Part shown: positions 1-56,296 of the stretch, piece by piece
How positions within the stretch are numbered: position 1 is the stretch's first letter
Layout of the letters: each line of letters starts with the position of its first letter
Program-made: the position numbers and the translations under genes
Notes under the pieces: model-generated
Told to the model about the DNA's origin: nothing
The model's database searches: none
The model's input: only the letters and a program-made list of their open reading frames with translations
DNA from: a virus
Virus record (IMG/VR): IMGVR_UViG_3300045912_000306
Location: 1-56,296 of that record
Direction: 5' to 3' (one strand)
Length of the DNA: 56,296 nt

Positions 1-127
1 ATATTCAAGCGTGGAGACCCACGACTTCAGTCGTGTGGAGGAAACGCTTGACCTCCTAACTATTATATGATATAGTTTATCTATATGCAACTGTCTATTA
101 AAGTTAAGCTTATTCCCAACCAAGAGC
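1..127. repeat. 127-bp terminal direct repeat (circular overlap)
   Basis: Bases 1-127 recur exactly at 56170-56296, at the two ends of the window. A length of exactly 127 fits the largest k-mer commonly used by short-read assemblers, so the likeliest reading is a circular contig with a k-mer overlap, not a packaged terminal repeat. The repeat contains the left end of the TnpB element and the first 43 bases of tnpB. Real terminal redundancy or circular permutation cannot be excluded from sequence alone. Confidence 0.93.
48..76 (+). promoter_or_regulatory. promoter in the left end of the TnpB element
   Basis: TTGACC (48-53), a 17-nt spacer and TATAGT (71-76). The ATG follows 8 nt later at 85, so transcription would begin at or just before the start codon. 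The -35 box overlaps the 3' arm of the left-end hairpin. Confidence 0.7.
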
Positions 128-1203
128 AAAAGAACATTCTCCTGAAAACGATTGAGGCTTACAACGAAGCCTGCAACTTTGTTTCTCAAATAGCTTTTGA
201 GAATAAAACTGCTTCTGTGGTAAAAATCCACCATAAATGTTACTACGAAATCCGTAAAAGATTTAATCTTTCCTCTCAAATGGCAGTAAGAGTGGTGGGT
301 AAAGTTGCCGATACTTATAAAGTAGCGAGAAATAAAAAACTTCAACTTAAAAAACCTCATAAGTTTGACAAACACGGGGCAATTGTTTATGACCAGCGTA
401 TTTTTTCTTGGAAGGGACTTGAAAAGGTTTCTATTCTTACTTTGGAAGGTAGACAAGTTATTCCCATTGTTTTGGGAGAATATCAACAAATTAAACTTCA
501 ATTTCCCCGTAGAGGACAAGCATATCTTCTTTATCAGAATGGAAACTTTTACTTGATATCTATTGTAGATGTTCCAGAACCTCCAGAGAAAATATGTAAG
601 GATTTTCTTGGGGTTGATTTGGGAGTGGTTAATCTTGCTGTTGATAGCAAAGGGGAGTTTTATTCGGGAAAGGAGGTGGAAAAGAAAAGAATAAAACTTG
701 ATAAACTTAAATCTGCTTTGCAAAAATGTGGAAGTAAATCTGCTAAAAGACATCTTAAAAAATTGTCTGGTAAAGAAAAAAGATTTAGAAAAGATGTTAA
801 TCACTGTATTAGCAAGAAGATTGTTGAAAAGGCTAAAAGGAACTCTTTGAGTATTGCCATTGAAAACTTGACGGGGATACGACAAAGAGCAACCGTTAGA
901 AAAAGCCAACGGAGACAACATTTTTCTTGGGCTTTTAACCAGTTGAGAAGATTTTTGGAATACAAATCCAAACTTGCGGGGATTGTTTTGAAAACTGTTG
1001 ACCCGCACTATACTTCTCAAAAATGCTCTAATTGTGGTTATATTGCTAAACATAATCGTAAAAATCAATCAAACTTTTCTTGTAAGTCGTGTGGTTTCTC
1101 CGTCAACGCCGACTTAAACGGAGCGATTAATATCGCTCAACTGGCAACCGTCAACTTACCAATCGTAGCCCCCTCAAGGGGAGTTACAAGCCACCTGCTT
1201 TAG
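85..1203 (+). CDS. tnpB: TnpB RNA-guided nuclease (OrfB, IS605 family)
   Basis: 372 aa, a normal length for compact TnpB. TnpB is an omega-RNA-guided DNA endonuclease, ancestral to Cas12, that favours retention of its element. All three RuvC acidic residues are visible: D178 in GVDLGVVN, E260 in AIENLTG and D343 in NADLNGA. A CxxC-x15-CxxC zinc finger (C314, C317, C333, C336) lies between the second and third. The nuclease therefore looks intact. There is no Shine-Dalgarno site; the promoter in the left end puts the -10 box 8 nt before the ATG, so the mRNA may be leaderless. Without tnpA the element would need transposase in trans. It runs opposite to the flanking phage genes. Confidence 0.95.
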   Translation: MQLSIKVKLIPNQEQKNILLKTIEAYNEACNFVSQIAFENKTASVVKIHHKCYYEIRKRFNLSSQMAVRVVGKVADTYKVARNKKLQLKKPHKFDKHGAIVYDQRIFSWKGLEKVSILTLEGRQVIPIVLGEYQQIKLQFPRRGQAYLLYQNGNFYLISIVDVPEPPEKICKDFLGVDLGVVNLAVDSKGEFYSGKEVEKKRIKLDKLKSALQKCGSKSAKRHLKKLSGKEKRFRKDVNHCISKKIVEKAKRNSLSIAIENLTGIRQRATVRKSQRRQHFSWAFNQLRRFLEYKSKLAGIVLKTVDPHYTSQKCSNCGYIAKHNRKNQSNFSCKSCGFSVNADLNGAINIAQLATVNLPIVAPSRGVTSHLL

Positions 1204-1215
1204 CGGGTGGTAGTT
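1170..1215 (+). ncRNA. putative omega-RNA (reRNA) 3' hairpins of the TnpB element
   Basis: Two consecutive hairpins, CCCC-tcaa-GGGG and CCACCTGC-ttta-GCGGGTGG, overlap the end and stop codon of tnpB. In this family the 3' part of the tnpB transcript is processed into a guide RNA whose guide is the flank beyond the right end, here the bases after about 1215. Start and processing sites cannot be set from sequence. Confidence 0.55.
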
Positions 1216-1223
1216 GACACATT

Positions 1224-2207
1224 TTAATATTCTAAGCTATAAAAATATGGGTCACTTGGATCAAACCCAGCTAGCTGAATTTGCTTGCTTATTTCCTCTC
1301 CAATTGCTAATCTTTCTTCATTTGTTGTAGCTTTTTTTTCGGCTTCTTGTTTATATTTTGCTAGTGTTTGATACAGTTCTTGTTTTGTTTGCCATTGTGT
1401 TTTCTTTGGTTCAGGTGGATTTATCTTAGACCAGTTGCTTAAAACCTCATCTGCGATATCTGGATATTGGTTAATAAGATCAACAATGTCCTGCTTATAT
1501 CTATCTGTTCCCTCCATTCCAGTTGGTATCCAATCATTTTTCTCATAACTCCATTGCCATTGACCCAGTGGAGAATGCCACGAAATATTTGTCCTTCCAT
1601 CTTCAGATGGATTAAATGTTGGTTTTTCTTCGGTTGGTTGCCAGCCAGTCTTACCAGATAACAATATCTTTGCTAATTCAGACATACCAGCACTCTTTGA
1701 TGCAGTTGACGACCCCTTTCTGGCTGCTTCTTGTTTCTTAAATATTCTTTCCCATTCTTTCTCTGCTTGTTGTAATTCAAATTCTTGTGCAGCCAATCCT
1801 GCTTTATACAATTCCAAACCCTTATTTAATGCATTTCCAATTACATTTTGTCTTGATTGAATTAGATTAAGTAAATTTCCATATTCTCCACGAATGTCTG
1901 CTTTTTGACCAGAGATAATAGCCTGTCTATTCATTGGATTTTCAATATACATCTCGCTTTCAGGATTTGCATATCTTTCAGCCAATCTTTTGTCGGCTGT
2001 ATAGAGTTCTTGTATTTTTGACTCAACATCGCTCTCCAGTCCAGGCAGGGTCTTCTCCCTTTCATATAGAGCTTTTCTAAGAGCATCTGTTATTCCGGGA
2101 AGACCACTATAACCAGCTTTTACCGCACTCGTTAGGTCTGAGATTTTCTTTTCTACCGCACCAAGACTTCCTGTGTAAGTATTAGTTTGATTATTTTGAT
2201 TGTTCAT
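1224..2207 (-). CDS. helical virion-module protein, unknown function
   Basis: 327 aa. Not recognised as a family. Mostly charged helix and coiled coil (roughly residues 40-175), a Ser/Thr/Gly-rich patch near 165, a Trp-rich segment near 210-225 and another helix near the C-terminus. SD GGAGG lies 10 nt before the ATG and overlaps the stop region of the upstream 274-aa gene, so the two are co-translated. It lies between the fibres and the giant polyvalent protein (across the circle join), where podoviruses carry internal or ejection proteins. That role is inferred from position only. The TnpB element begins just beyond its stop. Confidence 0.75.
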   Translation of the reverse strand: MNNQNNQTNTYTGSLGAVEKKISDLTSAVKAGYSGLPGITDALRKALYEREKTLPGLESDVESKIQELYTADKRLAERYANPESEMYIENPMNRQAIISGQKADIRGEYGNLLNLIQSRQNVIGNALNKGLELYKAGLAAQEFELQQAEKEWERIFKKQEAARKGSSTASKSAGMSELAKILLSGKTGWQPTEEKPTFNPSEDGRTNISWHSPLGQWQWSYEKNDWIPTGMEGTDRYKQDIVDLINQYPDIADEVLSNWSKINPPEPKKTQWQTKQELYQTLAKYKQEAEKKATTNEERLAIGEEISKQIQLAGFDPSDPYFYSLEY

Positions 2208-2222
2208 ATAGTTAGCACCTCC

Positions 2223-3047
2223 TTATCCATAATAATTATTTATCGCTTTCCTCATTAAATTTTCTCTCTCAATTTGTTGTAATGCAATATCATCACTTCT
2301 TTTTTGTCTGGCAAGATTAGCAGCATTAGTTTTCTTTTCTTCTTCAAGCTGGAATTGTCTTCTTTGCCATTGTGTATCAGTATCATCAAGTTTTCTTTGC
2401 TTTGCTATGCCAGCCTCTTCTTCGTATCTTCTAAGAGCCAGGTCAATAGCCTCCTGTCTTGCTTGTTGAGCTGTTCTAACTTTATCGGCAGTATAATTTG
2501 CAATGCCAGATTGTAATATATTTCTCTTATTCAAATTAGAAAAAGCGCTAATCCCCTCTTCTGGGAAAGTTCCATAATCATACTTGGTTCTGTTATAATA
2601 TTGGGCTATACTTTCATTTGGAAGCATTTGCGGTCCATAGTTTCGTTTTGCAATTTCCCAATCTTCCCTTTTTATTCTTATGCCTCTTTGATAATCTTCC
2701 TCAAGTCTCTGTTTTGCTTTCTCAACGTCTCCTCCTTCTTCTCTCAATATTCTTTCATAATACGGTCTCAGTTCCTCAAGAGCCTGTTTTTCATATTCCT
2801 CCCATGTTTTTGTCTGAAGTGGGGGAAGTTGAATAGGAGAAGCGGACAATTTAGCAAAAAGATTAGCAAACTCATCTATTCCGCTAGAAGATAAACCACC
2901 AGACAAAGAACTTGTGGGAGAACTATTTGGACCAGCTCCACCAGTCGGGTCTTCTCCGTTTGTCCATCCCCAAGCACCCCACCAACGCATGACTTTTCCC
3001 CCAGCATCTGGGTTTGGATACCAACCGCCGAATAATTTATTTGCCAT
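2223..3047 (-). CDS. Gly-rich N-terminus plus coiled-coil virion protein
   Basis: 274 aa. Residues 1-55 are rich in Gly, Trp and Ser; the rest is charged helix and coiled coil. Not assigned to a family. It pairs with the 327-aa gene downstream, and the two helical proteins may be internal virion or ejection proteins (inference). No SD is visible before the ATG; it starts one base after the stop of the 26-codon ORF upstream, which suggests translational coupling. Confidence 0.75.
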   Translation of the reverse strand: MANKLFGGWYPNPDAGGKVMRWWGAWGWTNGEDPTGGAGPNSSPTSSLSGGLSSSGIDEFANLFAKLSASPIQLPPLQTKTWEEYEKQALEELRPYYERILREEGGDVEKAKQRLEEDYQRGIRIKREDWEIAKRNYGPQMLPNESIAQYYNRTKYDYGTFPEEGISAFSNLNKRNILQSGIANYTADKVRTAQQARQEAIDLALRRYEEEAGIAKQRKLDDTDTQWQRRQFQLEEEKKTNAANLARQKRSDDIALQQIERENLMRKAINNYYG

Positions 3048-3048
3048 A

Positions 3049-3129
3049 TTATTTAATAAATAAAACTCTATGTTTTAATTCTATAATCTTTTTTATTACT
3101 TTTCCAAATAATTTTTTAAAATTTTTCAT
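3049..3129 (-). CDS. 26-aa cationic amphipathic micro-protein
   Basis: Reads MKNFKKLFGKVIKKIIEL... to a Lys C-terminus, with about ten basic residues spaced along an amphipathic helix. It exactly fills the 80-base gap between the 406-aa and 274-aa genes: its ATG overlaps the upstream stop as TAATG and its own stop ends one base before the next ATG. The perfect fit supports translation. The composition resembles membrane-active peptides, but the function is unknown. Confidence 0.5.
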   Translation of the reverse strand: MKNFKKLFGKVIKKIIELKHRVLFIK

Positions 3130-4349
3130 TATATTAAATTAAATAAGAAAAACGGATTCTTTTCAAATAAAGTCGGATCAGCAACGTCTGTAAATGTAGG
3201 ATTAGTTGTTCCTGTAACGGTTCCTGAATGGTGGATTGCAATGCCTCCATTTCCACCATTGCCACCACCCCTGGTACCTAAATTATTTCCTCCTGTCCCA
3301 CCAAGTGCAGTAATTAGATTGCTTCCCAATGATGCTGTTCTACACACAATAAGACAAACACCTCCACCTCCGCCACCACCGCCTGGAGAATCACCTATTG
3401 CACCACCATTGCCACCATTTAGATTGATAGTTCCTGTAAATTCATAAGAGTTTACAAAAAATACGCCGACACCTCCGCCAGAACCACCTATCCCAACAGC
3501 ATTGGAATATATTACCTGACTTCCACCACCACCACCACCAAGTGTCATTGTTGTTAAATCGGCGGTGCTTATAGCGGAGCCACCTATTCCAGCAGGATTG
3601 ATACCACTCTTACCATTACTACCAGCATTTACACTACCACCACCACCGCCACCACCATAGTTTCCTGAGACATTTGGAGAACCCCCACCACCATTTCCGT
3701 TTGCGTTACTGTTTTCCTGTATTGCTCCCCCAGTTCCTTCTCCACATCTTGCTGGTTGGGTTAAGTGCTCTGATGGGTTATGACAAGATGAACCTGCACC
3801 ATGATCTTGATGGCAACCAGCACCTTTAAAGCCACAACCAGAATTATTATCTGGGACATCACAAGTACCATAACTACCATTTGCTCCCGCCAAATTGATT
3901 GATCCGCTTCCTCCAAAACTTCCTTTAATGGCAATAGGAAAAATTCCACCAACATCTCCATTCCACGCAGTTACATTCCAGGTTCCACTACAAGTTACAT
4001 TTTTGTATCTTGGAATTAAAACCGCTTGAGCTTGTGAAGCCCCAGAGTCGGTATAGGTATATTGAAGCGGTTTAAGAAGTGTAAGAGAGGTAGTGCCACC
4101 ACCTGATACAATCCTATTTACTTCCCATTGTCCAGCTCCAGTCCCTCTTGTTTGATGGACTAAGATAACATCTCCATTTGAAAACCCCGATGAACCTAAA
4201 GTTAAAGTAGTTGAGCTAGCACTCCCAGAGCAAGAGCGATAAGTTATTGTCGGAATAGACGATGAAGAATAATCCCCATCTTTTCCGTCGCCAAATGGCA
4301 TATTGGGGAAAATCCAATCTAATTTCTGCCAATCATACAATTGTGCCAT
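3129..4349 (-). CDS. glycine-rich tail adhesin-like protein
   Basis: 406 aa. After about 150 residues of beta-rich sequence, the C-terminal half is dominated by poly-Gly and GGxGG runs, the pattern of polyglycine-II sandwich adhesins such as T-even gp38-type receptor-binding tips. A Cys/His-rich loop lies near residues 165-200. It starts one base after the stop of the 181-aa gene. The likely role is receptor binding at the virion surface; this is inferred from composition and position. Confidence 0.7.
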   Translation of the reverse strand: MAQLYDWQKLDWIFPNMPFGDGKDGDYSSSSIPTITYRSCSGSASSTTLTLGSSGFSNGDVILVHQTRGTGAGQWEVNRIVSGGGTTSLTLLKPLQYTYTDSGASQAQAVLIPRYKNVTCSGTWNVTAWNGDVGGIFPIAIKGSFGGSGSINLAGANGSYGTCDVPDNNSGCGFKGAGCHQDHGAGSSCHNPSEHLTQPARCGEGTGGAIQENSNANGNGGGGSPNVSGNYGGGGGGGSVNAGSNGKSGINPAGIGGSAISTADLTTMTLGGGGGGSQVIYSNAVGIGGSGGGVGVFFVNSYEFTGTINLNGGNGGAIGDSPGGGGGGGGVCLIVCRTASLGSNLITALGGTGGNNLGTRGGGNGGNGGIAIHHSGTVTGTTNPTFTDVADPTLFEKNPFFLFNLI

Positions 4350-4350
4350 A

Positions 4351-4896
4351 TTACAAATTCATAGCAATTACGAAACCGTCGTAAGTATTTGCTCCAGTGC
4401 AAATAAAACCAAACCAATCAGCCTTATTTGCTGTTGGTGTTAAAGTTGGAGCAACACCACCAGCCCATTTAATTGTAGAAAACCAAGTAACTGTTCTATT
4501 TCCACTAGCGTCTTGAATCAATTTTAATGCAAAAGCACTTCCAACTTGTGCATTTGATATGGTTAGTGTTCTATTTCCGCCTAGAGTTACTTGTTGTATA
4601 TGTCCCTGAGACAAATCAAATGTAATAGTCGCACCATCTGTCGCTGTTACTATATCTGTATATGGCTGAATTAATTTTGGTTTTGCGAGCGTTTTGTTGG
4701 TTACTGTTTTAGTATTTGTCGTTGTTAAAATATTGCTATCTAGCTTTGATGCTTCAATAGCGGCATCAGAAGCTATATTAGCATTTTTGATATTACCATT
4801 ATAATCATTGATTATATTGTTAAACTCAGCATTAAGATCTGCTGGAGTTAAAGTATCACCTGTGTTCCATATTTTTATTCTTGAAATTGTTGCCAT
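4351..4896 (-). CDS. short tail-fibre-like structural protein
   Basis: 181 aa. The N-terminal phrase GDTLTPADLNAEFNNI is typical of phage tail-fibre and appendage proteins. A helical segment (25-60) is followed by a Thr/Asn/Gly-rich beta region (60-181). A strong SD, GGGGGTG, lies 6 nt before the ATG. It is followed at once by the Gly-rich adhesin, so the two probably form one appendage. Confidence 0.65.
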   Translation of the reverse strand: MATISRIKIWNTGDTLTPADLNAEFNNIINDYNGNIKNANIASDAAIEASKLDSNILTTTNTKTVTNKTLAKPKLIQPYTDIVTATDGATITFDLSQGHIQQVTLGGNRTLTISNAQVGSAFALKLIQDASGNRTVTWFSTIKWAGGVAPTLTPTANKADWFGFICTGANTYDGFVIAMNL

Positions 4897-4912
4897 TTAT
4901 AACACCCCCTTT

Positions 4913-6436
4913 TTAAGCATCTCTAATCTTTTTTGGTTTAAATAATAATGTATATTCTCGAATATGTACAGGCTTATTAGCTTCATTTTGACAAAAATTA
5001 AATTGTACAGAATACGCTGGGTCGCCACCAAGTTCTACTCTTTTTCTTAAAACGCTTGGGGAACCAAGTGGTTGTGGTAATATAAACGGTAAAACAGAGC
5101 TACTTCCCTTCAAATTTACGCTAGCAACACTATTAAAATCAAAGGAATTTGAAGATCTTTTTATGTCCAAATTAACATCATTTCCTGTATCTACTGTAAT
5201 AAATAAATATTTCCATTTTGCCTTTGTGTCTATCTTAATATCATTCATGATTCCCCTAGTGGTAAACATTCTAGTTTTATATTGGAAATCAATGGGGTTG
5301 CCATTATCACTATTAGAAGAATCAAGCTTATATACTTTGCTATCATTATTAGCTTCTTGAAAATATATTTCAGCTTTTCCACCAATTGTTGATATTGCCC
5401 ATGCAGCAACATTTAAACCAGTCCATTTAACAAAACTTTTATTTACAGTATCATAAACAATAACAACATTATTTATTGTAGAAGAACCCTCTGGTACGGC
5501 CAAATAATATTTTCTACCATCGAAAATGGAGGTTGATATGTCTAATTTTGATTTATTTAGTCCCAACATTGTCCCTTCAATATCTTCCGATATAATTCCA
5601 CCAGCAACATTTACAGCATACCTTGTCCTTTGAATACTTCTTATGTGTGGAATATTTCCAGTAAAAGATAAGAAAAGGGTATCGTTTCCTATATTTTGGA
5701 AACTATTGTGGGATATATTACCAAAACCGTTTATACGCTCATTGATATTGTTTATAGAAAACGTTCCTACATCAAAACCAGTTAGAGAAAAAACCCTATT
5801 TTTCTTGGAAATAAGCAACTCGTCTCCAAGAACGTATAACCCACTAATAAAATCTCCGTCATTTGGATTAATATCAATATAATCATTTGCCGCCCACGTT
5901 TCTGGATTGCCAGCGTTTGAAAAATACAACCTATTTGGGTATGTTGGATTACCTGCAACAAAGAAAAAATTATGAAACCATATAGCATATTTTCCAATAG
6001 GCATAGCGGTAATCGGGGAAGCACTGCTTCCATTATACGCCAAACACGTGTCAGTACCATTAAAACTATATAGTTTATCTGTCGCCTGAACAAAATTAGT
6101 AAATTTATTAGCAGTCTGATTTGAAGCACCAGTTATTTGTGTCCAGTTTCCACTACCGTCCCACGACATATAAACAGAATTTGTATTGTCCGAATTGTTC
6201 CATACCGCTACTAATCTTTTTGTCCCGTCTGTTTTTTCCAACGAACCAAGTCCAAGACCATATTTATTTCCTATGGCATTTGCCACCATTGTGTATCCGT
6301 ATCTTTTTTTAATACCACCATCAACTACTGCATTTAGTATCATGGAGGCATAACCAGAAGGAAGCATTTCTGGTTTAACGTTATCTTTATATCCTTTGGA
6401 AAAGTCTCTCTCTGTATATCTAATAAGGTCTTGCAT
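4913..6436 (-). CDS. P22 gp10-like tail (stabilisation) protein
   Basis: 507 aa. The N-terminus (D-F-S-K-G... with a following GGIKKRYGY) and the repeated blade-like beta motifs (NRLYFSNAGNPETW, NRVFSLTG) match the beta-propeller tail-stabilisation proteins of podoviruses. It shares its start region with the stop of the adaptor gene (6436), as expected for a gp4/gp10-type neck-tail pair. The family call rests on remembered motifs and gene order, not on alignment. Confidence 0.75.
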   Translation of the reverse strand: MQDLIRYTERDFSKGYKDNVKPEMLPSGYASMILNAVVDGGIKKRYGYTMVANAIGNKYGLGLGSLEKTDGTKRLVAVWNNSDNTNSVYMSWDGSGNWTQITGASNQTANKFTNFVQATDKLYSFNGTDTCLAYNGSSASPITAMPIGKYAIWFHNFFFVAGNPTYPNRLYFSNAGNPETWAANDYIDINPNDGDFISGLYVLGDELLISKKNRVFSLTGFDVGTFSINNINERINGFGNISHNSFQNIGNDTLFLSFTGNIPHIRSIQRTRYAVNVAGGIISEDIEGTMLGLNKSKLDISTSIFDGRKYYLAVPEGSSTINNVVIVYDTVNKSFVKWTGLNVAAWAISTIGGKAEIYFQEANNDSKVYKLDSSNSDNGNPIDFQYKTRMFTTRGIMNDIKIDTKAKWKYLFITVDTGNDVNLDIKRSSNSFDFNSVASVNLKGSSSVLPFILPQPLGSPSVLRKRVELGGDPAYSVQFNFCQNEANKPVHIREYTLLFKPKKIRDA

Positions 6437-7146
6437 TATAGTAATGTGTTCTGAAAATCTAATATTTCTCCACTTGTATCAATTACATATTTTGATTCTT
6501 CCGCTATTCTATCTTCTAATTCTCTTTTCATTCTATCAATATCTGCTTGTGCTTCGTCTTCTAATCTTTTAGCTTCCACTGATTCTTGCTGTCCTTTTCT
6601 CAAAGCTTCAGCTGCGGCTGCCTTAGCAATTATTCCATAATATCTATCTGGATACGGGATATTTATTGTATCACTATCTTCTGATAAATCAGGAATTTGT
6701 TTGATATACCATATTTTTATTGCCTCATCTCCAACCTTGTCGGGAATAGGAATAAAACCAATTACGTTGCCTTGAATATAATAAACTGGGCTTGAAAATG
6801 ACCCTGCACCCAAATTCGTATTTGAGATTGAACCCCTAATAACATCTAAATCAATAGGCAGTGCTCTTACAAAACCAGTTGGGTGGTTGTTTATATCATA
6901 ATTTATTTCTACCCTTCTCATTTTGAAGAAATCATCTGGAAGTTGGTATTCTTGTACATTTGCATCTGTATCTGTGGTTGCCTCTGTTATATAGTAATTT
7001 TCAAACGTTTCCATCACCGCCGTTACAACTCTTTGATATTGCCCATTTATAATGCGGTTTAGGTCTGAATCTAACCAATCAGCTTCAGTGCTTTCGTCAA
7101 GATAGTGTCTTACACTTTTTCTAATTGTGAATAATGTCTTAGCCAT
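6436..7146 (-). CDS. head-to-tail adaptor protein
   Basis: 236 aa. The start chosen is the internal ATG (MAKTLFTIRKSVR); a longer TTG start would extend through a terminator hairpin. Features match small podoviral adaptor / tail tubular A-like proteins: a helical N-terminus, a conserved YQLPDDFFKMRRVE strand, a C-terminal AAAEALRKGQ helix and a charged tail. It would dock on the portal and carry the gp10-like protein encoded next. No SD is present. Confidence 0.75.
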   Translation of the reverse strand: MAKTLFTIRKSVRHYLDESTEADWLDSDLNRIINGQYQRVVTAVMETFENYYITEATTDTDANVQEYQLPDDFFKMRRVEINYDINNHPTGFVRALPIDLDVIRGSISNTNLGAGSFSSPVYYIQGNVIGFIPIPDKVGDEAIKIWYIKQIPDLSEDSDTINIPYPDRYYGIIAKAAAAEALRKGQQESVEAKRLEDEAQADIDRMKRELEDRIAEESKYVIDTSGEILDFQNTLL

Positions 7147-7152
7147 TTTTAT

Positions 7153-7181
7153 AAAAAAAGCCCTGAATATAAATTCAGAGC
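7153..7181 (-). terminator. rho-independent terminator/attenuator before the adaptor gene
   Basis: On the minus strand a 9-bp stem (GCTCTGAAT/ATTCAGGGC, one G-U pair) with a TTAT loop is followed by seven T residues. It ends 6 bases before the adaptor ATG and lies downstream of a TTGACA promoter-like sequence, so it could act as an attenuator. Confidence 0.75.
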
Positions 7182-7217
7182 CAATACGTTGTTCGCTTGA
7201 TAGCTGCTGCCACACAT

Positions 7218-7246
7218 AAACTAACAAACTGGAATATACTTGTCAA
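7218..7246 (-). promoter_or_regulatory. putative promoter before the adaptor gene
   Basis: TTGACA (7246-7241) overlaps the stop of the glycosyltransferase gene; 17 nt later is TAGTTT (7223-7218), a weak -10. A leader of about 60-70 nt with a terminator hairpin follows. Confidence 0.45.
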
Positions 7247-8400
7247 TATTTTTTCTCCAAAAATTTAAGGTTTTTTCTGTTAGTATTTTCTTGGTACCAG
7301 CCATCTTTTGATAAATTTAATATCCTTTCAAAATATTCTCTATACATTTCTGTGGCTTTTTCCATTGAAAAATTATGCATTGCCCACTTTCTGCAATCTG
7401 ACGGTTTGATTTTGTGTATGTTTTTTGCCGCCCAGACAAACTGTTCAAATGTATAACAGCGATACCCAGTTTTTCCGTGATGTACTGTTTCTGGAAAAGC
7501 ACCACCATCTGTGGTTATAACAGGCGTTCCAGAAAACATTGCCTCTATCGCTACATATCCAAATGGTTCAAGATAAATTGTTGGCATAAAGACAGCTTTA
7601 GCTTTACTTAATAGTTTTTTTCTTTTTTCAAGACCAGCAAAGCCGATATACTCAACGTTTGGCATTTTAATAAATTCCCTAAAAGAAATAGCGTCTGCTT
7701 GATTATCTTCTTCACTATATCCAAATCCAGCAGCTATTAACTTTGCATTTATTTTTTGACAAACCTGTTGTGCAATAAAAATACCTTTTCTTGATATTAT
7801 TCTTCCAAGATAAAGGAAATAATCATCTTTCTTTTCAGAATATTCAAAATCGTTTGGGTCAAAAAAACCTGGAATTACTGTGTTGTAAAAGTCTATGTCT
7901 TTAATTCCCTCCATTCCGTATGTGTAATTCATAATGTAATAACTCTCAAATATTCTAAATCTAGCAAAAGAGCCCAGATACCCAATACCAATCTCTATTG
8001 TGTATGGTATATTAACAGCATCTGCTATTGGTTTTTGGAATGTACCAAGGCAAAGAAGGAGAAGGTCTCCACCTCTTTTTCTTTTATTTATTTCATTTAT
8101 TGTGTTTTTGTTGAACTCATTAAAAGCAATATCTCCACAATTTAATTTATACACAGTTTCCTTGTTCCACTTGCCATATGCTTTTTCTAGGATATCTTTT
8201 GTTGAGACCTGAACAAACTCATCGCAAATAACATCAGATCCCTCTACTCCATAAAATATTACATAAAAACCAAGTTTCTTTAATATCTTAGCCATTCTTA
8301 CTACTTTTGAAGCAAAAGCATTTGCTATACCCTCGTCACCCATTGTCGTCGGGGTATTAAATGGACCCACCAAATGAACTCTAATTCCATCAAAAGACAT
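7243..8400 (-). CDS. GT4-family glycosyltransferase (GT-B fold)
   Basis: 385 aa, usual length for the family. The C-terminal half carries the retaining GT4 signature: YLGRIISRKG, then an E-x7-E motif in EPFGYVAIE (E278, E286), then GTPVITTDGGAFPE. The N-terminal half has a glycine-rich loop (GPFNTPTTMGDEG). It would transfer a sugar from a nucleotide-sugar donor. Its place inside the tail operon, 2 bases after the giant fibre gene, suggests glycosylation of a virion protein; modification of host surface sugars is the alternative. Acceptor and sugar are unknown. Confidence 0.88.
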   Translation of the reverse strand: MSFDGIRVHLVGPFNTPTTMGDEGIANAFASKVVRMAKILKKLGFYVIFYGVEGSDVICDEFVQVSTKDILEKAYGKWNKETVYKLNCGDIAFNEFNKNTINEINKRKRGGDLLLLCLGTFQKPIADAVNIPYTIEIGIGYLGSFARFRIFESYYIMNYTYGMEGIKDIDFYNTVIPGFFDPNDFEYSEKKDDYFLYLGRIISRKGIFIAQQVCQKINAKLIAAGFGYSEEDNQADAISFREFIKMPNVEYIGFAGLEKRKKLLSKAKAVFMPTIYLEPFGYVAIEAMFSGTPVITTDGGAFPETVHHGKTGYRCYTFEQFVWAAKNIHKIKPSDCRKWAMHNFSMEKATEMYREYFERILNLSKDGWYQENTNRKNLKFLEKKY

Positions 8401-8401
8401 A

Positions 8402-11400
8402 TTATGTATGCGTTATAAATATTCTACGTCTTTTTATAAATGCCCTAGCAGAAATTGTCTTTATGCGTGTATTACTAACGCTTGCTCTTGCCGAGATACT
8501 TTTTGTTACACCAACAATCTTTATTCTTGCTTTTGCCAAGATACTTTTTGTCTTGCCAAGACTTTTAACTCTTGCTTTAGAAGAAACAGTCTTTGTTTGT
8601 ATCAGTTTTACTCTAGCTCTTGACGAAATAGTCTTTTCTGTGATGGAGAGTTTAATTCTTGCTTTTGCTTGAATATCTTTTCCTTGTGTCTTTTTTACGT
8701 CTGCTTTTGCAGAAATAGTTTTTGTAATTCCAGACGATAAAATTCTAGATTTTGCAGAAATGGACTTTTCTTTGACAAGGGCAATGCGAGCTTTAGAAGA
8801 AACCGTCTTTGTTGTATCAATATGCTTAATTCTGGCTTTTGAGGATATGTTCTTAGTTAATCCAGTAGTCTTTATTCTTGATTTGGCAGATATAGTTTTA
8901 GTAAAAGTTTCAACAGCTGGCTGAATATAAGCTTTAGCAGATATTGTTTTTGTAACATTTTGTAAAACTCTTGCTTTTGAACTAATAAACTTCTCAATGT
9001 TTAATTTTTTAATCCTAGCTTTTGCAGAAACAGACTTAGTAATTCCAGAGGACAAAATTCTAGCTTTTGAAGAGATTGTCTTTAGTTGTGTTAATTTAAC
9101 TCTAGCTTTAGACTGAATTGTTTTAGTAACAGAAAGTTTTCTAATTCTAGCTTTAGCTGAAATATTTTTTGTAACACCACCAGACTTAATTCTTGCTTTT
9201 GCTTGAACATTTTTTTCACGAATGAATATCCAACCACTATTATTCCCGCTATCAATAGAGTTAGTTCCAGCATACCAAGTAGCACTTGGTAACGTACCAT
9301 AGCTAAAACTTACAGCATCTAAAGATAGTGTTAAATCACTGACCGCATTTCTTCCTGTTGGGGTAAAAGCAACATTTCCATATGAATTTTCTATACCCTG
9401 TAAAGCTTTTCCACCAGACTCTGGCTGTGCTGATTGGGTATGTATTTCAATATGGTTATCATTTTCAAAAAGTTTAATCTGGAAAGATACGGTTGCATTT
9501 TCACTATATGTAGGAACTCCATTAAATTCGACAACAAATATTCTGTTTGGTGAAGTTCCAACCGTTTCATATTTAATTGTCCCCCCAGCTTCTGGGTTAA
9601 GGTCAGTATTATAACCAAAAATAGTATCTTTATAATTTATATCGTCACGTGGTATAGGAAAAGGGTCGTAATCAGCAGAACCACTATTATTAAACTTTAT
9701 AGCTCCATTACTACAAATCCAAACCAAATTTTTATCTTCACCAAAAAAATTAAAAATAAAAGGTAAAGAAATTTGCCCAGATTTACCTTCGTCACTAAGG
9801 GTAACCGACGTAGCACCACCCGTTAATGTTGTCCAATTATAAGTTATAGATTGGATATTATAATTTTGTAATGGAACGGTATTAGAATTTTTTATATTAA
9901 GATAATCACATACAACTGTCCCAGAAGATTTATAAAGGTTAAATTTATAGACGCCATCTATGCTATTTAAATTTATTAAATTTCCAGCTGTTCCAGATAC
10001 ATTAAAAGTATTTACTGTTGTTTCACTTCCTTTTTGAAAAAGAATCTGATTTGGAGTTCCTGTTACTTTAAATTCGTTAAAAGTATTTGAGCCGTAAAAT
10101 TTAAAACCAGATGCCCAAGTACCACTTATCCAAATATTATTAAATGTATGAGATGCTTTGGGGCTATTGTAAACGGCGTCATTAACATAAAAAACAGCAT
10201 TGTTTCCAGAACCACTTATTTTTATTGTCGAAGTTTCTGGTGTTATATTTACTTTTTGATTATCGTATTCATCAAAATAAAAGACATTTCCCGAACCAGT
10301 CGCCTCCCAAGTTCCGCTACCCATTATTATTGTTGGTGTATTGGCAGAAGAAGCATAAAAATAAAAGTTATTTGCTATTACGTCATAATCATTAGCATCA
10401 AAAGTTCCATTACTTTGATAAAACGTATTGGTTATTGAAAAATTCCCGCCAAGAATAACCGAACCATTTTCTTGTATAAGATCATTTGCATTTAAATTGT
10501 CTAATGTATTAAATGTTCCAGAACCAACAAACCAAACTTCCCTTAATTGTCTACCGTATGTTGTTATGTTAACTGAAGTATTAGCTTTAAAATAAATTTT
10601 TGCGGCATTAGAATTTGTGTTAAAGGTACTTCCACTTTCTAATGTAAATGAACCATAAACGTTAAATACTCCGCTTCCAGTAATTGTGTAATTGTGACCA
10701 GAAATTGAAGTAAAATTATAACAATTTGCAGAAACATTAATGGTTATTGTCCCTCCGCTACCAAATCCTGAATTAGAATCTATAAAAACATCATCAGAAG
10801 AAGTGGGGACAGAAGCACCACCAGAACCACCACTTGAAGTTGACCAGTGGTTTGTGTCTGACCAATTTCCCGTACCACCAACCCAGTATCTTCTTCTTAC
10901 TATATTTGCTTTTGCAGAAATAGTCTTGGTAACGCCAGTAGATTTTATTCTCGCCTTTGTGGAGACAGTCTTTGTAATTCCTGCAAATTTAATTCTTGCT
11001 TTTGAAGATACTGTTTTTGTAACATCAGCAGATTTAACTCTTGCCTTAGACTGGATTGTTTTTGTTTGAGTGGTTACACTACTAATAGTAAAACTCCTTG
11101 TACTGCTCCAAGAACCCCACGTATTGCTTCCAGATGGGTCTTTACCTCTTACTCTCCAATAATAATTTCCAGCAGAAAGAGGAGACTGGACTGTATATGT
11201 AACTGCTTGTCCTGATGTAAACGGGTCGGTATTGTCGGGAGAACCAGAAAATCCAGCATCAGTTCCAGATATCTTGGACGGCACATCATAAGTTATAACT
11301 AATTTAGGGCGATAGGTTGGATCAGAATAATTAGCGGTTCTTAACATTTTAACCGTATCGTCGGTTGGAGCAACATTATCAAGGTCTTTATTGTCTCTAA

Positions 11401-13477
11401 GACCTAACAACGTGTATCCTTGTTTGTTTATCCAACTCAAACCAGTAGCATTAAGCGTAAAATCAAGCCAACCTGTACTTGAAACAGTCTGGCGTGTTGC
11501 CCCCTCAGTTGAACCCATTTTGCTATAGTCACCGCTTGCCAAAGACGTTGGGTCGGCTTGTGTTGTATTAACCAAACACCAATCTCTCGCACCACCACTT
11601 GTAGAATCTACGTACACAGACAATACAGCACTTGTAATTGTTGCGTTATCTGGGATTGCTGATGTATCAAAAGGTAGAAAAAATCTATCTATATAGTAAG
11701 TTGTACCCACCAACCTTGACCTACAAGAATCCGCAGTAGCAGTTTGATTAGCGTTGCCAGTTGAAAATCCTCTAACTGTTGCCCAATTTGAACTTCCATT
11801 CCATACATCCCCGTCACCATTTGCTGGTGGGTTTTGAGTAAGGGGTGAAGCAATATCGTTTGCGACTGCTATCTGTATTTCATAGCGAATATCATCTCCC
11901 TCAGCGTCGGTACCAGTGAATGTTAAATCTGGTGTTGTGTCTGAAATGATTGCTCCATCTTGGGGAGAATTGAGAGAAACAGACGGACTAATGTTGATAG
12001 TAAAACTCATTACGCTACTCCAAGCACCATATTTGTTAGAGCCAGATGGGTCTATTCCTCTAACACGCCAGTAGTAGGTAGTGCCAGGTGTTAATTCAGA
12101 TTGGACGGTATAGGTAACTGGTTGCCCTGAGGTAAACGGATCAGTGTTATCAGGAGAGCCACTAAAGCCAGCGTCTGTGCCTGAGACTGCGTCTGTGATA
12201 ATTTGTCTTACTCCCCAGTTATCTATAACACCAGTGGTATCTCTTATTCCTATGTACGCATAAAGTCCTGTTGTATAGGTTGTATCTGCACTTGATGTTA
12301 ATACAAGATTTCCGTTGACAAAAACTCTAAATACACCGTTTGTGTCTTTGGAAACAGCTACCTGATCTCCGTTACTAAACTCATAATTTACAGACGCCAA
12401 TAATGTTTCTACAGCATTGTCAGCCCTGCGAATTGCAATAGTATCTGTTCCAGAATTGTCCTCAAAAGATATTCTATATCCGCTCCACGTCGACGTTCCT
12501 GGTTGTTGGATAAAACCCATCTCAACACGTTGTGAATTTCCAGGTTTTGTAACAATAGTGAAATACTGTTCAATATAACCACTAAATGTATTTGCGTTCC
12601 AATAAGCCTCACATGAAGTTGCAGCCGTTACTGCTTTTAACTGATTAGAAACTATTTGGAGTTGATTATTTGCCCCTTCTCCCAGTGCATCATTTGTCCA
12701 ATTTCCACCAATAGGATTTTCATCTGGCCTATTGAAATCGTCAGTTACCAGTGTTCGGTAGAGTTGCACATTATATCTAATATCATCTCCTTCATTATCA
12801 GTACCTGTAAAGGTTAAGTCTGGGGTGGTATCGGTGACTGTTGCCCCGTCTGAGGGAGATGAGAGGGTTACACTTGGAGATGTTTCGGGGGACAGTACCT
12901 CAACAGTTGCTCCGTAGTATCCAGAGCTTGAAGATGTAGTACAAGATTGAGCGATTGAGCCGTCAGAAGTTGAACTGTTTTTAGTGTTAAAACAGACCTC
13001 TGTTGCCACCGATGCCTGTCTAGTATATCCAGACGGAGCTGAATCCCACGCAGTAACAGTACGATGTCCGTAGAAATGTAAAATGAGAGCTTTGCCTGTT
13101 GTTTGCTGTTGGGTAATTGCTGGTGCTGTTGCCGAGTTTGAAGCAGTACCACCACCCCTTGCCGCTCCACCTATCGGAGTACTTGCCTGTCCCTGAATAA
13201 CAACCGCCACCATTCCCGTTGCGTTTGTCCATGTACCTGAAGTGTGATTAGTGGCTGTTGCAACAAAATAAGCAGTTCTTCCACTATTAGTTGAGGTACC
13301 CGTACCAGTACTAATATCTATCCACGCAGGAACCGTCCCCGAAGCAGTTGGTTTAGTAGGTGGAGTAGTTGAACCATCTCTATATGCCCAGATGATAATT
13401 AGGTCACCAACCGCATGGGGCGGAATTGTAACTGTACTTCCTGCACTTGCATTTGCTCCTTTGATTGATGCCGCCAT
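8402..13477 (-). CDS. giant repeat-rich tail fibre / adhesin
   Basis: 1,691 aa. Order of regions: a beta-rich N-terminal module (about 1-200); two Fn3/cadherin-like units each opening with PSV-L-SP-DGA and containing DTTPDLTFTGTD, separated by LamG-like and DNRLRE-like beta domains; four copies of a 15-residue K-T-I/V-S-x-K-A-R-I repeat (about 805-865); a beta-helical region beginning YWVGGTGNWSD (about 870-1390); and 18 further copies of the repeat to the C-terminus. It is the largest tail gene and probably forms the long host-recognition fibre. The repetitive DNA could vary in copy number by recombination. Confidence 0.8.
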   Translation of the reverse strand: MAASIKGANASAGSTVTIPPHAVGDLIIIWAYRDGSTTPPTKPTASGTVPAWIDISTGTGTSTNSGRTAYFVATATNHTSGTWTNATGMVAVVIQGQASTPIGGAARGGGTASNSATAPAITQQQTTGKALILHFYGHRTVTAWDSAPSGYTRQASVATEVCFNTKNSSTSDGSIAQSCTTSSSSGYYGATVEVLSPETSPSVTLSSPSDGATVTDTTPDLTFTGTDNEGDDIRYNVQLYRTLVTDDFNRPDENPIGGNWTNDALGEGANNQLQIVSNQLKAVTAATSCEAYWNANTFSGYIEQYFTIVTKPGNSQRVEMGFIQQPGTSTWSGYRISFEDNSGTDTIAIRRADNAVETLLASVNYEFSNGDQVAVSKDTNGVFRVFVNGNLVLTSSADTTYTTGLYAYIGIRDTTGVIDNWGVRQIITDAVSGTDAGFSGSPDNTDPFTSGQPVTYTVQSELTPGTTYYWRVRGIDPSGSNKYGAWSSVMSFTINISPSVSLNSPQDGAIISDTTPDLTFTGTDAEGDDIRYEIQIAVANDIASPLTQNPPANGDGDVWNGSSNWATVRGFSTGNANQTATADSCRSRLVGTTYYIDRFFLPFDTSAIPDNATITSAVLSVYVDSTSGGARDWCLVNTTQADPTSLASGDYSKMGSTEGATRQTVSSTGWLDFTLNATGLSWINKQGYTLLGLRDNKDLDNVAPTDDTVKMLRTANYSDPTYRPKLVITYDVPSKISGTDAGFSGSPDNTDPFTSGQAVTYTVQSPLSAGNYYWRVRGKDPSGSNTWGSWSSTRSFTISSVTTQTKTIQSKARVKSADVTKTVSSKARIKFAGITKTVSTKARIKSTGVTKTISAKANIVRRRYWVGGTGNWSDTNHWSTSSGGSGGASVPTSSDDVFIDSNSGFGSGGTITINVSANCYNFTSISGHNYTITGSGVFNVYGSFTLESGSTFNTNSNAAKIYFKANTSVNITTYGRQLREVWFVGSGTFNTLDNLNANDLIQENGSVILGGNFSITNTFYQSNGTFDANDYDVIANNFYFYASSANTPTIIMGSGTWEATGSGNVFYFDEYDNQKVNITPETSTIKISGSGNNAVFYVNDAVYNSPKASHTFNNIWISGTWASGFKFYGSNTFNEFKVTGTPNQILFQKGSETTVNTFNVSGTAGNLINLNSIDGVYKFNLYKSSGTVVCDYLNIKNSNTVPLQNYNIQSITYNWTTLTGGATSVTLSDEGKSGQISLPFIFNFFGEDKNLVWICSNGAIKFNNSGSADYDPFPIPRDDINYKDTIFGYNTDLNPEAGGTIKYETVGTSPNRIFVVEFNGVPTYSENATVSFQIKLFENDNHIEIHTQSAQPESGGKALQGIENSYGNVAFTPTGRNAVSDLTLSLDAVSFSYGTLPSATWYAGTNSIDSGNNSGWIFIREKNVQAKARIKSGGVTKNISAKARIRKLSVTKTIQSKARVKLTQLKTISSKARILSSGITKSVSAKARIKKLNIEKFISSKARVLQNVTKTISAKAYIQPAVETFTKTISAKSRIKTTGLTKNISSKARIKHIDTTKTVSSKARIALVKEKSISAKSRILSSGITKTISAKADVKKTQGKDIQAKARIKLSITEKTISSRARVKLIQTKTVSSKARVKSLGKTKSILAKARIKIVGVTKSISARASVSNTRIKTISARAFIKRRRIFITHT
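8417..9220 (-). repeat. 18 tandem copies of a ~14-15-codon fibre repeat
   Basis: The C-terminus of the giant fibre is built from units such as KTISAKARIKTTGLT, KNISSKARIKHIDTT and KTVSSKARIALVKE. The core is K-[TNSD]-[IV]-[SQ]-[AS]-[KR]-[AS]-R-[IV] with a variable 4-6 residue tail. The period of about 42-45 bp is kept while third positions drift, so the array is old and held by selection at protein level. Confidence 0.85.
10890..11075 (-). repeat. second block of the fibre repeat (4 copies)
   Basis: Four units (KTIQSKARVKSADVT, KTVSSKARIKFAGIT, KTVSTKARIKSTGVT, KTISAKANI) match the C-terminal array but are separated from it by about 520 residues of beta-helical domain. The repeat is therefore a linker or shaft element used twice. 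Confidence 0.85.
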
Positions 13478-13479
13478 AT

Positions 13480-13917
13480 CTATCTTTTAGTTGAAAATGT
13501 AAGACTTCCGTCTGGCTCAATGATAATAAACCTTTGATAATTTTTGCCTTCAATCTCTGTTTGCCAACCAAGTAGATAACGCACTTTTTGGACTATTCCA
13601 TCTGGATTAAATTCAGTATTAACCCTTCTGTAATAAATAAGTCTGTATTCTTTGGGTTCAAGACGCTTTCCATTTCTAAAACCCAAATCAAATCTGCATA
13701 CAAGCCCATCAAGGTTAAATTCGCCATTCTCAAGATTAACCGAGTATTTTTTATTACCGTTTTGGAGCTCAAATACTTTTATATTGTCTTGGTCTAGATG
13801 TCCAAAGTGTTTCTCATTTGGAGTATTATATTCCTGCCTCACCAAAGAGCCATCTTTGTAGTAACATACAAATTCATAATCTAATTTCTCTGGGTGTAAT
13901 CCCTCAAGTGTTTGCAT
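13480..13917 (-). CDS. small virion-module protein, unknown
   Basis: 145 aa, soluble and mixed alpha/beta, with regular strands (FNLDGLVCRFDLGFRNGKR, NTEFNPDGIVQKVRYLLGW). No family recognised. It lies 2 bases before the giant fibre, so it may be a fibre partner or chaperone (inference from position). Confidence 0.6.
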   Translation of the reverse strand: MQTLEGLHPEKLDYEFVCYYKDGSLVRQEYNTPNEKHFGHLDQDNIKVFELQNGNKKYSVNLENGEFNLDGLVCRFDLGFRNGKRLEPKEYRLIYYRRVNTEFNPDGIVQKVRYLLGWQTEIEGKNYQRFIIIEPDGSLTFSTKR

Positions 13918-13924
13918 GGTATTG

Positions 13925-14248
13925 CTATTTTACTTCATCGGCTTTAATTCCTCTATCTGCTGGCAAGACATTGCCGTCAGAGTCAATTTGTTTATCCTCA
14001 AACTCATTTTCATTAACTTTTTCAACACTTATACCAAGTTTCTCAGCTTCAATATAAATACGAACATTGCTACCAATCTTATGAAGAATTACTCCAGGCT
14101 CAAAAATTCTTTGATGAAAGGGAAAATGTGTGGGTTTAGTAAATTTATACTCAAGCACAAGCTCTCCATCGTCAACTTGTAAAGTATCACCTTCGTTGAG
14201 TTTTTTTACTGCTTCTAAAAATTTTGGGTCGTCTGGATTGGCTTTCAT
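13925..14248 (-). CDS. small virion-module protein, unknown
   Basis: 107 aa, acidic C-terminus (EFEDKQIDSDGN...). The mid-region (GDTLQVDDGELVLEYKF) looks beta-rich. It follows the 173-aa gene with a 2-base gap. No family recognised. Confidence 0.55.
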   Translation of the reverse strand: MKANPDDPKFLEAVKKLNEGDTLQVDDGELVLEYKFTKPTHFPFHQRIFEPGVILHKIGSNVRIYIEAEKLGISVEKVNENEFEDKQIDSDGNVLPADRGIKADEVK

Positions 14249-14250
14249 AC

Positions 14251-14772
14251 CTACTGCACATCGTACTGGAGGCTAAATACTGCTAAACTTGTGTCCCCGC
14301 TTGGAGTTGTAGAAGCCACATCTAACTGAAGCACTATGTAGTCAGAATATCCAGCTGAAGTCAACGAACCGCTCAAAGAACCACCAATAGAGACATTTGC
14401 AGTTCCAGGGTCAGATGTGGGCACTGTTGATGTAGCAATAGTGCTATCTGTTTTAACGGGTGTTTGGTATGAGCCAACATTATTGCCCTTCCAATAAACC
14501 GTCAGTCCCGTTGATGGGCTGAAGTTGGTGGACATCCAAAACTGAAGATTGTCAATCTTATTGAAAGTTCCAGTAAAATGAGCTCTTAACCAAACCTCGT
14601 ACGACCTACCTTGATCTGCAGTATCGCTTGCAGTAATTGGATAAGAAGTGTAATTTCCTGGAGTTGCATCATCAGCATCTTTGAAATTAAACAAATTTCC
14701 ACTTTCTCCAAGATCAACCGTAGTTCCAGGAGCTGTTCCGTAAGTTTGAGCCCAGTTAAATGTTTCTGCCAT
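14251..14772 (-). CDS. beta-rich virion surface protein, unknown
   Basis: 173 aa, Thr/Ser/Gly-rich, with the look of a jelly-roll decoration or fibre protein (SGNLFNFKDADDAT, GRSYEVWLRAHF, VLQLDVASTTPSGDTSLAVF). No SD is visible; a TTGACA promoter places the -10 box 5-8 nt upstream of its ATG, suggesting a leaderless message. Confidence 0.6.
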   Translation of the reverse strand: MAETFNWAQTYGTAPGTTVDLGESGNLFNFKDADDATPGNYTSYPITASDTADQGRSYEVWLRAHFTGTFNKIDNLQFWMSTNFSPSTGLTVYWKGNNVGSYQTPVKTDSTIATSTVPTSDPGTANVSIGGSLSGSLTSAGYSDYIVLQLDVASTTPSGDTSLAVFSLQYDVQ

Positions 14773-14777
14773 TTGAT

Positions 14778-14808
14778 TTTATACTAATAAAGTAAAATAG
14801 TTTGTCAA
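14778..14808 (-). promoter_or_regulatory. promoter for the 173-aa virion gene
   Basis: TTGACA (14808-14803), then TAGTAT (16-nt spacer) or TATAAA (19-nt spacer, 14783-14778). The ATG follows TATAAA by only 5 bases. It lies in the gap after the collagen-like fibre gene. Confidence 0.55.
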
Positions 14809-14823
14809 GTATTATTTTCAAAT

Positions 14824-15426
14824 CTAATCTACTGTATATTTTATTGTAAAAGTAATTGAGCTACAAGAATTTGACGCTGTTGTCTTAAAGATGATCCAGG
14901 AATTAGCTGGAATTGTTGGGTCGTTAAAGGAAGTTAAATTTTGCCCAGAAGTTTGACTTGTAATTTCAACTGGGACAGATAATATATCTGTGCTTCCGCC
15001 ACCCCCACTTCTGTTTGTATTGTGATATGGGTCAATAGTGCAAGATGTTCCAGTAATTACAGCCTGACACTCAACTACAGTTATAGGAACAAAAGTATAA
15101 CCCATTACAATATCTTCAGAGGCAGAAGGGTTTTCAACAGTTATGGAAAACTGATTTATGGCTGGTGTTCCAGACGGACCAGTTGGACCAGTAGGGCCTG
15201 TTGGTCCCGTGGGTCCAGTAGGACCTGTGGGACCAGTAGGTCCAGCAGGACCTGTGGGACCAGTAGGACCCGTTGGTCCCATTAGTGTCGCTTTTGCATT
15301 CTGAAGTTTAATCTTTTTTGTTGTCGGTGAAGAACCAACATCAGTTACTACAGGAATTAAATCACTATCAGATAAAGTAGTTGTTTCTGCAAGTTGTGTT
15401 ATTTTTTTACCAGGATATGGTGCCAT
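14824..15426 (-). CDS. collagen-like fibre protein
   Basis: 200 aa. The start chosen is the ATG at 15426, which follows the stop of the upstream gene. An N-terminal phage-like head ([19 protein letters not shown], about residues 5-45) is followed by an uninterrupted block of Gly-Pro-Thr/Ala/Ser triplets (about 50-86, roughly 12 triplets), then a beta-rich head of about 110 residues. Collagen triplets in phage proteins form a trimeric shaft, so this is probably a trimeric fibre or capsid decoration. The GPT triplets make the DNA strongly repetitive (about 15172-15285). Confidence 0.85.
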
Positions 15427-15428
15427 AC

Positions 15429-15674
15429 TTATATCCAAATACTACTTGAAATACTTTTCTTTGTCCATGTCTTTATTGGGTTAGTCTTTTTGTCCCAATT
15501 TTTTATATCTTCTGTTTCTTTTGTATAAATTCCAACTCCTCCCCAATCAATGGCAATAAGACCACCTTCTTCATCTAATAAATTCTGATTATCTTCAGTC
15601 AATAGATAAAGAACGTTATTATATTGCTCAGTCCATTCTATAGAATTATTTGTTTCTTTAGACCAAATTATCAT
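15429..15674 (-). CDS. small Trp/acidic-rich protein, unknown
   Basis: 81 aa from the ATG at 15674, which overlaps the upstream stop as ATGA (the longer frame has no good start). It has repeated W-[ST]-K phrases ([30 protein letters not shown]) around an acidic [15 protein letters not shown] centre, as in short beta-repeat structural proteins. Probably a virion component by position. Confidence 0.6.
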
Positions 15675-15931
15675 TGTCGTACACCCATTATATAAACAGT
15701 CGGAGTTCCCGAACTTATAACATGAACCTGAGTGCATTGCACATCAAATCTTACAACATTATCTGTTGGTGTAATCAAAAAATCATTTGTTGTCGCTGCT
15801 CTATCAAACGCAAAATAAGCATCGCCAGTTGTTTTGATATAAACAATATTAACGATTCTCCCGAAATCGGCATATTGGTCTGTTCCATTTGCGTTAACTT
15901 TTTTAATATCAGCTGCTTCAGTTACTGCCAT
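15671..15931 (-). CDS. small virion-module protein, unknown
   Basis: 86 aa from the ATG at 15931, chosen because SD GGGGGTG lies 7 nt upstream (a GTG three codons earlier would overlap the SD). Beta-rich (RIVNIVYIKTTGDAYFAF, VHVISSGTPTVYIMG). It overlaps the next gene by ATGA. Possibly a capsid decoration protein, judging only by position and size. Confidence 0.6.
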   Translation of the reverse strand: MAVTEAADIKKVNANGTDQYADFGRIVNIVYIKTTGDAYFAFDRAATTNDFLITPTDNVVRFDVQCTQVHVISSGTPTVYIMGVRQ

Positions 15932-15959
15932 AAAAATCACCCCCGTTCATATAAATAAT

Positions 15960-16319
15960 TTATTTTAACATTTTATACTCAAATATTTTAGCTAATAAAC
16001 TATCTTTTTTGACAATTTTACCTTTAATTGTAATCTGAGAACAATATGGACACACCTCAACCCATGGATAAAACATTTTCATACAAACAGGACATTGTCT
16101 AGCAACACGCCTGCTTGTAATTTCTTCGACTTTTTCTTTTGGTATTTTTTTATAAAATTTCAATTCTCCACGACAATTTTTGTCTGGACAAATACCAATA
16201 TCTTTTCCAGCCCAAGTTCCTTCGCACTTATTGCATCTATAAACATTAACACCCTCACGTATTACGTTATATTTGTTGCGTAATATTTTTTGAGCTGTTT
16301 CAATTTCTTTACTATCCAT
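15960..16319 (-). CDS. double zinc-ribbon protein downstream of the capsid gene
   Basis: 119 aa from ATG 16319 (MDSKEIETAQ); a longer frame from 16382 would run through a GC-rich structured leader and has non-protein-like sequence. It has two Cys clusters: CNKC with a later CPDKNC, and CPVC with CPYC, each typical of a treble-clef or zinc-ribbon fold. Function unknown; it may bind nucleic acid or stabilise a protein complex. Confidence 0.7.
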   Translation of the reverse strand: MDSKEIETAQKILRNKYNVIREGVNVYRCNKCEGTWAGKDIGICPDKNCRGELKFYKKIPKEKVEEITSRRVARQCPVCMKMFYPWVEVCPYCSQITIKGKIVKKDSLLAKIFEYKMLK

Positions 16320-16403
16320 ATTTACGGTGGGCAGTCCAGTCTCCCGCTGCCCGTGTGCATCTTGAGTCAGGTGGCGATGCAAGACCCCCAGTTAAAACCA
16401 GTC
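16320..16403 (-). promoter_or_regulatory. structured leader between capsid and zinc-ribbon genes
   Basis: GC-rich for this genome. On the minus strand two perfect 6-bp stems can be drawn, TGCATC/GATGCA and GGGCAG/CTGCCC, the second ending just before the ATG. There is no clear SD. It may regulate the zinc-ribbon gene or protect the capsid mRNA 3' end. Confidence 0.4.
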
Positions 16404-17522
16404 TTAGCTGCGAATCTCTATACCAAAGTTAGACCTCAAATTCTTCACACCATAAATGACATCAACTACAACAAGAGTACCGAGATATTCAAGAATGTAT
16501 TCACTCTGAACTCTTGGCTTCTGTTGCATAGCCAATGCCAAAGCCTCTTTGTGAAAGAGCATGTTGTGATATTGGGTCGGTGTACCGGCAGTACTGGGAA
16601 CCTGGTTTGTGTAGTAAGCAGGAATACCCCAGAGCTCACCCCACAAAGAACTAGATTTTGGTCCAGCAGCTGCGGGTTTTGGACTTTGGTAGTTTCCGAG
16701 ATAGTCTGCTCTAACGAATTGGTCGATTTGAGCAATAGCCGTCTTTTGTTTGGGATGGAACACGAATGCTCTATCCTCAAGAGGGGCATTTGCCAAATCT
16801 AGAGCCTCTATAGCACTCAAGATTACAGGGCTTGTGACATTGGTACCATAGGTTCCAACATCAGCATTGCTGAATCCTGTATATAATGCCAAGATGTCCG
16901 AATCAACCGCTTGAGATATGGCATAACCAGCTTTGCTGGTATATTCTGCCATTCAATTTTGTTACTGCACCTAACAATTAAGTTGTTGGAGTGCGGGCTG
17001 GATATTTCTACCAGCCTCTGTACGTCACCGTACAGTTCCGACTATATCTTTACCCATAAAGGGTAGTCCGTACATAGTCTGTACACCTTCTATCTGAAAA
17101 GATAGCTCGGCTCGGTATTGTCTTGCAATTCTTGCAAGATGTCCACCGAATTCTCGGACTTTTTCAATTACCTTTCGGTAAAAGGACCCAATTTTGCTTA
17201 GGTCGTAATTTGACTGAACTTTTACGATATCTTCAACCAAGAAAGATGCTTCCTTGTGTTTATTGATATCAATAGTCGTTTCAGTCTCTGTTACAGCCTG
17301 CAGTGTTACCTGAGTGTTTGCGCTTTTGTCATTAGCAGTAAGATTGCTCAAGCTAGGAATGTGGATTGTATCACCACGTTCTTTCACAAGAGAATCATAC
17401 CTCTTTACAAGAGGAGCCATGACTAAGGCATCTTCGGTTGCTCGAAGAACCTCCATAGACCAGACATCAGGGATAAACTTAGCCGCAGTCGTGGTTGTAA
17501 TTTGATTTGTACCCAAAGCCAT
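16404..17522 (-). CDS. major capsid protein, split by a group I intron
   Basis: Two exons: 17522-17200 (323 nt) and 16953-16404 (550 nt). Joining them at CT|A gives an unbroken 290-aa protein across ...VQSNYDL-MAEYTSKAGYA.... Unspliced, the first exon runs into 57 intron codons and stops (165 aa). The N-terminal phrases (ITTTTAAKFIPDVWS, GDTIHIPSLSNLTANDK) and C-terminal ones (LEDRAFVFHPKQ, HNMLFHKEALALAMQ) are those of HK97-fold phage coat proteins. SD AAGGGGGTG precedes the start. Scaffold lies directly upstream, as expected. Splicing is inferred from the intron structure and the restored frame. Confidence 0.9.
16954..17199 (-). ncRNA. group I self-splicing intron in the major capsid gene
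   Basis: 246 nt, no ORF of its own. P1: exon GACCU (17204-17200) pairs with guide GGGUC (17189-17185) with the required U-G at the splice site. P2 has a GAAA loop. P3: AGUCCG (17160-17155)/CGGACU (17070-17065). P4 UCGGU/ACCGA; P5 CUUGCAA/UUGCAAG; P6a CUAUCU/AGAUAG. P7: GACUAU (17079-17074)/AUAGUC (17045-17040). P8 ACCC/GGGU; P9 CUGUACG-GUGA-CGUACAG (17035-17018), then two more stems. The terminal omega-G is 16954. P10: AAU of exon 2 with AUU of the guide. The core phrases GAGCCGAGC, AAGGUGUACAGACUAU and AAAGAUAUAGUC resemble compact tRNA-type (IC3-like) introns; the subgroup is my inference. Confidence 0.93.
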
Positions 17523-17573
17523 ATTTTTTCACCCCCTTCCACGGACATAATAAATCATGCCGTCAAAGTAGTG

Positions 17574-18362
17574 TTATTGAAGCTCACCTCTTTGGAGTGC
17601 CGAGAGAATTTTGTCTCTATTTTCCTCGTACCACCTGCGACCTTCGGGTGATTGCAAAATCCTTGATAAGGACTCTGCGGTTATCTCCCCAGTTTCACCA
17701 GCAGTTGCGGATGACGGCTTCTCCCTAAACGATGAGCTTCCAGCTTTTAAGGCTTGCTTAATAGCCCAATCAATAAGCTCAGCTTCGTGCAGGTCTTTAT
17801 AGGCTGCTTCTGGATTATAAATACCAGTTTTTCTAATATGTTCCATGACAGCTTCCCTATCATATTTAGGTCTGCCATCTTCGCCATTATAAATTCTGCT
17901 AAGGCGATTGTGTTCATCTTCAAGCACCATTTTTGCCTCTAGGTTGCTTATTTCTTCTCGGAGTTGTTGTTTTACATCTTCTTTTGCAACAAACCCCAAG
18001 CCTTTAAGAAATTCTTTCGCTCTAGCAACTTCTGGCGAATCAAACTCAGCCTGACCGCTTGGTTGGACCTGGGAATTTTCTGTATCTTCCTCTAAAGTCC
18101 TTCCTTCCAGCTGTGCTTGTAGGGCTTTATTCTTACGAATAAGCTCGCCAATACGCTGTTGAGCCCTGCTTTTTATAGCGTGCTCGTCATCTACACCACC
18201 AGGTTTAACTGTCGTAGTGTCTTCAAACCCTTCTGTTTCTGTTTTTAACGTCTTGTCTGACGAGAAATTTTCTGTTTCTGGGTTCGGAACTTTGTTGTCA
18301 GTCGGCGCTACTGACGGAGTTGTTTCCTCCTTTTTATCGCCGAGGGTTAAATCTTCATTCAT
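17574..18362 (-). CDS. capsid scaffolding protein
   Basis: 262 aa from ATG 18362, chosen because SD GGGAGGTG lies 7 nt upstream. Acidic and low-complexity N-terminus (1-60), helical coiled coil (about 65-200), basic-acidic C-terminus rich in Glu/Arg, no Cys. This composition and its place between portal and coat protein are those of podoviral scaffolds, which template procapsid assembly and then leave. A long structured leader lies immediately upstream. Confidence 0.8.
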   Translation of the reverse strand: MNEDLTLGDKKEETTPSVAPTDNKVPNPETENFSSDKTLKTETEGFEDTTTVKPGGVDDEHAIKSRAQQRIGELIRKNKALQAQLEGRTLEEDTENSQVQPSGQAEFDSPEVARAKEFLKGLGFVAKEDVKQQLREEISNLEAKMVLEDEHNRLSRIYNGEDGRPKYDREAVMEHIRKTGIYNPEAAYKDLHEAELIDWAIKQALKAGSSSFREKPSSATAGETGEITAESLSRILQSPEGRRWYEENRDKILSALQRGELQ

Positions 18363-18382
18363 AATACTCACCTCCCCTCCCA

Positions 18383-18492
18383 TACCGAGAACGTACTGGG
18401 TTCAAGGTAAGGAAAAAGGTCCAAAGAGATATTGCCAATCCCAGCCTTTGGTAAGCAACAGGAGTGACCTTGAACCCAAAACGTTCCCGGTA
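18383..18492 (-). promoter_or_regulatory. long hairpin leader upstream of the scaffold gene
   Basis: Arms of 26 nt (18383-18408 and 18467-18492) pair with about three mismatches. The 58-nt interior carries a second stem CCAAAG/CTTTGG. The structure ends right at the scaffold SD (GGGAGG...), so it could control translation of scaffold and capsid or stabilise the late mRNA. It is GC-richer than its surroundings. Confidence 0.6.
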
Positions 18493-18544
18493 CGTAAATA
18501 TTAATATGTCAAATGCCCTAAGTTCCTAACTCAAAGGCATGCTA

Positions 18545-18745
18545 TTAACAAATTCCATAAAAATCATTCGAATCGTCAATAATGTCTTGTAATTTGTTAT
18601 TTTGTTTTGATAATGTTATTCTTTTTCCGTATAAATCCATGGGGACAACGTCAAAATAACTATTGAAGCCAGAATGTTGTTTGTTAAAATTATCTATTTG
18701 GTCAGAACTAACTTTAATTTGTATTTTTTGGGACATATTTTTCAT
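18545..18745 (-). CDS. 66-aa protein, unknown
   Basis: MKNMSQKIQIKVSSDQID...; a second in-frame ATG is four codons in. It overlaps the 54-aa gene upstream by 32 bases. No SD. A weak hairpin (ATGCC/GGCAT, about 18514-18541) lies after its stop. No family recognised. Confidence 0.5.
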   Translation of the reverse strand: MKNMSQKIQIKVSSDQIDNFNKQHSGFNSYFDVVPMDLYGKRITLSKQNNKLQDIIDDSNDFYGIC

Positions 18746-18878
18746 AATTTATTACAGTACTAACATAACCATTTTTTTTTGTCAATAGGCGTGGCTTAAT
18801 ACCAAGTATTTTTGCAATGCGAATCTTACTAAAATACTTTGGATATATTCTTCTTCCTTTGTAGTTTTTTCTACTCAT
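18714..18878 (-). CDS. 54-aa basic protein, unknown
   Basis: Begins MSRKNYKGRRIYPKYFSK and is rich in Lys, Arg and Tyr. Its ATG overlaps the stop of the 49-aa gene as TAATG, a translational-coupling arrangement. Probably a small virion or DNA-binding protein; the function is not recognised. Confidence 0.55.
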   Translation of the reverse strand: MSRKNYKGRRIYPKYFSKIRIAKILGIKPRLLTKKNGYVSTVINYEKYVPKNTN

Positions 18879-19027
18879 TATCTTCCAAATCTTGTTTTCA
18901 ATCTCGGTCTTAAAACCCTTTCTTTTCTTAATGGTCTTTTAAAACTAGGCGTAACAACCCTTCCAGTCCTAATAATTCTACCGTACGGGGTTGTTTTTAT
19001 TCCAAACCTTTTAATTAACTGTCTCAT
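18878..19027 (-). CDS. 49-aa basic protein downstream of portal
   Basis: Begins MRQLIKRFGIKTTPYGRI and ends RPRLKTRFGR; about a third of the residues are Lys or Arg. It starts one base after the portal stop, with SD GGGAG inside the portal C-terminal codons. Unknown function; charge suggests nucleic-acid contact. Confidence 0.6.
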   Translation of the reverse strand: MRQLIKRFGIKTTPYGRIIRTGRVVTPSFKRPLRKERVLRPRLKTRFGR

Positions 19028-19028
19028 A

Positions 19029-21185
19029 TTATTCTCCCGTTGTTAAGGGTGGAGTAGGAACCACGCCAGGGACACGGTTACCAGATATCGATGACATACC
19101 TGATGGTGCCATTGGCACAGTAACACTACTGCCACCCATCACGTCCATCGATGCCGTTTCATTATCATTAGCACCCACCATTGACATGTCTGTTAAATTA
19201 CTTACTCCTCCACCAGTAACCTGACCAGATTCCATTAAATTTATGTGTTCACTCATGTGATCAAGGTATAGTACTTTGTTTTTGGTTTTTTCCAATCCAT
19301 CTCTGTGAACAGCAAGATGAAGTTCGTGGTCATCTTCTACCTGAACTGGTTGTGGATTTCCAGCATCCATAAGCTCATTTTCGGCAAGAGCAAGGGACTC
19401 TTCATCAACACCCTTTCTGGCAATCAGCAAATCCTTTGCCATCGGTTGAGACTGTCTTAGCTGAATAAGTCTTTCTCTGCGGGTGTTCTCCGTAATTTCA
19501 TCAACATTTCCGAACTCTAGATGTTCAAGCAATGTCTTTTGGTCTATAGCACCAAGCCTAAACAACTCTTTAAGCTCTTGTTGTCTTGCTTGTTTAGTAT
19601 ATGCCAACCAACTTCCAACAGTTACCCTTACATCGGTATCTGTTCCTATTATGGCAATTGGCAGATTCATTGAACCAAAGGTGTTTTTATTTTTTCTAAT
19701 AAGAGATTTTGCGGTTGGTGATTGATAACCAACAATATAAAAGTAATCTGGTTCTCCTCCCTTTCCAACAACTTTTGCAAGCTTTGCTGTTGTGTAGTGT
19801 TTGGAAATTATTCTAAAAATTTGTCTGGCAGCTCTAATTAAGAAATCTTCCAATGCATCAACAAGGTCATCTTGAGACGTAGCATCTGCCTGCTTTAATT
19901 CTGCAATTCCAACACCAGATTTAACTCCAGCTGGAATTCTACCCAAAGAAACCTCGTGGAGACCACCTATATCCTCAAGATACTGACGCATGTTTGAAAT
20001 CTGTTGGAAAGTTGACATTGGCAATGGTGCTATTGGAAGATTTGTTACAGTATAACCAGGGTTTTTTTCAATTATCTGTCCATTTTCATTAACAACAGAC
20101 CTGACTCCAGAACCTTTATCTATTACAAATCTTCCTCTGGCAAAGAAATGATTATATTCAAAAACATGGCTTTCTAAAGCGTCAAGAACCCTATTGATTG
20201 GCATAATTTGTTTAGCCCAAGACTCACCATATATTTCCAACGGCTGAATATCTGCCTGGAATATTTCATAGTTAAATGTGTCATCATCTGTTAATTCATT
20301 TCTTAGAGGAAACTCTGAATCTTCTGTAAAGGTTACAATCCTAATTTTCACCGTTCCGTCATCCTGATATTCTTTCATTTGAAGTTCATTTAGGATTGTA
20401 TATTCATTTTCATCATTTAGACTGGGTGATGCCTCATCCGCATTTTTAATAGCTCTCATCAGGAATTGTTTGTATTCAGAATTTGCAAGCCTGCTATCAG
20501 CTTTGATTGTCTCTGTATTCTTGTAAATTGGGTTTTTCTTTATTTCTTTTAGAGGCTTTCTAACAGATTTAATGACATATTGGGCTTCTTCAAAAGAGGT
20601 TGCGTTTGGGTCAATATACAAATCAAACGGGTCAACTACTCTTATAGAAACCTCTCCCTCTCCTCCATTTGCTGTTTGGTCCCAATCAAATTGCCATATT
20701 CCGATAGAAGTATAAAGTCCATGGTAGATTATTTCTTTTAATTTTCTCTTTAACAATAATTTTTCATATAAATAATCAAGCGTTTTTTCACTATATTTGG
20801 CGTTTTCTTTTGCTGATTCTGTTGTCTTGTTTGGGAGACATTCCCATTTTGGTCTAAAAGAAGTGACCTGATTTCTAATTGCTCTTGCCTGTGCCCACAT
20901 CAGGTTAATTGGAATCCTAACCTTTGTCTTTGTTCCAAGAACAAAGGTGCTGTTTACTCTATTAAATTTTGCAAAGTGGTATCCTCGCAGGTAAAGATTT
21001 CTCACCAACCACTCCCAGTCATATTGCCTTCTTGCCGCCTGTGCGGAAGCAAGAAGTTTTTTTGCCATAAGAACAATGTTTTTTTCTTTTTCAATTTTCG
21101 ACTGAAGCTCCTTTACTTCATCAGAAATCTTTTTGTCTTTCTTTTTGTCGCTATCGCCTATTATCTTTGGTTTTCTTGTTGCCAT
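19029..21185 (-). CDS. portal protein (P22-like)
   Basis: 718 aa, the size of P22-type portals. Visible family features: N-terminal helical wing with WLVRNLYLRGYHF; YSEKTLDYLYEK; WQFDWDQTA; DPFDLYIDPNATSFEEAQY (the conserved portal core beginning at about residue 180); a MPINRVLDALESHVFEYNHF segment; a long C-terminal helix with RQQELKELFRLG; and a Gly/Thr/Ser-rich tail. It forms the dodecameric DNA channel at the capsid vertex, partners with terminase, and receives the adaptor. No SD is present before the ATG; it overlaps the leader of the 101-aa gene. Confidence 0.92.
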   Translation of the reverse strand: MATRKPKIIGDSDKKKDKKISDEVKELQSKIEKEKNIVLMAKKLLASAQAARRQYDWEWLVRNLYLRGYHFAKFNRVNSTFVLGTKTKVRIPINLMWAQARAIRNQVTSFRPKWECLPNKTTESAKENAKYSEKTLDYLYEKLLLKRKLKEIIYHGLYTSIGIWQFDWDQTANGGEGEVSIRVVDPFDLYIDPNATSFEEAQYVIKSVRKPLKEIKKNPIYKNTETIKADSRLANSEYKQFLMRAIKNADEASPSLNDENEYTILNELQMKEYQDDGTVKIRIVTFTEDSEFPLRNELTDDDTFNYEIFQADIQPLEIYGESWAKQIMPINRVLDALESHVFEYNHFFARGRFVIDKGSGVRSVVNENGQIIEKNPGYTVTNLPIAPLPMSTFQQISNMRQYLEDIGGLHEVSLGRIPAGVKSGVGIAELKQADATSQDDLVDALEDFLIRAARQIFRIISKHYTTAKLAKVVGKGGEPDYFYIVGYQSPTAKSLIRKNKNTFGSMNLPIAIIGTDTDVRVTVGSWLAYTKQARQQELKELFRLGAIDQKTLLEHLEFGNVDEITENTRRERLIQLRQSQPMAKDLLIARKGVDEESLALAENELMDAGNPQPVQVEDDHELHLAVHRDGLEKTKNKVLYLDHMSEHINLMESGQVTGGGVSNLTDMSMVGANDNETASMDVMGGSSVTVPMAPSGMSSISGNRVPGVVPTPPLTTGE

Positions 21186-21190
21186 ATTTA

Positions 21191-21496
21191 TTATTTTTCA
21201 GCCCTAGCCCTAGCTTCTGCTGGGGTTTCAGGGCTCCCCTCATATTCTATCTTAAATTCTTTAGGAATTTCCATAAAAGGAATTTCTCCAAGCATAATTT
21301 CATTAGGATTGTCGTTTGTTATTTGGTTTTCCTCTGGTTTTTCTCTTTTAACAAGAGGTTCTTTAATTATCTTTTGAACAACAGGAGACTTGATTTTGTT
21401 TTCAAGTTCCCTGATATGAAGGTCGTGTTCCCTCTCTCTCCACACGAGAAAACCCAACAAAAAGACAATTACAACCAATAAAATTATTTCAGTCAT
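21191..21496 (-). CDS. membrane-anchored small protein next to portal
   Basis: 101 aa. Residues 3-18 form a hydrophobic helix (EIILLVVIVFLLGFLVW), followed by a charged helix and a Pro/Glu-rich tail ending in PETPAEARARAEK. Single-pass membrane protein, N-in or signal anchor. Unknown role; it lies between terminase and portal, where one would not expect a lysis gene. Confidence 0.6.
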   Translation of the reverse strand: MTEIILLVVIVFLLGFLVWREREHDLHIRELENKIKSPVVQKIIKEPLVKREKPEENQITNDNPNEIMLGEIPFMEIPKEFKIEYEGSPETPAEARARAEK

Positions 21497-21497
21497 A

Positions 21498-21740
21498 TTA
21501 AATAATTAAATAAGAATCCATGTCATCAATTATTGAATCTGCCAAATTTTTGCTGTTTGAACCTTTTTTGTTTTTAATGGCATCGGGGAGCGTCTCAACA
21601 AAAGACCTAATATCATTTATTTTTTCTTCTTTTGTTTTTCCTGAAAAATTTTGGAGAATTTCATAAACATCTTGTCTAGTAACTTTACCAGCTGATTCAA
21701 TATCGGATTTAATTTGGGCAAGGCTTCTATAATCTAACAT
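21498..21740 (-). CDS. 80-aa helical protein, unknown
   Basis: Starts MLDYRSLAQIKSDIES; helical and charged. A promoter with a perfect extended -10 (TGCTATAAT) is 18 bases upstream, directly after the small terminase stop, so this gene heads the portal-capsid unit. A short SD (AAGG) is present. Confidence 0.55.
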   Translation of the reverse strand: MLDYRSLAQIKSDIESAGKVTRQDVYEILQNFSGKTKEEKINDIRSFVETLPDAIKNKKGSNSKNLADSIIDDMDSYLII

Positions 21741-21757
21741 ACCTTAATCAAACTAAC

Positions 21758-21779
21758 ATTATAGCACATTATTTGTCAA
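21758..21779 (-). promoter_or_regulatory. extended -10 promoter before the portal unit
   Basis: TGCTATAAT (21766-21758) with the TGn extension. A TTGACA (21779-21774) lies only 10 nt upstream, too close to serve as its -35 box; the extended -10 may suffice. Confidence 0.5.
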
Positions 21780-22319
21780 TTATTTTTTGACACCAGCATT
21801 TTCCAGCACTTGAACATCTTCTACCTCTTCTTGCACGGGTTGAGTAAGCTTTTTTAAATCTTCGTCTGTAATTCCTTTAATGCCAATAATTGTAATGTTT
21901 TGCTGTTGTGGTTGAACTTTTTCGCTCCAATCTTCAATTGATTGTAACCAAAGCTTTACTTCAGCAGCCTCACCACGAGTAGATGCATTTCTAAATAAAC
22001 CATAAATAACATCACTTGTTTTATCTTTAGCCCATTCTCTACGGAAGCTAGCAACCATTTCCCAAAACTTTTGTTTTCTTTTCCATATAGATAAAGTTGC
22101 TTCTGTTACTCCCCATTTTTTAGCCCATTCTTTTTGTGTTTTTGGTTCCCTAAGTGGAGTTGGTAAAGACGCCCATTTGCAATATTCATAAAATAACTCC
22201 AATTTACGCATTGGATATTTTTCATGAGGACGACCACGTTGAGAACTAACAATTTTAACCTTTAATGGAAAGGCATATCTGCTAATAGGCATTCTCTTAT
22301 ATTTCTTAATTTTGGGCAT
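21780..22319 (-). CDS. small terminase subunit
   Basis: 179 aa. An N-terminal basic segment is followed by a helix-turn-helix (KTQKEWAKKWGVTEATLSIWKR, about residues 60-82), then the family phrase DVIYGLFRNASTRGEAAEVKLWLQ and an acidic C-terminus. It recognises the packaging site and loads the large subunit, encoded two genes upstream. It overlaps the 70-aa gene by 14 bases. Confidence 0.82.
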   Translation of the reverse strand: MPKIKKYKRMPISRYAFPLKVKIVSSQRGRPHEKYPMRKLELFYEYCKWASLPTPLREPKTQKEWAKKWGVTEATLSIWKRKQKFWEMVASFRREWAKDKTSDVIYGLFRNASTRGEAAEVKLWLQSIEDWSEKVQPQQQNITIIGIKGITDEDLKKLTQPVQEEVEDVQVLENAGVKK

Positions 22320-22518
22320 TTTGTTTATCTTGTCTTACAGACACCTCCTCAGAAAAGGTTACAACTTGAACTTTACCGTGTTTAATCAAAATTTTCAAGT
22401 TAACAGCACCAAAACCATATGTGGTAGCAATTTGTTTTATTCTACCGTCCATAACCTTAACAATATCAGACCAAAATTCTAGTGGCTGAAATAATTCTTC
22501 TTTAAGTTTATTCTCCAT
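22306..22518 (-). CDS. 70-aa protein between the terminase genes, unknown
   Basis: Begins MENKLKEELFQPLEF; contains IVKVMDGRIKQIATTYGFG and a basic-acidic C-terminus. It overlaps both terminase genes (14 bases downstream, 11 upstream), so it is firmly part of the packaging operon. No family recognised. Confidence 0.6.
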   Translation of the reverse strand: MENKLKEELFQPLEFWSDIVKVMDGRIKQIATTYGFGAVNLKILIKHGKVQVVTFSEEVSVRQDKQNAQN

Positions 22519-23950
22519 AGAATTGTCCTAATACAGGATCTCCTTCCTTATCTAACGGTTTAGCAAAAATGCTTTCACTATCTTCTTCGTTAAAGAAACT
22601 TCTTCTCATAACAACTTCTTCTTTTTTAGGCGTTGACGGCCATCTTGTCATTATCATATATCTTAGAGCATCAACTGTGTGATCATCAATATCTGCCGTC
22701 TTTTCAAGAGGATTCCTTCCAGAAAAAGTATTAACTTTTCTCCAATGATATTTTGTTATTTCATCAATTGTTTTTACACAATTTCTAAATATAAATAATT
22801 TGGGAGCACCAAGTTTGTCTTTAATAATTGGGTGCGGTCTATCTGGAATAACCTTTAGATATTCTTTAATTCTGTTTATGCTAGCCGACACATCATTATT
22901 TCCTGGAACTGGGTACAACCCACAATCGTTATATTCCTGAATAACAGAAAAAGGGAATCCGTCTTTCTCTCTTGTCTTTGCTTGAGTTGATGGGTCAATA
23001 ACTATTAAAGATATTTTTTGTCTTCCAGTAATTTCTTTTATTTTTCTTGCGTGATAAGAAACTGGTTTTCCAGCTTCGTAGTGCTCATTGTATATGAACA
23101 AATTTCCCTCTTTATCAATAGCGCCCCACAAAGCAGCTGTTGGATTAACAAGACCATGATCGATAGATATTATTTTTTCCCAAGAATCTGGTATATCAAA
23201 TGGGTCTATAACATGAACTTTCTTATCAAATTCAAGAAAGACTTGCCCCTCAAACACGTCCCAAGAACCATACAAATATCTTTTAATCATTTCTGGCGAA
23301 TAAGAAGACTCCATTGATTTTATATATTCTTCAGGAAGATTTTTCTTGTTGTCGTAAGTTGTCGCTTCAACATAGAAAGAGTTTTTTAATTTATCTGGGC
23401 TGTCTGGATGAAAGTTTTTCCACAACCAATTATGACCAGCTGGGTTACAAATAAGAAAACCATACCTTCTTGGAACTTCATTTTTTCTCAAACGGGATTG
23501 CAAAATACTAAAAACTGTTTCTGGAATTTCCTCTGCTTGGTCAATGGCAAACCAACCAAGATTAAGTGAGAGTAGTTCTTTTTCTGAAATGCTATCAAGA
23601 TGTCTAAATATTATTTCAGAACCATTATAAAGTTTGAGATAATTTTCTGATTTATTCCACACGCCACCATTTTCTGGAGCATACCAATCTGAAGGGCAAA
23701 AATCAAAAAATGTTTTTTGTGTTGTATCTCTAAGTTCTGGATAAGTCAATCTTCCTATCAAACCAAAATTACCGGGCATTATTTGAGATATAAGAATTGC
23801 TTTCATAACTAAGGCAACTGTTTTTCCAGAACCAAAACCACCAGAAAACAAAGAAAAAGTGTGATTGTCAAAAACAAACTTCTTTTGCGGTTCAAGAAGT
23901 TCAATATGTTTTAAATTTGACAGCGTGATGTCTTTTTTTATTTCTTCCAT
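22508..23950 (-). CDS. terL: large terminase subunit
   Basis: 480 aa. ATPase domain with Walker A GGFGSGKT (37-44) and Walker B FAIDQAEE (D137, E140). The C-terminal RNase-H-like nuclease shows acidic residues in IISIDHGLV, LIVIDPS and DDHTVDAL. It pumps DNA into the prohead through the portal and cuts the concatemer. It overlaps the 93-aa gene upstream and the 70-aa gene downstream. Confidence 0.94.
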   Translation of the reverse strand: MEEIKKDITLSNLKHIELLEPQKKFVFDNHTFSLFSGGFGSGKTVALVMKAILISQIMPGNFGLIGRLTYPELRDTTQKTFFDFCPSDWYAPENGGVWNKSENYLKLYNGSEIIFRHLDSISEKELLSLNLGWFAIDQAEEIPETVFSILQSRLRKNEVPRRYGFLICNPAGHNWLWKNFHPDSPDKLKNSFYVEATTYDNKKNLPEEYIKSMESSYSPEMIKRYLYGSWDVFEGQVFLEFDKKVHVIDPFDIPDSWEKIISIDHGLVNPTAALWGAIDKEGNLFIYNEHYEAGKPVSYHARKIKEITGRQKISLIVIDPSTQAKTREKDGFPFSVIQEYNDCGLYPVPGNNDVSASINRIKEYLKVIPDRPHPIIKDKLGAPKLFIFRNCVKTIDEITKYHWRKVNTFSGRNPLEKTADIDDHTVDALRYMIMTRWPSTPKKEEVVMRRSFFNEEDSESIFAKPLDKEGDPVLGQFYGE

Positions 23951-24219
23951 ATTTTTTCAACCTTTTTTCTAAACTCCTCCCACTTTTCATCTGAAACCAG
24001 CTCCTCTTTCTTTTCTCCAGCTTCTAATTGATTTTTTATTTGTTTTGAATGCAAAACAACGCTTTCTATATGAGAAATCGAAATTATATCACCCCTAAAA
24101 GTCTTAAACCACCTATCCCCATTCTTCATTGCTATTTCAAGTTTAGATTTTTCTACCTCGTTAATAACAAACTCTTTTCTATTAATGGTAATAATCCATT
24201 GTTCTTTATTCTGAAGCAT
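23938..24219 (-). CDS. 93-aa protein upstream of terL, unknown
   Basis: Short beta-rich N-terminus (WIITINRKEFVINEVEKS) with a phrase DRWFKTFRGDIISISHIESV resembling small ligand- or DNA-binding beta domains, then a charged C-terminal helix ending in KWEEFRKKVEKIWKK. It overlaps both neighbours by about 13 bases. No family recognised. Confidence 0.6.
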   Translation of the reverse strand: MLQNKEQWIITINRKEFVINEVEKSKLEIAMKNGDRWFKTFRGDIISISHIESVVLHSKQIKNQLEAGEKKEELVSDEKWEEFRKKVEKIWKK

Positions 24220-24895
24220 CGATAAATCCCCCTTTCTTAATTCTAAACCTTTCTTTTTCGATTATTTTAATGGCATCTTTTTTTACAAAGTTTCTAAGAG
24301 CCGCCAGATAATTCTTGTAACGCCTTCCCGTACTTTCACAATAATTTATTAAATCATCTAATTTGCTTTTAACAAACGACAAAGGTACTTTGTAGTTCTC
24401 TGATATTTTAATAAGATCTTCTTCTGTTATGTCTTTAAGTGATTTTTGGTGGTTGTATATATTATTAATAATATGTGTTTCCTTCTTATGTGTATCCTTA
24501 ATAGGTCTGTAGTGTCCTGTGGTTTGGTCTGAAATGTCCTGTGGTTTTTCCAGAGGACTCTCATGTCCTGTGGGTTTCCAAACACTTTTATCAAGAAGAA
24601 AATATGTATTTCTAAGCCACTTTCCATCAGACGACCTTGTCTTCTCATAGTGAATTATGTTATATTCCCGAAGCTTCTTAATAGCCCTCTGGACTGTTTT
24701 AGTTGAAATTCCGTGTTCCTCTGCTATTAGTTTTAATGAAGGAAAACACTGTTGCGTCTTATCTGAGTGTCTGCAAAGTGAAATATAAACTGCTGTAGTT
24801 GCAAGCCCCATGTGTTTTGCATAAATACTCAAATACAAATCGTCTACTTGAAATTTCTCTTTTTGTCTTAAATCTCTGATAGTTAAGGCACGCAT
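24206..24895 (-). CDS. winged-helix (HTH_36-type) replication or regulatory protein
   Basis: 229 aa from the ATG at 24895; a TTG six codons earlier would overlap the mRNA start. The N-terminal winged helix (about 25-100) contains TAVYISLCRHSDKTQQCFPSLK and the recognition helix STKTVQRAIKKLREYNII. A Thr/His-rich linker and a C-terminal helical domain (about 155-225, LDDLINYCESTGRRYKNYLAAL) follow, an arrangement seen in phage replication initiators. Its place at the head of the terminase operon also fits a late regulator. No SD; strong promoter upstream. Confidence 0.7.
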   Translation of the reverse strand: MRALTIRDLRQKEKFQVDDLYLSIYAKHMGLATTAVYISLCRHSDKTQQCFPSLKLIAEEHGISTKTVQRAIKKLREYNIIHYEKTRSSDGKWLRNTYFLLDKSVWKPTGHESPLEKPQDISDQTTGHYRPIKDTHKKETHIINNIYNHQKSLKDITEEDLIKISENYKVPLSFVKSKLDDLINYCESTGRRYKNYLAALRNFVKKDAIKIIEKERFRIKKGGFIDASE

Positions 24896-24912
24896 ATTGT
24901 TATTTTTAGACA

Positions 24913-24941
24913 AATATAGACCGTTTTTATTATTTTGTCAA
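24913..24941 (-). promoter_or_regulatory. strong sigma70-type promoter for the terminase operon
   Basis: TTGACA (24941-24936), exact 17-nt spacer, TATATT (24918-24913). The ATG lies 17 nt beyond the -10 box, giving a leader of about 10 nt with no SD. Confidence 0.8.
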
Positions 24942-25002
24942 GCATTTTGATTGTGTGTTTCTACCATCTGTATTTTTTGTGTATGTGGTGTCAATATCCA
25001 AA

Positions 25003-25251
25003 CTAAGGCAACGTTGGATTTTCGTCTGGGTGAAAAATCAAAACTGCAGTATTTCCGTTTCTAATTTCTTTTTTAATTATTCCCCAACCCACAAAAGCAC
25101 TGCCCAAACTTTCATCTCCAAGAAAAATTTCCTCGTAATCATCAGGTTTTAAATCAATTTGGTAGTCTGGGTTTGTCAGTCTTGCAACAACAAAATTCTT
25201 TCTTGGACAACCCTCTGAAACTCCAAGAATTAAATTAGGCCTTTCTTTCAT
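25003..25251 (-). CDS. 82-aa protein, unknown
   Basis: Start taken as the ATG at 25251 (MKERPNLILGVSEG); a TTG start would add 11 residues. Beta-rich with an acidic stretch (LKPDDYEEIFLGDESLG) and GWGIIKKEI. It is the last gene of the lysis-associated unit. No family recognised. Its upstream gap (25252-25325) holds a small stem CCACC/GGTGG and nothing else I can name. Confidence 0.5.
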   Translation of the reverse strand: MKERPNLILGVSEGCPRKNFVVARLTNPDYQIDLKPDDYEEIFLGDESLGSAFVGWGIIKKEIRNGNTAVLIFHPDENPTLP

Positions 25252-25325
25252 GGCTAAAGCTGGCTTGAGTGGGTATGGATTCAATCCATGCCACCCTGCT
25301 TGTAGGTGGTCCTACACAGCCCCAG

Positions 25326-26288
25326 CTAACTTAGGTTATTCCAATTTTTAACCGCTTTCAAGATGTCTGACAAAACCTCAACGGATTTTTCGTCTTTGTA
25401 AATTAAAACTGAAGCCCCATACATTTCATTGGGAGTTTGTCTTACAAATCCTTGCCTGTCTCCGTATTCATCTCCTGTCTTGTAAGGTCCAATAGAGATG
25501 TGGGTTATCATTCTTGAACCACCAAAAGTTCTAATTGCTTCTTGGGCTATTTGTTTTTGGTGGGTATGGGCAGACACATAAATATCCGCTCCCTGTAAAT
25601 TGAATCTAGCTTCTCTAAAAGTGGGGTGGTTCTTATTATACATACTATGACCTCGCATTTTATGTGCCACAACTAATTTATAAATTTGGTCTCCTACTTC
25701 AATCTCTACTTCTCCCGTTCCTCTTATATAGGGTGCACCTGAAACCTCATAAAGGATTGAGTATGGGTCTTGCCCTGTTTTTGAAGCCCACTTCGAACAA
25801 TGCTCCCCGCTTACACCAAACAAAATCTTTCCCCTCATTTCTCTAAATAAAGCTCTTAAAAACTGATGTTGCTCATTTAAGTTAGCTGATTGTTCCGCCT
25901 GTGATGTTCCACCCCAATAAATCCCGTCGAGTAAATCTCCCATAAAAACTACATAATGGTTGGGTGAGTTTTTGATTGCTGTTAATTCTTGGTTAATTCT
26001 TTTATAATCCGTATCTGGGTGTCCGTAATGTAAATCTCCCATAAAGTGAATTACCGAAGTGTTAAAAAGTCTAATTCCTAATTTTCCCTCTTTAATGGGT
26101 GAAATCTCCTTCATCATTTCTGCTCTTTTTTGTGCTTGCTGAAGTAATTTATTGAGGTCGGGAGGAGATATTAGAGGGGTAGTATAAACTGGTGGCAACT
26201 CCCCATTCAGAGCCATTTCTCTTTTAATCTGGTCATGGCTCTTGAATGAATTTTCATTTGGGCTGGTAAAAATTCCGAATTCTTTCAT
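25326..26288 (-). CDS. calcineurin-like metallophosphoesterase
   Basis: 320 aa. Metal-binding motifs in order: GDLHYG (D-x-H), VVFMGDLLDG (GD), SGEHCSKW (a GNH-E-like motif with E for N), AHKMRGHS (H) and VSAHTHQKQ (the GH-x-H equivalent). The set is complete enough for a two-metal phosphodiesterase or phosphatase, though the GEH variant is unusual. Substrate unknown: cyclic or oligonucleotide signals, DNA ends and RNA are all possible. It overlaps the 78-aa gene by 4 bases. Confidence 0.85.
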   Translation of the reverse strand: MKEFGIFTSPNENSFKSHDQIKREMALNGELPPVYTTPLISPPDLNKLLQQAQKRAEMMKEISPIKEGKLGIRLFNTSVIHFMGDLHYGHPDTDYKRINQELTAIKNSPNHYVVFMGDLLDGIYWGGTSQAEQSANLNEQHQFLRALFREMRGKILFGVSGEHCSKWASKTGQDPYSILYEVSGAPYIRGTGEVEIEVGDQIYKLVVAHKMRGHSMYNKNHPTFREARFNLQGADIYVSAHTHQKQIAQEAIRTFGGSRMITHISIGPYKTGDEYGDRQGFVRQTPNEMYGASVLIYKDEKSVEVLSDILKAVKNWNNLS

Positions 26289-26521
26289 CGTCCTTGTACA
26301 ATTCTAATTTCGTGATTTGGGAACTTTTTGTCATGCTCGGTTGCGATTTTCATAGCTTCATTTAATTGGGATTCTGATAACTCTGGGGCTTCTTCTCCAT
26401 ATCCGTTATGAGCTTGGTAAATTATCTTTTCTCCAAAGTGAGGACTTCTGCAATCATCGTGCGTACACATTACTTCAATAAATGTTGCCCCTAAATTTAG
26501 GTATTCTCTATCTCGTATCAT
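26285..26521 (-). CDS. 78-aa Cys/His-containing protein, unknown
   Basis: Contains CTHDDC and several His residues (HFGEK, AHNGYG, EHDKK), so it may bind a metal. It precedes the metallophosphoesterase with an ATGA overlap and may be its partner. No family recognised. Confidence 0.55.
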   Translation of the reverse strand: MIRDREYLNLGATFIEVMCTHDDCRSPHFGEKIIYQAHNGYGEEAPELSESQLNEAMKIATEHDKKFPNHEIRIVQGR

Positions 26522-26562
26522 GCTTAGATTGACATAATTTGATATAATAAATTACCAGTGGT

Positions 26563-26598
26563 CGGGCTGGCATTCTTTGAGAGAGTGAACCCAGCCCG
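26563..26598. other. GC-rich hairpin between holin-like and 78-aa genes
   Basis: CGGGCTGG and CCAGCCCG (8 bp) enclose 20 bases. There is no T-run on either side, so a simple terminator is unlikely; it may be an mRNA-processing or pausing site. Confidence 0.5.
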
Positions 26599-26603
26599 TA
26601 AAA

Positions 26604-26846
26604 CTAGTATTTAGTCTCCGAAACAAACTTCCTGAAAAAGTCAAGTAAAACATTCACAACATATAAAACCATCGCCCCAGTTACTATTTGATTAGGAACT
26701 AAATCATTTAATGAAAAGCCGTCTTTTTGTATTTCCCCTGCAACAAAACTCAAATAAATTGTTGCCAATGGTGCAAAAAATATTAGTGCATTGGTTGTCA
26801 CTTTTTGAATGTCATTTTTTGTTATCTGAAATCTCTTGCTTACCAT
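26604..26846 (-). CDS. holin-like two-helix membrane protein
   Basis: 80 aa. Two hydrophobic helices (about 20-36, ALIFFAPLATIYLSFVAG; about 52-68, IVTGAMVLYVVNVLLDFF) with a charged N-terminus (KRFQITKNDIQK), as in class II holins. The SD GGAGGTGG lies inside the preceding 59-aa gene, and its ATG overlaps that gene's last codons. It would permeabilise the membrane to release or activate the C39 endolysin. Confidence 0.65.
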   Translation of the reverse strand: MVSKRFQITKNDIQKVTTNALIFFAPLATIYLSFVAGEIQKDGFSLNDLVPNQIVTGAMVLYVVNVLLDFFRKFVSETKY

Positions 26847-27019
26847 CTAAACCACCTCCAATCAAACTTTCGATGTACTCTTTTCTTTTTTTGTGAAAAT
26901 CGACGAAAGTACCACTTCGTAAATCCCTCAATACCCACAAACTTATCAAGTAATCTTCCAAAAGCTCGGCGGGTATTTTGGATAAATCTATTTCTTTTTT
27001 TTTCGACTCGTTCTTTCAT
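26840..27019 (-). CDS. 59-aa very basic protein in the lysis cassette
   Basis: Begins MKERVEKKRNRFIQ and ends with Trp/Arg-rich FDWRWFRW; about 24 of 59 residues are Lys or Arg. Its ATG overlaps the endolysin stop (ATGA) and its end overlaps the holin start, so it is locked into the cassette. No membrane helix. Aromatic-basic composition suggests membrane or nucleic-acid binding; the function is unknown. Confidence 0.6.
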   Translation of the reverse strand: MKERVEKKRNRFIQNTRRAFGRLLDKFVGIEGFTKWYFRRFSQKKKRVHRKFDWRWFRW

Positions 27020-28002
27020 CGCTTAAAAATTGCTCTAATCAACTCCATTATAGTAAATCTTTTTAGATTTGCATCTACCTTTTCTTGCAAGTCTTTATTT
27101 TTCATTTCTAATTCGGATATTTTTTTGTTTAGATTTTCAATATCAGAATTGGCTTTGTCTAATTGAATAGTTAATATCTTATTTTTATATTCAAATTCCC
27201 CCCTCTCTCTATCTGCTGTAAAATACTTTTTTTCTAAATCATCAAATTTTTCTGAAAGTTTTAAATTCTTTTCAATTAAACCCCCTATTTCTGTTGCTCT
27301 ATCCCCCAAAGATACATTAACTGATTTTAATTGTTCTTTTAATTCACTAATTTCGTTATCATATTTAACTGCTTTGTCCCAAAAAGCCCTAAACTCTCCC
27401 TCCCTATCTAAAGACAATCCTCTTTCATCTAAAAGAGTCTTGAACCATGCTGGTATTCCTTGTTGGACTTCACCGCTCCAGAATGGAAGAATTTTGTCGT
27501 AAGCCCTAAAAGTATAAACCGCTCTTTTTACTCCTCCGTAAACATCTAAATTGATTTCACTTCCTGTCCAGGGGTCAGCCGCAAAGAAAACATCATCTTT
27601 TGACTCATCGTATCCGTGTACCAAAACAAAGTGCATTTCCTCAGCAGTAGTAGCTGGGTTAAAATCAATCTCACAAATTAAAGGTCTTCCTTCATCAATT
27701 AAAGATTTCATCTTGGCTATTCCCTGAGGTGTTACTGCATCATTGTATCGAGGAGAAGTATAAACATTATTTAATCCTAAAATTGAAGTTTTGCCCCAGA
27801 TTAAATTACCACTTCCTGCAGTAAATAATTCTTTTCTGTTGTTTATTTCGTTGGGATAAATTCCTAAATAAGTAGCTAGACAAGTAATCAAGCACCCGTG
27901 AGAACCAATTGTATATTTGGGAGAAGTATTGTTGCCTAATATGATAGAAGCCCATCGTGGGTCTCTTTGAGAAAAAATCTCTTTTAGTTGTAGTTTTCTC
28001 AT
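27016..28002 (-). CDS. C39-type peptidase endolysin with coiled-coil tail
   Basis: 328 aa. The N-terminal papain-like C39 domain (about 5-175) shows FSQRDPRWAS, catalytic C37 in SHGCLITC, the His of MHFVLVHGYD near residue 125 and the Asp of ADPWTG. A short linker is followed by a long coiled coil (about 200-310) and a basic tail. It probably cleaves peptide cross-bridges of peptidoglycan, since it sits among small membrane proteins. A protein-processing protease is the alternative. It overlaps both neighbours by ATGA. Confidence 0.78.
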   Translation of the reverse strand: MRKLQLKEIFSQRDPRWASIILGNNTSPKYTIGSHGCLITCLATYLGIYPNEINNRKELFTAGSGNLIWGKTSILGLNNVYTSPRYNDAVTPQGIAKMKSLIDEGRPLICEIDFNPATTAEEMHFVLVHGYDESKDDVFFAADPWTGSEINLDVYGGVKRAVYTFRAYDKILPFWSGEVQQGIPAWFKTLLDERGLSLDREGEFRAFWDKAVKYDNEISELKEQLKSVNVSLGDRATEIGGLIEKNLKLSEKFDDLEKKYFTADRERGEFEYKNKILTIQLDKANSDIENLNKKISELEMKNKDLQEKVDANLKRFTIMELIRAIFKR

Positions 28003-28325
28003 CGACTTATTTTATCACTTTTATTGTCCTCGTCAAAAACAGACTTCCAAAAAAGGCAACCTGTAATAGCTACTGGCGTAGTAAAAATAAATGAGTATTT
28101 TGTTAGAAAAAGATAACTCTCCAAACTAAAAATTCTTACTATTGGGAAAACGCTTATATAGATAAAAAAAATTCCACAGAAAATAAAAAATATAACCATA
28201 CTAGAAATAATCTTGCTTCTTTTTACTCTTAAGAAATTGGCTTGATTGTAAGAGAACGCCAAATAAAGAAAGACAAAAGCAGACACCAAAGTGGGTATTG
28301 CTCGTAAAGAGTACAATGTTTCCAT
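27999..28325 (-). CDS. three-helix membrane protein of the lysis cassette
   Basis: 108 aa with hydrophobic stretches at about 10-26, 42-62 and 75-95 and a charged C-terminus (DEDNKSDKISR). The size and helix number fit class I holins; the 80-aa protein downstream is an alternative holin, so one may be an antiholin. It begins one base after the stop of the 94-aa gene. Confidence 0.65.
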   Translation of the reverse strand: METLYSLRAIPTLVSAFVFLYLAFSYNQANFLRVKRSKIISSMVIFFIFCGIFFIYISVFPIVRIFSLESYLFLTKYSFIFTTPVAITGCLFWKSVFDEDNKSDKISR

Positions 28326-28326
28326 T

Positions 28327-28611
28327 TTAGAAAAATTTGAGGACTTTTTCAGCTCCTGCTAAAACTACTAACGCACCAATCGAGATTATAAGTATTCTTG
28401 AGACTAATTTAATGAAGTCAGTATTTGAAGCAACCATCTCTTTTAGAGTATCTGTATTTTCGTTTAGAAGCCTATTTCCCTCTTTGTGTTCGTCGTTTAA
28501 CCTCTGAATTGCAAAAGAGAACTTTTCAATAACATTAGACTGCTTGTTTATCGCTTCTAAAGTCTCTTTGTGTAAGTTTAATAAAATGTCGTATTGTTGT
28601 TTGGTTGTCAT
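28327..28611 (-). CDS. XhlA-like protein with C-terminal membrane helix
   Basis: 94 aa: a coiled coil (about 10-65, heptad-like with repeated NE/LN) and a single C-terminal membrane helix (about 72-90, LVSRILIISIGALVVLAG). This is the layout of XhlA/hemolysin-type accessory lysis proteins. First gene of the lysis cassette; a tandem 18-bp repeat with promoter-like hexamers lies upstream. Confidence 0.6.
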   Translation of the reverse strand: MTTKQQYDILLNLHKETLEAINKQSNVIEKFSFAIQRLNDEHKEGNRLLNENTDTLKEMVASNTDFIKLVSRILIISIGALVVLAGAEKVLKFF

Positions 28612-28635
28612 AGCTTCATACTAAATATGAGTTTT

Positions 28636-28671
28636 AATAAAATCAAGTAGGATAATAAAATCAAGTAGGAT
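28636..28671. repeat. tandem 18-bp repeat upstream of the lysis cassette
   Basis: The unit AATAAAATCAAGTAGGAT occurs twice head to tail (28636-28653, 28654-28671). On the minus strand it creates TTGATT and TTTATT hexamers spaced 17 nt apart, so it may combine promoter and operator for the lysis genes. Confidence 0.7.
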
Positions 28672-28960
28672 ATATTGTCAGAAAAAACTTCTACAAATTT
28701 TTTTTACTAAGTCAAATATGGGACCCTTTTTTCAAAACTGACCCCTAAGAATTTCAAGATGACGCAATTATTTAATAAATGCAAAGTAATAATTCCCATA
28801 AAATAGTAATTATGAATGTGAAGTAATACATTTTTTTTTGACTTCGCACACACGTAAATCCTATGGGACATGACACTTACCCCCCTTTTGTGTAACGCAC
28901 ACGGATACCGTACAGGAAGAAAACATCGTGCCAATATGTTTTTTGAAAGATGACTGTTAT
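28672..28960. other. non-coding stretch, no feature recognised
   Basis: AT-rich, no convincing coding frame, no SD-ATG pair. An open frame at 28707-28934 (minus) has no start signal and no protein-like composition. Confidence 0.6.
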
Positions 28961-29005
28961 ATCGTCTTTTTTAAAAACCCCTGTCAAAATTGATTTGGTG
29001 AGGTC
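28961..29005. repeat. 45-bp direct repeat, copy 1
   Basis: ATCGTCTTTTTTAAAAA... through ...GATTTGGTGAGGTC matches 31176-31220 with only a few differences, in the same orientation, 2.2 kb apart. Copy 1 lies just upstream of the promoter of the first plus-strand gene. The two copies bracket the plus-strand locus, which suggests a regulatory or replication site, or the scar of an insertion. Confidence 0.75.
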
Positions 29006-29049
29006 TAGGACACATGTAACATGATGTATTTTGATGTTTTAAGATATAA

Positions 29050-29079
29050 TTGACAAAAATATAACAGTTTAGCTATAGT
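29050..29079 (+). promoter_or_regulatory. promoter of the plus-strand locus
   Basis: TTGACA (29050-29055), 18-nt spacer, TATAGT (29074-29079). A 13-bp tandem repeat, GTGTAAATTAGGA twice (29084-29109), occupies the 5' leader before the SD and could be a regulator site. Confidence 0.65.
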
Positions 29080-29123
29080 TTAAGTGTAAATTAGGAGTGT
29101 AAATTAGGAAGGAGGTGAAAAAA

Positions 29124-29720
29124 ATGAACGAATATCAAAGAAGAGAATACGAGAAAAAATTAAGACTTGTTAAGCTTCTTAATAGTTTCGATAGCGGTTA
29201 TAGGTTTGAATTGGTGAAAAATAAAGAGGAGCTATCAGCTAGCCTTATAAAATTAAACAGTGATATCCCCGTTTGTGTTAATTTTATAGACTACGAGGGT
29301 AAATATAGTTTTTACCTAGATTATAGCCTGCCCTATATAACCTATGCAACAGAGAAGCAAATCCGGGAAAAGCTAGGAAAAGAGCCAAAAAGGGTAGGTG
29401 TCTTAAATAAAAATAAGATTGCTAACTGGGTAAAATACTTGTCTGAAGTATATCAAGAGCTAATTAAGACAAGTGGGGAAAGAGAGAAAAAAGTTAATTC
29501 ATTCTTGGAAGAGTTCGAAAAAACAGATGGGGAAAAGCAAGTTATGATGACAAACGAGTATAGAAAAACCTATTCAGGAAGCATAATAAAAAATGGGGTA
29601 GTGTTAGAGTTTTCAATTGACGAGGAAGGGTATATTTGTCAGAGGATAGAGATCAGTTATAGCGTAGAGGATAATTTGTCTAATTTTGTAGCCTTGTCAG
29701 ACAATAAATATCAAGGCTAG
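29124..29720 (+). CDS. plus-strand protein 1, unknown
   Basis: 198 aa from ATG 29124 (a GTG three codons upstream overlaps the SD AAGGAGG). Charged and mixed alpha/beta: KLLNSFDSGYRFELVKNKEE, VNFIDYEGKYSFYLDYS, then a helical region and a beta-rich C-terminus. No Cys pairs, no membrane helix, no family recognised. One of only two phage genes on the plus strand apart from tnpB, so it is expressed separately from the rest; a regulator, immunity or host-takeover role is possible but unproven. A long hairpin begins right at its stop codon. Confidence 0.75.
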   Translation: MNEYQRREYEKKLRLVKLLNSFDSGYRFELVKNKEELSASLIKLNSDIPVCVNFIDYEGKYSFYLDYSLPYITYATEKQIREKLGKEPKRVGVLNKNKIANWVKYLSEVYQELIKTSGEREKKVNSFLEEFEKTDGEKQVMMTNEYRKTYSGSIIKNGVVLEFSIDEEGYICQRIEISYSVEDNLSNFVALSDNKYQG

Positions 29721-29771
29721 TTTTCATTTACTACGGCTTGGCAGAAATGCGAGGCCGTAGCAAAATGAAAA
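29721..29771 (+). other. long hairpin after plus-strand gene 1
   Basis: Arms TTTTCATTT...CTACGGC and GCCGTAG...AAATGAAAA pair over about 18 bp, with a GC-rich top and AU-rich base. It begins immediately after the TAG stop. Closely related to 30190-30241, where one C-G pair of the stem is T-A. No T-run follows, so it may be an mRNA end-protecting or processing element. Confidence 0.75.
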
Positions 29772-29808
29772 TATAGTCGATATTGAAAAAGAGGAAGGAG
29801 GTGAGAAC

Positions 29809-30189
29809 ATGACAATAGAGAAAGCCATAAAAGAATTAAAAAAGATTAGAGACAATGCGGACACGGTTTTAGAAGAAAGAGTTGTTTCAATCCTTATAAA
29901 TAATATACAAATATACAATACGGCAGAAGGTTTTTTTGAAGATGTTTTTGAAAGAGGATTATATTCCGGAGCAATAAGAGAGTTTATTTATCAAAGAGAG
30001 GTTGAAGCCTTTTTTGATAAATATTATTACGATATTATGAACTTATTTTACAAAATGCAGAAAGAGGAAAAAAACATTGAAGATATGTTACCTAGAGGCT
30101 GGGAATGGGAAATAAAAGCGAGCTGTGCTTGGTTAGCTTTTGAAGAAATAACGGCAAGAATAATCGATAAACTAGGTATAAAAATTTAG
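29809..30189 (+). CDS. plus-strand protein 2, unknown
   Basis: 126 aa with SD GGAAGGAGG before the ATG. Helical and acidic; aromatic-rich middle (IYNTAEGFFEDVFERGLYSG) and a C-terminal EWEIKASCAWLAFEE. No family recognised. It shares the downstream hairpin type with protein 1, so the two are probably one transcription unit with separate mRNA elements. Confidence 0.75.
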   Translation: MTIEKAIKELKKIRDNADTVLEERVVSILINNIQIYNTAEGFFEDVFERGLYSGAIREFIYQREVEAFFDKYYYDIMNLFYKMQKEEKNIEDMLPRGWEWEIKASCAWLAFEEITARIIDKLGIKI

Positions 30190-30241
30190 TTTTCATTTAC
30201 TATGGCTTGGCCAAAAAAGCTAGGCCATAGCAAAATGAAAA
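30190..30241 (+). other. long hairpin after plus-strand gene 2
   Basis: Arms TTTTCATTT (30190-30198), CTATGGC (30200-30206), GCCATAG (30224-30230) and AAATGAAAA. Same design and position as the hairpin at 29721-29771; the C-G to T-A change on both arms preserves pairing. Confidence 0.75.
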
Positions 30242-30690
30242 TTAAGCTATACCCTCAATAACTACAGGATAAATTACAAAAAAGCAAAACTCGGGATTTT
30301 TGTTGCCTCTAGCCTCAAACCCAAAAAAACTATAAGTTAAAAATAGTTGTTTTTTTGGCCTATTTTAGTAGTTTTTTGATATTTTGGGGCTATTTTAGAA
30401 GAATTTTAGGTCATTTTTGATTGTTTTTTGGGTTATTTTTGATTGTTTTTTAGGTTTTTTATTGATTTTATTGATTTTAGGTTACTTTATATTTAATAAG
30501 ATATTGTTTTTATATATAAGAGATTGGGTTCGCATTTAAATAATTTTGTACTAAAAAGGGATTAATTTAATTATCTGTTTCTAAAAGCGTAATCTGATAA
30601 TTTTAATTCTAAATATTAATCTAAATATTAATGCGGTGCGGTTCGTCGCATCGTGACATCGCGCTGTCATGTTATTTTAATTATTTTTGG
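30242..30690. other. T/G-rich non-coding tract
   Basis: Between about 30340 and 30500 the plus strand is almost only T, G and A, with loosely repeated TTTTTGG, TTTTTTAGG and TTGATTTTATTG phrases. Such strand-biased, easily melted DNA is typical of a replication origin unwinding region. No gene, SD or promoter with good spacing was found in it. Confidence 0.5.
30654..30669. promoter_or_regulatory. palindromic site TGACA-N6-TGTCA, copy 1
   Basis: TGACATCGCGCTGTCA; related to 35685-35700 and 46987-47002. The dyad symmetry and recurrence suggest an operator for a dimeric regulator. Confidence 0.4.
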
Positions 30691-30691
30691 G

Positions 30692-30747
30692 GATTGTTTC
30701 TTTTTGGGGTAGCCGGTCGTGTTCCTGCTACCCGGAAAAAAACAATC
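30692..30747. other. long hairpin at the stop of the 69-aa gene
   Basis: Arms GATTGTTTC...GGGGTAGC and GCTACCC...AAACAATC pair over about 20 bp around a 13-base loop. The minus-strand stop TGA overlaps its base. Same architecture as the hairpins after both plus-strand genes (GC top, A/T base, starts at the stop). Confidence 0.65.
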
Positions 30748-30955
30748 AGTATTGAACAGCTGTTTTAGACAGAGCCTCAAAAAAAGCCCATCGGCTCAAA
30801 TTGAATTTGCCCCTTTTTCTCGCTCTCTTATAAGCTCTGCTAAGGAATTTAGCGTTTAACTGATCCATGATTTGCAAGGCTTCGCTTTTTGTGTCGCAAA
30901 CCTTGTAAACTTGAAAGTGTCCGTTTCGGCGGAGCAAAACTTTATATTTTCTCAT
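30746..30955 (-). CDS. 69-aa basic protein, unknown
   Basis: Starts at ATG 30955 with SD AAGGAGGTG, the same 16-base start context as plus-strand gene 1. MRKYKVLLRRNGHFQVYKV..., strongly basic (RAYKRARKRGKF), perhaps nucleic-acid binding. Expressed from the promoter at 31092-31120 with a leader of about 130 nt that could encode a short peptide. Confidence 0.65.
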   Translation of the reverse strand: MRKYKVLLRRNGHFQVYKVCDTKSEALQIMDQLNAKFLSRAYKRARKRGKFNLSRWAFFEALSKTAVQY

Positions 30956-31091
30956 TTTTTTCACCTCCTTCCCTTTTTGGAAACAACACACCGAAGAGTC
31001 TTACCCGGTAGCAATTTAAAACGTTTTTGAAGAGTAAAAAATAAAAATCAATTTTAAATTTGGCAGGCTGGTCTGGCATATTTTTATAAAA

Positions 31092-31120
31092 ATAATAAAT
31101 TGTATTTTTTAGCTTGTCAA
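31092..31120 (-). promoter_or_regulatory. GCCTATTGACA-type promoter
   Basis: TTGACA (31120-31115), 17-nt spacer, TATTAT (31097-31092), with the upstream box GCCTA shared with other promoters of this genome. Confidence 0.8.
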
Positions 31121-31175
31121 TAGGCAAAAGAAGCCCAAAATTCATATTTTGAGTTTTAAAAAAGATGGTATATTA

Positions 31176-31220
31176 ATCGTCTTTTTTAAAAAAACCCGTT
31201 AAAATTGATTTGGTGAGGTC
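31176..31220. repeat. 45-bp direct repeat, copy 2
   Basis: Second copy of the 28961-29005 repeat, about 55 bases upstream (on the minus strand) of the promoter of the 69-aa gene. Confidence 0.75.
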
Positions 31221-31375
31221 ATTTTTTGGCGAGTCCGTTTTTAAAATGGTCATTTCTCTTTCAAAAGGAAGATGGACAAGTAAAACCCAATCACTAAAAA
31301 AGAGGTGCTAGCGTGTTTAGCTGCTAGCAAAACCGAGAAAAATAAAACTGTAAAAAAAAATAAATTTCTTGCCAT

Positions 31376-31435
31376 AAAAAAAGCCTCTGCTTTTGTTTGC
31401 TCGGTTGTAAACCGGCTATCTGGCAAAGGCTTTTT
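31376..31435. terminator. bidirectional rho-independent terminator
   Basis: AAAAAGCCTCTGC (plus) pairs with GCAAAGGCTTTTT (one mismatch), with an inner stem CGGTT/AACCG. A-runs and T-runs flank both sides, so it can end transcripts from either direction. On the minus strand it closes the accessory operon after the 81-aa gene. Confidence 0.8.
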
Positions 31436-31486
31436 GCTTCCTGCTACAATCAGGATAGCGTGGCAAAGGTTTTTACGGCGATGAGA

Positions 31487-31732
31487 CTAAATGCTTTTCC
31501 CGTCCTCTTTCTCTTTTTCACTTACCACCGCCTGGGCTATCAATAAATCTTGGATGTATTTAGATAGTTCCGCTCTATATGCGGATAACGCATCCCCATT
31601 TGATAGCACTTTTGCAAAATCTTTTGGCTTTACACCCAAAGAGACTACCACAGCCAAAACAGACGGAGTAATCTCATTTGCGATATTAACAGCCTCGAAC
31701 ATTAAATCCTGATATTTTTTTGTATTTATCAT
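31487..31732 (-). CDS. 81-aa helical protein, unknown
   Basis: MINTKKYQDLMFEAVNIANE...; hydrophobic-helical (ITPSVLAVVVSLGVKP) with a charged C-terminus. SD AAAGGAGG lies 17 nt upstream, after a structured leader (31761-31856). Last gene of the accessory operon before the terminator. Confidence 0.6.
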   Translation of the reverse strand: MINTKKYQDLMFEAVNIANEITPSVLAVVVSLGVKPKDFAKVLSNGDALSAYRAELSKYIQDLLIAQAVVSEKEKEDGKSI

Positions 31733-31760
31733 AAGGGCTATTTTCTCACCTCCTTTCTAA

Positions 31761-31856
31761 AAGCGGGTTTTAAGCCTGCTTCAGCGGTGGCAAGCGAGGT
31801 TCGGAAGCGGCAAGAGGAAAAACCTCTGCCAAGTAAACCCCTTGCCACCCCTGAAG
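31761..31856 (-). promoter_or_regulatory. structured leader before the 81-aa gene
   Basis: A near-perfect rod: 16-nt arms at 31779-31794 and 31841-31856 pair with one mismatch; inside, GGCA-GAGG/CCTC-TTGCC and GGTT/AACC continue the stem. A second stem GCGGG/CCTGC (31763-31778) precedes the SD. Confidence 0.65.
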
Positions 31857-31872
31857 ATGGCCTAAACAAAAA

Positions 31873-33216
31873 TCAATCCCAAAATGTGCTAGTTTTGGTT
31901 TGTGCGTCTTTTGGTTCGTACTCCAAAAGACCTTCCCTTTCAAGCTCGTCCTGAGCTTTTAAAATATTTTCAAACAAGTCCTTATTTTTTTTCGACAAAA
32001 CCCAATCCCAGTCAAAACCCTGATCAAGCACGGCATCGGTAAAATTTTCCGATCCGAGCCCCTTAAAAATTTCGTCTTGCGTGGGGATGTAAATCTCCCT
32101 TCCGGTTAAACTTTTTCGGAATTTAAGAGCGTCCAAAATGCGCCTGACCTCCATCTGTAATCTTTCAATTTCTTTTGGGGTAATGCTGTCGTTTTCAAAT
32201 AAAATTTGATCTTGGATACTCTCCAACCGCATCAAAAGAAGCTCCGAAAGGTAACCACCCGGCTTCTTGATTGGAGATGTTTCGTCAAAATCAACCAGCT
32301 GTTTTTTTAGTGTTTCGACAACAAACTTGTCATTCTCTTTTTTCTCTACAACAATTGGTTTTTGTGGTAACACCGGCTCAACTTTTGTCTTTCCTACATT
32401 AAAGGTTTTTTCCTCGTCCCAGTTTTGCCAGCGGTAGACATAATAGGACGGCCTTTCAACTTCAAAGCCAACCCAACCACCCAAGCTCAATTTAAGTCCT
32501 GTGTTTTCTTCCATTTCTTTAAAAACAAAATCTTTTTTGTTTATTTGAGAAAAAAATAAATTATGAAAATAAAACTTATAATCAAACAAGGCTTCTTCCA
32601 AAATTGCCCTCGTCGAAGCCCAAAAAATAGTCCCTGTTGGTCTGTGGTAAGCTAGACAAATAGGATTGCCCGAAGAAAGCAAGTAAACATTGCCCGGTTC
32701 GTCCACCCTCAATAAAGCAATAGCCATACTTCCTCTCAATTTTTTAGCCGACGCCTTTATTGCGTTGATGGTTTTGAAATTCTTTTTGAAAATAAAATGC
32801 TCAACAAGTCGCAAAATGACTTCGGTATCCACTTCACCGTCGGTTTTTAAATTGAACTCTTCTTTCACTTCCCGATCGTTTGAAATAACGCCGTTATGAA
32901 CCAAAGCCAAACCCAACTTGCTGACTACGGGATGATTGTTTTTGTTGTTTTCCGCTCCACCTTGAGTCTTTGCCCTGTTGTGCCCAATTACTAAAGTTGG
33001 ATTGTTTTCCTTCAATAAAGTTTTGAAAACTTTTGTTTTGACAAAAACGCTAGCATCTACTGGCTCCTTGTAAAAAAGGATATCCCGATCCTTCACGAAA
33101 GCAAAGCCCGTAGCATCTCTGCCCCGCACCTGACTGGCGAGCAAAATTTTTATAAATTTTTCTTTTGCAAACTCGGAGTGCTCTCCCACTGTTAAAAATC
33201 CGCTAATTCCGCACAT
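31873..33216 (-). CDS. class-II glutamine amidotransferase protein
   Basis: 447 aa. The N-terminal Ntn-hydrolase domain begins MCGISGF, so Cys2 becomes the catalytic N-terminal nucleophile after Met removal. Further family motifs are SQVRGRDATGFAF, IGHNRAKTQG, LALVHNGVISN and TDGEVDTEVILRLVE. The C-terminal 220 residues are charged and unrecognised. It would release ammonia from glutamine for the amidoligase encoded just upstream (adjacent genes, no gap). Amidoligase with a class-II amidotransferase is a described phage gene pair (Iyer and colleagues, 2009). Confidence 0.9.
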   Translation of the reverse strand: MCGISGFLTVGEHSEFAKEKFIKILLASQVRGRDATGFAFVKDRDILFYKEPVDASVFVKTKVFKTLLKENNPTLVIGHNRAKTQGGAENNKNNHPVVSKLGLALVHNGVISNDREVKEEFNLKTDGEVDTEVILRLVEHFIFKKNFKTINAIKASAKKLRGSMAIALLRVDEPGNVYLLSSGNPICLAYHRPTGTIFWASTRAILEEALFDYKFYFHNLFFSQINKKDFVFKEMEENTGLKLSLGGWVGFEVERPSYYVYRWQNWDEEKTFNVGKTKVEPVLPQKPIVVEKKENDKFVVETLKKQLVDFDETSPIKKPGGYLSELLLMRLESIQDQILFENDSITPKEIERLQMEVRRILDALKFRKSLTGREIYIPTQDEIFKGLGSENFTDAVLDQGFDWDWVLSKKNKDLFENILKAQDELEREGLLEYEPKDAQTKTSTFWD

Positions 33217-35112
33217 TTATTCCTCCCCTCCTTCCTCTTTGAAAATCTTTTCCCAATCCATGTAGTTAAAATCGTCTCCGTAGTTTGAAAATCTTTCGGC
33301 AACTTCCTTGCAAAGAGAGTAGAACTGATATACTAACTCATCGTCACTAACCTCTTTTAAGGGCAAAGCCAAACATTTTACAGACTCATATTCTCTTTTC
33401 GGCTTAGTATATTCTGATATTTGTCTAGCAACATCTTCTAACTTCCTTACGAATGACAATTTTTCATCAGAGGTAAAGCCAGCTTGTTCAAAAAGTAAAC
33501 CCAAAATTTGATAGTAAGTCATATTTAGATCTATTGGATCAGGTAGCTGAATTCCCCCTAAACTCTCCGGCAATTTCGTTACGGGCAAGCTAGCAGCTAT
33601 CTTTTTACATACTTTCATTGGCTTAAAAATAGACTCAAGAACATTTTTCTTTTTAATATAGATCTTTTTAATTTTTCCTCTGAATTCGATTTTTGAACTG
33701 TAAATCCTTTCATTATTGAGAATTGCAAAAATAGCCGTTGCAATTTCTAAAAACAAAATATTTTCCTCTCTAGCTCTCAACCCCAAACCCAAGCCACGAA
33801 AAGCACTTGTTAGCTTGTGTTCGACATTCTCAATTGGAGATTGATCGGTAAAACCTTTAGCAATTTCAAACAAAAGATCAATGAAGCGAACAGTCCCCCT
33901 ACCCCTGATGTTACTGTTACCCATCCAAATCACATTCCCCCGAACCTCTTTAAGGCCGTAAACATATACAACGTTGATAAAACCAGAAACCTGATCCAAA
34001 ATTTCCCTTGAGATTGCATTGAAAATTGCAAAATTTACATTTGTTTCAATTTCTGCGCAAGCAAAATCCCTGTAATTAGCCCTTACAAATTTCACGCTCG
34101 GTAGTTTGTATTTGCCACTAGCAACCAACTTACTGACTCCCTTTTTGTGAACCTCCAAAAGAATTTTTACAACTTTCATGACAAGTTTTTCAAATGTGTA
34201 AGCTCTCCAAAACTTGTTGGTGTCAAATTTAATATGCCAGCCTTTTTTAATTTCGATGGCAAAAAGGGGTCTTTCTCTTTTTACTTCCCGAATAAAATCT
34301 TCGATTGCTTTTTGATATCTTTCTTCCTCTTTTACTTTTGGCAATTCTCTTTGCTGAGCAAAAACAAATTTTAACTGCGGTCTGAGGAGCTCTCTTGATT
34401 GCCTCTCGAACGCATACCGAAAAGCGCTATCTTTGATGACTGGATTACACCTGTAATTATGATAAATGGTTGCATCGGCGATAGCGTGTGCTAAGTACAA
34501 AATATCCCTCGCCAATTTTTGGCAAGAAAGGAACGAGGGCAAAGTCCTATACTCGAACCCCCATCCTTGCAAGCGAACGTCACCCAACTTGCCATAGCCC
34601 CGAGAGACTTTTCTGAAAAATGCGTATTCGTCTTTTTCTAAAAACATAACAGGAAACCCTAGCAAATTGTCCAAATTCAATATCATTCTTTCAATCAATT
34701 CTCGGCCTCTAGGAGTGTTTTCCCTAAGTAAAGAGTGCCCGAAGTGTATGTGTCCCCCCAAAGAAAGTTTGTCGCTAGTAGCCATTAAATTGTACTTGAA
34801 GACATTGGGATACTTGTTTTTATTTCTTTCTAGTATTTCTCTAATGTTTTTGATGGCTTCCTCTGGGTCTGTTGCTGGCTTTGGTCTGATCTCTGCTGTT
34901 GCTGTGTAACCGTCAAAGCCAAAGTCGCAATCTTGAGACTGCGGGTAGACTTTTTCTCCCGAGTCATCGACTGGAGTAAAAACAGCGTCAGCCTCTAAAA
35001 ACGAATTGCTAATCGGAGAAAAGATGCCCAATTCTGGGTCTGATCCTATTGTGATTGGCTCTCTCTCTTCAACTTTTTGTGAAATGTTGTTTTCCTGTTG
35101 TGTATCTGGCAT
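33217..35112 (-). CDS. phage amidoligase (COOH-NH2 ligase)
   Basis: 631 aa. Motifs of the glutamine-synthetase-like amidoligase family: GSDPELGIF (about 23-31), CDFGFDGYTATAEIRPKP (about 62-79), LGGHIHFGHS (about 116-125) and WGFEYRTLPSF. It would ligate an amine to a carboxylate with ATP. Together with the amidotransferase it may amidate or cross-link peptides, cell-wall material or a small molecule; the substrate is not evident. Its own strong promoter and SD (AAGGAG) indicate high expression. Confidence 0.85.
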   Translation of the reverse strand: MPDTQQENNISQKVEEREPITIGSDPELGIFSPISNSFLEADAVFTPVDDSGEKVYPQSQDCDFGFDGYTATAEIRPKPATDPEEAIKNIREILERNKNKYPNVFKYNLMATSDKLSLGGHIHFGHSLLRENTPRGRELIERMILNLDNLLGFPVMFLEKDEYAFFRKVSRGYGKLGDVRLQGWGFEYRTLPSFLSCQKLARDILYLAHAIADATIYHNYRCNPVIKDSAFRYAFERQSRELLRPQLKFVFAQQRELPKVKEEERYQKAIEDFIREVKRERPLFAIEIKKGWHIKFDTNKFWRAYTFEKLVMKVVKILLEVHKKGVSKLVASGKYKLPSVKFVRANYRDFACAEIETNVNFAIFNAISREILDQVSGFINVVYVYGLKEVRGNVIWMGNSNIRGRGTVRFIDLLFEIAKGFTDQSPIENVEHKLTSAFRGLGLGLRAREENILFLEIATAIFAILNNERIYSSKIEFRGKIKKIYIKKKNVLESIFKPMKVCKKIAASLPVTKLPESLGGIQLPDPIDLNMTYYQILGLLFEQAGFTSDEKLSFVRKLEDVARQISEYTKPKREYESVKCLALPLKEVSDDELVYQFYSLCKEVAERFSNYGDDFNYMDWEKIFKEEGGEE

Positions 35113-35146
35113 AGGTTTTTTAAAATCTCCTTTCTAATTAATTATT

Positions 35147-35175
35147 AATTTAACAAATTATTTTAATTTTGTCAA
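35147..35175 (-). promoter_or_regulatory. GCCTATTGACA-type promoter for the amidoligase operon
   Basis: TTGACA (35175-35170), 17-nt spacer, TAAATT (35152-35147), with the upstream AAATTGCCTA box. Confidence 0.8.
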
Positions 35176-35196
35176 TAGGCAATTTAGGTTCAAATT

Positions 35197-35466
35197 TTAA
35201 TCCTCATCAAAAATAAAACCGCAATTTTGGCAAAAAATTTCCCAACTGTCTTCACCTGTGACAAGCGACTTGACTTCTCCACCGCAAAAACAAAAAGATT
35301 GGCAATTACTCTTTGATATTTTTTCGGCAAATTCTCTGTGCTCTTTGTCAACAAAACCAAAAAAAGCATGCCCACCGACAGTTTTCAAAAGATGTCTGTA
35401 TGGGTCTGAAAAAGTTTTTTGGCAAACACTACAAAAAAATTGTTCGGCATTTTTACTTTTTGGCAT
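35197..35466 (-). CDS. 89-aa Cys-rich zinc-finger protein
   Basis: ATG 35466 with SD AAAGGA (a longer frame would start inside the promoter). Two metal sites: CSVCQKTF...H..H, and CFCGG...CQNCGF. Probably a DNA- or RNA-binding regulator; no family assigned. Confidence 0.7.
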   Translation of the reverse strand: MPKSKNAEQFFCSVCQKTFSDPYRHLLKTVGGHAFFGFVDKEHREFAEKISKSNCQSFCFCGGEVKSLVTGEDSWEIFCQNCGFIFDED

Positions 35467-35491
35467 GTCTCTTTGTCCTTTCTTAGTTAGA

Positions 35492-35520
35492 ATAATAAAC
35501 CCTCTTTTTTTCCTTGTCAA
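35492..35520 (-). promoter_or_regulatory. GCCTATTGACA-type promoter for the zinc-finger gene
   Basis: TTGACA (35520-35515), 17-nt spacer, TATTAT (35497-35492); upstream AAATTGCCTA box. Confidence 0.85.
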
Positions 35521-35622
35521 TAGGCAATTTAAGCACAAATTATATATAAATAGTATATGTAAAAAAACGAAGAAAAGATTATTTGAGGAAAATTGTTTGA
35601 TTATTCTTTTTTTTGTCCTTTT

Positions 35623-35675
35623 TAAGCATTTGGCTCACCCGCCAAATAGTCTAAGCATTTGGCTCACCTGCCAAA
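35623..35675. repeat. two tandem 24-bp hairpin repeats
   Basis: Copies at 35623-35646 and 35652-35675 differ by one base. Each contains a TTTGGC/GCCAAA stem. They lie between the 73-aa gene and the zinc-finger promoter; possible regulator-binding sites or mRNA ends. Confidence 0.75.
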
Positions 35676-35684
35676 ATTATACCG

Positions 35685-35700
35685 TGACAGCACGATGTCA
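35685..35700. promoter_or_regulatory. palindromic site TGACA-N6-TGTCA, copy 2
   Basis: TGACAGCACGATGTCA, overlapping the stop codon of the 73-aa gene. Near match to the site at 30654 read on the other strand. Confidence 0.4.
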
Positions 35701-35919
35701 TTCTTGCTTTGTTATTTCAACAACAAGGGTATAATTTTTAAGAGAGGGGTCGTTTAAGTCTTTAATTTGGGGATATTCACTCTCTGGAATCTCCAATGTT
35801 AAACGAAAACCGCCACCCAAACTCTTGCCTAACGGCTTAAGCATTGGCTCATAAGCTATAAAGACATATTTATTTTCTTTTTTGGTTGTTTTTTTATTTC
35901 GCATCTTTGGAGTTGGCAT
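35698..35919 (-). CDS. 73-aa protein, unknown
   Basis: Basic N-terminus (MPTPKMRNKKTTKKENK) then a beta-rich body (GGGFRLTLEIPESEYP, YTLVVEITKQE). It overlaps the 45-aa gene upstream by 26 bases. No family recognised. Confidence 0.55.
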   Translation of the reverse strand: MPTPKMRNKKTTKKENKYVFIAYEPMLKPLGKSLGGGFRLTLEIPESEYPQIKDLNDPSLKNYTLVVEITKQE

Positions 35920-36031
35920 ATAACGCCCTCATATAACGCTTAGCCATAGATACACTTTTTGAGCTTCCTTTCTTAATAAGACGCCCGCCTTCTCTTTTGT
36001 AAACAACATTTCCTTTTCTTACATATGGCAT
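35894..36031 (-). CDS. 45-aa basic phage protein
   Basis: MPYVRKGNVVYKREGGRLIKK... ending YMRALYANSKDAK. This layout (basic N-terminus, VYK phrase, K-YxxALYAN end) recurs in short phage proteins of unknown function. It overlaps the next gene. Start by ATG; no clear SD. Confidence 0.6.
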   Translation of the reverse strand: MPYVRKGNVVYKREGGRLIKKGSSKSVSMAKRYMRALYANSKDAK

Positions 36032-36047
36032 AACAATTCACCGTCCT

Positions 36048-36236
36048 TCAATAATTTCCACCATAATTTGTTTTTTCTAATTTTCTTTCAACTGCTACCC
36101 TTGCGTGTTCAGCGGAACAAAATTTGCCTACAATAGGGCTTCTTAAAATCCACCCTCCTTTATCACGACGCATTCCACACAAATCACAAAATATTGTCTG
36201 ATTTATTCTATATCCAACAAGGTCTTGTTTTAACAT
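36048..36236 (-). CDS. 62-aa zinc-binding protein
   Basis: CDLCG near residue 17 and FCSAEHARVAV near residue 40 form a Cys-Cys/Cys-His site (FCS-type finger). Strong SD GGAGGTG. Unknown function. Confidence 0.65.
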   Translation of the reverse strand: MLKQDLVGYRINQTIFCDLCGMRRDKGGWILRSPIVGKFCSAEHARVAVERKLEKTNYGGNY

Positions 36237-36269
36237 TTTTTACACCTCCGCCAACTTAATTATAAAGCT

Positions 36270-36278
36270 ATTATAACA
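36270..36278 (-). promoter_or_regulatory. extended -10 promoter for the 62-aa gene
   Basis: TGTTATAAT (TGn plus perfect TATAAT). No good -35 box. A hairpin (36291-36314) lies just upstream. Confidence 0.5.
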
Positions 36279-36290
36279 AATAAATTGTGG

Positions 36291-36314
36291 GGGAGATACA
36301 GATATATATCTCCC
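36291..36314 (-). terminator. hairpin after the 56-aa membrane-protein gene
   Basis: Stem GGGAGATA/TATCTCCC (8 bp). Only weak T-richness follows on either strand, so termination is uncertain. Confidence 0.35.
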
Positions 36315-36321
36315 TGTCAAT

Positions 36322-36492
36322 TTATTTGTTTTTACCTTGAACTAGCAATATTCCAGCCCAAGTGCCAAAAACTACCCACATCAATCCTGCGATCATATAC
36401 CAGGGACTATCTCCGTACTCATTAGCGAAAGCCATTCCAAGAACAAAAGGAACCCAAGACAATAAAAGCAACGTTCCAACAGTTTTATTCAT
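36322..36492 (-). CDS. 56-aa two-helix membrane protein
   Basis: MNKTVGTLLLLSWVPFVLGM... then WYMIAGLMWVVFGTWAGILLV: two membrane helices with a short acidic loop (NEYGDSP). Its ATG overlaps the stop region of the 68-aa gene. Unknown role; possibly an early membrane or superinfection protein. Confidence 0.6.
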   Translation of the reverse strand: MNKTVGTLLLLSWVPFVLGMAFANEYGDSPWYMIAGLMWVVFGTWAGILLVQGKNK

Positions 36493-36691
36493 TAATTACC
36501 ACCCCCTGTCTTTTTTGAAAAAAATCATTTAGACTGACATTAAAAACATCTCTGACAACTTCTGTTTTGGCATCTAATATTTGCTCGATAACAAACTCAC
36601 GCAAGTCATCTATAGTTGTCCCGTTTGGTTTATTGTAAGAGGACATAATCTCACGCAGTTTTTTGTCTATCATATTAATTTTGTTTGTCAT
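36485..36691 (-). CDS. 68-aa helical protein, unknown
   Basis: MTNKINMIDKKLREIMSSY...; helical and charged. It follows a promoter with a 26-nt leader and SD-like AGAAGGGG. No family recognised. Confidence 0.6.
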   Translation of the reverse strand: MTNKINMIDKKLREIMSSYNKPNGTTIDDLREFVIEQILDAKTEVVRDVFNVSLNDFFQKRQGVVINE

Positions 36692-36717
36692 ATGTTTATG
36701 TTCCCCTTCTTTACTTT

Positions 36718-36745
36718 ATATTACCACATTTTACTTGCCTGTCAA
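36718..36745 (-). promoter_or_regulatory. GCCTATTGACA-type promoter, duplicated sequence
   Basis: TTGACA (36745-36740), 16-nt spacer, TAATAT (36723-36718), upstream AAATTGCCTA. About 38 bases here match the promoter at 47457-47484 with only a few differences, including the spacer. Confidence 0.8.
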
Positions 36746-37048
36746 TAGGCAATTTTGAAAGTATTCAGATTCTTTTTGTTTTAATATTTGTTTTGATAGA
36801 CAATCTTCAAGAAAGCAAGATACAGCCCAAACCAAATAATGCGGATTGGAAGAAGCATTGGTTTCATTGGAACAACACTCATCATAAATTACCAAAACAC
36901 AAGTCTTTTCTTTCCGAGCAAGCCTGAAAATTGCGTTCTGTGCCAACGAAAAAGCATTGGTAGCGTTTTTCCTAGACAGTTTTCTTTTACCTATTCCGAC
37001 TATCCACCCGCCACCTTCTTTTTGCGGAAGCTTAATCTTTATTCTCAT
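36731..37048 (-). CDS. 105-aa protein, unknown
   Basis: MRIKIKLPQKEGGGWIVGIG...; basic N-terminus, then a helix (NAFSLAQNAIFRLARK) and a Cys-containing C-terminal half. Its last codons overlap the downstream promoter. No family recognised. Confidence 0.55.
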   Translation of the reverse strand: MRIKIKLPQKEGGGWIVGIGKRKLSRKNATNAFSLAQNAIFRLARKEKTCVLVIYDECCSNETNASSNPHYLVWAVSCFLEDCLSKQILKQKESEYFQNCLLTGK

Positions 37049-37126
37049 ATTTTGCAGTCATCGTTTGTAATCAATTGAACGATTCCATATTGCTATTTGG
37101 TCAAAAAGATTAAAGTGGTAGGTTTT

Positions 37127-37849
37127 TCATAACATTGGTTCTTGAATTGTGTCTATTCTTTTTTGGGCTATCTTTATGTAATCGGAATTAATTTCTATAC
37201 CAATATAATTTCTATTAAGCAATTTGCAAGCAACTGCAGTTGTTCCACTACCAAGATATGGATCAAGCACAATTCCACCTTCCTTACAATGCCTTTCAAT
37301 AATTTTTTTTGTAATTGAAAGTGGTTTTTGGGTTGGATGATCTGTTCTTTCCTTTCCGCCAACAATGGGAGCGTAAAAAACATTTGTCATTTCTTTTTGC
37401 CCTTTAAAAATAAAATTTGAATTGTTTTTTGTATTCTTTTTCTTCAATGCCCAAAACAACAACTCCGTTGCTTGCCTATATCCAACCAATCTAAATTGAG
37501 GAAGCGGATTTGTTTTTACCCATATTAAAAGTTGTTTGGGATACATATTTTTTTCAAACCAATCACGATATTTTCCATACAGCTGTTCTGAAGTCCAAAC
37601 AATAATGCTTCCATTATCGTTTAAAACTCGTTTCGCTTCTTCTAAGAAAGGCTCTATTTGAAAATTATAATCCCATTCCCCAAAATCAAAATTGATATCT
37701 GCCCTCTTTCCGCTTCTATAATCACGAAAAATTTTGTTTTTTTGACTGATATTATATGGCGGATCAGTAAAAACTAAATCGACGCTTCCGTCAGGAATTT
37801 TTTTCATAACTTCTAAAGCATCTCCTTGATAGATTTTATTTAGTTCCAT
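37127..37849 (-). CDS. DNA methyltransferase (N6-adenine / N4-cytosine type)
   Basis: 240 aa. Motif IV is TDPPYN (about 30-35) and motif I is DPYLGSGTT (about 198-206), an order with IV first as in beta-class enzymes. HPTQKP and IGIEINSDYI complete the core. No separate target-recognition domain beyond the normal insert. It would protect phage DNA from host restriction. It overlaps the C5-methyltransferase gene by 14 bases, and no restriction nuclease is nearby. Confidence 0.92.
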   Translation of the reverse strand: MELNKIYQGDALEVMKKIPDGSVDLVFTDPPYNISQKNKIFRDYRSGKRADINFDFGEWDYNFQIEPFLEEAKRVLNDNGSIIVWTSEQLYGKYRDWFEKNMYPKQLLIWVKTNPLPQFRLVGYRQATELLFWALKKKNTKNNSNFIFKGQKEMTNVFYAPIVGGKERTDHPTQKPLSITKKIIERHCKEGGIVLDPYLGSGTTAVACKLLNRNYIGIEINSDYIKIAQKRIDTIQEPML

Positions 37850-38897
37850 AGTTAAAAAGATATTTTAATATATGAGCAACCACTTCAACATTGAAAGCGT
37901 TTCCTAGCATTTTGTATCTCTGTGTATTGCTTACACCTTCTGTAAAATTGTCTGGGAGTGATTGAAGTCTTTCACATTCTATGGGAGTTAGTTTTCTAAC
38001 TACATAGTCATTCATCACCATTGAGTCGGTTTGGACAGTTGTTAGTGCGTTTGCCTTATATCCGCCAATTTCTGGCTTCTTGCCTTCTCCACGATTGCGT
38101 AGTGCTACCGCATACAGACCAGTCTTTGCACCCCTACCGCCACCAAGAGCAGACAATGTGACTGACTTTCCTTCTGGTGAATAAACCCTATCTCCTTGAC
38201 AAAAGTTTCTTGAATAATTTTTTCCGTCTTTAGCCCAATCCTTATTCCTAATCCCACCAATAAAATTAAGTTCTTTTTTAATGTTAGATTGAGAGCCAAT
38301 TAAAACAACATTTTGCACAAAATACTTTTCCTCTACCTCTTCCTCTAAAATATCCCTTAAAAAAATCCCTCTATCTTCTGGCTGTGGTATTTCAACTTGG
38401 ACATATTTATCTCCAACTCTTGACCCCGCCCAAAACAGCCTTTTCCTATTCTGGGCTGATACAAGTGCCGCATTTATCATTACTGGTTCTACACCTAAGG
38501 TTTGCGAGATTATTTCTTTGTCTTTCTTTGGCATACTTGCCACGTTTTCTAATACAAAGAATTTGGGTTTTACCTCTTTTAAGATACGAACATATTCCCA
38601 AAACAAGGCACTTCTTTCTCCCTCTAATCCTTTGCGGTCTTTTTTTGCTATAGACAAGTCTTGGCAAGGTGAACCACCACAAATCAAATCAATCTTTGGA
38701 AAATTTGAACCCCTAAGTTGTTTAATATCTCCCACTTGGATTGTGTCTGGATAATTCTTTTGAGCTATCTGAATGGCGTATTTATCTATTTCGCTTGCGT
38801 AGTAGTTTTTAATTGGAACTCCCACCCTATCAAGTGCAACCCTCGCAGAAGAGATGCCATCAAATAAAGATAAAACATTGATTTTATTTATTTCCAT
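37836..38897 (-). CDS. DNA cytosine-5 methyltransferase
   Basis: 353 aa from the ATG at 38897 (MEINKINVLSLFDG); the longer open frame is a shadow of the peptidase gene. Motif I SLFDGISSARVAL, motif IV GGSPCQDLS (catalytic Cys), motif VI FVLENVASM and motifs IX-X (RLQSLPDNF, RYKMLGNAFNV) are all present, so the enzyme looks active. Likely restriction evasion, paired with the preceding N-methyltransferase. Confidence 0.93.
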   Translation of the reverse strand: MEINKINVLSLFDGISSARVALDRVGVPIKNYYASEIDKYAIQIAQKNYPDTIQVGDIKQLRGSNFPKIDLICGGSPCQDLSIAKKDRKGLEGERSALFWEYVRILKEVKPKFFVLENVASMPKKDKEIISQTLGVEPVMINAALVSAQNRKRLFWAGSRVGDKYVQVEIPQPEDRGIFLRDILEEEVEEKYFVQNVVLIGSQSNIKKELNFIGGIRNKDWAKDGKNYSRNFCQGDRVYSPEGKSVTLSALGGGRGAKTGLYAVALRNRGEGKKPEIGGYKANALTTVQTDSMVMNDYVVRKLTPIECERLQSLPDNFTEGVSNTQRYKMLGNAFNVEVVAHILKYLFNYGTK

Positions 38898-39261
38898 TTT
38901 TCTTAACATAATCTTCAACCTCTTTAACAATAATGCCCACAAAGTGAGCAAACAACTCGTCTCTGTTGTCGTCATCAATGTATGTAAAGATTTTATCAAC
39001 TGCGTGGACAGCCTCGTGAGCAAGAATAGACCAAAAATTTTTATTCTTCATCAAGACTATCACAGGATCGTCGCCTTTTATCCCATAAGTAACCCCTTTG
39101 ATATATTCCCAGTTATAATCAGAGATTGAGTCGTCATCAAAGTATTTTCTCAACCACTTTAGTTTCTTTTTCTGGTCTCCCCAAATAACATACACTGAGT
39201 ATTCGTTGTATAGAATTGGGATTTTTACAATATTTAATTTTTTATTCGTCAACTTTTTCAT
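38884..39261 (-). CDS. small zincin-type metallopeptidase
   Basis: 125 aa with HEAVHAVD (HExxH, about residues 79-86) followed about 20 residues later by ELFAHFVGII, a likely third ligand. The layout resembles the small metallopeptidase-like proteins common in phages. It overlaps the methyltransferase start by 14 bases. Substrate unknown. Confidence 0.7.
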   Translation of the reverse strand: MKKLTNKKLNIVKIPILYNEYSVYVIWGDQKKKLKWLRKYFDDDSISDYNWEYIKGVTYGIKGDDPVIVLMKNKNFWSILAHEAVHAVDKIFTYIDDDNRDELFAHFVGIIVKEVEDYVKKNGNK

Positions 39262-39487
39262 AAGTCATTTCAAAAATGTCGGGTTTGACTGGATAAAACT
39301 CTCCCTTTACCCCTTTAACAATCCAATCTCCCTTTCTAGCATAATGATTACCTTCTAATGTTTTGATTACCAAACAATTATTTTTTGTTTCAATGTGCAT
39401 TTTTCCCATAAAATTACATATTTCCAACAGATTTTCTCCCGTCCATTGTATTGCTTCTATTTCTACTGGTTTTTTTCTAAATCTCAT
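39242..39487 (-). CDS. conserved phage protein (KxVxxEAxQW type)
   Basis: 81 aa: RKKPVEIEAIQWTGENL at the start, GDWIVKGVKGEFYPVKPDIF near the end. This is a widespread small phage family of unknown function. It overlaps the peptidase gene by 20 bases. Confidence 0.75.
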   Translation of the reverse strand: MRFRKKPVEIEAIQWTGENLLEICNFMGKMHIETKNNCLVIKTLEGNHYARKGDWIVKGVKGEFYPVKPDIFEMTYEKVDE

Positions 39488-39493
39488 AATTAT

Positions 39494-39709
39494 TTATTTC
39501 CACATTTCAATCCAACCCGCTTCCATAATTAATCTTCCAATTTCTCTTACTACTTCGGGCTTTGAGTTCTTGAAAAGGAACCTATCGTGTCCATCTTTAG
39601 TTAACAAAGTAATTCCTTTCTCGCTTACTTTGGCGATGATTTTTAGTTTTTGATTTGAAATTTCGTATTGGGTATAAAGTTTTTTGATTTTCATTAATGA
39701 TTTTTTCAT
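39494..39709 (-). CDS. 71-aa protein, unknown
   Basis: Basic N-terminus, beta-rich middle (KLKIIAKVSEKGITLLTKDG), helical end. An internal ATG at 39694 (MKIKKLYTQYEI) is an alternative start. It overlaps the 91-aa gene by 4 bases. Confidence 0.55.
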   Translation of the reverse strand: MKKSLMKIKKLYTQYEISNQKLKIIAKVSEKGITLLTKDGHDRFLFKNSKPEVVREIGRLIMEAGWIEMWK

Positions 39710-39981
39710 AAGATTTTAGCAATTTCATTAACCAACTCAATGAACTTTTTCAATGTAATTTTCTCAATTATCTTTTTATTCATTAACTTTTGGACAATTT
39801 TGAATGCTTGCTCAATCTTACTGTCTTCTTTTACCCAATAAGTGTAATAAGTTGTTGGGTACCAACGCTCAACATACGGATAACACCAATTCCAGCCCGA
39901 ATAAGTTGTTGAGTCCAACTTATAATCAGTTAAAAATTTACCATTACTATATGATAAAGTTGTATTTTCGTTAAGTTCCAT
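39706..39981 (-). CDS. 91-aa Trp/Tyr-rich protein, unknown
   Basis: ATG 39981, SD AAAGGAGGTG 5 nt upstream. The middle is unusually aromatic (YSGWNWCYPYVERWYPTTYY), followed by a helix. A structured leader lies immediately upstream (40028-40171). No family recognised. Confidence 0.65.
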   Translation of the reverse strand: MELNENTTLSYSNGKFLTDYKLDSTTYSGWNWCYPYVERWYPTTYYTYWVKEDSKIEQAFKIVQKLMNKKIIEKITLKKFIELVNEIAKIL

Positions 39982-40027
39982 TATTATCACCTCCTTTGTT
40001 TTTTAACTTTCTCCATTAAGGCGTTCT

Positions 40028-40171
40028 GGGGCAGAGCTGTATCGAGAGCAGTTGCGTCCATCTTACTCGATATGACCGCTTGGCGTTAGCCAAGCTTTCA
40101 GATGCCCCAATTTTAATGTCGTTGGTCACGCCACCGAACCAACCAAGAGAGGCTACCGCAACCTACCTCTC
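40028..40171 (-). promoter_or_regulatory. multi-branched RNA leader before the 91-aa gene
   Basis: Outer stem GGGGCA/TGCCCC (40108-40103/40033-40028) closes a three-way junction with arms GCTTGGC/GCCAAGC (40095-40078) and TATCGAG/CTCGATA (40072-40040). A further stem GAGAGG/CCTCTC (40171-40147) precedes it. A three-way junction followed by SD and ATG is a riboswitch-like layout; I recognise no known class. Confidence 0.6.
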
Positions 40172-40232
40172 ACGCCTCAATCTGCAAGAACTTACAAACT
40201 GAAGCGTAGGGTGTAGATTTTTTGATTTTCAT
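40170..40232 (-). CDS. possible 20-codon leader peptide
   Basis: MKIKKSTPYASVCKF...; its ATG overlaps the stop of the 63-aa gene (ATGA) and it ends where the structured leader begins. It could be a leader peptide that senses translation, but it is short enough to be chance. Confidence 0.3.
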   Translation of the reverse strand: MKIKKSTPYASVCKFLQIEA

Positions 40233-40420
40233 AAATTCCTTAATACCTTATCTGCAATTTCAAATGCATCTTTCATATTTTTGTATCTAATACAGCCCAT
40301 ACACTTTCCACACAACAATTTTCCAAAATCACAAAAGTTTTCTTGCCTAACAACACGGCGGACATCTTTAATCGCAACTGCCAAACAAATAATTTCTTTA
40401 TCAGTTAATTTCATTTTCAT
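40229..40420 (-). CDS. CGKCxGC-motif zinc protein A
   Basis: 63 aa; F-C-x8-CGKCMGCIRYKN-K-A, then a short amphipathic helix. The four Cys residues probably bind zinc. Paralogue of the next gene (40430-40648). Function unknown. Confidence 0.65.
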   Translation of the reverse strand: MKMKLTDKEIICLAVAIKDVRRVVRQENFCDFGKLLCGKCMGCIRYKNMKDAFEIADKVLRNL

Positions 40421-40429
40421 CTTTTTTTA

Positions 40430-40648
40430 TTATATTCCAAAAAGTTTTTTCATTCTTTTGGGTAATAACTTTTTGGTGATTTTATATGCTTTTTTCAAAT
40501 TTTTATATTTAAGACAACCCTCGCATTTTCCACATCTTTCCATTCCCTTTTCACAAAAATCTTCTTGGTCAATGTAAAGGTAAATATCCACTATAGCCAA
40601 CAATGGGTAAATTATTTCTGTATCTAGTATTGTTTTTTTTGTTTTCAT
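40430..40648 (-). CDS. CGKCxGC-motif zinc protein B
   Basis: 72 aa; DFCEKGMERCGKCEGCLKYKN...KA matches the neighbouring 63-aa protein at the Cys frame and the YKN-K-A helix, so the pair is a tandem duplication. Its N-terminus starts with MKTKK, like several neighbours. Confidence 0.65.
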   Translation of the reverse strand: MKTKKTILDTEIIYPLLAIVDIYLYIDQEDFCEKGMERCGKCEGCLKYKNLKKAYKITKKLLPKRMKKLFGI

Positions 40649-40830
40649 TTTTGATTAAGTTTGTCTATAATTTCATTTATTTTTCGTCTTAACATTTCTA
40701 GTTTTTCAGAATCTCTCCAAGCATCTCTAAATAAACCACCTTCTTCAACCGTGAGCCAAACAGGAGTAGTCCAACCTGTTGCGTTGGTTGATTTGTTTAT
40801 TTTTTCTATTTTTCTATTTTTTGTTTTCAT
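40645..40830 (-). CDS. 61-aa protein, unknown (MKTKN-start family)
   Basis: MKTKNRKIEKI then unrelated sequence (ATGWTTPVWLTVEEGGLF). Its first 33 bases are identical to those of the 113-aa gene at 42098. It overlaps the 53-aa gene by ATGA. Confidence 0.55.
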   Translation of the reverse strand: MKTKNRKIEKINKSTNATGWTTPVWLTVEEGGLFRDAWRDSEKLEMLRRKINEIIDKLNQK

Positions 40831-40988
40831 TTTTGATTAAGCCCTTCAGATAAAGTTACACCAAAAATTTTCATCATTTGCAAGGCTGTAAATCTTCCTC
40901 CAATTTTAATTATTACCTTTGCCAAAATAAAAAGCAAATATATAAGTGGAAATGCCAATATGTCTCTAAATTCTATTTTTGTTTTCAT
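40827..40988 (-). CDS. 53-aa single-helix membrane protein
   Basis: MKTKIEFRDILAFPLIYLLF...; one membrane helix (about 10-28), then a basic tail. It overlaps the next gene by ATGA. The leader upstream repeats part of the segment at 42096-42138. Function unknown. Confidence 0.6.
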   Translation of the reverse strand: MKTKIEFRDILAFPLIYLLFILAKVIIKIGGRFTALQMMKIFGVTLSEGLNQK

Positions 40989-41028
40989 TTTTCTTTTAAT
41001 ATAAACAAACTATATGGTTTTGTTTCTT
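40986..41028. repeat. 43-bp segment duplicated upstream of two MKTK genes, copy 1
   Basis: Matches 42096-42138 with a few differences. In copy 2 the segment includes the end and TAG of the 130-aa gene; copy 1 is non-coding upstream of the 53-aa gene. This suggests that a gene start plus its upstream flank was duplicated. Confidence 0.7.
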
Positions 41029-41031
41029 TTT

Positions 41032-41082
41032 GTGGCTGACTCAGGGTTGAGGCTTCACGCTCTCTCGCTCTCCGACAGCCAC
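41032..41082 (-). promoter_or_regulatory. hairpin leader before the 53-aa gene
   Basis: GTGGCTG/CAGCCAC (7 bp) closes a 37-base purine/pyrimidine-biased loop (GAGAGCGAGAGAGCG). It lies between the 94-aa and 53-aa genes. Confidence 0.5.
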
Positions 41083-41090
41083 TTCAAAAA

Positions 41091-41375
41091 CTAAAAATAA
41101 TTCCTTTCCGAAACTGCTTCTAATTGCCCAAGACAAACATCAGAGTCAAGCTCGGTAACAATTTTTCCACCTTTCAAGTGATGATGTTTTTCAAGTTTCC
41201 TCACCTTTTCGTTCAACTCAAACAGCCTGTTGTTAATCCAAGATAATTCTTTTTTTACAAAATTTCTAGTCCTTTCTATTTTCTGGCTATCAGTGAGTTC
41301 ATCCCACTCTTTTCTCTCTATTTCAAACTCATATTCCATTTTTTCTCGTTCTTTTTTACTCATCTTTTTTTCCAT
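41091..41375 (-). CDS. 94-aa coiled-coil protein, unknown
   Basis: Start at ATG 41375 (MEKKMSKKEREK) with SD GGGGGTG; a longer frame would start within the neighbour. Strongly charged coiled coil (about 1-70), then a short end with HHH. No family recognised. Confidence 0.6.
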   Translation of the reverse strand: MEKKMSKKEREKMEYEFEIERKEWDELTDSQKIERTRNFVKKELSWINNRLFELNEKVRKLEKHHHLKGGKIVTELDSDVCLGQLEAVSERNYF

Positions 41376-41376
41376 T

Positions 41377-41586
41377 TTAATCACCCCCTTTTTCAGATTG
41401 TAAATTTTCAGACAAAAATTTAATAATTGCAAAAATCATATAAGAGTTAAATTCATCTTTTAATTTCATTGTCGCAGCCCACTCTAAACTCATATAATCA
41501 GTCATATTTCTTTCTTCTTTAATTTCATCTTTAGCTAATTCTTTTGCCATTTTAATAATTTCTTCTTTTAATTCTTTGTATGTCAT
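41377..41586 (-). CDS. 69-aa helical protein, unknown
   Basis: MTYKELKEEIIKMAKELAK..., helical, acidic-basic alternating; ends ENLQSEKGGD. Its stop touches the SD of the 94-aa gene. No family recognised. Confidence 0.55.
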   Translation of the reverse strand: MTYKELKEEIIKMAKELAKDEIKEERNMTDYMSLEWAATMKLKDEFNSYMIFAIIKFLSENLQSEKGGD

Positions 41587-41588
41587 AG

Positions 41589-41756
41589 TTATTTTCTATA
41601 CTTTAACAATTTTCTTACAAAATTGATTACTTTTCGTGCCTTGTATTTTTGTGGCACATTTTCAATGATTTGTGTAATTCTTTGCTCCCAACCAACCGAC
41701 CCATTTTCTTCGGTAAAAATGCCAAAACCAAATTATTTTGTTTTTAGTTTTATTTT
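41589..41756 (-). pseudogene. probable frameshifted small gene
   Basis: An ATG at 41756 (MKNKTKNKII, overlapping the upstream stop as ATGA) leads to a 32-codon frame. In another frame, from just after a TAA to 41589, the sequence reads as good protein (FGFGIFTEENGSVGWEQ...IIENVPQKYKARKVI...). One lost base (or two gained) in the A-rich stretch near 41730 would join them. It may be a real mutation or a sequencing error in a homopolymer. Confidence 0.4.
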
Positions 41757-42098
41757 TCATTTTTGTATATCCAATCCCAGTCCGTCTATTTTTTCAATTT
41801 TATTTACGTAACCTGAGACTTCTTTGTAAAGATTTTCCAGTACCATATTTTGCAAACATATTTGTTGGTGTATTGATTGTAACCTTATAAAATTTTCTGC
41901 CTGATCTGATTGCAAAATCGTTTTTGCAAACTCTTTTTCTTGATTTTCAAGAGATTTTATTTTTTCTTTTACAAGAGAAATATTTTTTATACAACTTTTT
42001 ACAAAATATTCCTCATAATCCCGCTGTTCATTACTGGTAGGTAAAAACCAAAACATATCTCTTATTATTTTTTCTATTTTTCTATTTTTTGTTTTCAT
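41757..42098 (-). CDS. 113-aa helical protein (MKTKN-start family)
   Basis: Begins MKTKNRKIEKI, identical at DNA level to the start of the 61-aa gene, then differs completely. Long helix (SLVKEKIKSLENQEKEFAK). Function unknown. Confidence 0.55.
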   Translation of the reverse strand: MKTKNRKIEKIIRDMFWFLPTSNEQRDYEEYFVKSCIKNISLVKEKIKSLENQEKEFAKTILQSDQAENFIRLQSIHQQICLQNMVLENLYKEVSGYVNKIEKIDGLGLDIQK

Positions 42099-42138
42099 CT
42101 TTCTTTCAATGTAAACAAACTATATGGTTTTGTTTCTT
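42096..42138. repeat. 43-bp segment, copy 2
   Basis: See 40986-41028. It includes an AAACAAA/TTTGTTT hairpin shared by both copies. Confidence 0.7.
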
Positions 42139-42512
42139 TGTCCGTCAATCGGTATCAAAATTACCTTATATTTTTTAATATGGACTTTTAGTTTTTTAAC
42201 ATCAGTTCCAGAAAAGACAGCGTCTTCTAATTCTTTTTTGTTTTTCCAAATTTCAACAATTATCTCTTCGTCATCTGATTTGCCATTTTTGTACCTGTCT
42301 AAATCTTCTTCTACGATGTATCCATCTATTTCTTTTTGGGTTTGTTGGTTTTTCATTACTTCTTCCAAAGTTTCTTGGTGGGTTTTATCCATAACATAAA
42401 ATACAAAAGACTTTATATCCGCAAGCGTTGCCTTCCTCATATCAAGTACTCCTGGTTCACGCCCTCCCTCCCATATTACTAGAGTTTCTTTATGCAACCC
42501 AATAGGTTTCAT
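42120..42512 (-). CDS. 130-aa protein, unknown
   Basis: Start at ATG 42512 (MKPIGLHKETLVIW) with SD AAGGAG; the frame extends upstream into a structured leader and is not coding there. Mixed alpha/beta with acidic middle (VEEDLDRYKNGKSDDEEIIVEIWK). No family recognised. Confidence 0.6.
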   Translation of the reverse strand: MKPIGLHKETLVIWEGGREPGVLDMRKATLADIKSFVFYVMDKTHQETLEEVMKNQQTQKEIDGYIVEEDLDRYKNGKSDDEEIIVEIWKNKKELEDAVFSGTDVKKLKVHIKKYKVILIPIDGQRNKTI

Positions 42513-42538
42513 TTTTTCAATCTCCTTGAAAACTTTGC

Positions 42539-42631
42539 GAGGCGTGCAGAGTAAATCCTCTGCTGTCGGCTTGGTTGCTTTCGCAATTGCCGTCTCGGAT
42601 GTTTCCACCCCAACATTTCTGTTGCCGCCTC
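42539..42631 (-). promoter_or_regulatory. multi-branched RNA leader before the 130-aa gene
   Basis: Outer stem GAGGCG/CGCCTC (42631-42626/42544-42539). Inside: a GCAGAG/CTCTGC hairpin and a TTGC-GAAA-GCAA tetraloop hairpin. SD and ATG follow within 30 bases. Confidence 0.55.
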
Positions 42632-42640
42632 ACGAAATTT

Positions 42641-43291
42641 TCAAAGTCCTCTAAAATCCTTTACTTTTATTTTTGTTATAATTCTACACCCACCTCTATC
42701 TTTCAACTCACAAGTCGGTCTCAAAACTAACCCCTCCGCCTCCGCTGTCCCAAAAGCAGACTTAAAACCTTTCTTGACAATTTTTATGGCTTCTTCAATA
42801 GTCCCATAACCAACAACTGGACAAACCTTTATTCCCAGTTTGTTTCCAATGTCATAAACATTCTTTCTTTCAAGCCACCAATCACCAATTTTTACATCAA
42901 AAAGCACAAAATCAACATCATTCATTAGATAGTCTGTTCCAATCTTTCCTTGTATCTTAAAACCAAAGCCTTCACCATATAAAATAACATTTGTTTTTTC
43001 ATCTTTCTTATTAAAGATTTCTTTGAAAATTGTTTTTTGGGGTAAAAATATATCTTCAAGTTTCTTTGCCAAATGTGTAGGAATCTGAGCGTTGTCTGTC
43101 TTTCCGCCAAAAGATATATCATTTCCGTCAAACATTACTCTGATATTTGTTCCGTCTATCTTTTCTGTAAATTCCCATTGGTTATTTTGTAGATATTCAA
43201 ATGCAGGCTCAGACCACTCTCCAACAATGAATGGTGCACCTGGCTTACTCATATCTCTTTTGTAAATTGAATTTATTTTGTGATATTCCAT
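42641..43291 (-). CDS. RNA ligase (Rnl2/DRB-like nucleotidyltransferase)
   Basis: 216 aa. Motif I EKIDGTNIR gives the AMP-accepting K44; motif III LYGEGFGFKI, motif IV AEGLVLRP and motif V TKIKVKDF follow in order. Short for an RNA ligase, with no C-terminal domain. It would seal RNA breaks, for example to repair host tRNA cleavage. SD GAGGAG adjoins the base of a structured leader. Confidence 0.88.
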   Translation of the reverse strand: MEYHKINSIYKRDMSKPGAPFIVGEWSEPAFEYLQNNQWEFTEKIDGTNIRVMFDGNDISFGGKTDNAQIPTHLAKKLEDIFLPQKTIFKEIFNKKDEKTNVILYGEGFGFKIQGKIGTDYLMNDVDFVLFDVKIGDWWLERKNVYDIGNKLGIKVCPVVGYGTIEEAIKIVKKGFKSAFGTAEAEGLVLRPTCELKDRGGCRIITKIKVKDFRGL

Positions 43292-43303
43292 ATTTTTGTC
43301 TCC

Positions 43304-43380
43304 TCAAGAGGCGGTTCGGAAGTCCTGCCTACAACCGAACGCCCCCACAACGGTTCAGATTTCTCCAAGCCGCCTCTTGA
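43304..43380 (-). promoter_or_regulatory. structured leader before the RNA ligase gene
   Basis: Perfect 11-bp outer stem TCAAGAGGCGG/CCGCCTCTTGA (43380-43370/43314-43304). The interior 55 nt contains AACCG/CGGTT and G-rich loops. The RNA-ligase SD starts within 1-2 bases of the stem, so folding could hide or expose it. Confidence 0.65.
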
Positions 43381-43388
43381 AAAGACTT

Positions 43389-43697
43389 TTAGTTTTCATT
43401 TTCTTTTAACAAATTATTATATTTTTTGTTGGCAATTTTTAGAGCCTTTTCTAATGCCTCTCCTGTTCCAAATGAAAAACCAGGTAATATTTGCATCCCA
43501 AGTATACCGTCTATGTTTGTGCAAGTTTTTTCACCGATTAAGTTTTGGTTCAAATCATAGATTGCAACATCATAACCATTCAGACAACTTTCAAGACATA
43601 CCTCATATTTGTCATCTTTATAACTAAAGTAGTGACCAAAACTACCTAGTGGAACAATTCTTTTAAACATTCCCAAAGTTAATTTTTTAGTTTTCAT
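43389..43697 (-). CDS. 102-aa protein, unknown
   Basis: MKTKKLTLGMFKRIVPLGSF...; beta-rich (DDKYEVCLESCLNGYDVAIYD) with a C-terminal helix. It overlaps the 108-aa gene by 4 bases. No family recognised. Confidence 0.6.
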   Translation of the reverse strand: MKTKKLTLGMFKRIVPLGSFGHYFSYKDDKYEVCLESCLNGYDVAIYDLNQNLIGEKTCTNIDGILGMQILPGFSFGTGEALEKALKIANKKYNNLLKENEN

Positions 43698-44020
43698 TTT
43701 TTCTCCTTTCTAAATTTAAGTCTTTTATTAATTTCTTTTGCTGTATAGACACGCACCTCACCACAATCCCTGCAAACAACAAACACCTTGTAATGTTCCT
43801 TCCCATCAAAGAAAACGTCAACATGTTCAATTTCAAAAAAGTGTTTATGAGATATCTCTTTTTTGTCAACTTTCTTGTTTTCTTTTAGTAACGATTTTTT
43901 CTTTCGCACATATTCAATCTCAACAGAGTGTCCACTTATCAAATCAGACAAAATGTTCTTGCACAAAATCACAACTCCCCCAAATCTGTTTTTCCCTTTG
44001 TATATCGTTTCAGTTTTCAT
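43694..44020 (-). CDS. 108-aa protein with CxxC site
   Basis: Basic protein with HKHFFEIEHVDVFF and VVCRDCGEVRVY; a CxxC plus His residues could bind zinc. No SD; its start overlaps the upstream gene by 11 bases. Confidence 0.6.
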   Translation of the reverse strand: MKTETIYKGKNRFGGVVILCKNILSDLISGHSVEIEYVRKKKSLLKENKKVDKKEISHKHFFEIEHVDVFFDGKEHYKVFVVCRDCGEVRVYTAKEINKRLKFRKEKK

Positions 44021-44366
44021 AATATTCCCCCTCCCTTTTTCTTCTTTCTATTACTTGACTCACCAAAGACGCATGGCTTAAGAGGTTTTGGTAGGCAGTA
44101 TCCTCGCCAATATAACAGCCAATTATAAAGACCACAAAAGCAGTCTCTCTAAAGTTGTGGGCAACCTCCTTCTTCGTAACCTCCTTTAATAATTCAGCGG
44201 GTTTCCATGTCGATTTCTTCTGAATCCTTTTAATAATTTTGTCCAGTTGTTCCAATATTATATCTCCTCTTTTTAGTTTTATTCCAAAACACTCATGGAA
44301 TGTTTCCTTTTCAAAACTAACTATTAAATCTTTAAGTGTAATTTTCTTTTCTTTAATTTTCACCAT
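44010..44366 (-). CDS. 118-aa helical protein, unknown
   Basis: SD GGAGGAAA before the ATG. Basic helical N-terminus, a hydrophobic stretch (RETAFVVFIIGCYIG) near the middle and a charged C-terminus (VIERRKREGEYYEN). Possibly membrane-associated; no family recognised. Confidence 0.6.
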   Translation of the reverse strand: MVKIKEKKITLKDLIVSFEKETFHECFGIKLKRGDIILEQLDKIIKRIQKKSTWKPAELLKEVTKKEVAHNFRETAFVVFIIGCYIGEDTAYQNLLSHASLVSQVIERRKREGEYYEN

Positions 44367-44368
44367 AA

Positions 44369-44737
44369 TTATTTCCTCCTTTCAAATTCCTTTGCTTTGT
44401 TTTTCCAATCTTCCAATTCCTTTAACACATCTAAAAACGTTTCAAATTTCATACTAACCATTATCGGTCTAAAGTTTGCCGAATGAACTAATATTGGCGG
44501 TCTCATTGGTTTAGAGTTTGCTTCTGCTTGTTCCCACCATTCCCAAAAGTTCATTCTTTCTTGGCACTTGGATTCTATGGAAAAAGGAATCTTTGTGTAG
44601 ATATCCGATTTCCAACTCCAGTGTGCACCACTTTGGAAAGAACGCTTAGCTTTTTTATCGAGACCACTTGCTCTAATAAGTTCAGCTATCTTTCTTTCTA
44701 GTCTTGCTCCTTTTTGTCTTTTACCTGCCGCTTTCAT
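44369..44737 (-). CDS. Holliday-junction-resolvase-like PDDEXK nuclease
   Basis: 122 aa. KRQKGARLERKIAELIRA at the N-terminus, then SGAHWSWKSDIYTKIPFSIESKCQ: E (in LER), D and E-x-K frame a PDDEXK core as in archaeal Hjc-like resolvases and phage homologues. It would resolve recombination junctions or trim DNA during replication and packaging. It overlaps the end of the broken lysozyme gene. Confidence 0.72.
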   Translation of the reverse strand: MKAAGKRQKGARLERKIAELIRASGLDKKAKRSFQSGAHWSWKSDIYTKIPFSIESKCQERMNFWEWWEQAEANSKPMRPPILVHSANFRPIMVSMKFETFLDVLKELEDWKNKAKEFERRK

Positions 44738-45230
44738 TTTTAACTATTAGGCTATTAAACCTACTATTACAAACTGGAAATTCGTTTTGTCTTCCTTTGT
44801 CGTACATACAAGTTTTTGTAATCATTATTTGTTCCTTTAAATTCCAAATATCAGTCCCCCCACACCTTTTATAGGTAATTGGTGAGTACTGAAATAGTCC
44901 GTAATAGCCGGCAGGATTAAAAGCATTAGGATTGCAAGAAGACTCGCAAACAACAATAAATTTAGCCCACGCAAGAGATTTCTCATCAGTAAATACTTTT
45001 TATATCTCGTCAAATACAAATTCGCAAGCTGGAGCATTAACATTCTTTTTTGTATTTGGTTTATGTGCCACAGCTCTAGGAGAAGGACTCTCTTGAGGTA
45101 TTCCCGCTCCGACAGATACTCCTTCTTCTCTAACAAATTCCTCTTTTTTTTGTTGATTGCTGGGATTTTCATATATTATTATTGAAATTAGAATTAAAAA
45201 TAATATTACTTTAATTAGCTTACCACTCAT
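44721..45230 (-). pseudogene. secreted lysozyme-like gene split by an in-frame TAA
   Basis: From ATG 45230: a signal peptide (MSGKLIKVILFLILISIIIY), a Pro/Glu linker and APACEFVFDEI, then TAA at 45002-45000. The same frame continues for 92 codons (KVFTDEKSLAWAKFIVVCES...) with a lysozyme/transglycosylase-like core: CESSCNPNAFNPAGYYGLFQYSPITY, where E is the likely catalytic acid and GLFQ the family motif. One substitution would restore a 169-aa enzyme. Nonsense mutation, sequencing error, or low-level read-through are possible. The long frame at 44837-45172 is an out-of-frame shadow. Confidence 0.75.
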
Positions 45231-45238
45231 CTGAATAT

Positions 45239-45266
45239 AGAATATCAGATATTTACAATTTGTCAA
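45239..45266 (-). promoter_or_regulatory. GCCTCTTGACA-type promoter for the lysozyme-like gene
   Basis: TTGACA (45266-45261), 16-nt spacer, TATTCT (45244-45239), with the AAATTGCCT box. The ATG follows 8 bases after the -10 box, so the mRNA is probably leaderless. Confidence 0.75.
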
Positions 45267-45280
45267 GAGGCAATTTTATC

Positions 45281-45772
45281 TCAATAACGACAGGAGCATA
45301 TTTCATTATCTGGGATTGCAAACAATTTCCATTTTCCACAAACATCACATTTTTCAATTCTTGATTTATTTTCTTTTACTTCTTTTAACCGCATCTTTGA
45401 TTTTGATATTTCCATTTCAAGCATTTCACTTGTCCAACCATTATCAGAAGCCTTCTCAAGCCACTCTTTTGGATTATCGGTATCTGCGGCTTTTTGGTGG
45501 TGTCTAAACGACAAATGTGGTATTCTCATTTCTGGAGGTATTTTAAGGTGAACTCTTCTATATTCTCTTAAAGAGTTGTAGGGTATTCCAATTCCTGCGG
45601 CTAATTTTTTAAGAGAATCTCCGCCAAACCTTTGACAATTCTTTTCTGCCCACTCACCCAACGCCCATTGGATATTGTCTTTTGCTTCTCTCAATTCAAT
45701 GCCAACAGAAATGGCTTCTTCCCAAGCCGATTTTTGGGGTGCTTGTATTATGATAGCTGGAATATCTCTCAT
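45281..45772 (-). CDS. DNA-binding-like protein with zinc-finger end
   Basis: 163 aa. A helical N-terminus, an HTH-like segment (DSLKKLAAGIGIPYNSLREYRRV, about 55-77), then HLSFRHHQKAAD and WLEKASDNGWTSEMLEMEIS, phrases typical of ParB/plasmid-type DNA-binding phage proteins. A C-terminal CDVCGKW...CSCRY site may bind zinc. Likely a regulator or partition-like protein. Confidence 0.65.
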   Translation of the reverse strand: MRDIPAIIIQAPQKSAWEEAISVGIELREAKDNIQWALGEWAEKNCQRFGGDSLKKLAAGIGIPYNSLREYRRVHLKIPPEMRIPHLSFRHHQKAADTDNPKEWLEKASDNGWTSEMLEMEISKSKMRLKEVKENKSRIEKCDVCGKWKLFAIPDNEICSCRY

Positions 45773-46023
45773 TGCGACTCTGTAGTTGCGTTGTTAGGGA
45801 ATTCTTTTTTTAGATATTCGTCTATGGCAGATATTTTTCTAACCAAACCAATATTTAATTCACCATACGCCTGTATCTCCCAATAGTATTTTCCTTTGGC
45901 TGTCATTTTTAAATTAATCCCCTCAACAAAATTTGGTTTCTTCTCCTCGATATTATTTTGGCGTATCGGAGAATATTGTCTTATATTAGGATTTTGTCTT
46001 GATGGTATTGGCGGTATTTCCAT
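45769..46023 (-). CDS. 84-aa protein, unknown
   Basis: Start ATG 46023 (MEIPPIPSRQNPNIRQ). Polar N-terminus, then VEGINLKMTAKGKYYWEIQAYG, a beta motif, and a helical end. It overlaps both neighbours. No family recognised. Confidence 0.55.
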   Translation of the reverse strand: MEIPPIPSRQNPNIRQYSPIRQNNIEEKKPNFVEGINLKMTAKGKYYWEIQAYGELNIGLVRKISAIDEYLKKEFPNNATTESQ

Positions 46024-46417
46024 GTTGCTTCCCAATTAATTCACCCAAAACACGGGCAAGATTTAGAGCGTGTATTATTGCAATACTGAAAGCAATGTAC
46101 GGATGTACTTTATTTTCTAAATCTTTATTGAACAATCCATATGAAGTTACTAAATAACTATTTAATGAAGTGGTGCTTATTCCAATTTTATCTGCGACAT
46201 ATTCCATTACACTTTTATTTTTTTGTTCTTTAAAAGATTTTATCTCCTGAGATACTTTTCTTAACAATATTTCAAATTCATAAACTTCTAGTGGTTTACC
46301 CTCTGCAATCTTTGACAGAAAGGACAACTCCTGCTCAGGATCGACGGGTGTTTGGGAGTCTTGTTTTGTCTCTTTATCTGATTGTTCTGTTTTTTTAGAA
46401 AGGTATATCTTCGTCAT
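45986..46417 (-). CDS. 143-aa helical protein, unknown
   Basis: Start ATG 46417 (MTKIYLSKKTEQSDK). Acidic N-terminus, helical body (YEFEILLRKVSQEIKSF, MEYVADKIGISTTSLNSY). The order SSB - this gene - DNA-binding protein suggests a replication or recombination role. Unrecognised family. Confidence 0.55.
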   Translation of the reverse strand: MTKIYLSKKTEQSDKETKQDSQTPVDPEQELSFLSKIAEGKPLEVYEFEILLRKVSQEIKSFKEQKNKSVMEYVADKIGISTTSLNSYLVTSYGLFNKDLENKVHPYIAFSIAIIHALNLARVLGELIGKQHGNTANTIKTKS

Positions 46418-46967
46418 CAAATTCTTCCTCCTTGCCATATGGCTCAGTTGGGAAAGGAACCCCATCTTTATCTTCCGTGATATTGCTCACAGATTTAACA
46501 TGTTTTTCGGCGACTGTAGTATTAGATGCTTTTGTTTGAACAATGGGAGAGTATTTAACAATCTTTGAATATTGATTCCCTGTTTTGGGAGATGTTTTTA
46601 CTTCAATCCATATCTTTAATTTTCCTCCCATCAAAACATTGGGATAAAAATCACTATTTAAATCTGGTTCCTTACCCATGACTGACTTGGCAATAGTGTA
46701 AAGGTGAGATGGGTTTCCGTTTTCCCAACCAGGGTTTAAAGACATACTTACCCAAGAAAACAACGTAACTCCACTATATTCACCACTAACTATTTTAAAC
46801 TTAAATCTCAATTGGGGCTTACCGCTTATCTTGTTTCGTTCTGGCGGAATATACGTGATATCAATTATTTCTGCGTCATAAATACCCTCTCCTATTACAG
46901 GTGAAATTTCGTCACCCCTAGGAATGTTAAACATCGGTGTAATTTTAATATCGTTTGTAATTGGCAT
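46395..46967 (-). CDS. single-stranded DNA-binding protein
   Basis: 190 aa. OB-fold-like body (AEIIDITYIPPERN, FKIVSGEYSGVTLFSWVS) and an acidic C-terminal tail ending EEEFDDEDIPF, the partner-binding tip of SSB proteins. It coats single strands during replication and recombination and recruits partners. It overlaps the next gene by 23 bases. Confidence 0.8.
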   Translation of the reverse strand: MPITNDIKITPMFNIPRGDEISPVIGEGIYDAEIIDITYIPPERNKISGKPQLRFKFKIVSGEYSGVTLFSWVSMSLNPGWENGNPSHLYTIAKSVMGKEPDLNSDFYPNVLMGGKLKIWIEVKTSPKTGNQYSKIVKYSPIVQTKASNTTVAEKHVKSVSNITEDKDGVPFPTEPYGKEEEFDDEDIPF

Positions 46968-47239
46968 TATTTATTTCCTCCTTTCATGACAGCGTGCTGT
47001 CTATTACCACGATTTATACCCAAAACAGAATCGTCATCTATCCAATCTGGATCAACATAATCTATTAATTGTTTTTTAACTTGTTCATTAACATATTCCC
47101 ATGCTTTTTTATAAACTTCTTCTATCTTATCTCCGTCTTCTATGGTTACGGTTATCGAAGCATCTTTGCTTATACTCGAATATCCAGGAAGACCAACCGT
47201 TCTTTTTGATGTAACTGTAATTTCTTTTACTTTTGGCAT
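46967..47239 (-). CDS. 90-aa protein preceding SSB, unknown
   Basis: Beta-rich first half (MPKVKEITVTSKRTVGLPGYS..ASITVTIEDGD) and a helical end. It shares an overlapping stop/start with the SSB gene, so the two are probably co-produced. A small conserved phage protein; the role is not recognised. Confidence 0.6.
   Translation of the reverse strand: MPKVKEITVTSKRTVGLPGYSSISKDASITVTIEDGDKIEEVYKKAWEYVNEQVKKQLIDYVDPDWIDDDSVLGINRGNRQHAVMKGGNK
46987..47002. promoter_or_regulatory. palindromic site, copy 3
   Basis: TGACAGCGTGCTGTCT, with a perfect GACAGC/GCTGTC dyad. It lies inside the last codons of the 90-aa gene, next to the SD of the SSB gene. Chance from coding constraint cannot be excluded. 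Confidence 0.35.
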
Positions 47240-47241
47240 AA

Positions 47242-47448
47242 TTAAATATTAAATTCTTTTTTAAATTCGTCTAATATACCTTTAACTACTGGCTTAGTTG
47301 TTCCGCCAAGTCTTCTAACAATTTCATTTAAAGACAATCCTTTTATATATAAAGCTAAAATTGTATTTTTTTTTACTTCGCTAAATATCTCTTGAATTTC
47401 TTTAATACTCAAATCTCTGTATTTATCCTCAATGTTATTTTCTCTCAT
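47242..47448 (-). CDS. 68-aa helix-turn-helix protein
   Basis: Start ATG 47448 (MRENNIEDKYRDL). The C-terminal half reads ALYIKGLSLNEIVRRLGGTTKPVVKG, a clear HTH. The start lies 8 bases after the -10 box, so it is probably translated from a leaderless mRNA. A likely early regulator. Confidence 0.7.
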   Translation of the reverse strand: MRENNIEDKYRDLSIKEIQEIFSEVKKNTILALYIKGLSLNEIVRRLGGTTKPVVKGILDEFKKEFNI

Positions 47449-47456
47449 ATACTTAT

Positions 47457-47484
47457 ATATTACCACATTTTACCTGCATGTCAA
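47457..47484 (-). promoter_or_regulatory. TTGACA promoter (duplicate of 36718-36745)
   Basis: TTGACA (47484-47479), 16-nt spacer, TAATAT (47462-47457). The spacer TGCAGGTAAAATGTGG is nearly the same as in the promoter at 36718. Confidence 0.8.
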
Positions 47485-47675
47485 GAGGAAATTTTAGGCT
47501 GAGAATTTTTTGCTTGTCTTCTCCTTTCTGCAACCACAGCAGAATAATTGTTTCTTCTCCACCACTCCCTTGAAGACATAAGGCTTCTTTCGGCTGAACA
47601 ACTCTTGCAGTATTTGGAGTTACCATGAAGTCTCGTTATACTTTTCCCGCAGTCTAAACACACCCTCTTTCTCAT
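47481..47675 (-). CDS. 64-aa zinc-ribbon protein
   Basis: Start ATG 47675 (MRKRVCLDCGKS), 10 bases after a perfect TATAAT. CLDCGK...YCKSC ribbon followed by an Arg-rich tail (REWWRRNNYS...AERRRQ), as in small phage transcription modulators. Function not proven. Confidence 0.7.
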   Translation of the reverse strand: MRKRVCLDCGKSITRLHGNSKYCKSCSAERSLMSSREWWRRNNYSAVVAERRRQAKNSQPKISS

Positions 47676-47685
47676 ACCAGAGAAT

Positions 47686-47714
47686 ATTATATTAGACATG
47701 CCAATAATTGTCAA
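47686..47714 (-). promoter_or_regulatory. consensus promoter for the zinc-ribbon gene
   Basis: TTGACA (47714-47709), 17-nt spacer, TATAAT (47691-47686): an exact sigma70 consensus. The ATG follows 10 nt later. Confidence 0.85.
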
Positions 47715-47723
47715 CATATTATT

Positions 47724-48023
47724 TTAATCAATCCCGAAAATCTCCTTTGCCTTTTTAACAATATCGTTTTTGATAATATCATCAGAAGAATATTTTGAAT
47801 AAAATTGTGGATAAATATTGTTTTTATTTGAACCTCCGTTAGAAATGTTTTTTGTGGAATTGTATCCTTTTAATTCTTTGTCAAGCAACGTTTTAAGATA
47901 ACGATAATGCATTCTGTCAATCGTGCGGAGCGTTTCTTCCTTACTTTTTGGACGAACGTCTTTACCCTTCCATTTATCTACTAATGCTTGCATTTTTGCT
48001 TTTATTTCTTCTATTCGACTCAT
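47724..48023 (-). CDS. 99-aa helical protein, unknown
   Basis: Start ATG 48023 (MSRIEEIKAKMQAL). Basic, helical first half; Asn/Ser-rich linker (NISNGGSNKNN); acidic helical end. It overlaps the 75-aa frame upstream by 50 bases. Confidence 0.55.
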   Translation of the reverse strand: MSRIEEIKAKMQALVDKWKGKDVRPKSKEETLRTIDRMHYRYLKTLLDKELKGYNSTKNISNGGSNKNNIYPQFYSKYSSDDIIKNDIVKKAKEIFGID

Positions 48024-48201
48024 ATTTACAAAAATCCTCATCGTTTAAAAAAAAATCCTGCTTTGTTTTATATTCCTCAGGCATTGTTTCAAGTCTCCGT
48101 TTATAAAATCTTATTAAAACGTTTTTCCGTTTATATTTCAATTTCTTAAATCTTCTTAAAATTCTATTAATGTAAGTATCAACATATATTGGTTTATACA
48201 T
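47974..48201 (-). CDS. 75-aa basic protein, doubtful
   Basis: MYKPIYVDTYINRILRRFKK...; very basic with many Arg/Lys/Tyr. No SD. The 50-base overlap with the next gene in another frame is longer than usual here, so either may be mis-started. Confidence 0.45.
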   Translation of the reverse strand: MYKPIYVDTYINRILRRFKKLKYKRKNVLIRFYKRRLETMPEEYKTKQDFFLNDEDFCKYESNRRNKSKNASISR

Positions 48202-48578
48202 AGTTTTATAAATTCCAACTTAATTAATATTATAACTTAATTAATATTAAAACTTAATTAATATCTTAACTGTTATCCCCGACGCCACAAGAATCCCCAT
48301 AATGGTAGTTTCATCTTGTTTTTTTTCGGTTTTCTCTCCGACAAGATTTAGCAAATCGGCTATCCCAAACTACTCCGAGACAGAGTAGAAGGGAGGAACC
48401 CCCGATGCGTAAGGTTTATCCTCGCACTTTATTGAGGTGTCGGGTCATCCCCGCTTGCCAGCTCCGAATGCAGTCGGACGTAGCTTCACCCCCTCACTTA
48501 CCGCTACTTTATTTTAAGTGGTTCGTTTCCACTACCCTGCGGCCCCGTGAGCAGTAATGGTGGGTGCAGATTTTACTG
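48202..48578 (-). ncRNA. long GC-rich structured RNA region
   Basis: A 375-base stretch, GC-richer than the flanks, with many perfect stems on the minus strand: AGCAGTAA/TTACTGCT, AGTGG/CCACT, GTAGC/GCTAC, TCCGA/TCGGA and CTACTC/GAGTAG. It lies between the 53-aa and 75-aa genes, downstream of a strong promoter. It does not show RNase P, tmRNA, SRP or known riboswitch signatures as far as I can see. It may be a phage ncRNA or a long leader. Confidence 0.55.
48247..48354 (-). CDS. possible 35-codon small protein within the structured region
   Basis: Starting at TTG (LLNLVGEKTEKKQDE...) and ending with a hydrophobic IMGILVASGITVKILI tail. Reads as plausible protein, but there is no ATG or SD and it overlaps structured RNA. 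Low confidence. Confidence 0.25.
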   Translation of the reverse strand: MLNLVGEKTEKKQDETTIMGILVASGITVKILIKF

Positions 48579-48740
48579 CTATTTGAAAAAAGACGTGTAA
48601 TCAATTTTAGCTGATGTTTCTTGCTTAGACGCTAACAAATACGCTGAAGTGAAAAAAACGCTTCTAGTTTCGTTTGGTGAAGCCAAAAACAAAATATTTT
48701 TGCCACCTGTTGGAGTAGAAATAAACATTACCTTTTCCAT
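48579..48740 (-). CDS. 53-aa protein, unknown
   Basis: MEKVMFISTPTGGKNILFL..., beta-rich, Thr/Ser-rich. The ATG lies 8 nt after the -10 box of the promoter at 48749, so the mRNA is leaderless. Top gene of this unit. Confidence 0.6.
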   Translation of the reverse strand: MEKVMFISTPTGGKNILFLASPNETRSVFFTSAYLLASKQETSAKIDYTSFFK

Positions 48741-48748
48741 TGGTTAAG

Positions 48749-48777
48749 ATGATAGCTGGTGTAGTGTTTATTGTCAA
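48749..48777 (-). promoter_or_regulatory. sigma70-type promoter before the structured RNA unit
   Basis: TTGACA (48777-48772), 17-nt spacer, TATCAT (48754-48749). Confidence 0.75.
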
Positions 48778-48822
48778 CACGATATTTCTATATCAAACAA
48801 TATCAAACTATCGGAATTGTCT

Positions 48823-49008
48823 TTAGATGTCGTTTCTGGTTCTCCAACCAATACTTAAAGATGGTGGTTTGTCATACCACTTTATTGCTCTTATACCCCT
48901 CCATATTTTGCTTTTCTTTTCGCAATGCTTACAAGTATAAACCACAGTGAAGTCATCAGCCTTAAACTCTTTACCACACCAGGCACAATTAAATTTTTTA
49001 CGTCCCAT
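48823..49008 (-). CDS. 61-aa zinc-ribbon protein
   Basis: MGRKKFNCAWCGKEF...CKHCEKK: a zinc ribbon with a basic Trp-containing tail. It overlaps the lysozyme-like gene by 11 bases. Last gene of the virion operon after the wrap-around. Function unknown. Confidence 0.65.
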   Translation of the reverse strand: MGRKKFNCAWCGKEFKADDFTVVYTCKHCEKKSKIWRGIRAIKWYDKPPSLSIGWRTRNDI

Positions 49009-49933
49009 TTTTGTTAAGATAAAGGTCTTCGTCTCTTAGTGTTGCTGGAGCACCGTTAAATGCCCTAACGCCTTCATATTGCAATATTATTTTTGCCATT
49101 ACTGTATTCTTGTATGGGTCTTTCAAGTCTTCCCATGTGTTAATTCCATATTTTTCTAATAGTTTAGGCATTCTTCTCTTATAGTCGGCAAAGGTTCTGT
49201 TATTTATTTGCCAGAGACCAACATCTACAGAATGATATTTTCCATCAGAACCGAGAACATCGCCTTCTGCAATTGGGTTATATGATGGAGCAAAGTACGG
49301 TGCGTTGTAAGCGTCTTTATCCTCATTTGAGCTAACAATTTCTGTATCAAAATTTGGATTTTCTCCTAATCCCCAGTTTCCACCCATTTGTTTTTGGTGG
49401 GAATGTTTAATAATACTTACAGCCAACGCAGCACTCATCGGAACGCCCTGTTCCTCAAATACACTGATAACAATTCTGGCAATATCATCTGGAATACCTG
49501 GAATACGATACCCCTCTCTTTTATATTCGCTGATTATTGGTTGTTGTGTTTGGCTAGAATTAAATGTTGTTATTTGTTGTGTTTGATTTGTTTCTGGTTT
49601 CAGTTCTGGTGTTGATTGAGGTGTTGGTTGTGGTATTGTCTGCGTGTTTTTTGGATAGTAGTTGACGTCTTGCGGGGTTTGTATATTGGGCACAACCTCT
49701 TTTGGCTGTCTTACATTGTTGGATTGCCGTAAAATTGGAGGCATTGGTATCATCTCTTTTATTGATATCCCCATTCTTTGTGCGGCAGCCAACGCTTTTG
49801 CTGTTGGAGTACTCCAAAAATTTGTCCCCTGATTTGAAGTTGGGTCAAAATAATCAATTGCTCTTTGAAATATTGATTTTGGTTTGGGACTATTTTCTGA
49901 TTTTTCGATAATTTCTTTCCAATTATTTTCCAT
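48998..49933 (-). CDS. lysozyme/transglycosylase-like virion protein
   Basis: 311 aa from ATG 49933. A Gln/Pro/Thr-rich disordered first half (to about 155) is followed by a lysozyme-fold domain: a helix (IPDDIARIVISVFEEQGVP), then VDVGLWQINNRTF (the G-L-x-Q motif) and KNTVMAKIILQYEG. The catalytic Glu is not certain (GENPNFD is a candidate). Next to the giant polyvalent protein it probably opens the cell wall during DNA entry. Confidence 0.72.
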   Translation of the reverse strand: MENNWKEIIEKSENSPKPKSIFQRAIDYFDPTSNQGTNFWSTPTAKALAAAQRMGISIKEMIPMPPILRQSNNVRQPKEVVPNIQTPQDVNYYPKNTQTIPQPTPQSTPELKPETNQTQQITTFNSSQTQQPIISEYKREGYRIPGIPDDIARIVISVFEEQGVPMSAALAVSIIKHSHQKQMGGNWGLGENPNFDTEIVSSNEDKDAYNAPYFAPSYNPIAEGDVLGSDGKYHSVDVGLWQINNRTFADYKRRMPKLLEKYGINTWEDLKDPYKNTVMAKIILQYEGVRAFNGAPATLRDEDLYLNKNGT

Positions 49934-49942
49934 AACCAAATA

Positions 49943-52900
49943 TTATCTTTGTGTGCTAAATTTTTCAAATGGTAAAATATTTTTCAGCGGATTATCTTCC
50001 TTTTTCCTAAATGTAAATGTATTTTGTATCACTTTTTTCAATATATCTGGAACATCGTCGTTTAGAGAAGCTTGATTAGAAAAATATAATCCAGTTCTTA
50101 GTTGTACAATTTCCTGTCTTTTTTTGTTTCTCTGTTCAACCAAAAATGATATTTTTCTTTTTTTCTCCTCTATTGTATCATTAGAAGACATAACTTGCTT
50201 AATCTTAAAAGTAATATCATCTATTTCCTTCTCCTTACTTCTTATTTTGCCAAGCACCACATTTTCTCCGCCCGAATAAGCTGGCATGCCCAAACTTCTT
50301 GCAATGGCAACGCCCTTAGACGGTGGTTGTTTTATTGGATATCCAGTTTTTTCGCCAGAAAAAGCTTTTGCAATTCTTTCTGCGGCAGTTATTGAACCAG
50401 GACCAAGTTGCTTTGCCATATATTCAAGAATCTTCTTCGCCTTATCTGGGTCATAATCTCCGTCGTATATTTTCTTTGCCGTAAATGGATCGTAGTTATT
50501 TACAATATTTTGATATACCTGCAAAAATGGCTGTCCACCAGTAAATAGATTTTGTGCCTGATTAAAATCTATAAATGTCCAAGTCAGCGGTTTTTCTGGG
50601 TCTGGCAAAGAAAATGGCAATATGTAAGCAAACGACATATAAATTGGATTTCCGTTGCTGTCTAATACTGGCAATACCGTTGCTGTTTGTTTATTCTTCT
50701 GAACCCATTCTGGCATGTTTGCTTCGTATTGATTATCTGTCATATTTAGCATAACTTTCCCAAACTCCCTTACAGCTTTTAATGCAAGGAAAATTGTCAA
50801 ATAAACCCACGGTCTAGTAACAAGAACCTCCAATACTCTGGGTATCATTAAATAGAGGAAGGAAATAAAAGGAGAAATAACACCACCAACACCTTTTCTA
50901 AAAGCGTCAATAATAAGAGGAACAATTTTGTAATTAAGTTCCCACTTGTTTGCAAATTCGATTGCTTGCTCTGGTGTTAGCCCATTTCTAATTGCACACT
51001 CAGCAAGATATGTTCTTGCAATGTGGTCAATTTGCCCATAATACTGGATAATCACACTTTCCTTTATGTTCTGTCTTGTTATTTCCCGATTGTTTAATCC
51101 AAGCTTTTTCTCAACAATTTCGCCAAATTTTTTCATTGGATTGGAGGCTTTTTCAACAGATTCCATTTCTTTTGTGTTTATTTCAACATTAAAATAATCT
51201 GATCCATACAAGCCCCTATCTCTCCAAAATTTATATCTTTGCCCTTTGGTGATATAATCCTTTACGCTACCAACATATACATGTGTATTTTCTGGGTGCC
51301 ACACAGGAAAACCAGCCATATATGTTTGAATATAATGACCAGATATCCAGTTTCTAATACCAGTGTCGAGAGACAAAGATGTTTTAGATATTTTCCACCA
51401 ACTAATAATTTCACCAAAGAAATTGTTTATCCACGTGTCCTTGCCATACTTAACCATCGCAGTCAAATCTTGTTCTAATCCAGGGTGGACCCAACCACCT
51501 TTTAACGGACCAAGATCCTTGTTATACCCCTTAGAAACAATATCAGATACTGGAATAAATCCTTCTTTTTCTTCTTTAGAAAATAGTTCTGGGTTTTCTC
51601 TTATATTTCTAAGGTACACAAGTGTTGTGTAATTGTGTATTAATGACTTAAGCGTTCTGTCTAATACAGCGTCTGCTTGAGTAACCCAACCAGCCTCCTT
51701 CTTGGCAGCAAGACCAATTTCTTTCAAATCTTCATCTGACACCTTAATTACTGAACCACTATCAACAAGCTTCTTTGCATTCTTAATAATTTTCTTGGCA
51801 ATATTTGTTGGGCTTGCAAGATATATTTCAGTCCCCAAAGTTCTAGTAGATTTCATTTCTATTAGTGGCTTAAGTTTTTCTTGAGACAATATAAAATTCT
51901 CGAAAACATCAACTGCTGTTGGGGCAAGCTGTTTTGCCAATTCTCTGTCTGTCACATAAAGAGAAACAAATTCTGCAACTTGTTCGCCTCTTTTACGAAC
52001 ATATTTTTTATAACTTGGCGTTGGACTTTCGCCTAAAATAGTTTCTGCTTTACTGTATCTTAGATCCGAAACAGCTCTCAACTCATGTTTAATTGAAACT
52101 CTCTGCCTGTAGTTTTCATTTTCAAAAAACAATTTCTTCAAGTCGTACGAATAATCTATTGCGTGTCCAGCTTCGTGGGACAAAACCTTTTCGTCGTCTC
52201 CAATTATTGTCTCTATCTTATTTTCTCCCCCTAAATAATGTCCAAGTTTTTTACCCCTTAACGACAAAACCCTCCCTCTTTCTACCCCGAGAGAATCAAT
52301 AAGGTTATTTAATTGTTTCCTTAAGACCTCGTCTATAGTAACCTTTATTTTTACTTTTGGAACAGATAGATTTTTAAGAAGCGTCTGCTCATCAATACTA
52401 GCCAAATCTGTGATAGTATATTTCCCCTTCAATTGTTTGGTAATCTTTTCTGGAAATCCAAGTGCTTCCACATTTCTGTCCTCTACCTGACCATCATGGC
52501 TTAAAGCCTCGAGACCCCATTCTTCAAGCGTAAGTTTTTTCTTAAAAATGCTTGTTGACAACCTATTGGGAGAAAACCCTGCTGGTTGGCTAATAATCGG
52601 TTTTCCTTCTTTATCAATGCCATTAATATAAAATGAGCGTGTATATCTTCCAACAGTAGTTTTTGCTAAATCGACAGACCATTTTGCATCCTGTGGAGAT
52701 ATATATCCCTGTTCAACCTGATACTGGAACTCTCTCCCAATTGCAAGACTGTATTTACTTATTTCTGCACCAATATCTATCACTCTACCACGATATTTTT
52801 CTGTTACTGGAATATAACCGCTAAGCATTTCTATAAGTTTCTCGCTTTCTTCAGAAGACAATTTTCTAAGTGGTTTAATGTAATCTTCCTGCGCTCTTTG

Positions 52901-55900
52901 ATACATACCGTCAGCAATTCTCACTTTTTCTTTTAATAACCTAAATGCAACCTCAGGTCTTCCTTCTTGCGGGGTTATTTTTTTAATTATTGGGGCATTA
53001 CTAATTAATTGGACAATCCCGTCCCAAAGCTGGTATGCTTTCTTAGAGTAAATATTGTTATACACAAATGTGTTGGGACGCACCTCTTTCCCGATATACA
53101 TTTCTGGTACATATCTATTTTCTGCCTCTTTAAGTATCTCTTTTTGTAATTCATCTAGTTCTGGTTTACCCGTTGGTGGCGGGTCTCCTGCACGTCCGCC
53201 AGTTGTTGTTATAAATTGATCATTTTGTCCAGTTTTGAAGTTTACTGGATTTGTTGAAAGATTTGATAATTCTCTTAGTGTACCAACAAAATCTCCCTTG
53301 TCGTACGATACAGTTGAATCTGGGTCAACTCCTTTATTTATTAAAGCGTTTGCTACTTTTGAACCAATATTTCTCCAGTCTATTTCACTTAACTTTCCAG
53401 ATTCTCTCAGGAATTTATTTTCATCATAACTAATTTTGAAAATTGGAACTTCTCTGGCGTGTCCAATTACCAACACACGCGCATTCTCTGGAGATGTAGC
53501 TTTTCGATATTCGCTAGCTTTGACTTGTCTTACATCTCCACTATCAACGTTAACAACAGCGGCAGATTGATATGAATAATCAAAACCTTTATCTGTTATA
53601 AAAGTAGGTCTTTGAGCAAAATTACTACTAGAGACTGACACGACAGGTGTTTTCTTTTCTCTTCTGGCTCTAAATTTGGGTGGAGTTGAAGATATTTCTT
53701 CCATTAACATTTGCATAAATTCGTTTTCAGTCATTCCCAAAGCAGAAGCAACCTCATCAGAAGAGATTCCGAATTTGCTCGCTGGTATGTGTTCACGATA
53801 TAGTTCTCCAGTTTTTTTCGACCTAACATCTGCGTTTCTTCTCAGAAAACTCTTAAATTTATTAATGACTTTTAGCTCTTTTGCGCTTCCAGGATTAACA
53901 AGGTGCGAAGCCCATTTTTCTTCCCCCACCGCTTTTCTGGCTTCATTCAAAAGCTCATTTTGTTCATTCAAAAACTCATCTTGAGCATTACTTACTTCTT
54001 CGACAAGATCCTCAAATGGTGGTCTAAGTTCTTTTGGTATAACTTCATATAAAGCTTTAGCGGCATCAACATCTTCAACAAATAAAGCACCTCTAACTTC
54101 GTCTAAAATTGCGTCAACGTCTTTTTTGGTGTATTGAAAACTTTCCGTTGGTGCTTTTATGTCGGCTAAATCCTTTGAAGTTACCTGTTCAACATTCCCA
54201 TAAAAAGATTTATCAGGTTCATTTTTAAGTTCTTTAGGAATAGATACTTCTGTGGGTTTAGTTGGTGGTTGATTGAAATTTCTGGCAGTTTGATAGATTT
54301 TAGAGAGCGTCTCCTTGTCTGTTAAAGGATATTTTGTTTTATTGGCAATCAACCATTGTGCAATGTCAGAGGTTAAATTATCGTGTGAAGAAGTGTGTCC
54401 TAATCCACGACCATTTTGTAACTCAATGTAATGAGCTAGTTCATGGGAAAAACTTTCTATATCTCCAAGTCCGTTATCATAAACAATTATTTTTCTTGGG
54501 GTTTCTTTTGCTTCTTTGCCACCATTACTAACTTTTGCAGTAACAAGAGATGCTTTCCCTCCACCCCGACTAAGTGGTTCTGTGCTTATTACAACTGGTA
54601 TTTTAGGAACACCCCAAGTCTTACTAACCTCATCCATTATGTTGTTGTATTGTTCTAAAAGAGTGTCTCTAATAAAACCATTAGTACCAACGCCCTGCTT
54701 AATTATCTTTTGAGCATATTTAAATTCTTTGGGATATTGTTGAGCTATTTGTGGTAAATCTTTTGCAATATCAACACCAGCTGTTTGCTGTGTTGTCGTT
54801 TGTATTGGTGTTTGTTGACCCATTTGAGTTTGGTTTGGCTGGGTGACTTGTTGTCCCTCTAAGTTTCCGAGCGGCGTCCCCTCAAGACCACTGCCTGTTC
54901 CACTAGGAAGATTAGCTCTTGCCTGTTCTATTTTGTTTTGCACTACTCTGCTGATCTCTGATTGTGGATTAAATTCTGGCGGTAATGTTGTTTGTTCTCT
55001 AACATTTGTTTGCGGTTGATTTACTTTAACAATAGCACCATCACCGGGCTTGGTCTCTGGCTGTTTTTTCCACAAGTTTTTAATCCAGTTTTTAAGATTA
55101 TCAAAAGAAGTTAATATACCAGAAGGCGGTTCGGCGGAAGTAACTTTTCTAAAATCTTCCATAAAAGATTTGAATTCGTCTGGATTACCACCCTTATCTG
55201 GGTGAAGTCTTTTAACCACATCGGCAAATTTAGATCTAAGGATTTCAGGGCTTTCATAGTCTTTTAATTCAAAACCATACTTTTTCAATCTATTTCTTGC
55301 AAATGCAAGTTCTGTTGTTGGAACACCATTTAGCGGAGTTGGTCTTGTGCTAAGTGCGCCCAAAAATGCACTTGTAGCAAACGTTTCTGCTGTGTTTCTG
55401 GGAGTTATTTCTTCTCCTGACATCTTTTTAAGAGCGGTGTTAATTGCTGTCCAAAGCGTTCCGAACGAGACAGCGTTTTTAGCAATATCCTGAGGTGATG
55501 CTCCGATTGGAAGCCTAAATGGTATTTGTCCGCTCATCAATCCACGCATAAACATTGCATTCAAAACAGACGAAACATCACTTGATACAGCTCTACCAAC
55601 ACGCCCGCCTTTCCACGATTCTGGTTGGAAAAATTCTTTTATTTTTAGCGGAGTTTCTTCTTCGCCTGGTTTTAATTCTCCAGAACCAAAGAATCCTTTT
55701 TGTGTCATTATTGCTACCTTTTTATCTTTACTAACTGGAATAGCCAATTCAGCATTACCAACACTTTCTGCTAATTTTCCTAGACCAAGCACATCTTTAT
55801 AGAAGCGAGTTGTTTCTTCCTGTTTTTTCTTTATAGTATTTTTATAAGAATCAATGAAGTTTTCTGTATTTTTTATTGCTGGTCCTAAAATATATTTTTC

Positions 55901-56167
55901 AATTAAACTTTGCTTGGGTTTGTTTTCTTGTGTTTGAAATAAATTGGTATTACTTTTTAATTGAGCAGATGGTTCGCTTACATTATTGTTGGAAATATCT
56001 ACACCCAATCTTTTCAGAGAAACCAGTTCTTTGGGTGTGGTTGTGGGATCTTCTATTTTGCTTTTAGCCCAATCATCAAACGTGAGGATACCCGATTTTT
56101 TATTATCAGTTTGAATACTATTCCCATTTTGACTTTTTAACCAATCTGAAAATTTTAGTACTGTCAT
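49943..56167 (-). CDS. giant polyvalent protein with J-domain and two zincin motifs
   Basis: 2,074 aa. A DnaJ-like J-domain near 295-345 with HPD at 322-324 (RLHPDKGG); a Pro/Gln-rich disordered zone (about 360-460); a metallopeptidase motif H575ELAH579; a second zincin motif H1331EAGH1335; mainly helical C-terminal third with hydrophobic segments (about 1770-1820). This architecture is that of polyvalent proteins (Iyer and colleagues, 2017), large multidomain effectors injected with DNA. It may assist ejection, cut host proteins and recruit host Hsp70. The start codon is 3 bases from the TnpB left end, so its native leader may have been displaced. Confidence 0.85.
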   Translation of the reverse strand: MTVLKFSDWLKSQNGNSIQTDNKKSGILTFDDWAKSKIEDPTTTPKELVSLKRLGVDISNNNVSEPSAQLKSNTNLFQTQENKPKQSLIEKYILGPAIKNTENFIDSYKNTIKKKQEETTRFYKDVLGLGKLAESVGNAELAIPVSKDKKVAIMTQKGFFGSGELKPGEEETPLKIKEFFQPESWKGGRVGRAVSSDVSSVLNAMFMRGLMSGQIPFRLPIGASPQDIAKNAVSFGTLWTAINTALKKMSGEEITPRNTAETFATSAFLGALSTRPTPLNGVPTTELAFARNRLKKYGFELKDYESPEILRSKFADVVKRLHPDKGGNPDEFKSFMEDFRKVTSAEPPSGILTSFDNLKNWIKNLWKKQPETKPGDGAIVKVNQPQTNVREQTTLPPEFNPQSEISRVVQNKIEQARANLPSGTGSGLEGTPLGNLEGQQVTQPNQTQMGQQTPIQTTTQQTAGVDIAKDLPQIAQQYPKEFKYAQKIIKQGVGTNGFIRDTLLEQYNNIMDEVSKTWGVPKIPVVISTEPLSRGGGKASLVTAKVSNGGKEAKETPRKIIVYDNGLGDIESFSHELAHYIELQNGRGLGHTSSHDNLTSDIAQWLIANKTKYPLTDKETLSKIYQTARNFNQPPTKPTEVSIPKELKNEPDKSFYGNVEQVTSKDLADIKAPTESFQYTKKDVDAILDEVRGALFVEDVDAAKALYEVIPKELRPPFEDLVEEVSNAQDEFLNEQNELLNEARKAVGEEKWASHLVNPGSAKELKVINKFKSFLRRNADVRSKKTGELYREHIPASKFGISSDEVASALGMTENEFMQMLMEEISSTPPKFRARREKKTPVVSVSSSNFAQRPTFITDKGFDYSYQSAAVVNVDSGDVRQVKASEYRKATSPENARVLVIGHAREVPIFKISYDENKFLRESGKLSEIDWRNIGSKVANALINKGVDPDSTVSYDKGDFVGTLRELSNLSTNPVNFKTGQNDQFITTTGGRAGDPPPTGKPELDELQKEILKEAENRYVPEMYIGKEVRPNTFVYNNIYSKKAYQLWDGIVQLISNAPIIKKITPQEGRPEVAFRLLKEKVRIADGMYQRAQEDYIKPLRKLSSEESEKLIEMLSGYIPVTEKYRGRVIDIGAEISKYSLAIGREFQYQVEQGYISPQDAKWSVDLAKTTVGRYTRSFYINGIDKEGKPIISQPAGFSPNRLSTSIFKKKLTLEEWGLEALSHDGQVEDRNVEALGFPEKITKQLKGKYTITDLASIDEQTLLKNLSVPKVKIKVTIDEVLRKQLNNLIDSLGVERGRVLSLRGKKLGHYLGGENKIETIIGDDEKVLSHEAGHAIDYSYDLKKLFFENENYRQRVSIKHELRAVSDLRYSKAETILGESPTPSYKKYVRKRGEQVAEFVSLYVTDRELAKQLAPTAVDVFENFILSQEKLKPLIEMKSTRTLGTEIYLASPTNIAKKIIKNAKKLVDSGSVIKVSDEDLKEIGLAAKKEAGWVTQADAVLDRTLKSLIHNYTTLVYLRNIRENPELFSKEEKEGFIPVSDIVSKGYNKDLGPLKGGWVHPGLEQDLTAMVKYGKDTWINNFFGEIISWWKISKTSLSLDTGIRNWISGHYIQTYMAGFPVWHPENTHVYVGSVKDYITKGQRYKFWRDRGLYGSDYFNVEINTKEMESVEKASNPMKKFGEIVEKKLGLNNREITRQNIKESVIIQYYGQIDHIARTYLAECAIRNGLTPEQAIEFANKWELNYKIVPLIIDAFRKGVGGVISPFISFLYLMIPRVLEVLVTRPWVYLTIFLALKAVREFGKVMLNMTDNQYEANMPEWVQKNKQTATVLPVLDSNGNPIYMSFAYILPFSLPDPEKPLTWTFIDFNQAQNLFTGGQPFLQVYQNIVNNYDPFTAKKIYDGDYDPDKAKKILEYMAKQLGPGSITAAERIAKAFSGEKTGYPIKQPPSKGVAIARSLGMPAYSGGENVVLGKIRSKEKEIDDITFKIKQVMSSNDTIEEKKRKISFLVEQRNKKRQEIVQLRTGLYFSNQASLNDDVPDILKKVIQNTFTFRKKEDNPLKNILPFEKFSTQR

Positions 56168-56169
56168 AC

Positions 56170-56296
56170 ATATTCAAGCGTGGAGACCCACGACTTCAGT
56201 CGTGTGGAGGAAACGCTTGACCTCCTAACTATTATATGATATAGTTTATCTATATGCAACTGTCTATTAAAGTTAAGCTTATTCCCAACCAAGAGC
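56170..56296. repeat. second copy of the 127-bp terminal repeat
   Basis: Identical to bases 1-127. It should be counted once when the genome is closed. The apparent start of tnpB near 56253 is this same copy and not a second gene. Confidence 0.93.

Follow-up and report, generated by a model that had tools for sequence, protein, structure and literature searches.

The locus considered here raises the question of why the gene for a phage coat protein should be present as two separate reading frames, and what the DNA between them is. The window, a single assembled IMG/VR virus record of metagenomic origin and 56,296 bases in length, contains two minus-strand ORFs, 17522-17025 and 16952-16404, which are the halves of a single gene with portal and terminase genes upstream of it. 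The original prediction held that a group I intron of 246 nt, at 17199-16954, interrupts this gene and that its removal restores a coat protein of 290 aa; both the coordinates and the arithmetic proved exact, as joining the exons in silico after excision of this stretch gave a product of 290 aa. In a profile search, residues 6-288 of the spliced protein matched phrog_267, annotated as major head protein (E=8.5e-46), which upheld its identification as capsid, and the protein also matched Pfam PF25209. The reading frame is open through both exons, each of which closes with conserved capsid sequence. From the sequence evidence set out below, we consider it very likely that codon 108 harbors a laterally acquired, self-splicing group I intron without an ORF, whose removal would restore the 290-aa capsid protein (Table 1).

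Table 1. Coordinates of the interrupted head gene, of the intron helices and of inserts in related capsid genes; the last three rows refer to the loci named
Feature	Coordinates	Strand	Description
Major head protein gene, exon 1	17200..17522	(-)	codons 1-107 plus two bases of codon 108 (CT/A)
Group I intron without ORF, 246 nt	16954..17199	(-)	RF00028, intronless homologues, fold z=-6.9
Major head protein gene, exon 2	16404..16953	(-)	final base of codon 108 to stop
Exon-1 frame open inside intron	17025..17199	(-)	stop 17027-17025; unspliced product 165 aa
P1	17185..17204	(-)	exon GACCU 17204-17200 / guide GGGUC 17189-17185; U.G at 5' splice site
P3	17066..17159	(-)	GUCCG 17159-17155 / CGGAC 17070-17066
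P4-P6 domain	17085..17150	(-)	P4 17150-17145/17116-17111; P5 17139-17132/17128-17121; P6 and P6a 17111-17085
P7	17040..17079	(-)	GACUA 17079-17075 / UAGUC 17044-17040; encloses P3 3' strand and P8 (17065-17051)
P9, P9.1 and P9.2 hairpins	16967..17035	(-)	helix pairing
L018 insert	4238-4940		703 nt after codon 116; U...G ends; LAGLIDADG ORF PF00961, E=2.5e-5
L043 insert	2101-2834		in codon 20; boundaries by eye; LAGLIDADG-like motif ORF by eye
L056 insert	3234-4000		between codons 18 and 19; boundaries by eye; LAGLIDADG-like motif ORF by eye

The assignment to group I was borne out by the Rfam model, RF00028, which covered 17209-17018 over all 253 model positions (1-253) with 68.6 bits (E=2.4e-15) against a cutoff of 50 and was the sole Rfam match in the whole window, and by the full pairing of the helices: P1 (5/5), P2 (4/4), P3 (5/5), P4 (6/6), P5 (8/8), P6 (3/3), P6a (6/6), P7 (5/5), P8 (5/5), P9 (7/7), P9.1 (6/6) and P9.2 (4/4). 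The U-G pair of P1 and the pairing of P3, P7, P8 and P9 were therefore as had been claimed, whereas P10 was weaker than implied, consisting of only 3 bp, AAU with AUU of the guide. Exon 1 ends in U, the U of the P1 U.G pair, the intron ends in G, and homologues read through the junction, all in agreement with the splice sites that had been chosen. The predicted folding energy of the intron was -91.2 kcal/mol relative to a mean of -59.6 for shuffled sequences, and none of 200 shuffles was as strong. When five related introns were compared, 10 of the 37 predicted pairs were kept by changes on both sides, including some pairs of the P4-P6 domain.

A comparison with intronless homologues had been proposed as a check. 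IMG/VR was scanned twice, yielding 17 and 52 loci on partly shared contigs; the site was uninterrupted in 62 fetched loci, reading YDL/MAEY or a near variant, and as 11 of these were re-fetches they represent about 51 distinct contigs. The codon-108 site is thus interrupted in one gene, that of the window, and uninterrupted in about 51 related contigs; 24 of the 27 residues flanking it in the window are identical to those of one relative, L002. The finding of the same 82 codons in frame in a homologous gene had been named as evidence against an intron, and none of the 62 site-spanning IMG/VR loci carried them. Because the site-spanning contigs have no insert, we concluded that the 82 codons are not part of the protein. 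No co-conversion signal was seen, the exon divergence near the site being ordinary.

A strict core pattern gave no match in viral contigs; a looser one matched at least 120 IMG/VR stretches, with 80 loci among the matches listed. When 64 upstream frames were scanned among the matches listed, 15 matched phrog_1328, 3 phrog_1357, 3 phrog_3437 and 2 phrog_267, all of them major head protein families, and one further frame matched phrog_334; these counts overlap, since some frames match two families. Cores related to that of the window thus occur in head genes of four further families (1328, 1357, 3437 and 334), and major head proteins were the commonest recognised host gene among the matches listed that share the core motif. 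Together with the published capsid introns (PMC3706429, PMC7886860), this contradicts the view that such an intron is unexpected in a capsid gene. Because starred branches of a core tree of loci among the matches listed require the capsid label to have been gained or lost at least five times, phage capsid genes have probably been entered repeatedly by such introns. On this tree, which was built from few columns, the window intron clustered with L091 and L082 (starred, 96). The L091 core was 84% identical to that of the window over 109 core columns, a match limited to the short core; its host is a phrog_1357 head gene whose exons match contiguous profile positions, 23-218 and 220-345, and the L082 host is weakly tail-fibre-like. 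A clade-specific pattern added L195 and L197, both in phrog_1357 head genes and the former having an ORF of the HNH family immediately past its core, and L196, whose upstream frame matches an HNH family. Among the matches listed and those added by the clade-specific pattern, the nearest relatives of the window intron therefore lie in phrog_1357, another head-protein family. When the intron was used as a DNA query, isolated phages showed partial matches only, and a scan of a genome collection yielded a single contig, from a Sulfurovaceae MAG, which is insufficient for naming a host. We also observed that in the cultured Vibrio phage 1.232.O (MG592596.1, 6679-8477) a related intron core and an HNH gene come after an annotated MCP; the MCP of this phage is probably split.

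The exon-1 frame of the window gene continues without a stop for 58 codons past the 5' splice site, through the ribozyme core (chance about 0.018 for this composition), and four in-frame stops follow. Stop codons that come in frame shortly after the intron begins are believed to prevent ribosomes from entering the core (PMC3984707). Among 19 comparison capsid introns, several of them near copies of one another, the exon-1 frame stopped upstream of P3 in 18 and slightly later in L138; one L119 row of this comparison has a mis-assigned frame. The frame runs into the core, as in the window, in L091, L082, L195 and L196, the upstream frame of the last being one that may not be an exon. A Fisher value for this contrast came from a rough table in which L091 was entered twice, and is given no weight. 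Ribosomes translating the window frame would reach the core and could interfere with folding of the ribozyme. It is conceivable, if rather doubtful, that some sublineage of phage group I introns is specialised in major head genes, crossing capsid families and dispensing with the early stop, so that capsid splicing is coupled to translation.

The passage of the exon-1 frame through the core would also be in keeping with a decayed group I intron that has lost splicing, leaving a phage that is defective or makes the truncated 165-aa protein. Where the gene is essential, an insert unable to splice would be expected to decay; instead, the named core helices are intact, both exons remain open up to their conserved capsid ends, and most residues near the site are shared with L002, and we therefore regard loss of splicing as improbable. 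An assembly chimera, in which an unrelated intron was fused into the capsid gene, might be suspected in a metagenomic record, and is very improbable since the edges of the insert fall exactly at plausible splice sites and P1 pairs with its own exon, which random joining is unlikely to produce. Least credible of all is translation of the stretch within a longer capsid protein, for, despite a length divisible by 3 and the 58 open codons, the four stops follow in frame, no relative has the 82 codons, and the differences between the window and L091 are spread evenly over codon positions (8, 7, 6), so that this comparison shows no sign that the open stretch of the intron is constrained as protein, and the frame is not a coding signal.

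Retaining the self-splicing intron as the preferred reading, we propose that the RNA would fold as a P1-P9 ribozyme and use guanosine for a cut after U17200, and that 17200 would then be joined to 16953 to give the capsid protein, as the anatomy and the homologues suggest. The intron would have been acquired laterally, from a family repeatedly entering phage capsid genes; the likeliest route would be either loss of an HNH gene or entry by means of an endonuclease acting in trans. It may persist because its removal is nearly neutral. As had been claimed, the intron encodes no homing endonuclease, its only ORF being the exon-1 read-through frame, and homing of ORF-less introns in trans is known (PMC3984707). 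The window proteins scanned with Pfam gave no match to HNH, GIY-YIG or LAGLIDADG. The mobility of the intron, previously called unclear, is slightly clearer in that closely related cores lie in other capsid genes, one of them having an HNH ORF after it.

Separately, one window protein matched PDDEXK_15. Elsewhere, the window holds a glutamine amidotransferase-like gene adjoining a COOH-NH2 ligase-like gene (31873-35112), two neighbouring DNA methyltransferase genes of the N6/N4 and C5 types (37127-39023), and two very long ORFs, one of 1691 aa with repeated SKARI-type motifs (8402-13477) and one of 2074 aa with no phrog match (49943-56167).

In three relatives of the window capsid gene, inserts of group I type that contain LAGLIDADG-like ORFs occupy three further positions, making four distinct insertion sites of group I type in one capsid family when that of the window is included. 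The L056 insert gave 20.3 bits with RF00028, which is under the cutoff. For L018, Rfam searches by gathering threshold and by E-value gave no group I match; the form of its splice sites and its P1 nonetheless fit, and the assignment of both L018 and L043 to group I reflects splice-site form, P1 and P7-like motifs, with no Rfam match. The LAGLIDADG ORF of L018 had no match at cutoff in a phage collection.

The original prediction had described the intron as IC3-like, and the evidence on this point is divided. P7.1 and P7.2, which together characterize IA2, the commonest subgroup in phages (PMC11835236), are absent, with 4 nt between the P7 5' strand and the P3 3' strand, and P5 is a simple hairpin without a large extension, as in IC3. 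Because it is compact and lacks P7.1 and P7.2, the intron is not a typical IA intron. The core scored 53.4 bits with a phage tRNA-intron model versus 61.7 with a phage IA-type capsid-intron model, scores that are only roughly comparable since the two models are unequal in length and depth. Two phrog_3437 capsid introns, L075 and L143, were clearly of the tRNA type, with 102 and 112 bits versus 48 and 59 on the IA-type model. We also noted group I cores in apparent phage tRNA genes at L103, L127, L128 and L116, the first two being tRNA-Leu by eye; ARAGORN did not report the split tRNA genes. The IC3-type introns of tRNA-Leu, here those of L103 and L127, resemble the window intron in being compact and lacking P7.1 and P7.2, whereas the window core scores slightly lower on the tRNA model than on the IA-type model and its host is a protein gene.

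Few phage proteins are made in such quantity as that of the capsid, and an intron in its gene must therefore splice very efficiently; moreover, gene callers split such genes, so that capsid marker genes may be mis-annotated. Among known systems, mycobacteriophage LittleE also has an intron, most likely group I, inside its major capsid gene, differing from that of the window in its length of about 819 nt and its LAGLIDADG-like ORF, whereas the BAKA intron, of 265 nt, is without an ORF like that of the window but lies in a tail gene; splicing of both was demonstrated by RT-PCR (PMC3706429). The host gene in the window, in contrast to both, belongs to phrog_267. In crAss-like phages of the Delta and Zeta groups, group I introns likewise occur in MCP genes, but these were found mainly by their encoded endonuclease domains, in large gut phages, whereas the window intron has no ORF (PMC7886860). 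A Tuc2009 capsid intron is cited in passages of the capsid-intron literature (PMC3706429, PMC7886860). The introns of Jug phages are small (mean about 206 nt) and lie in essential phage genes, with RNA-read support for 37 of 76; their named hosts, terL and nrdD, differ from the phrog_267 capsid gene (PMC12363816). The introns of L091 and of L195 and L197 share the core motif with that of the window and differ in head family and, for L195, in the HNH ORF. Introns in capsid genes, and phage introns devoid of an ORF, are thus already published; what is new here is that a single capsid family has been invaded at several sites and that such introns extend over several unrelated head-protein families.
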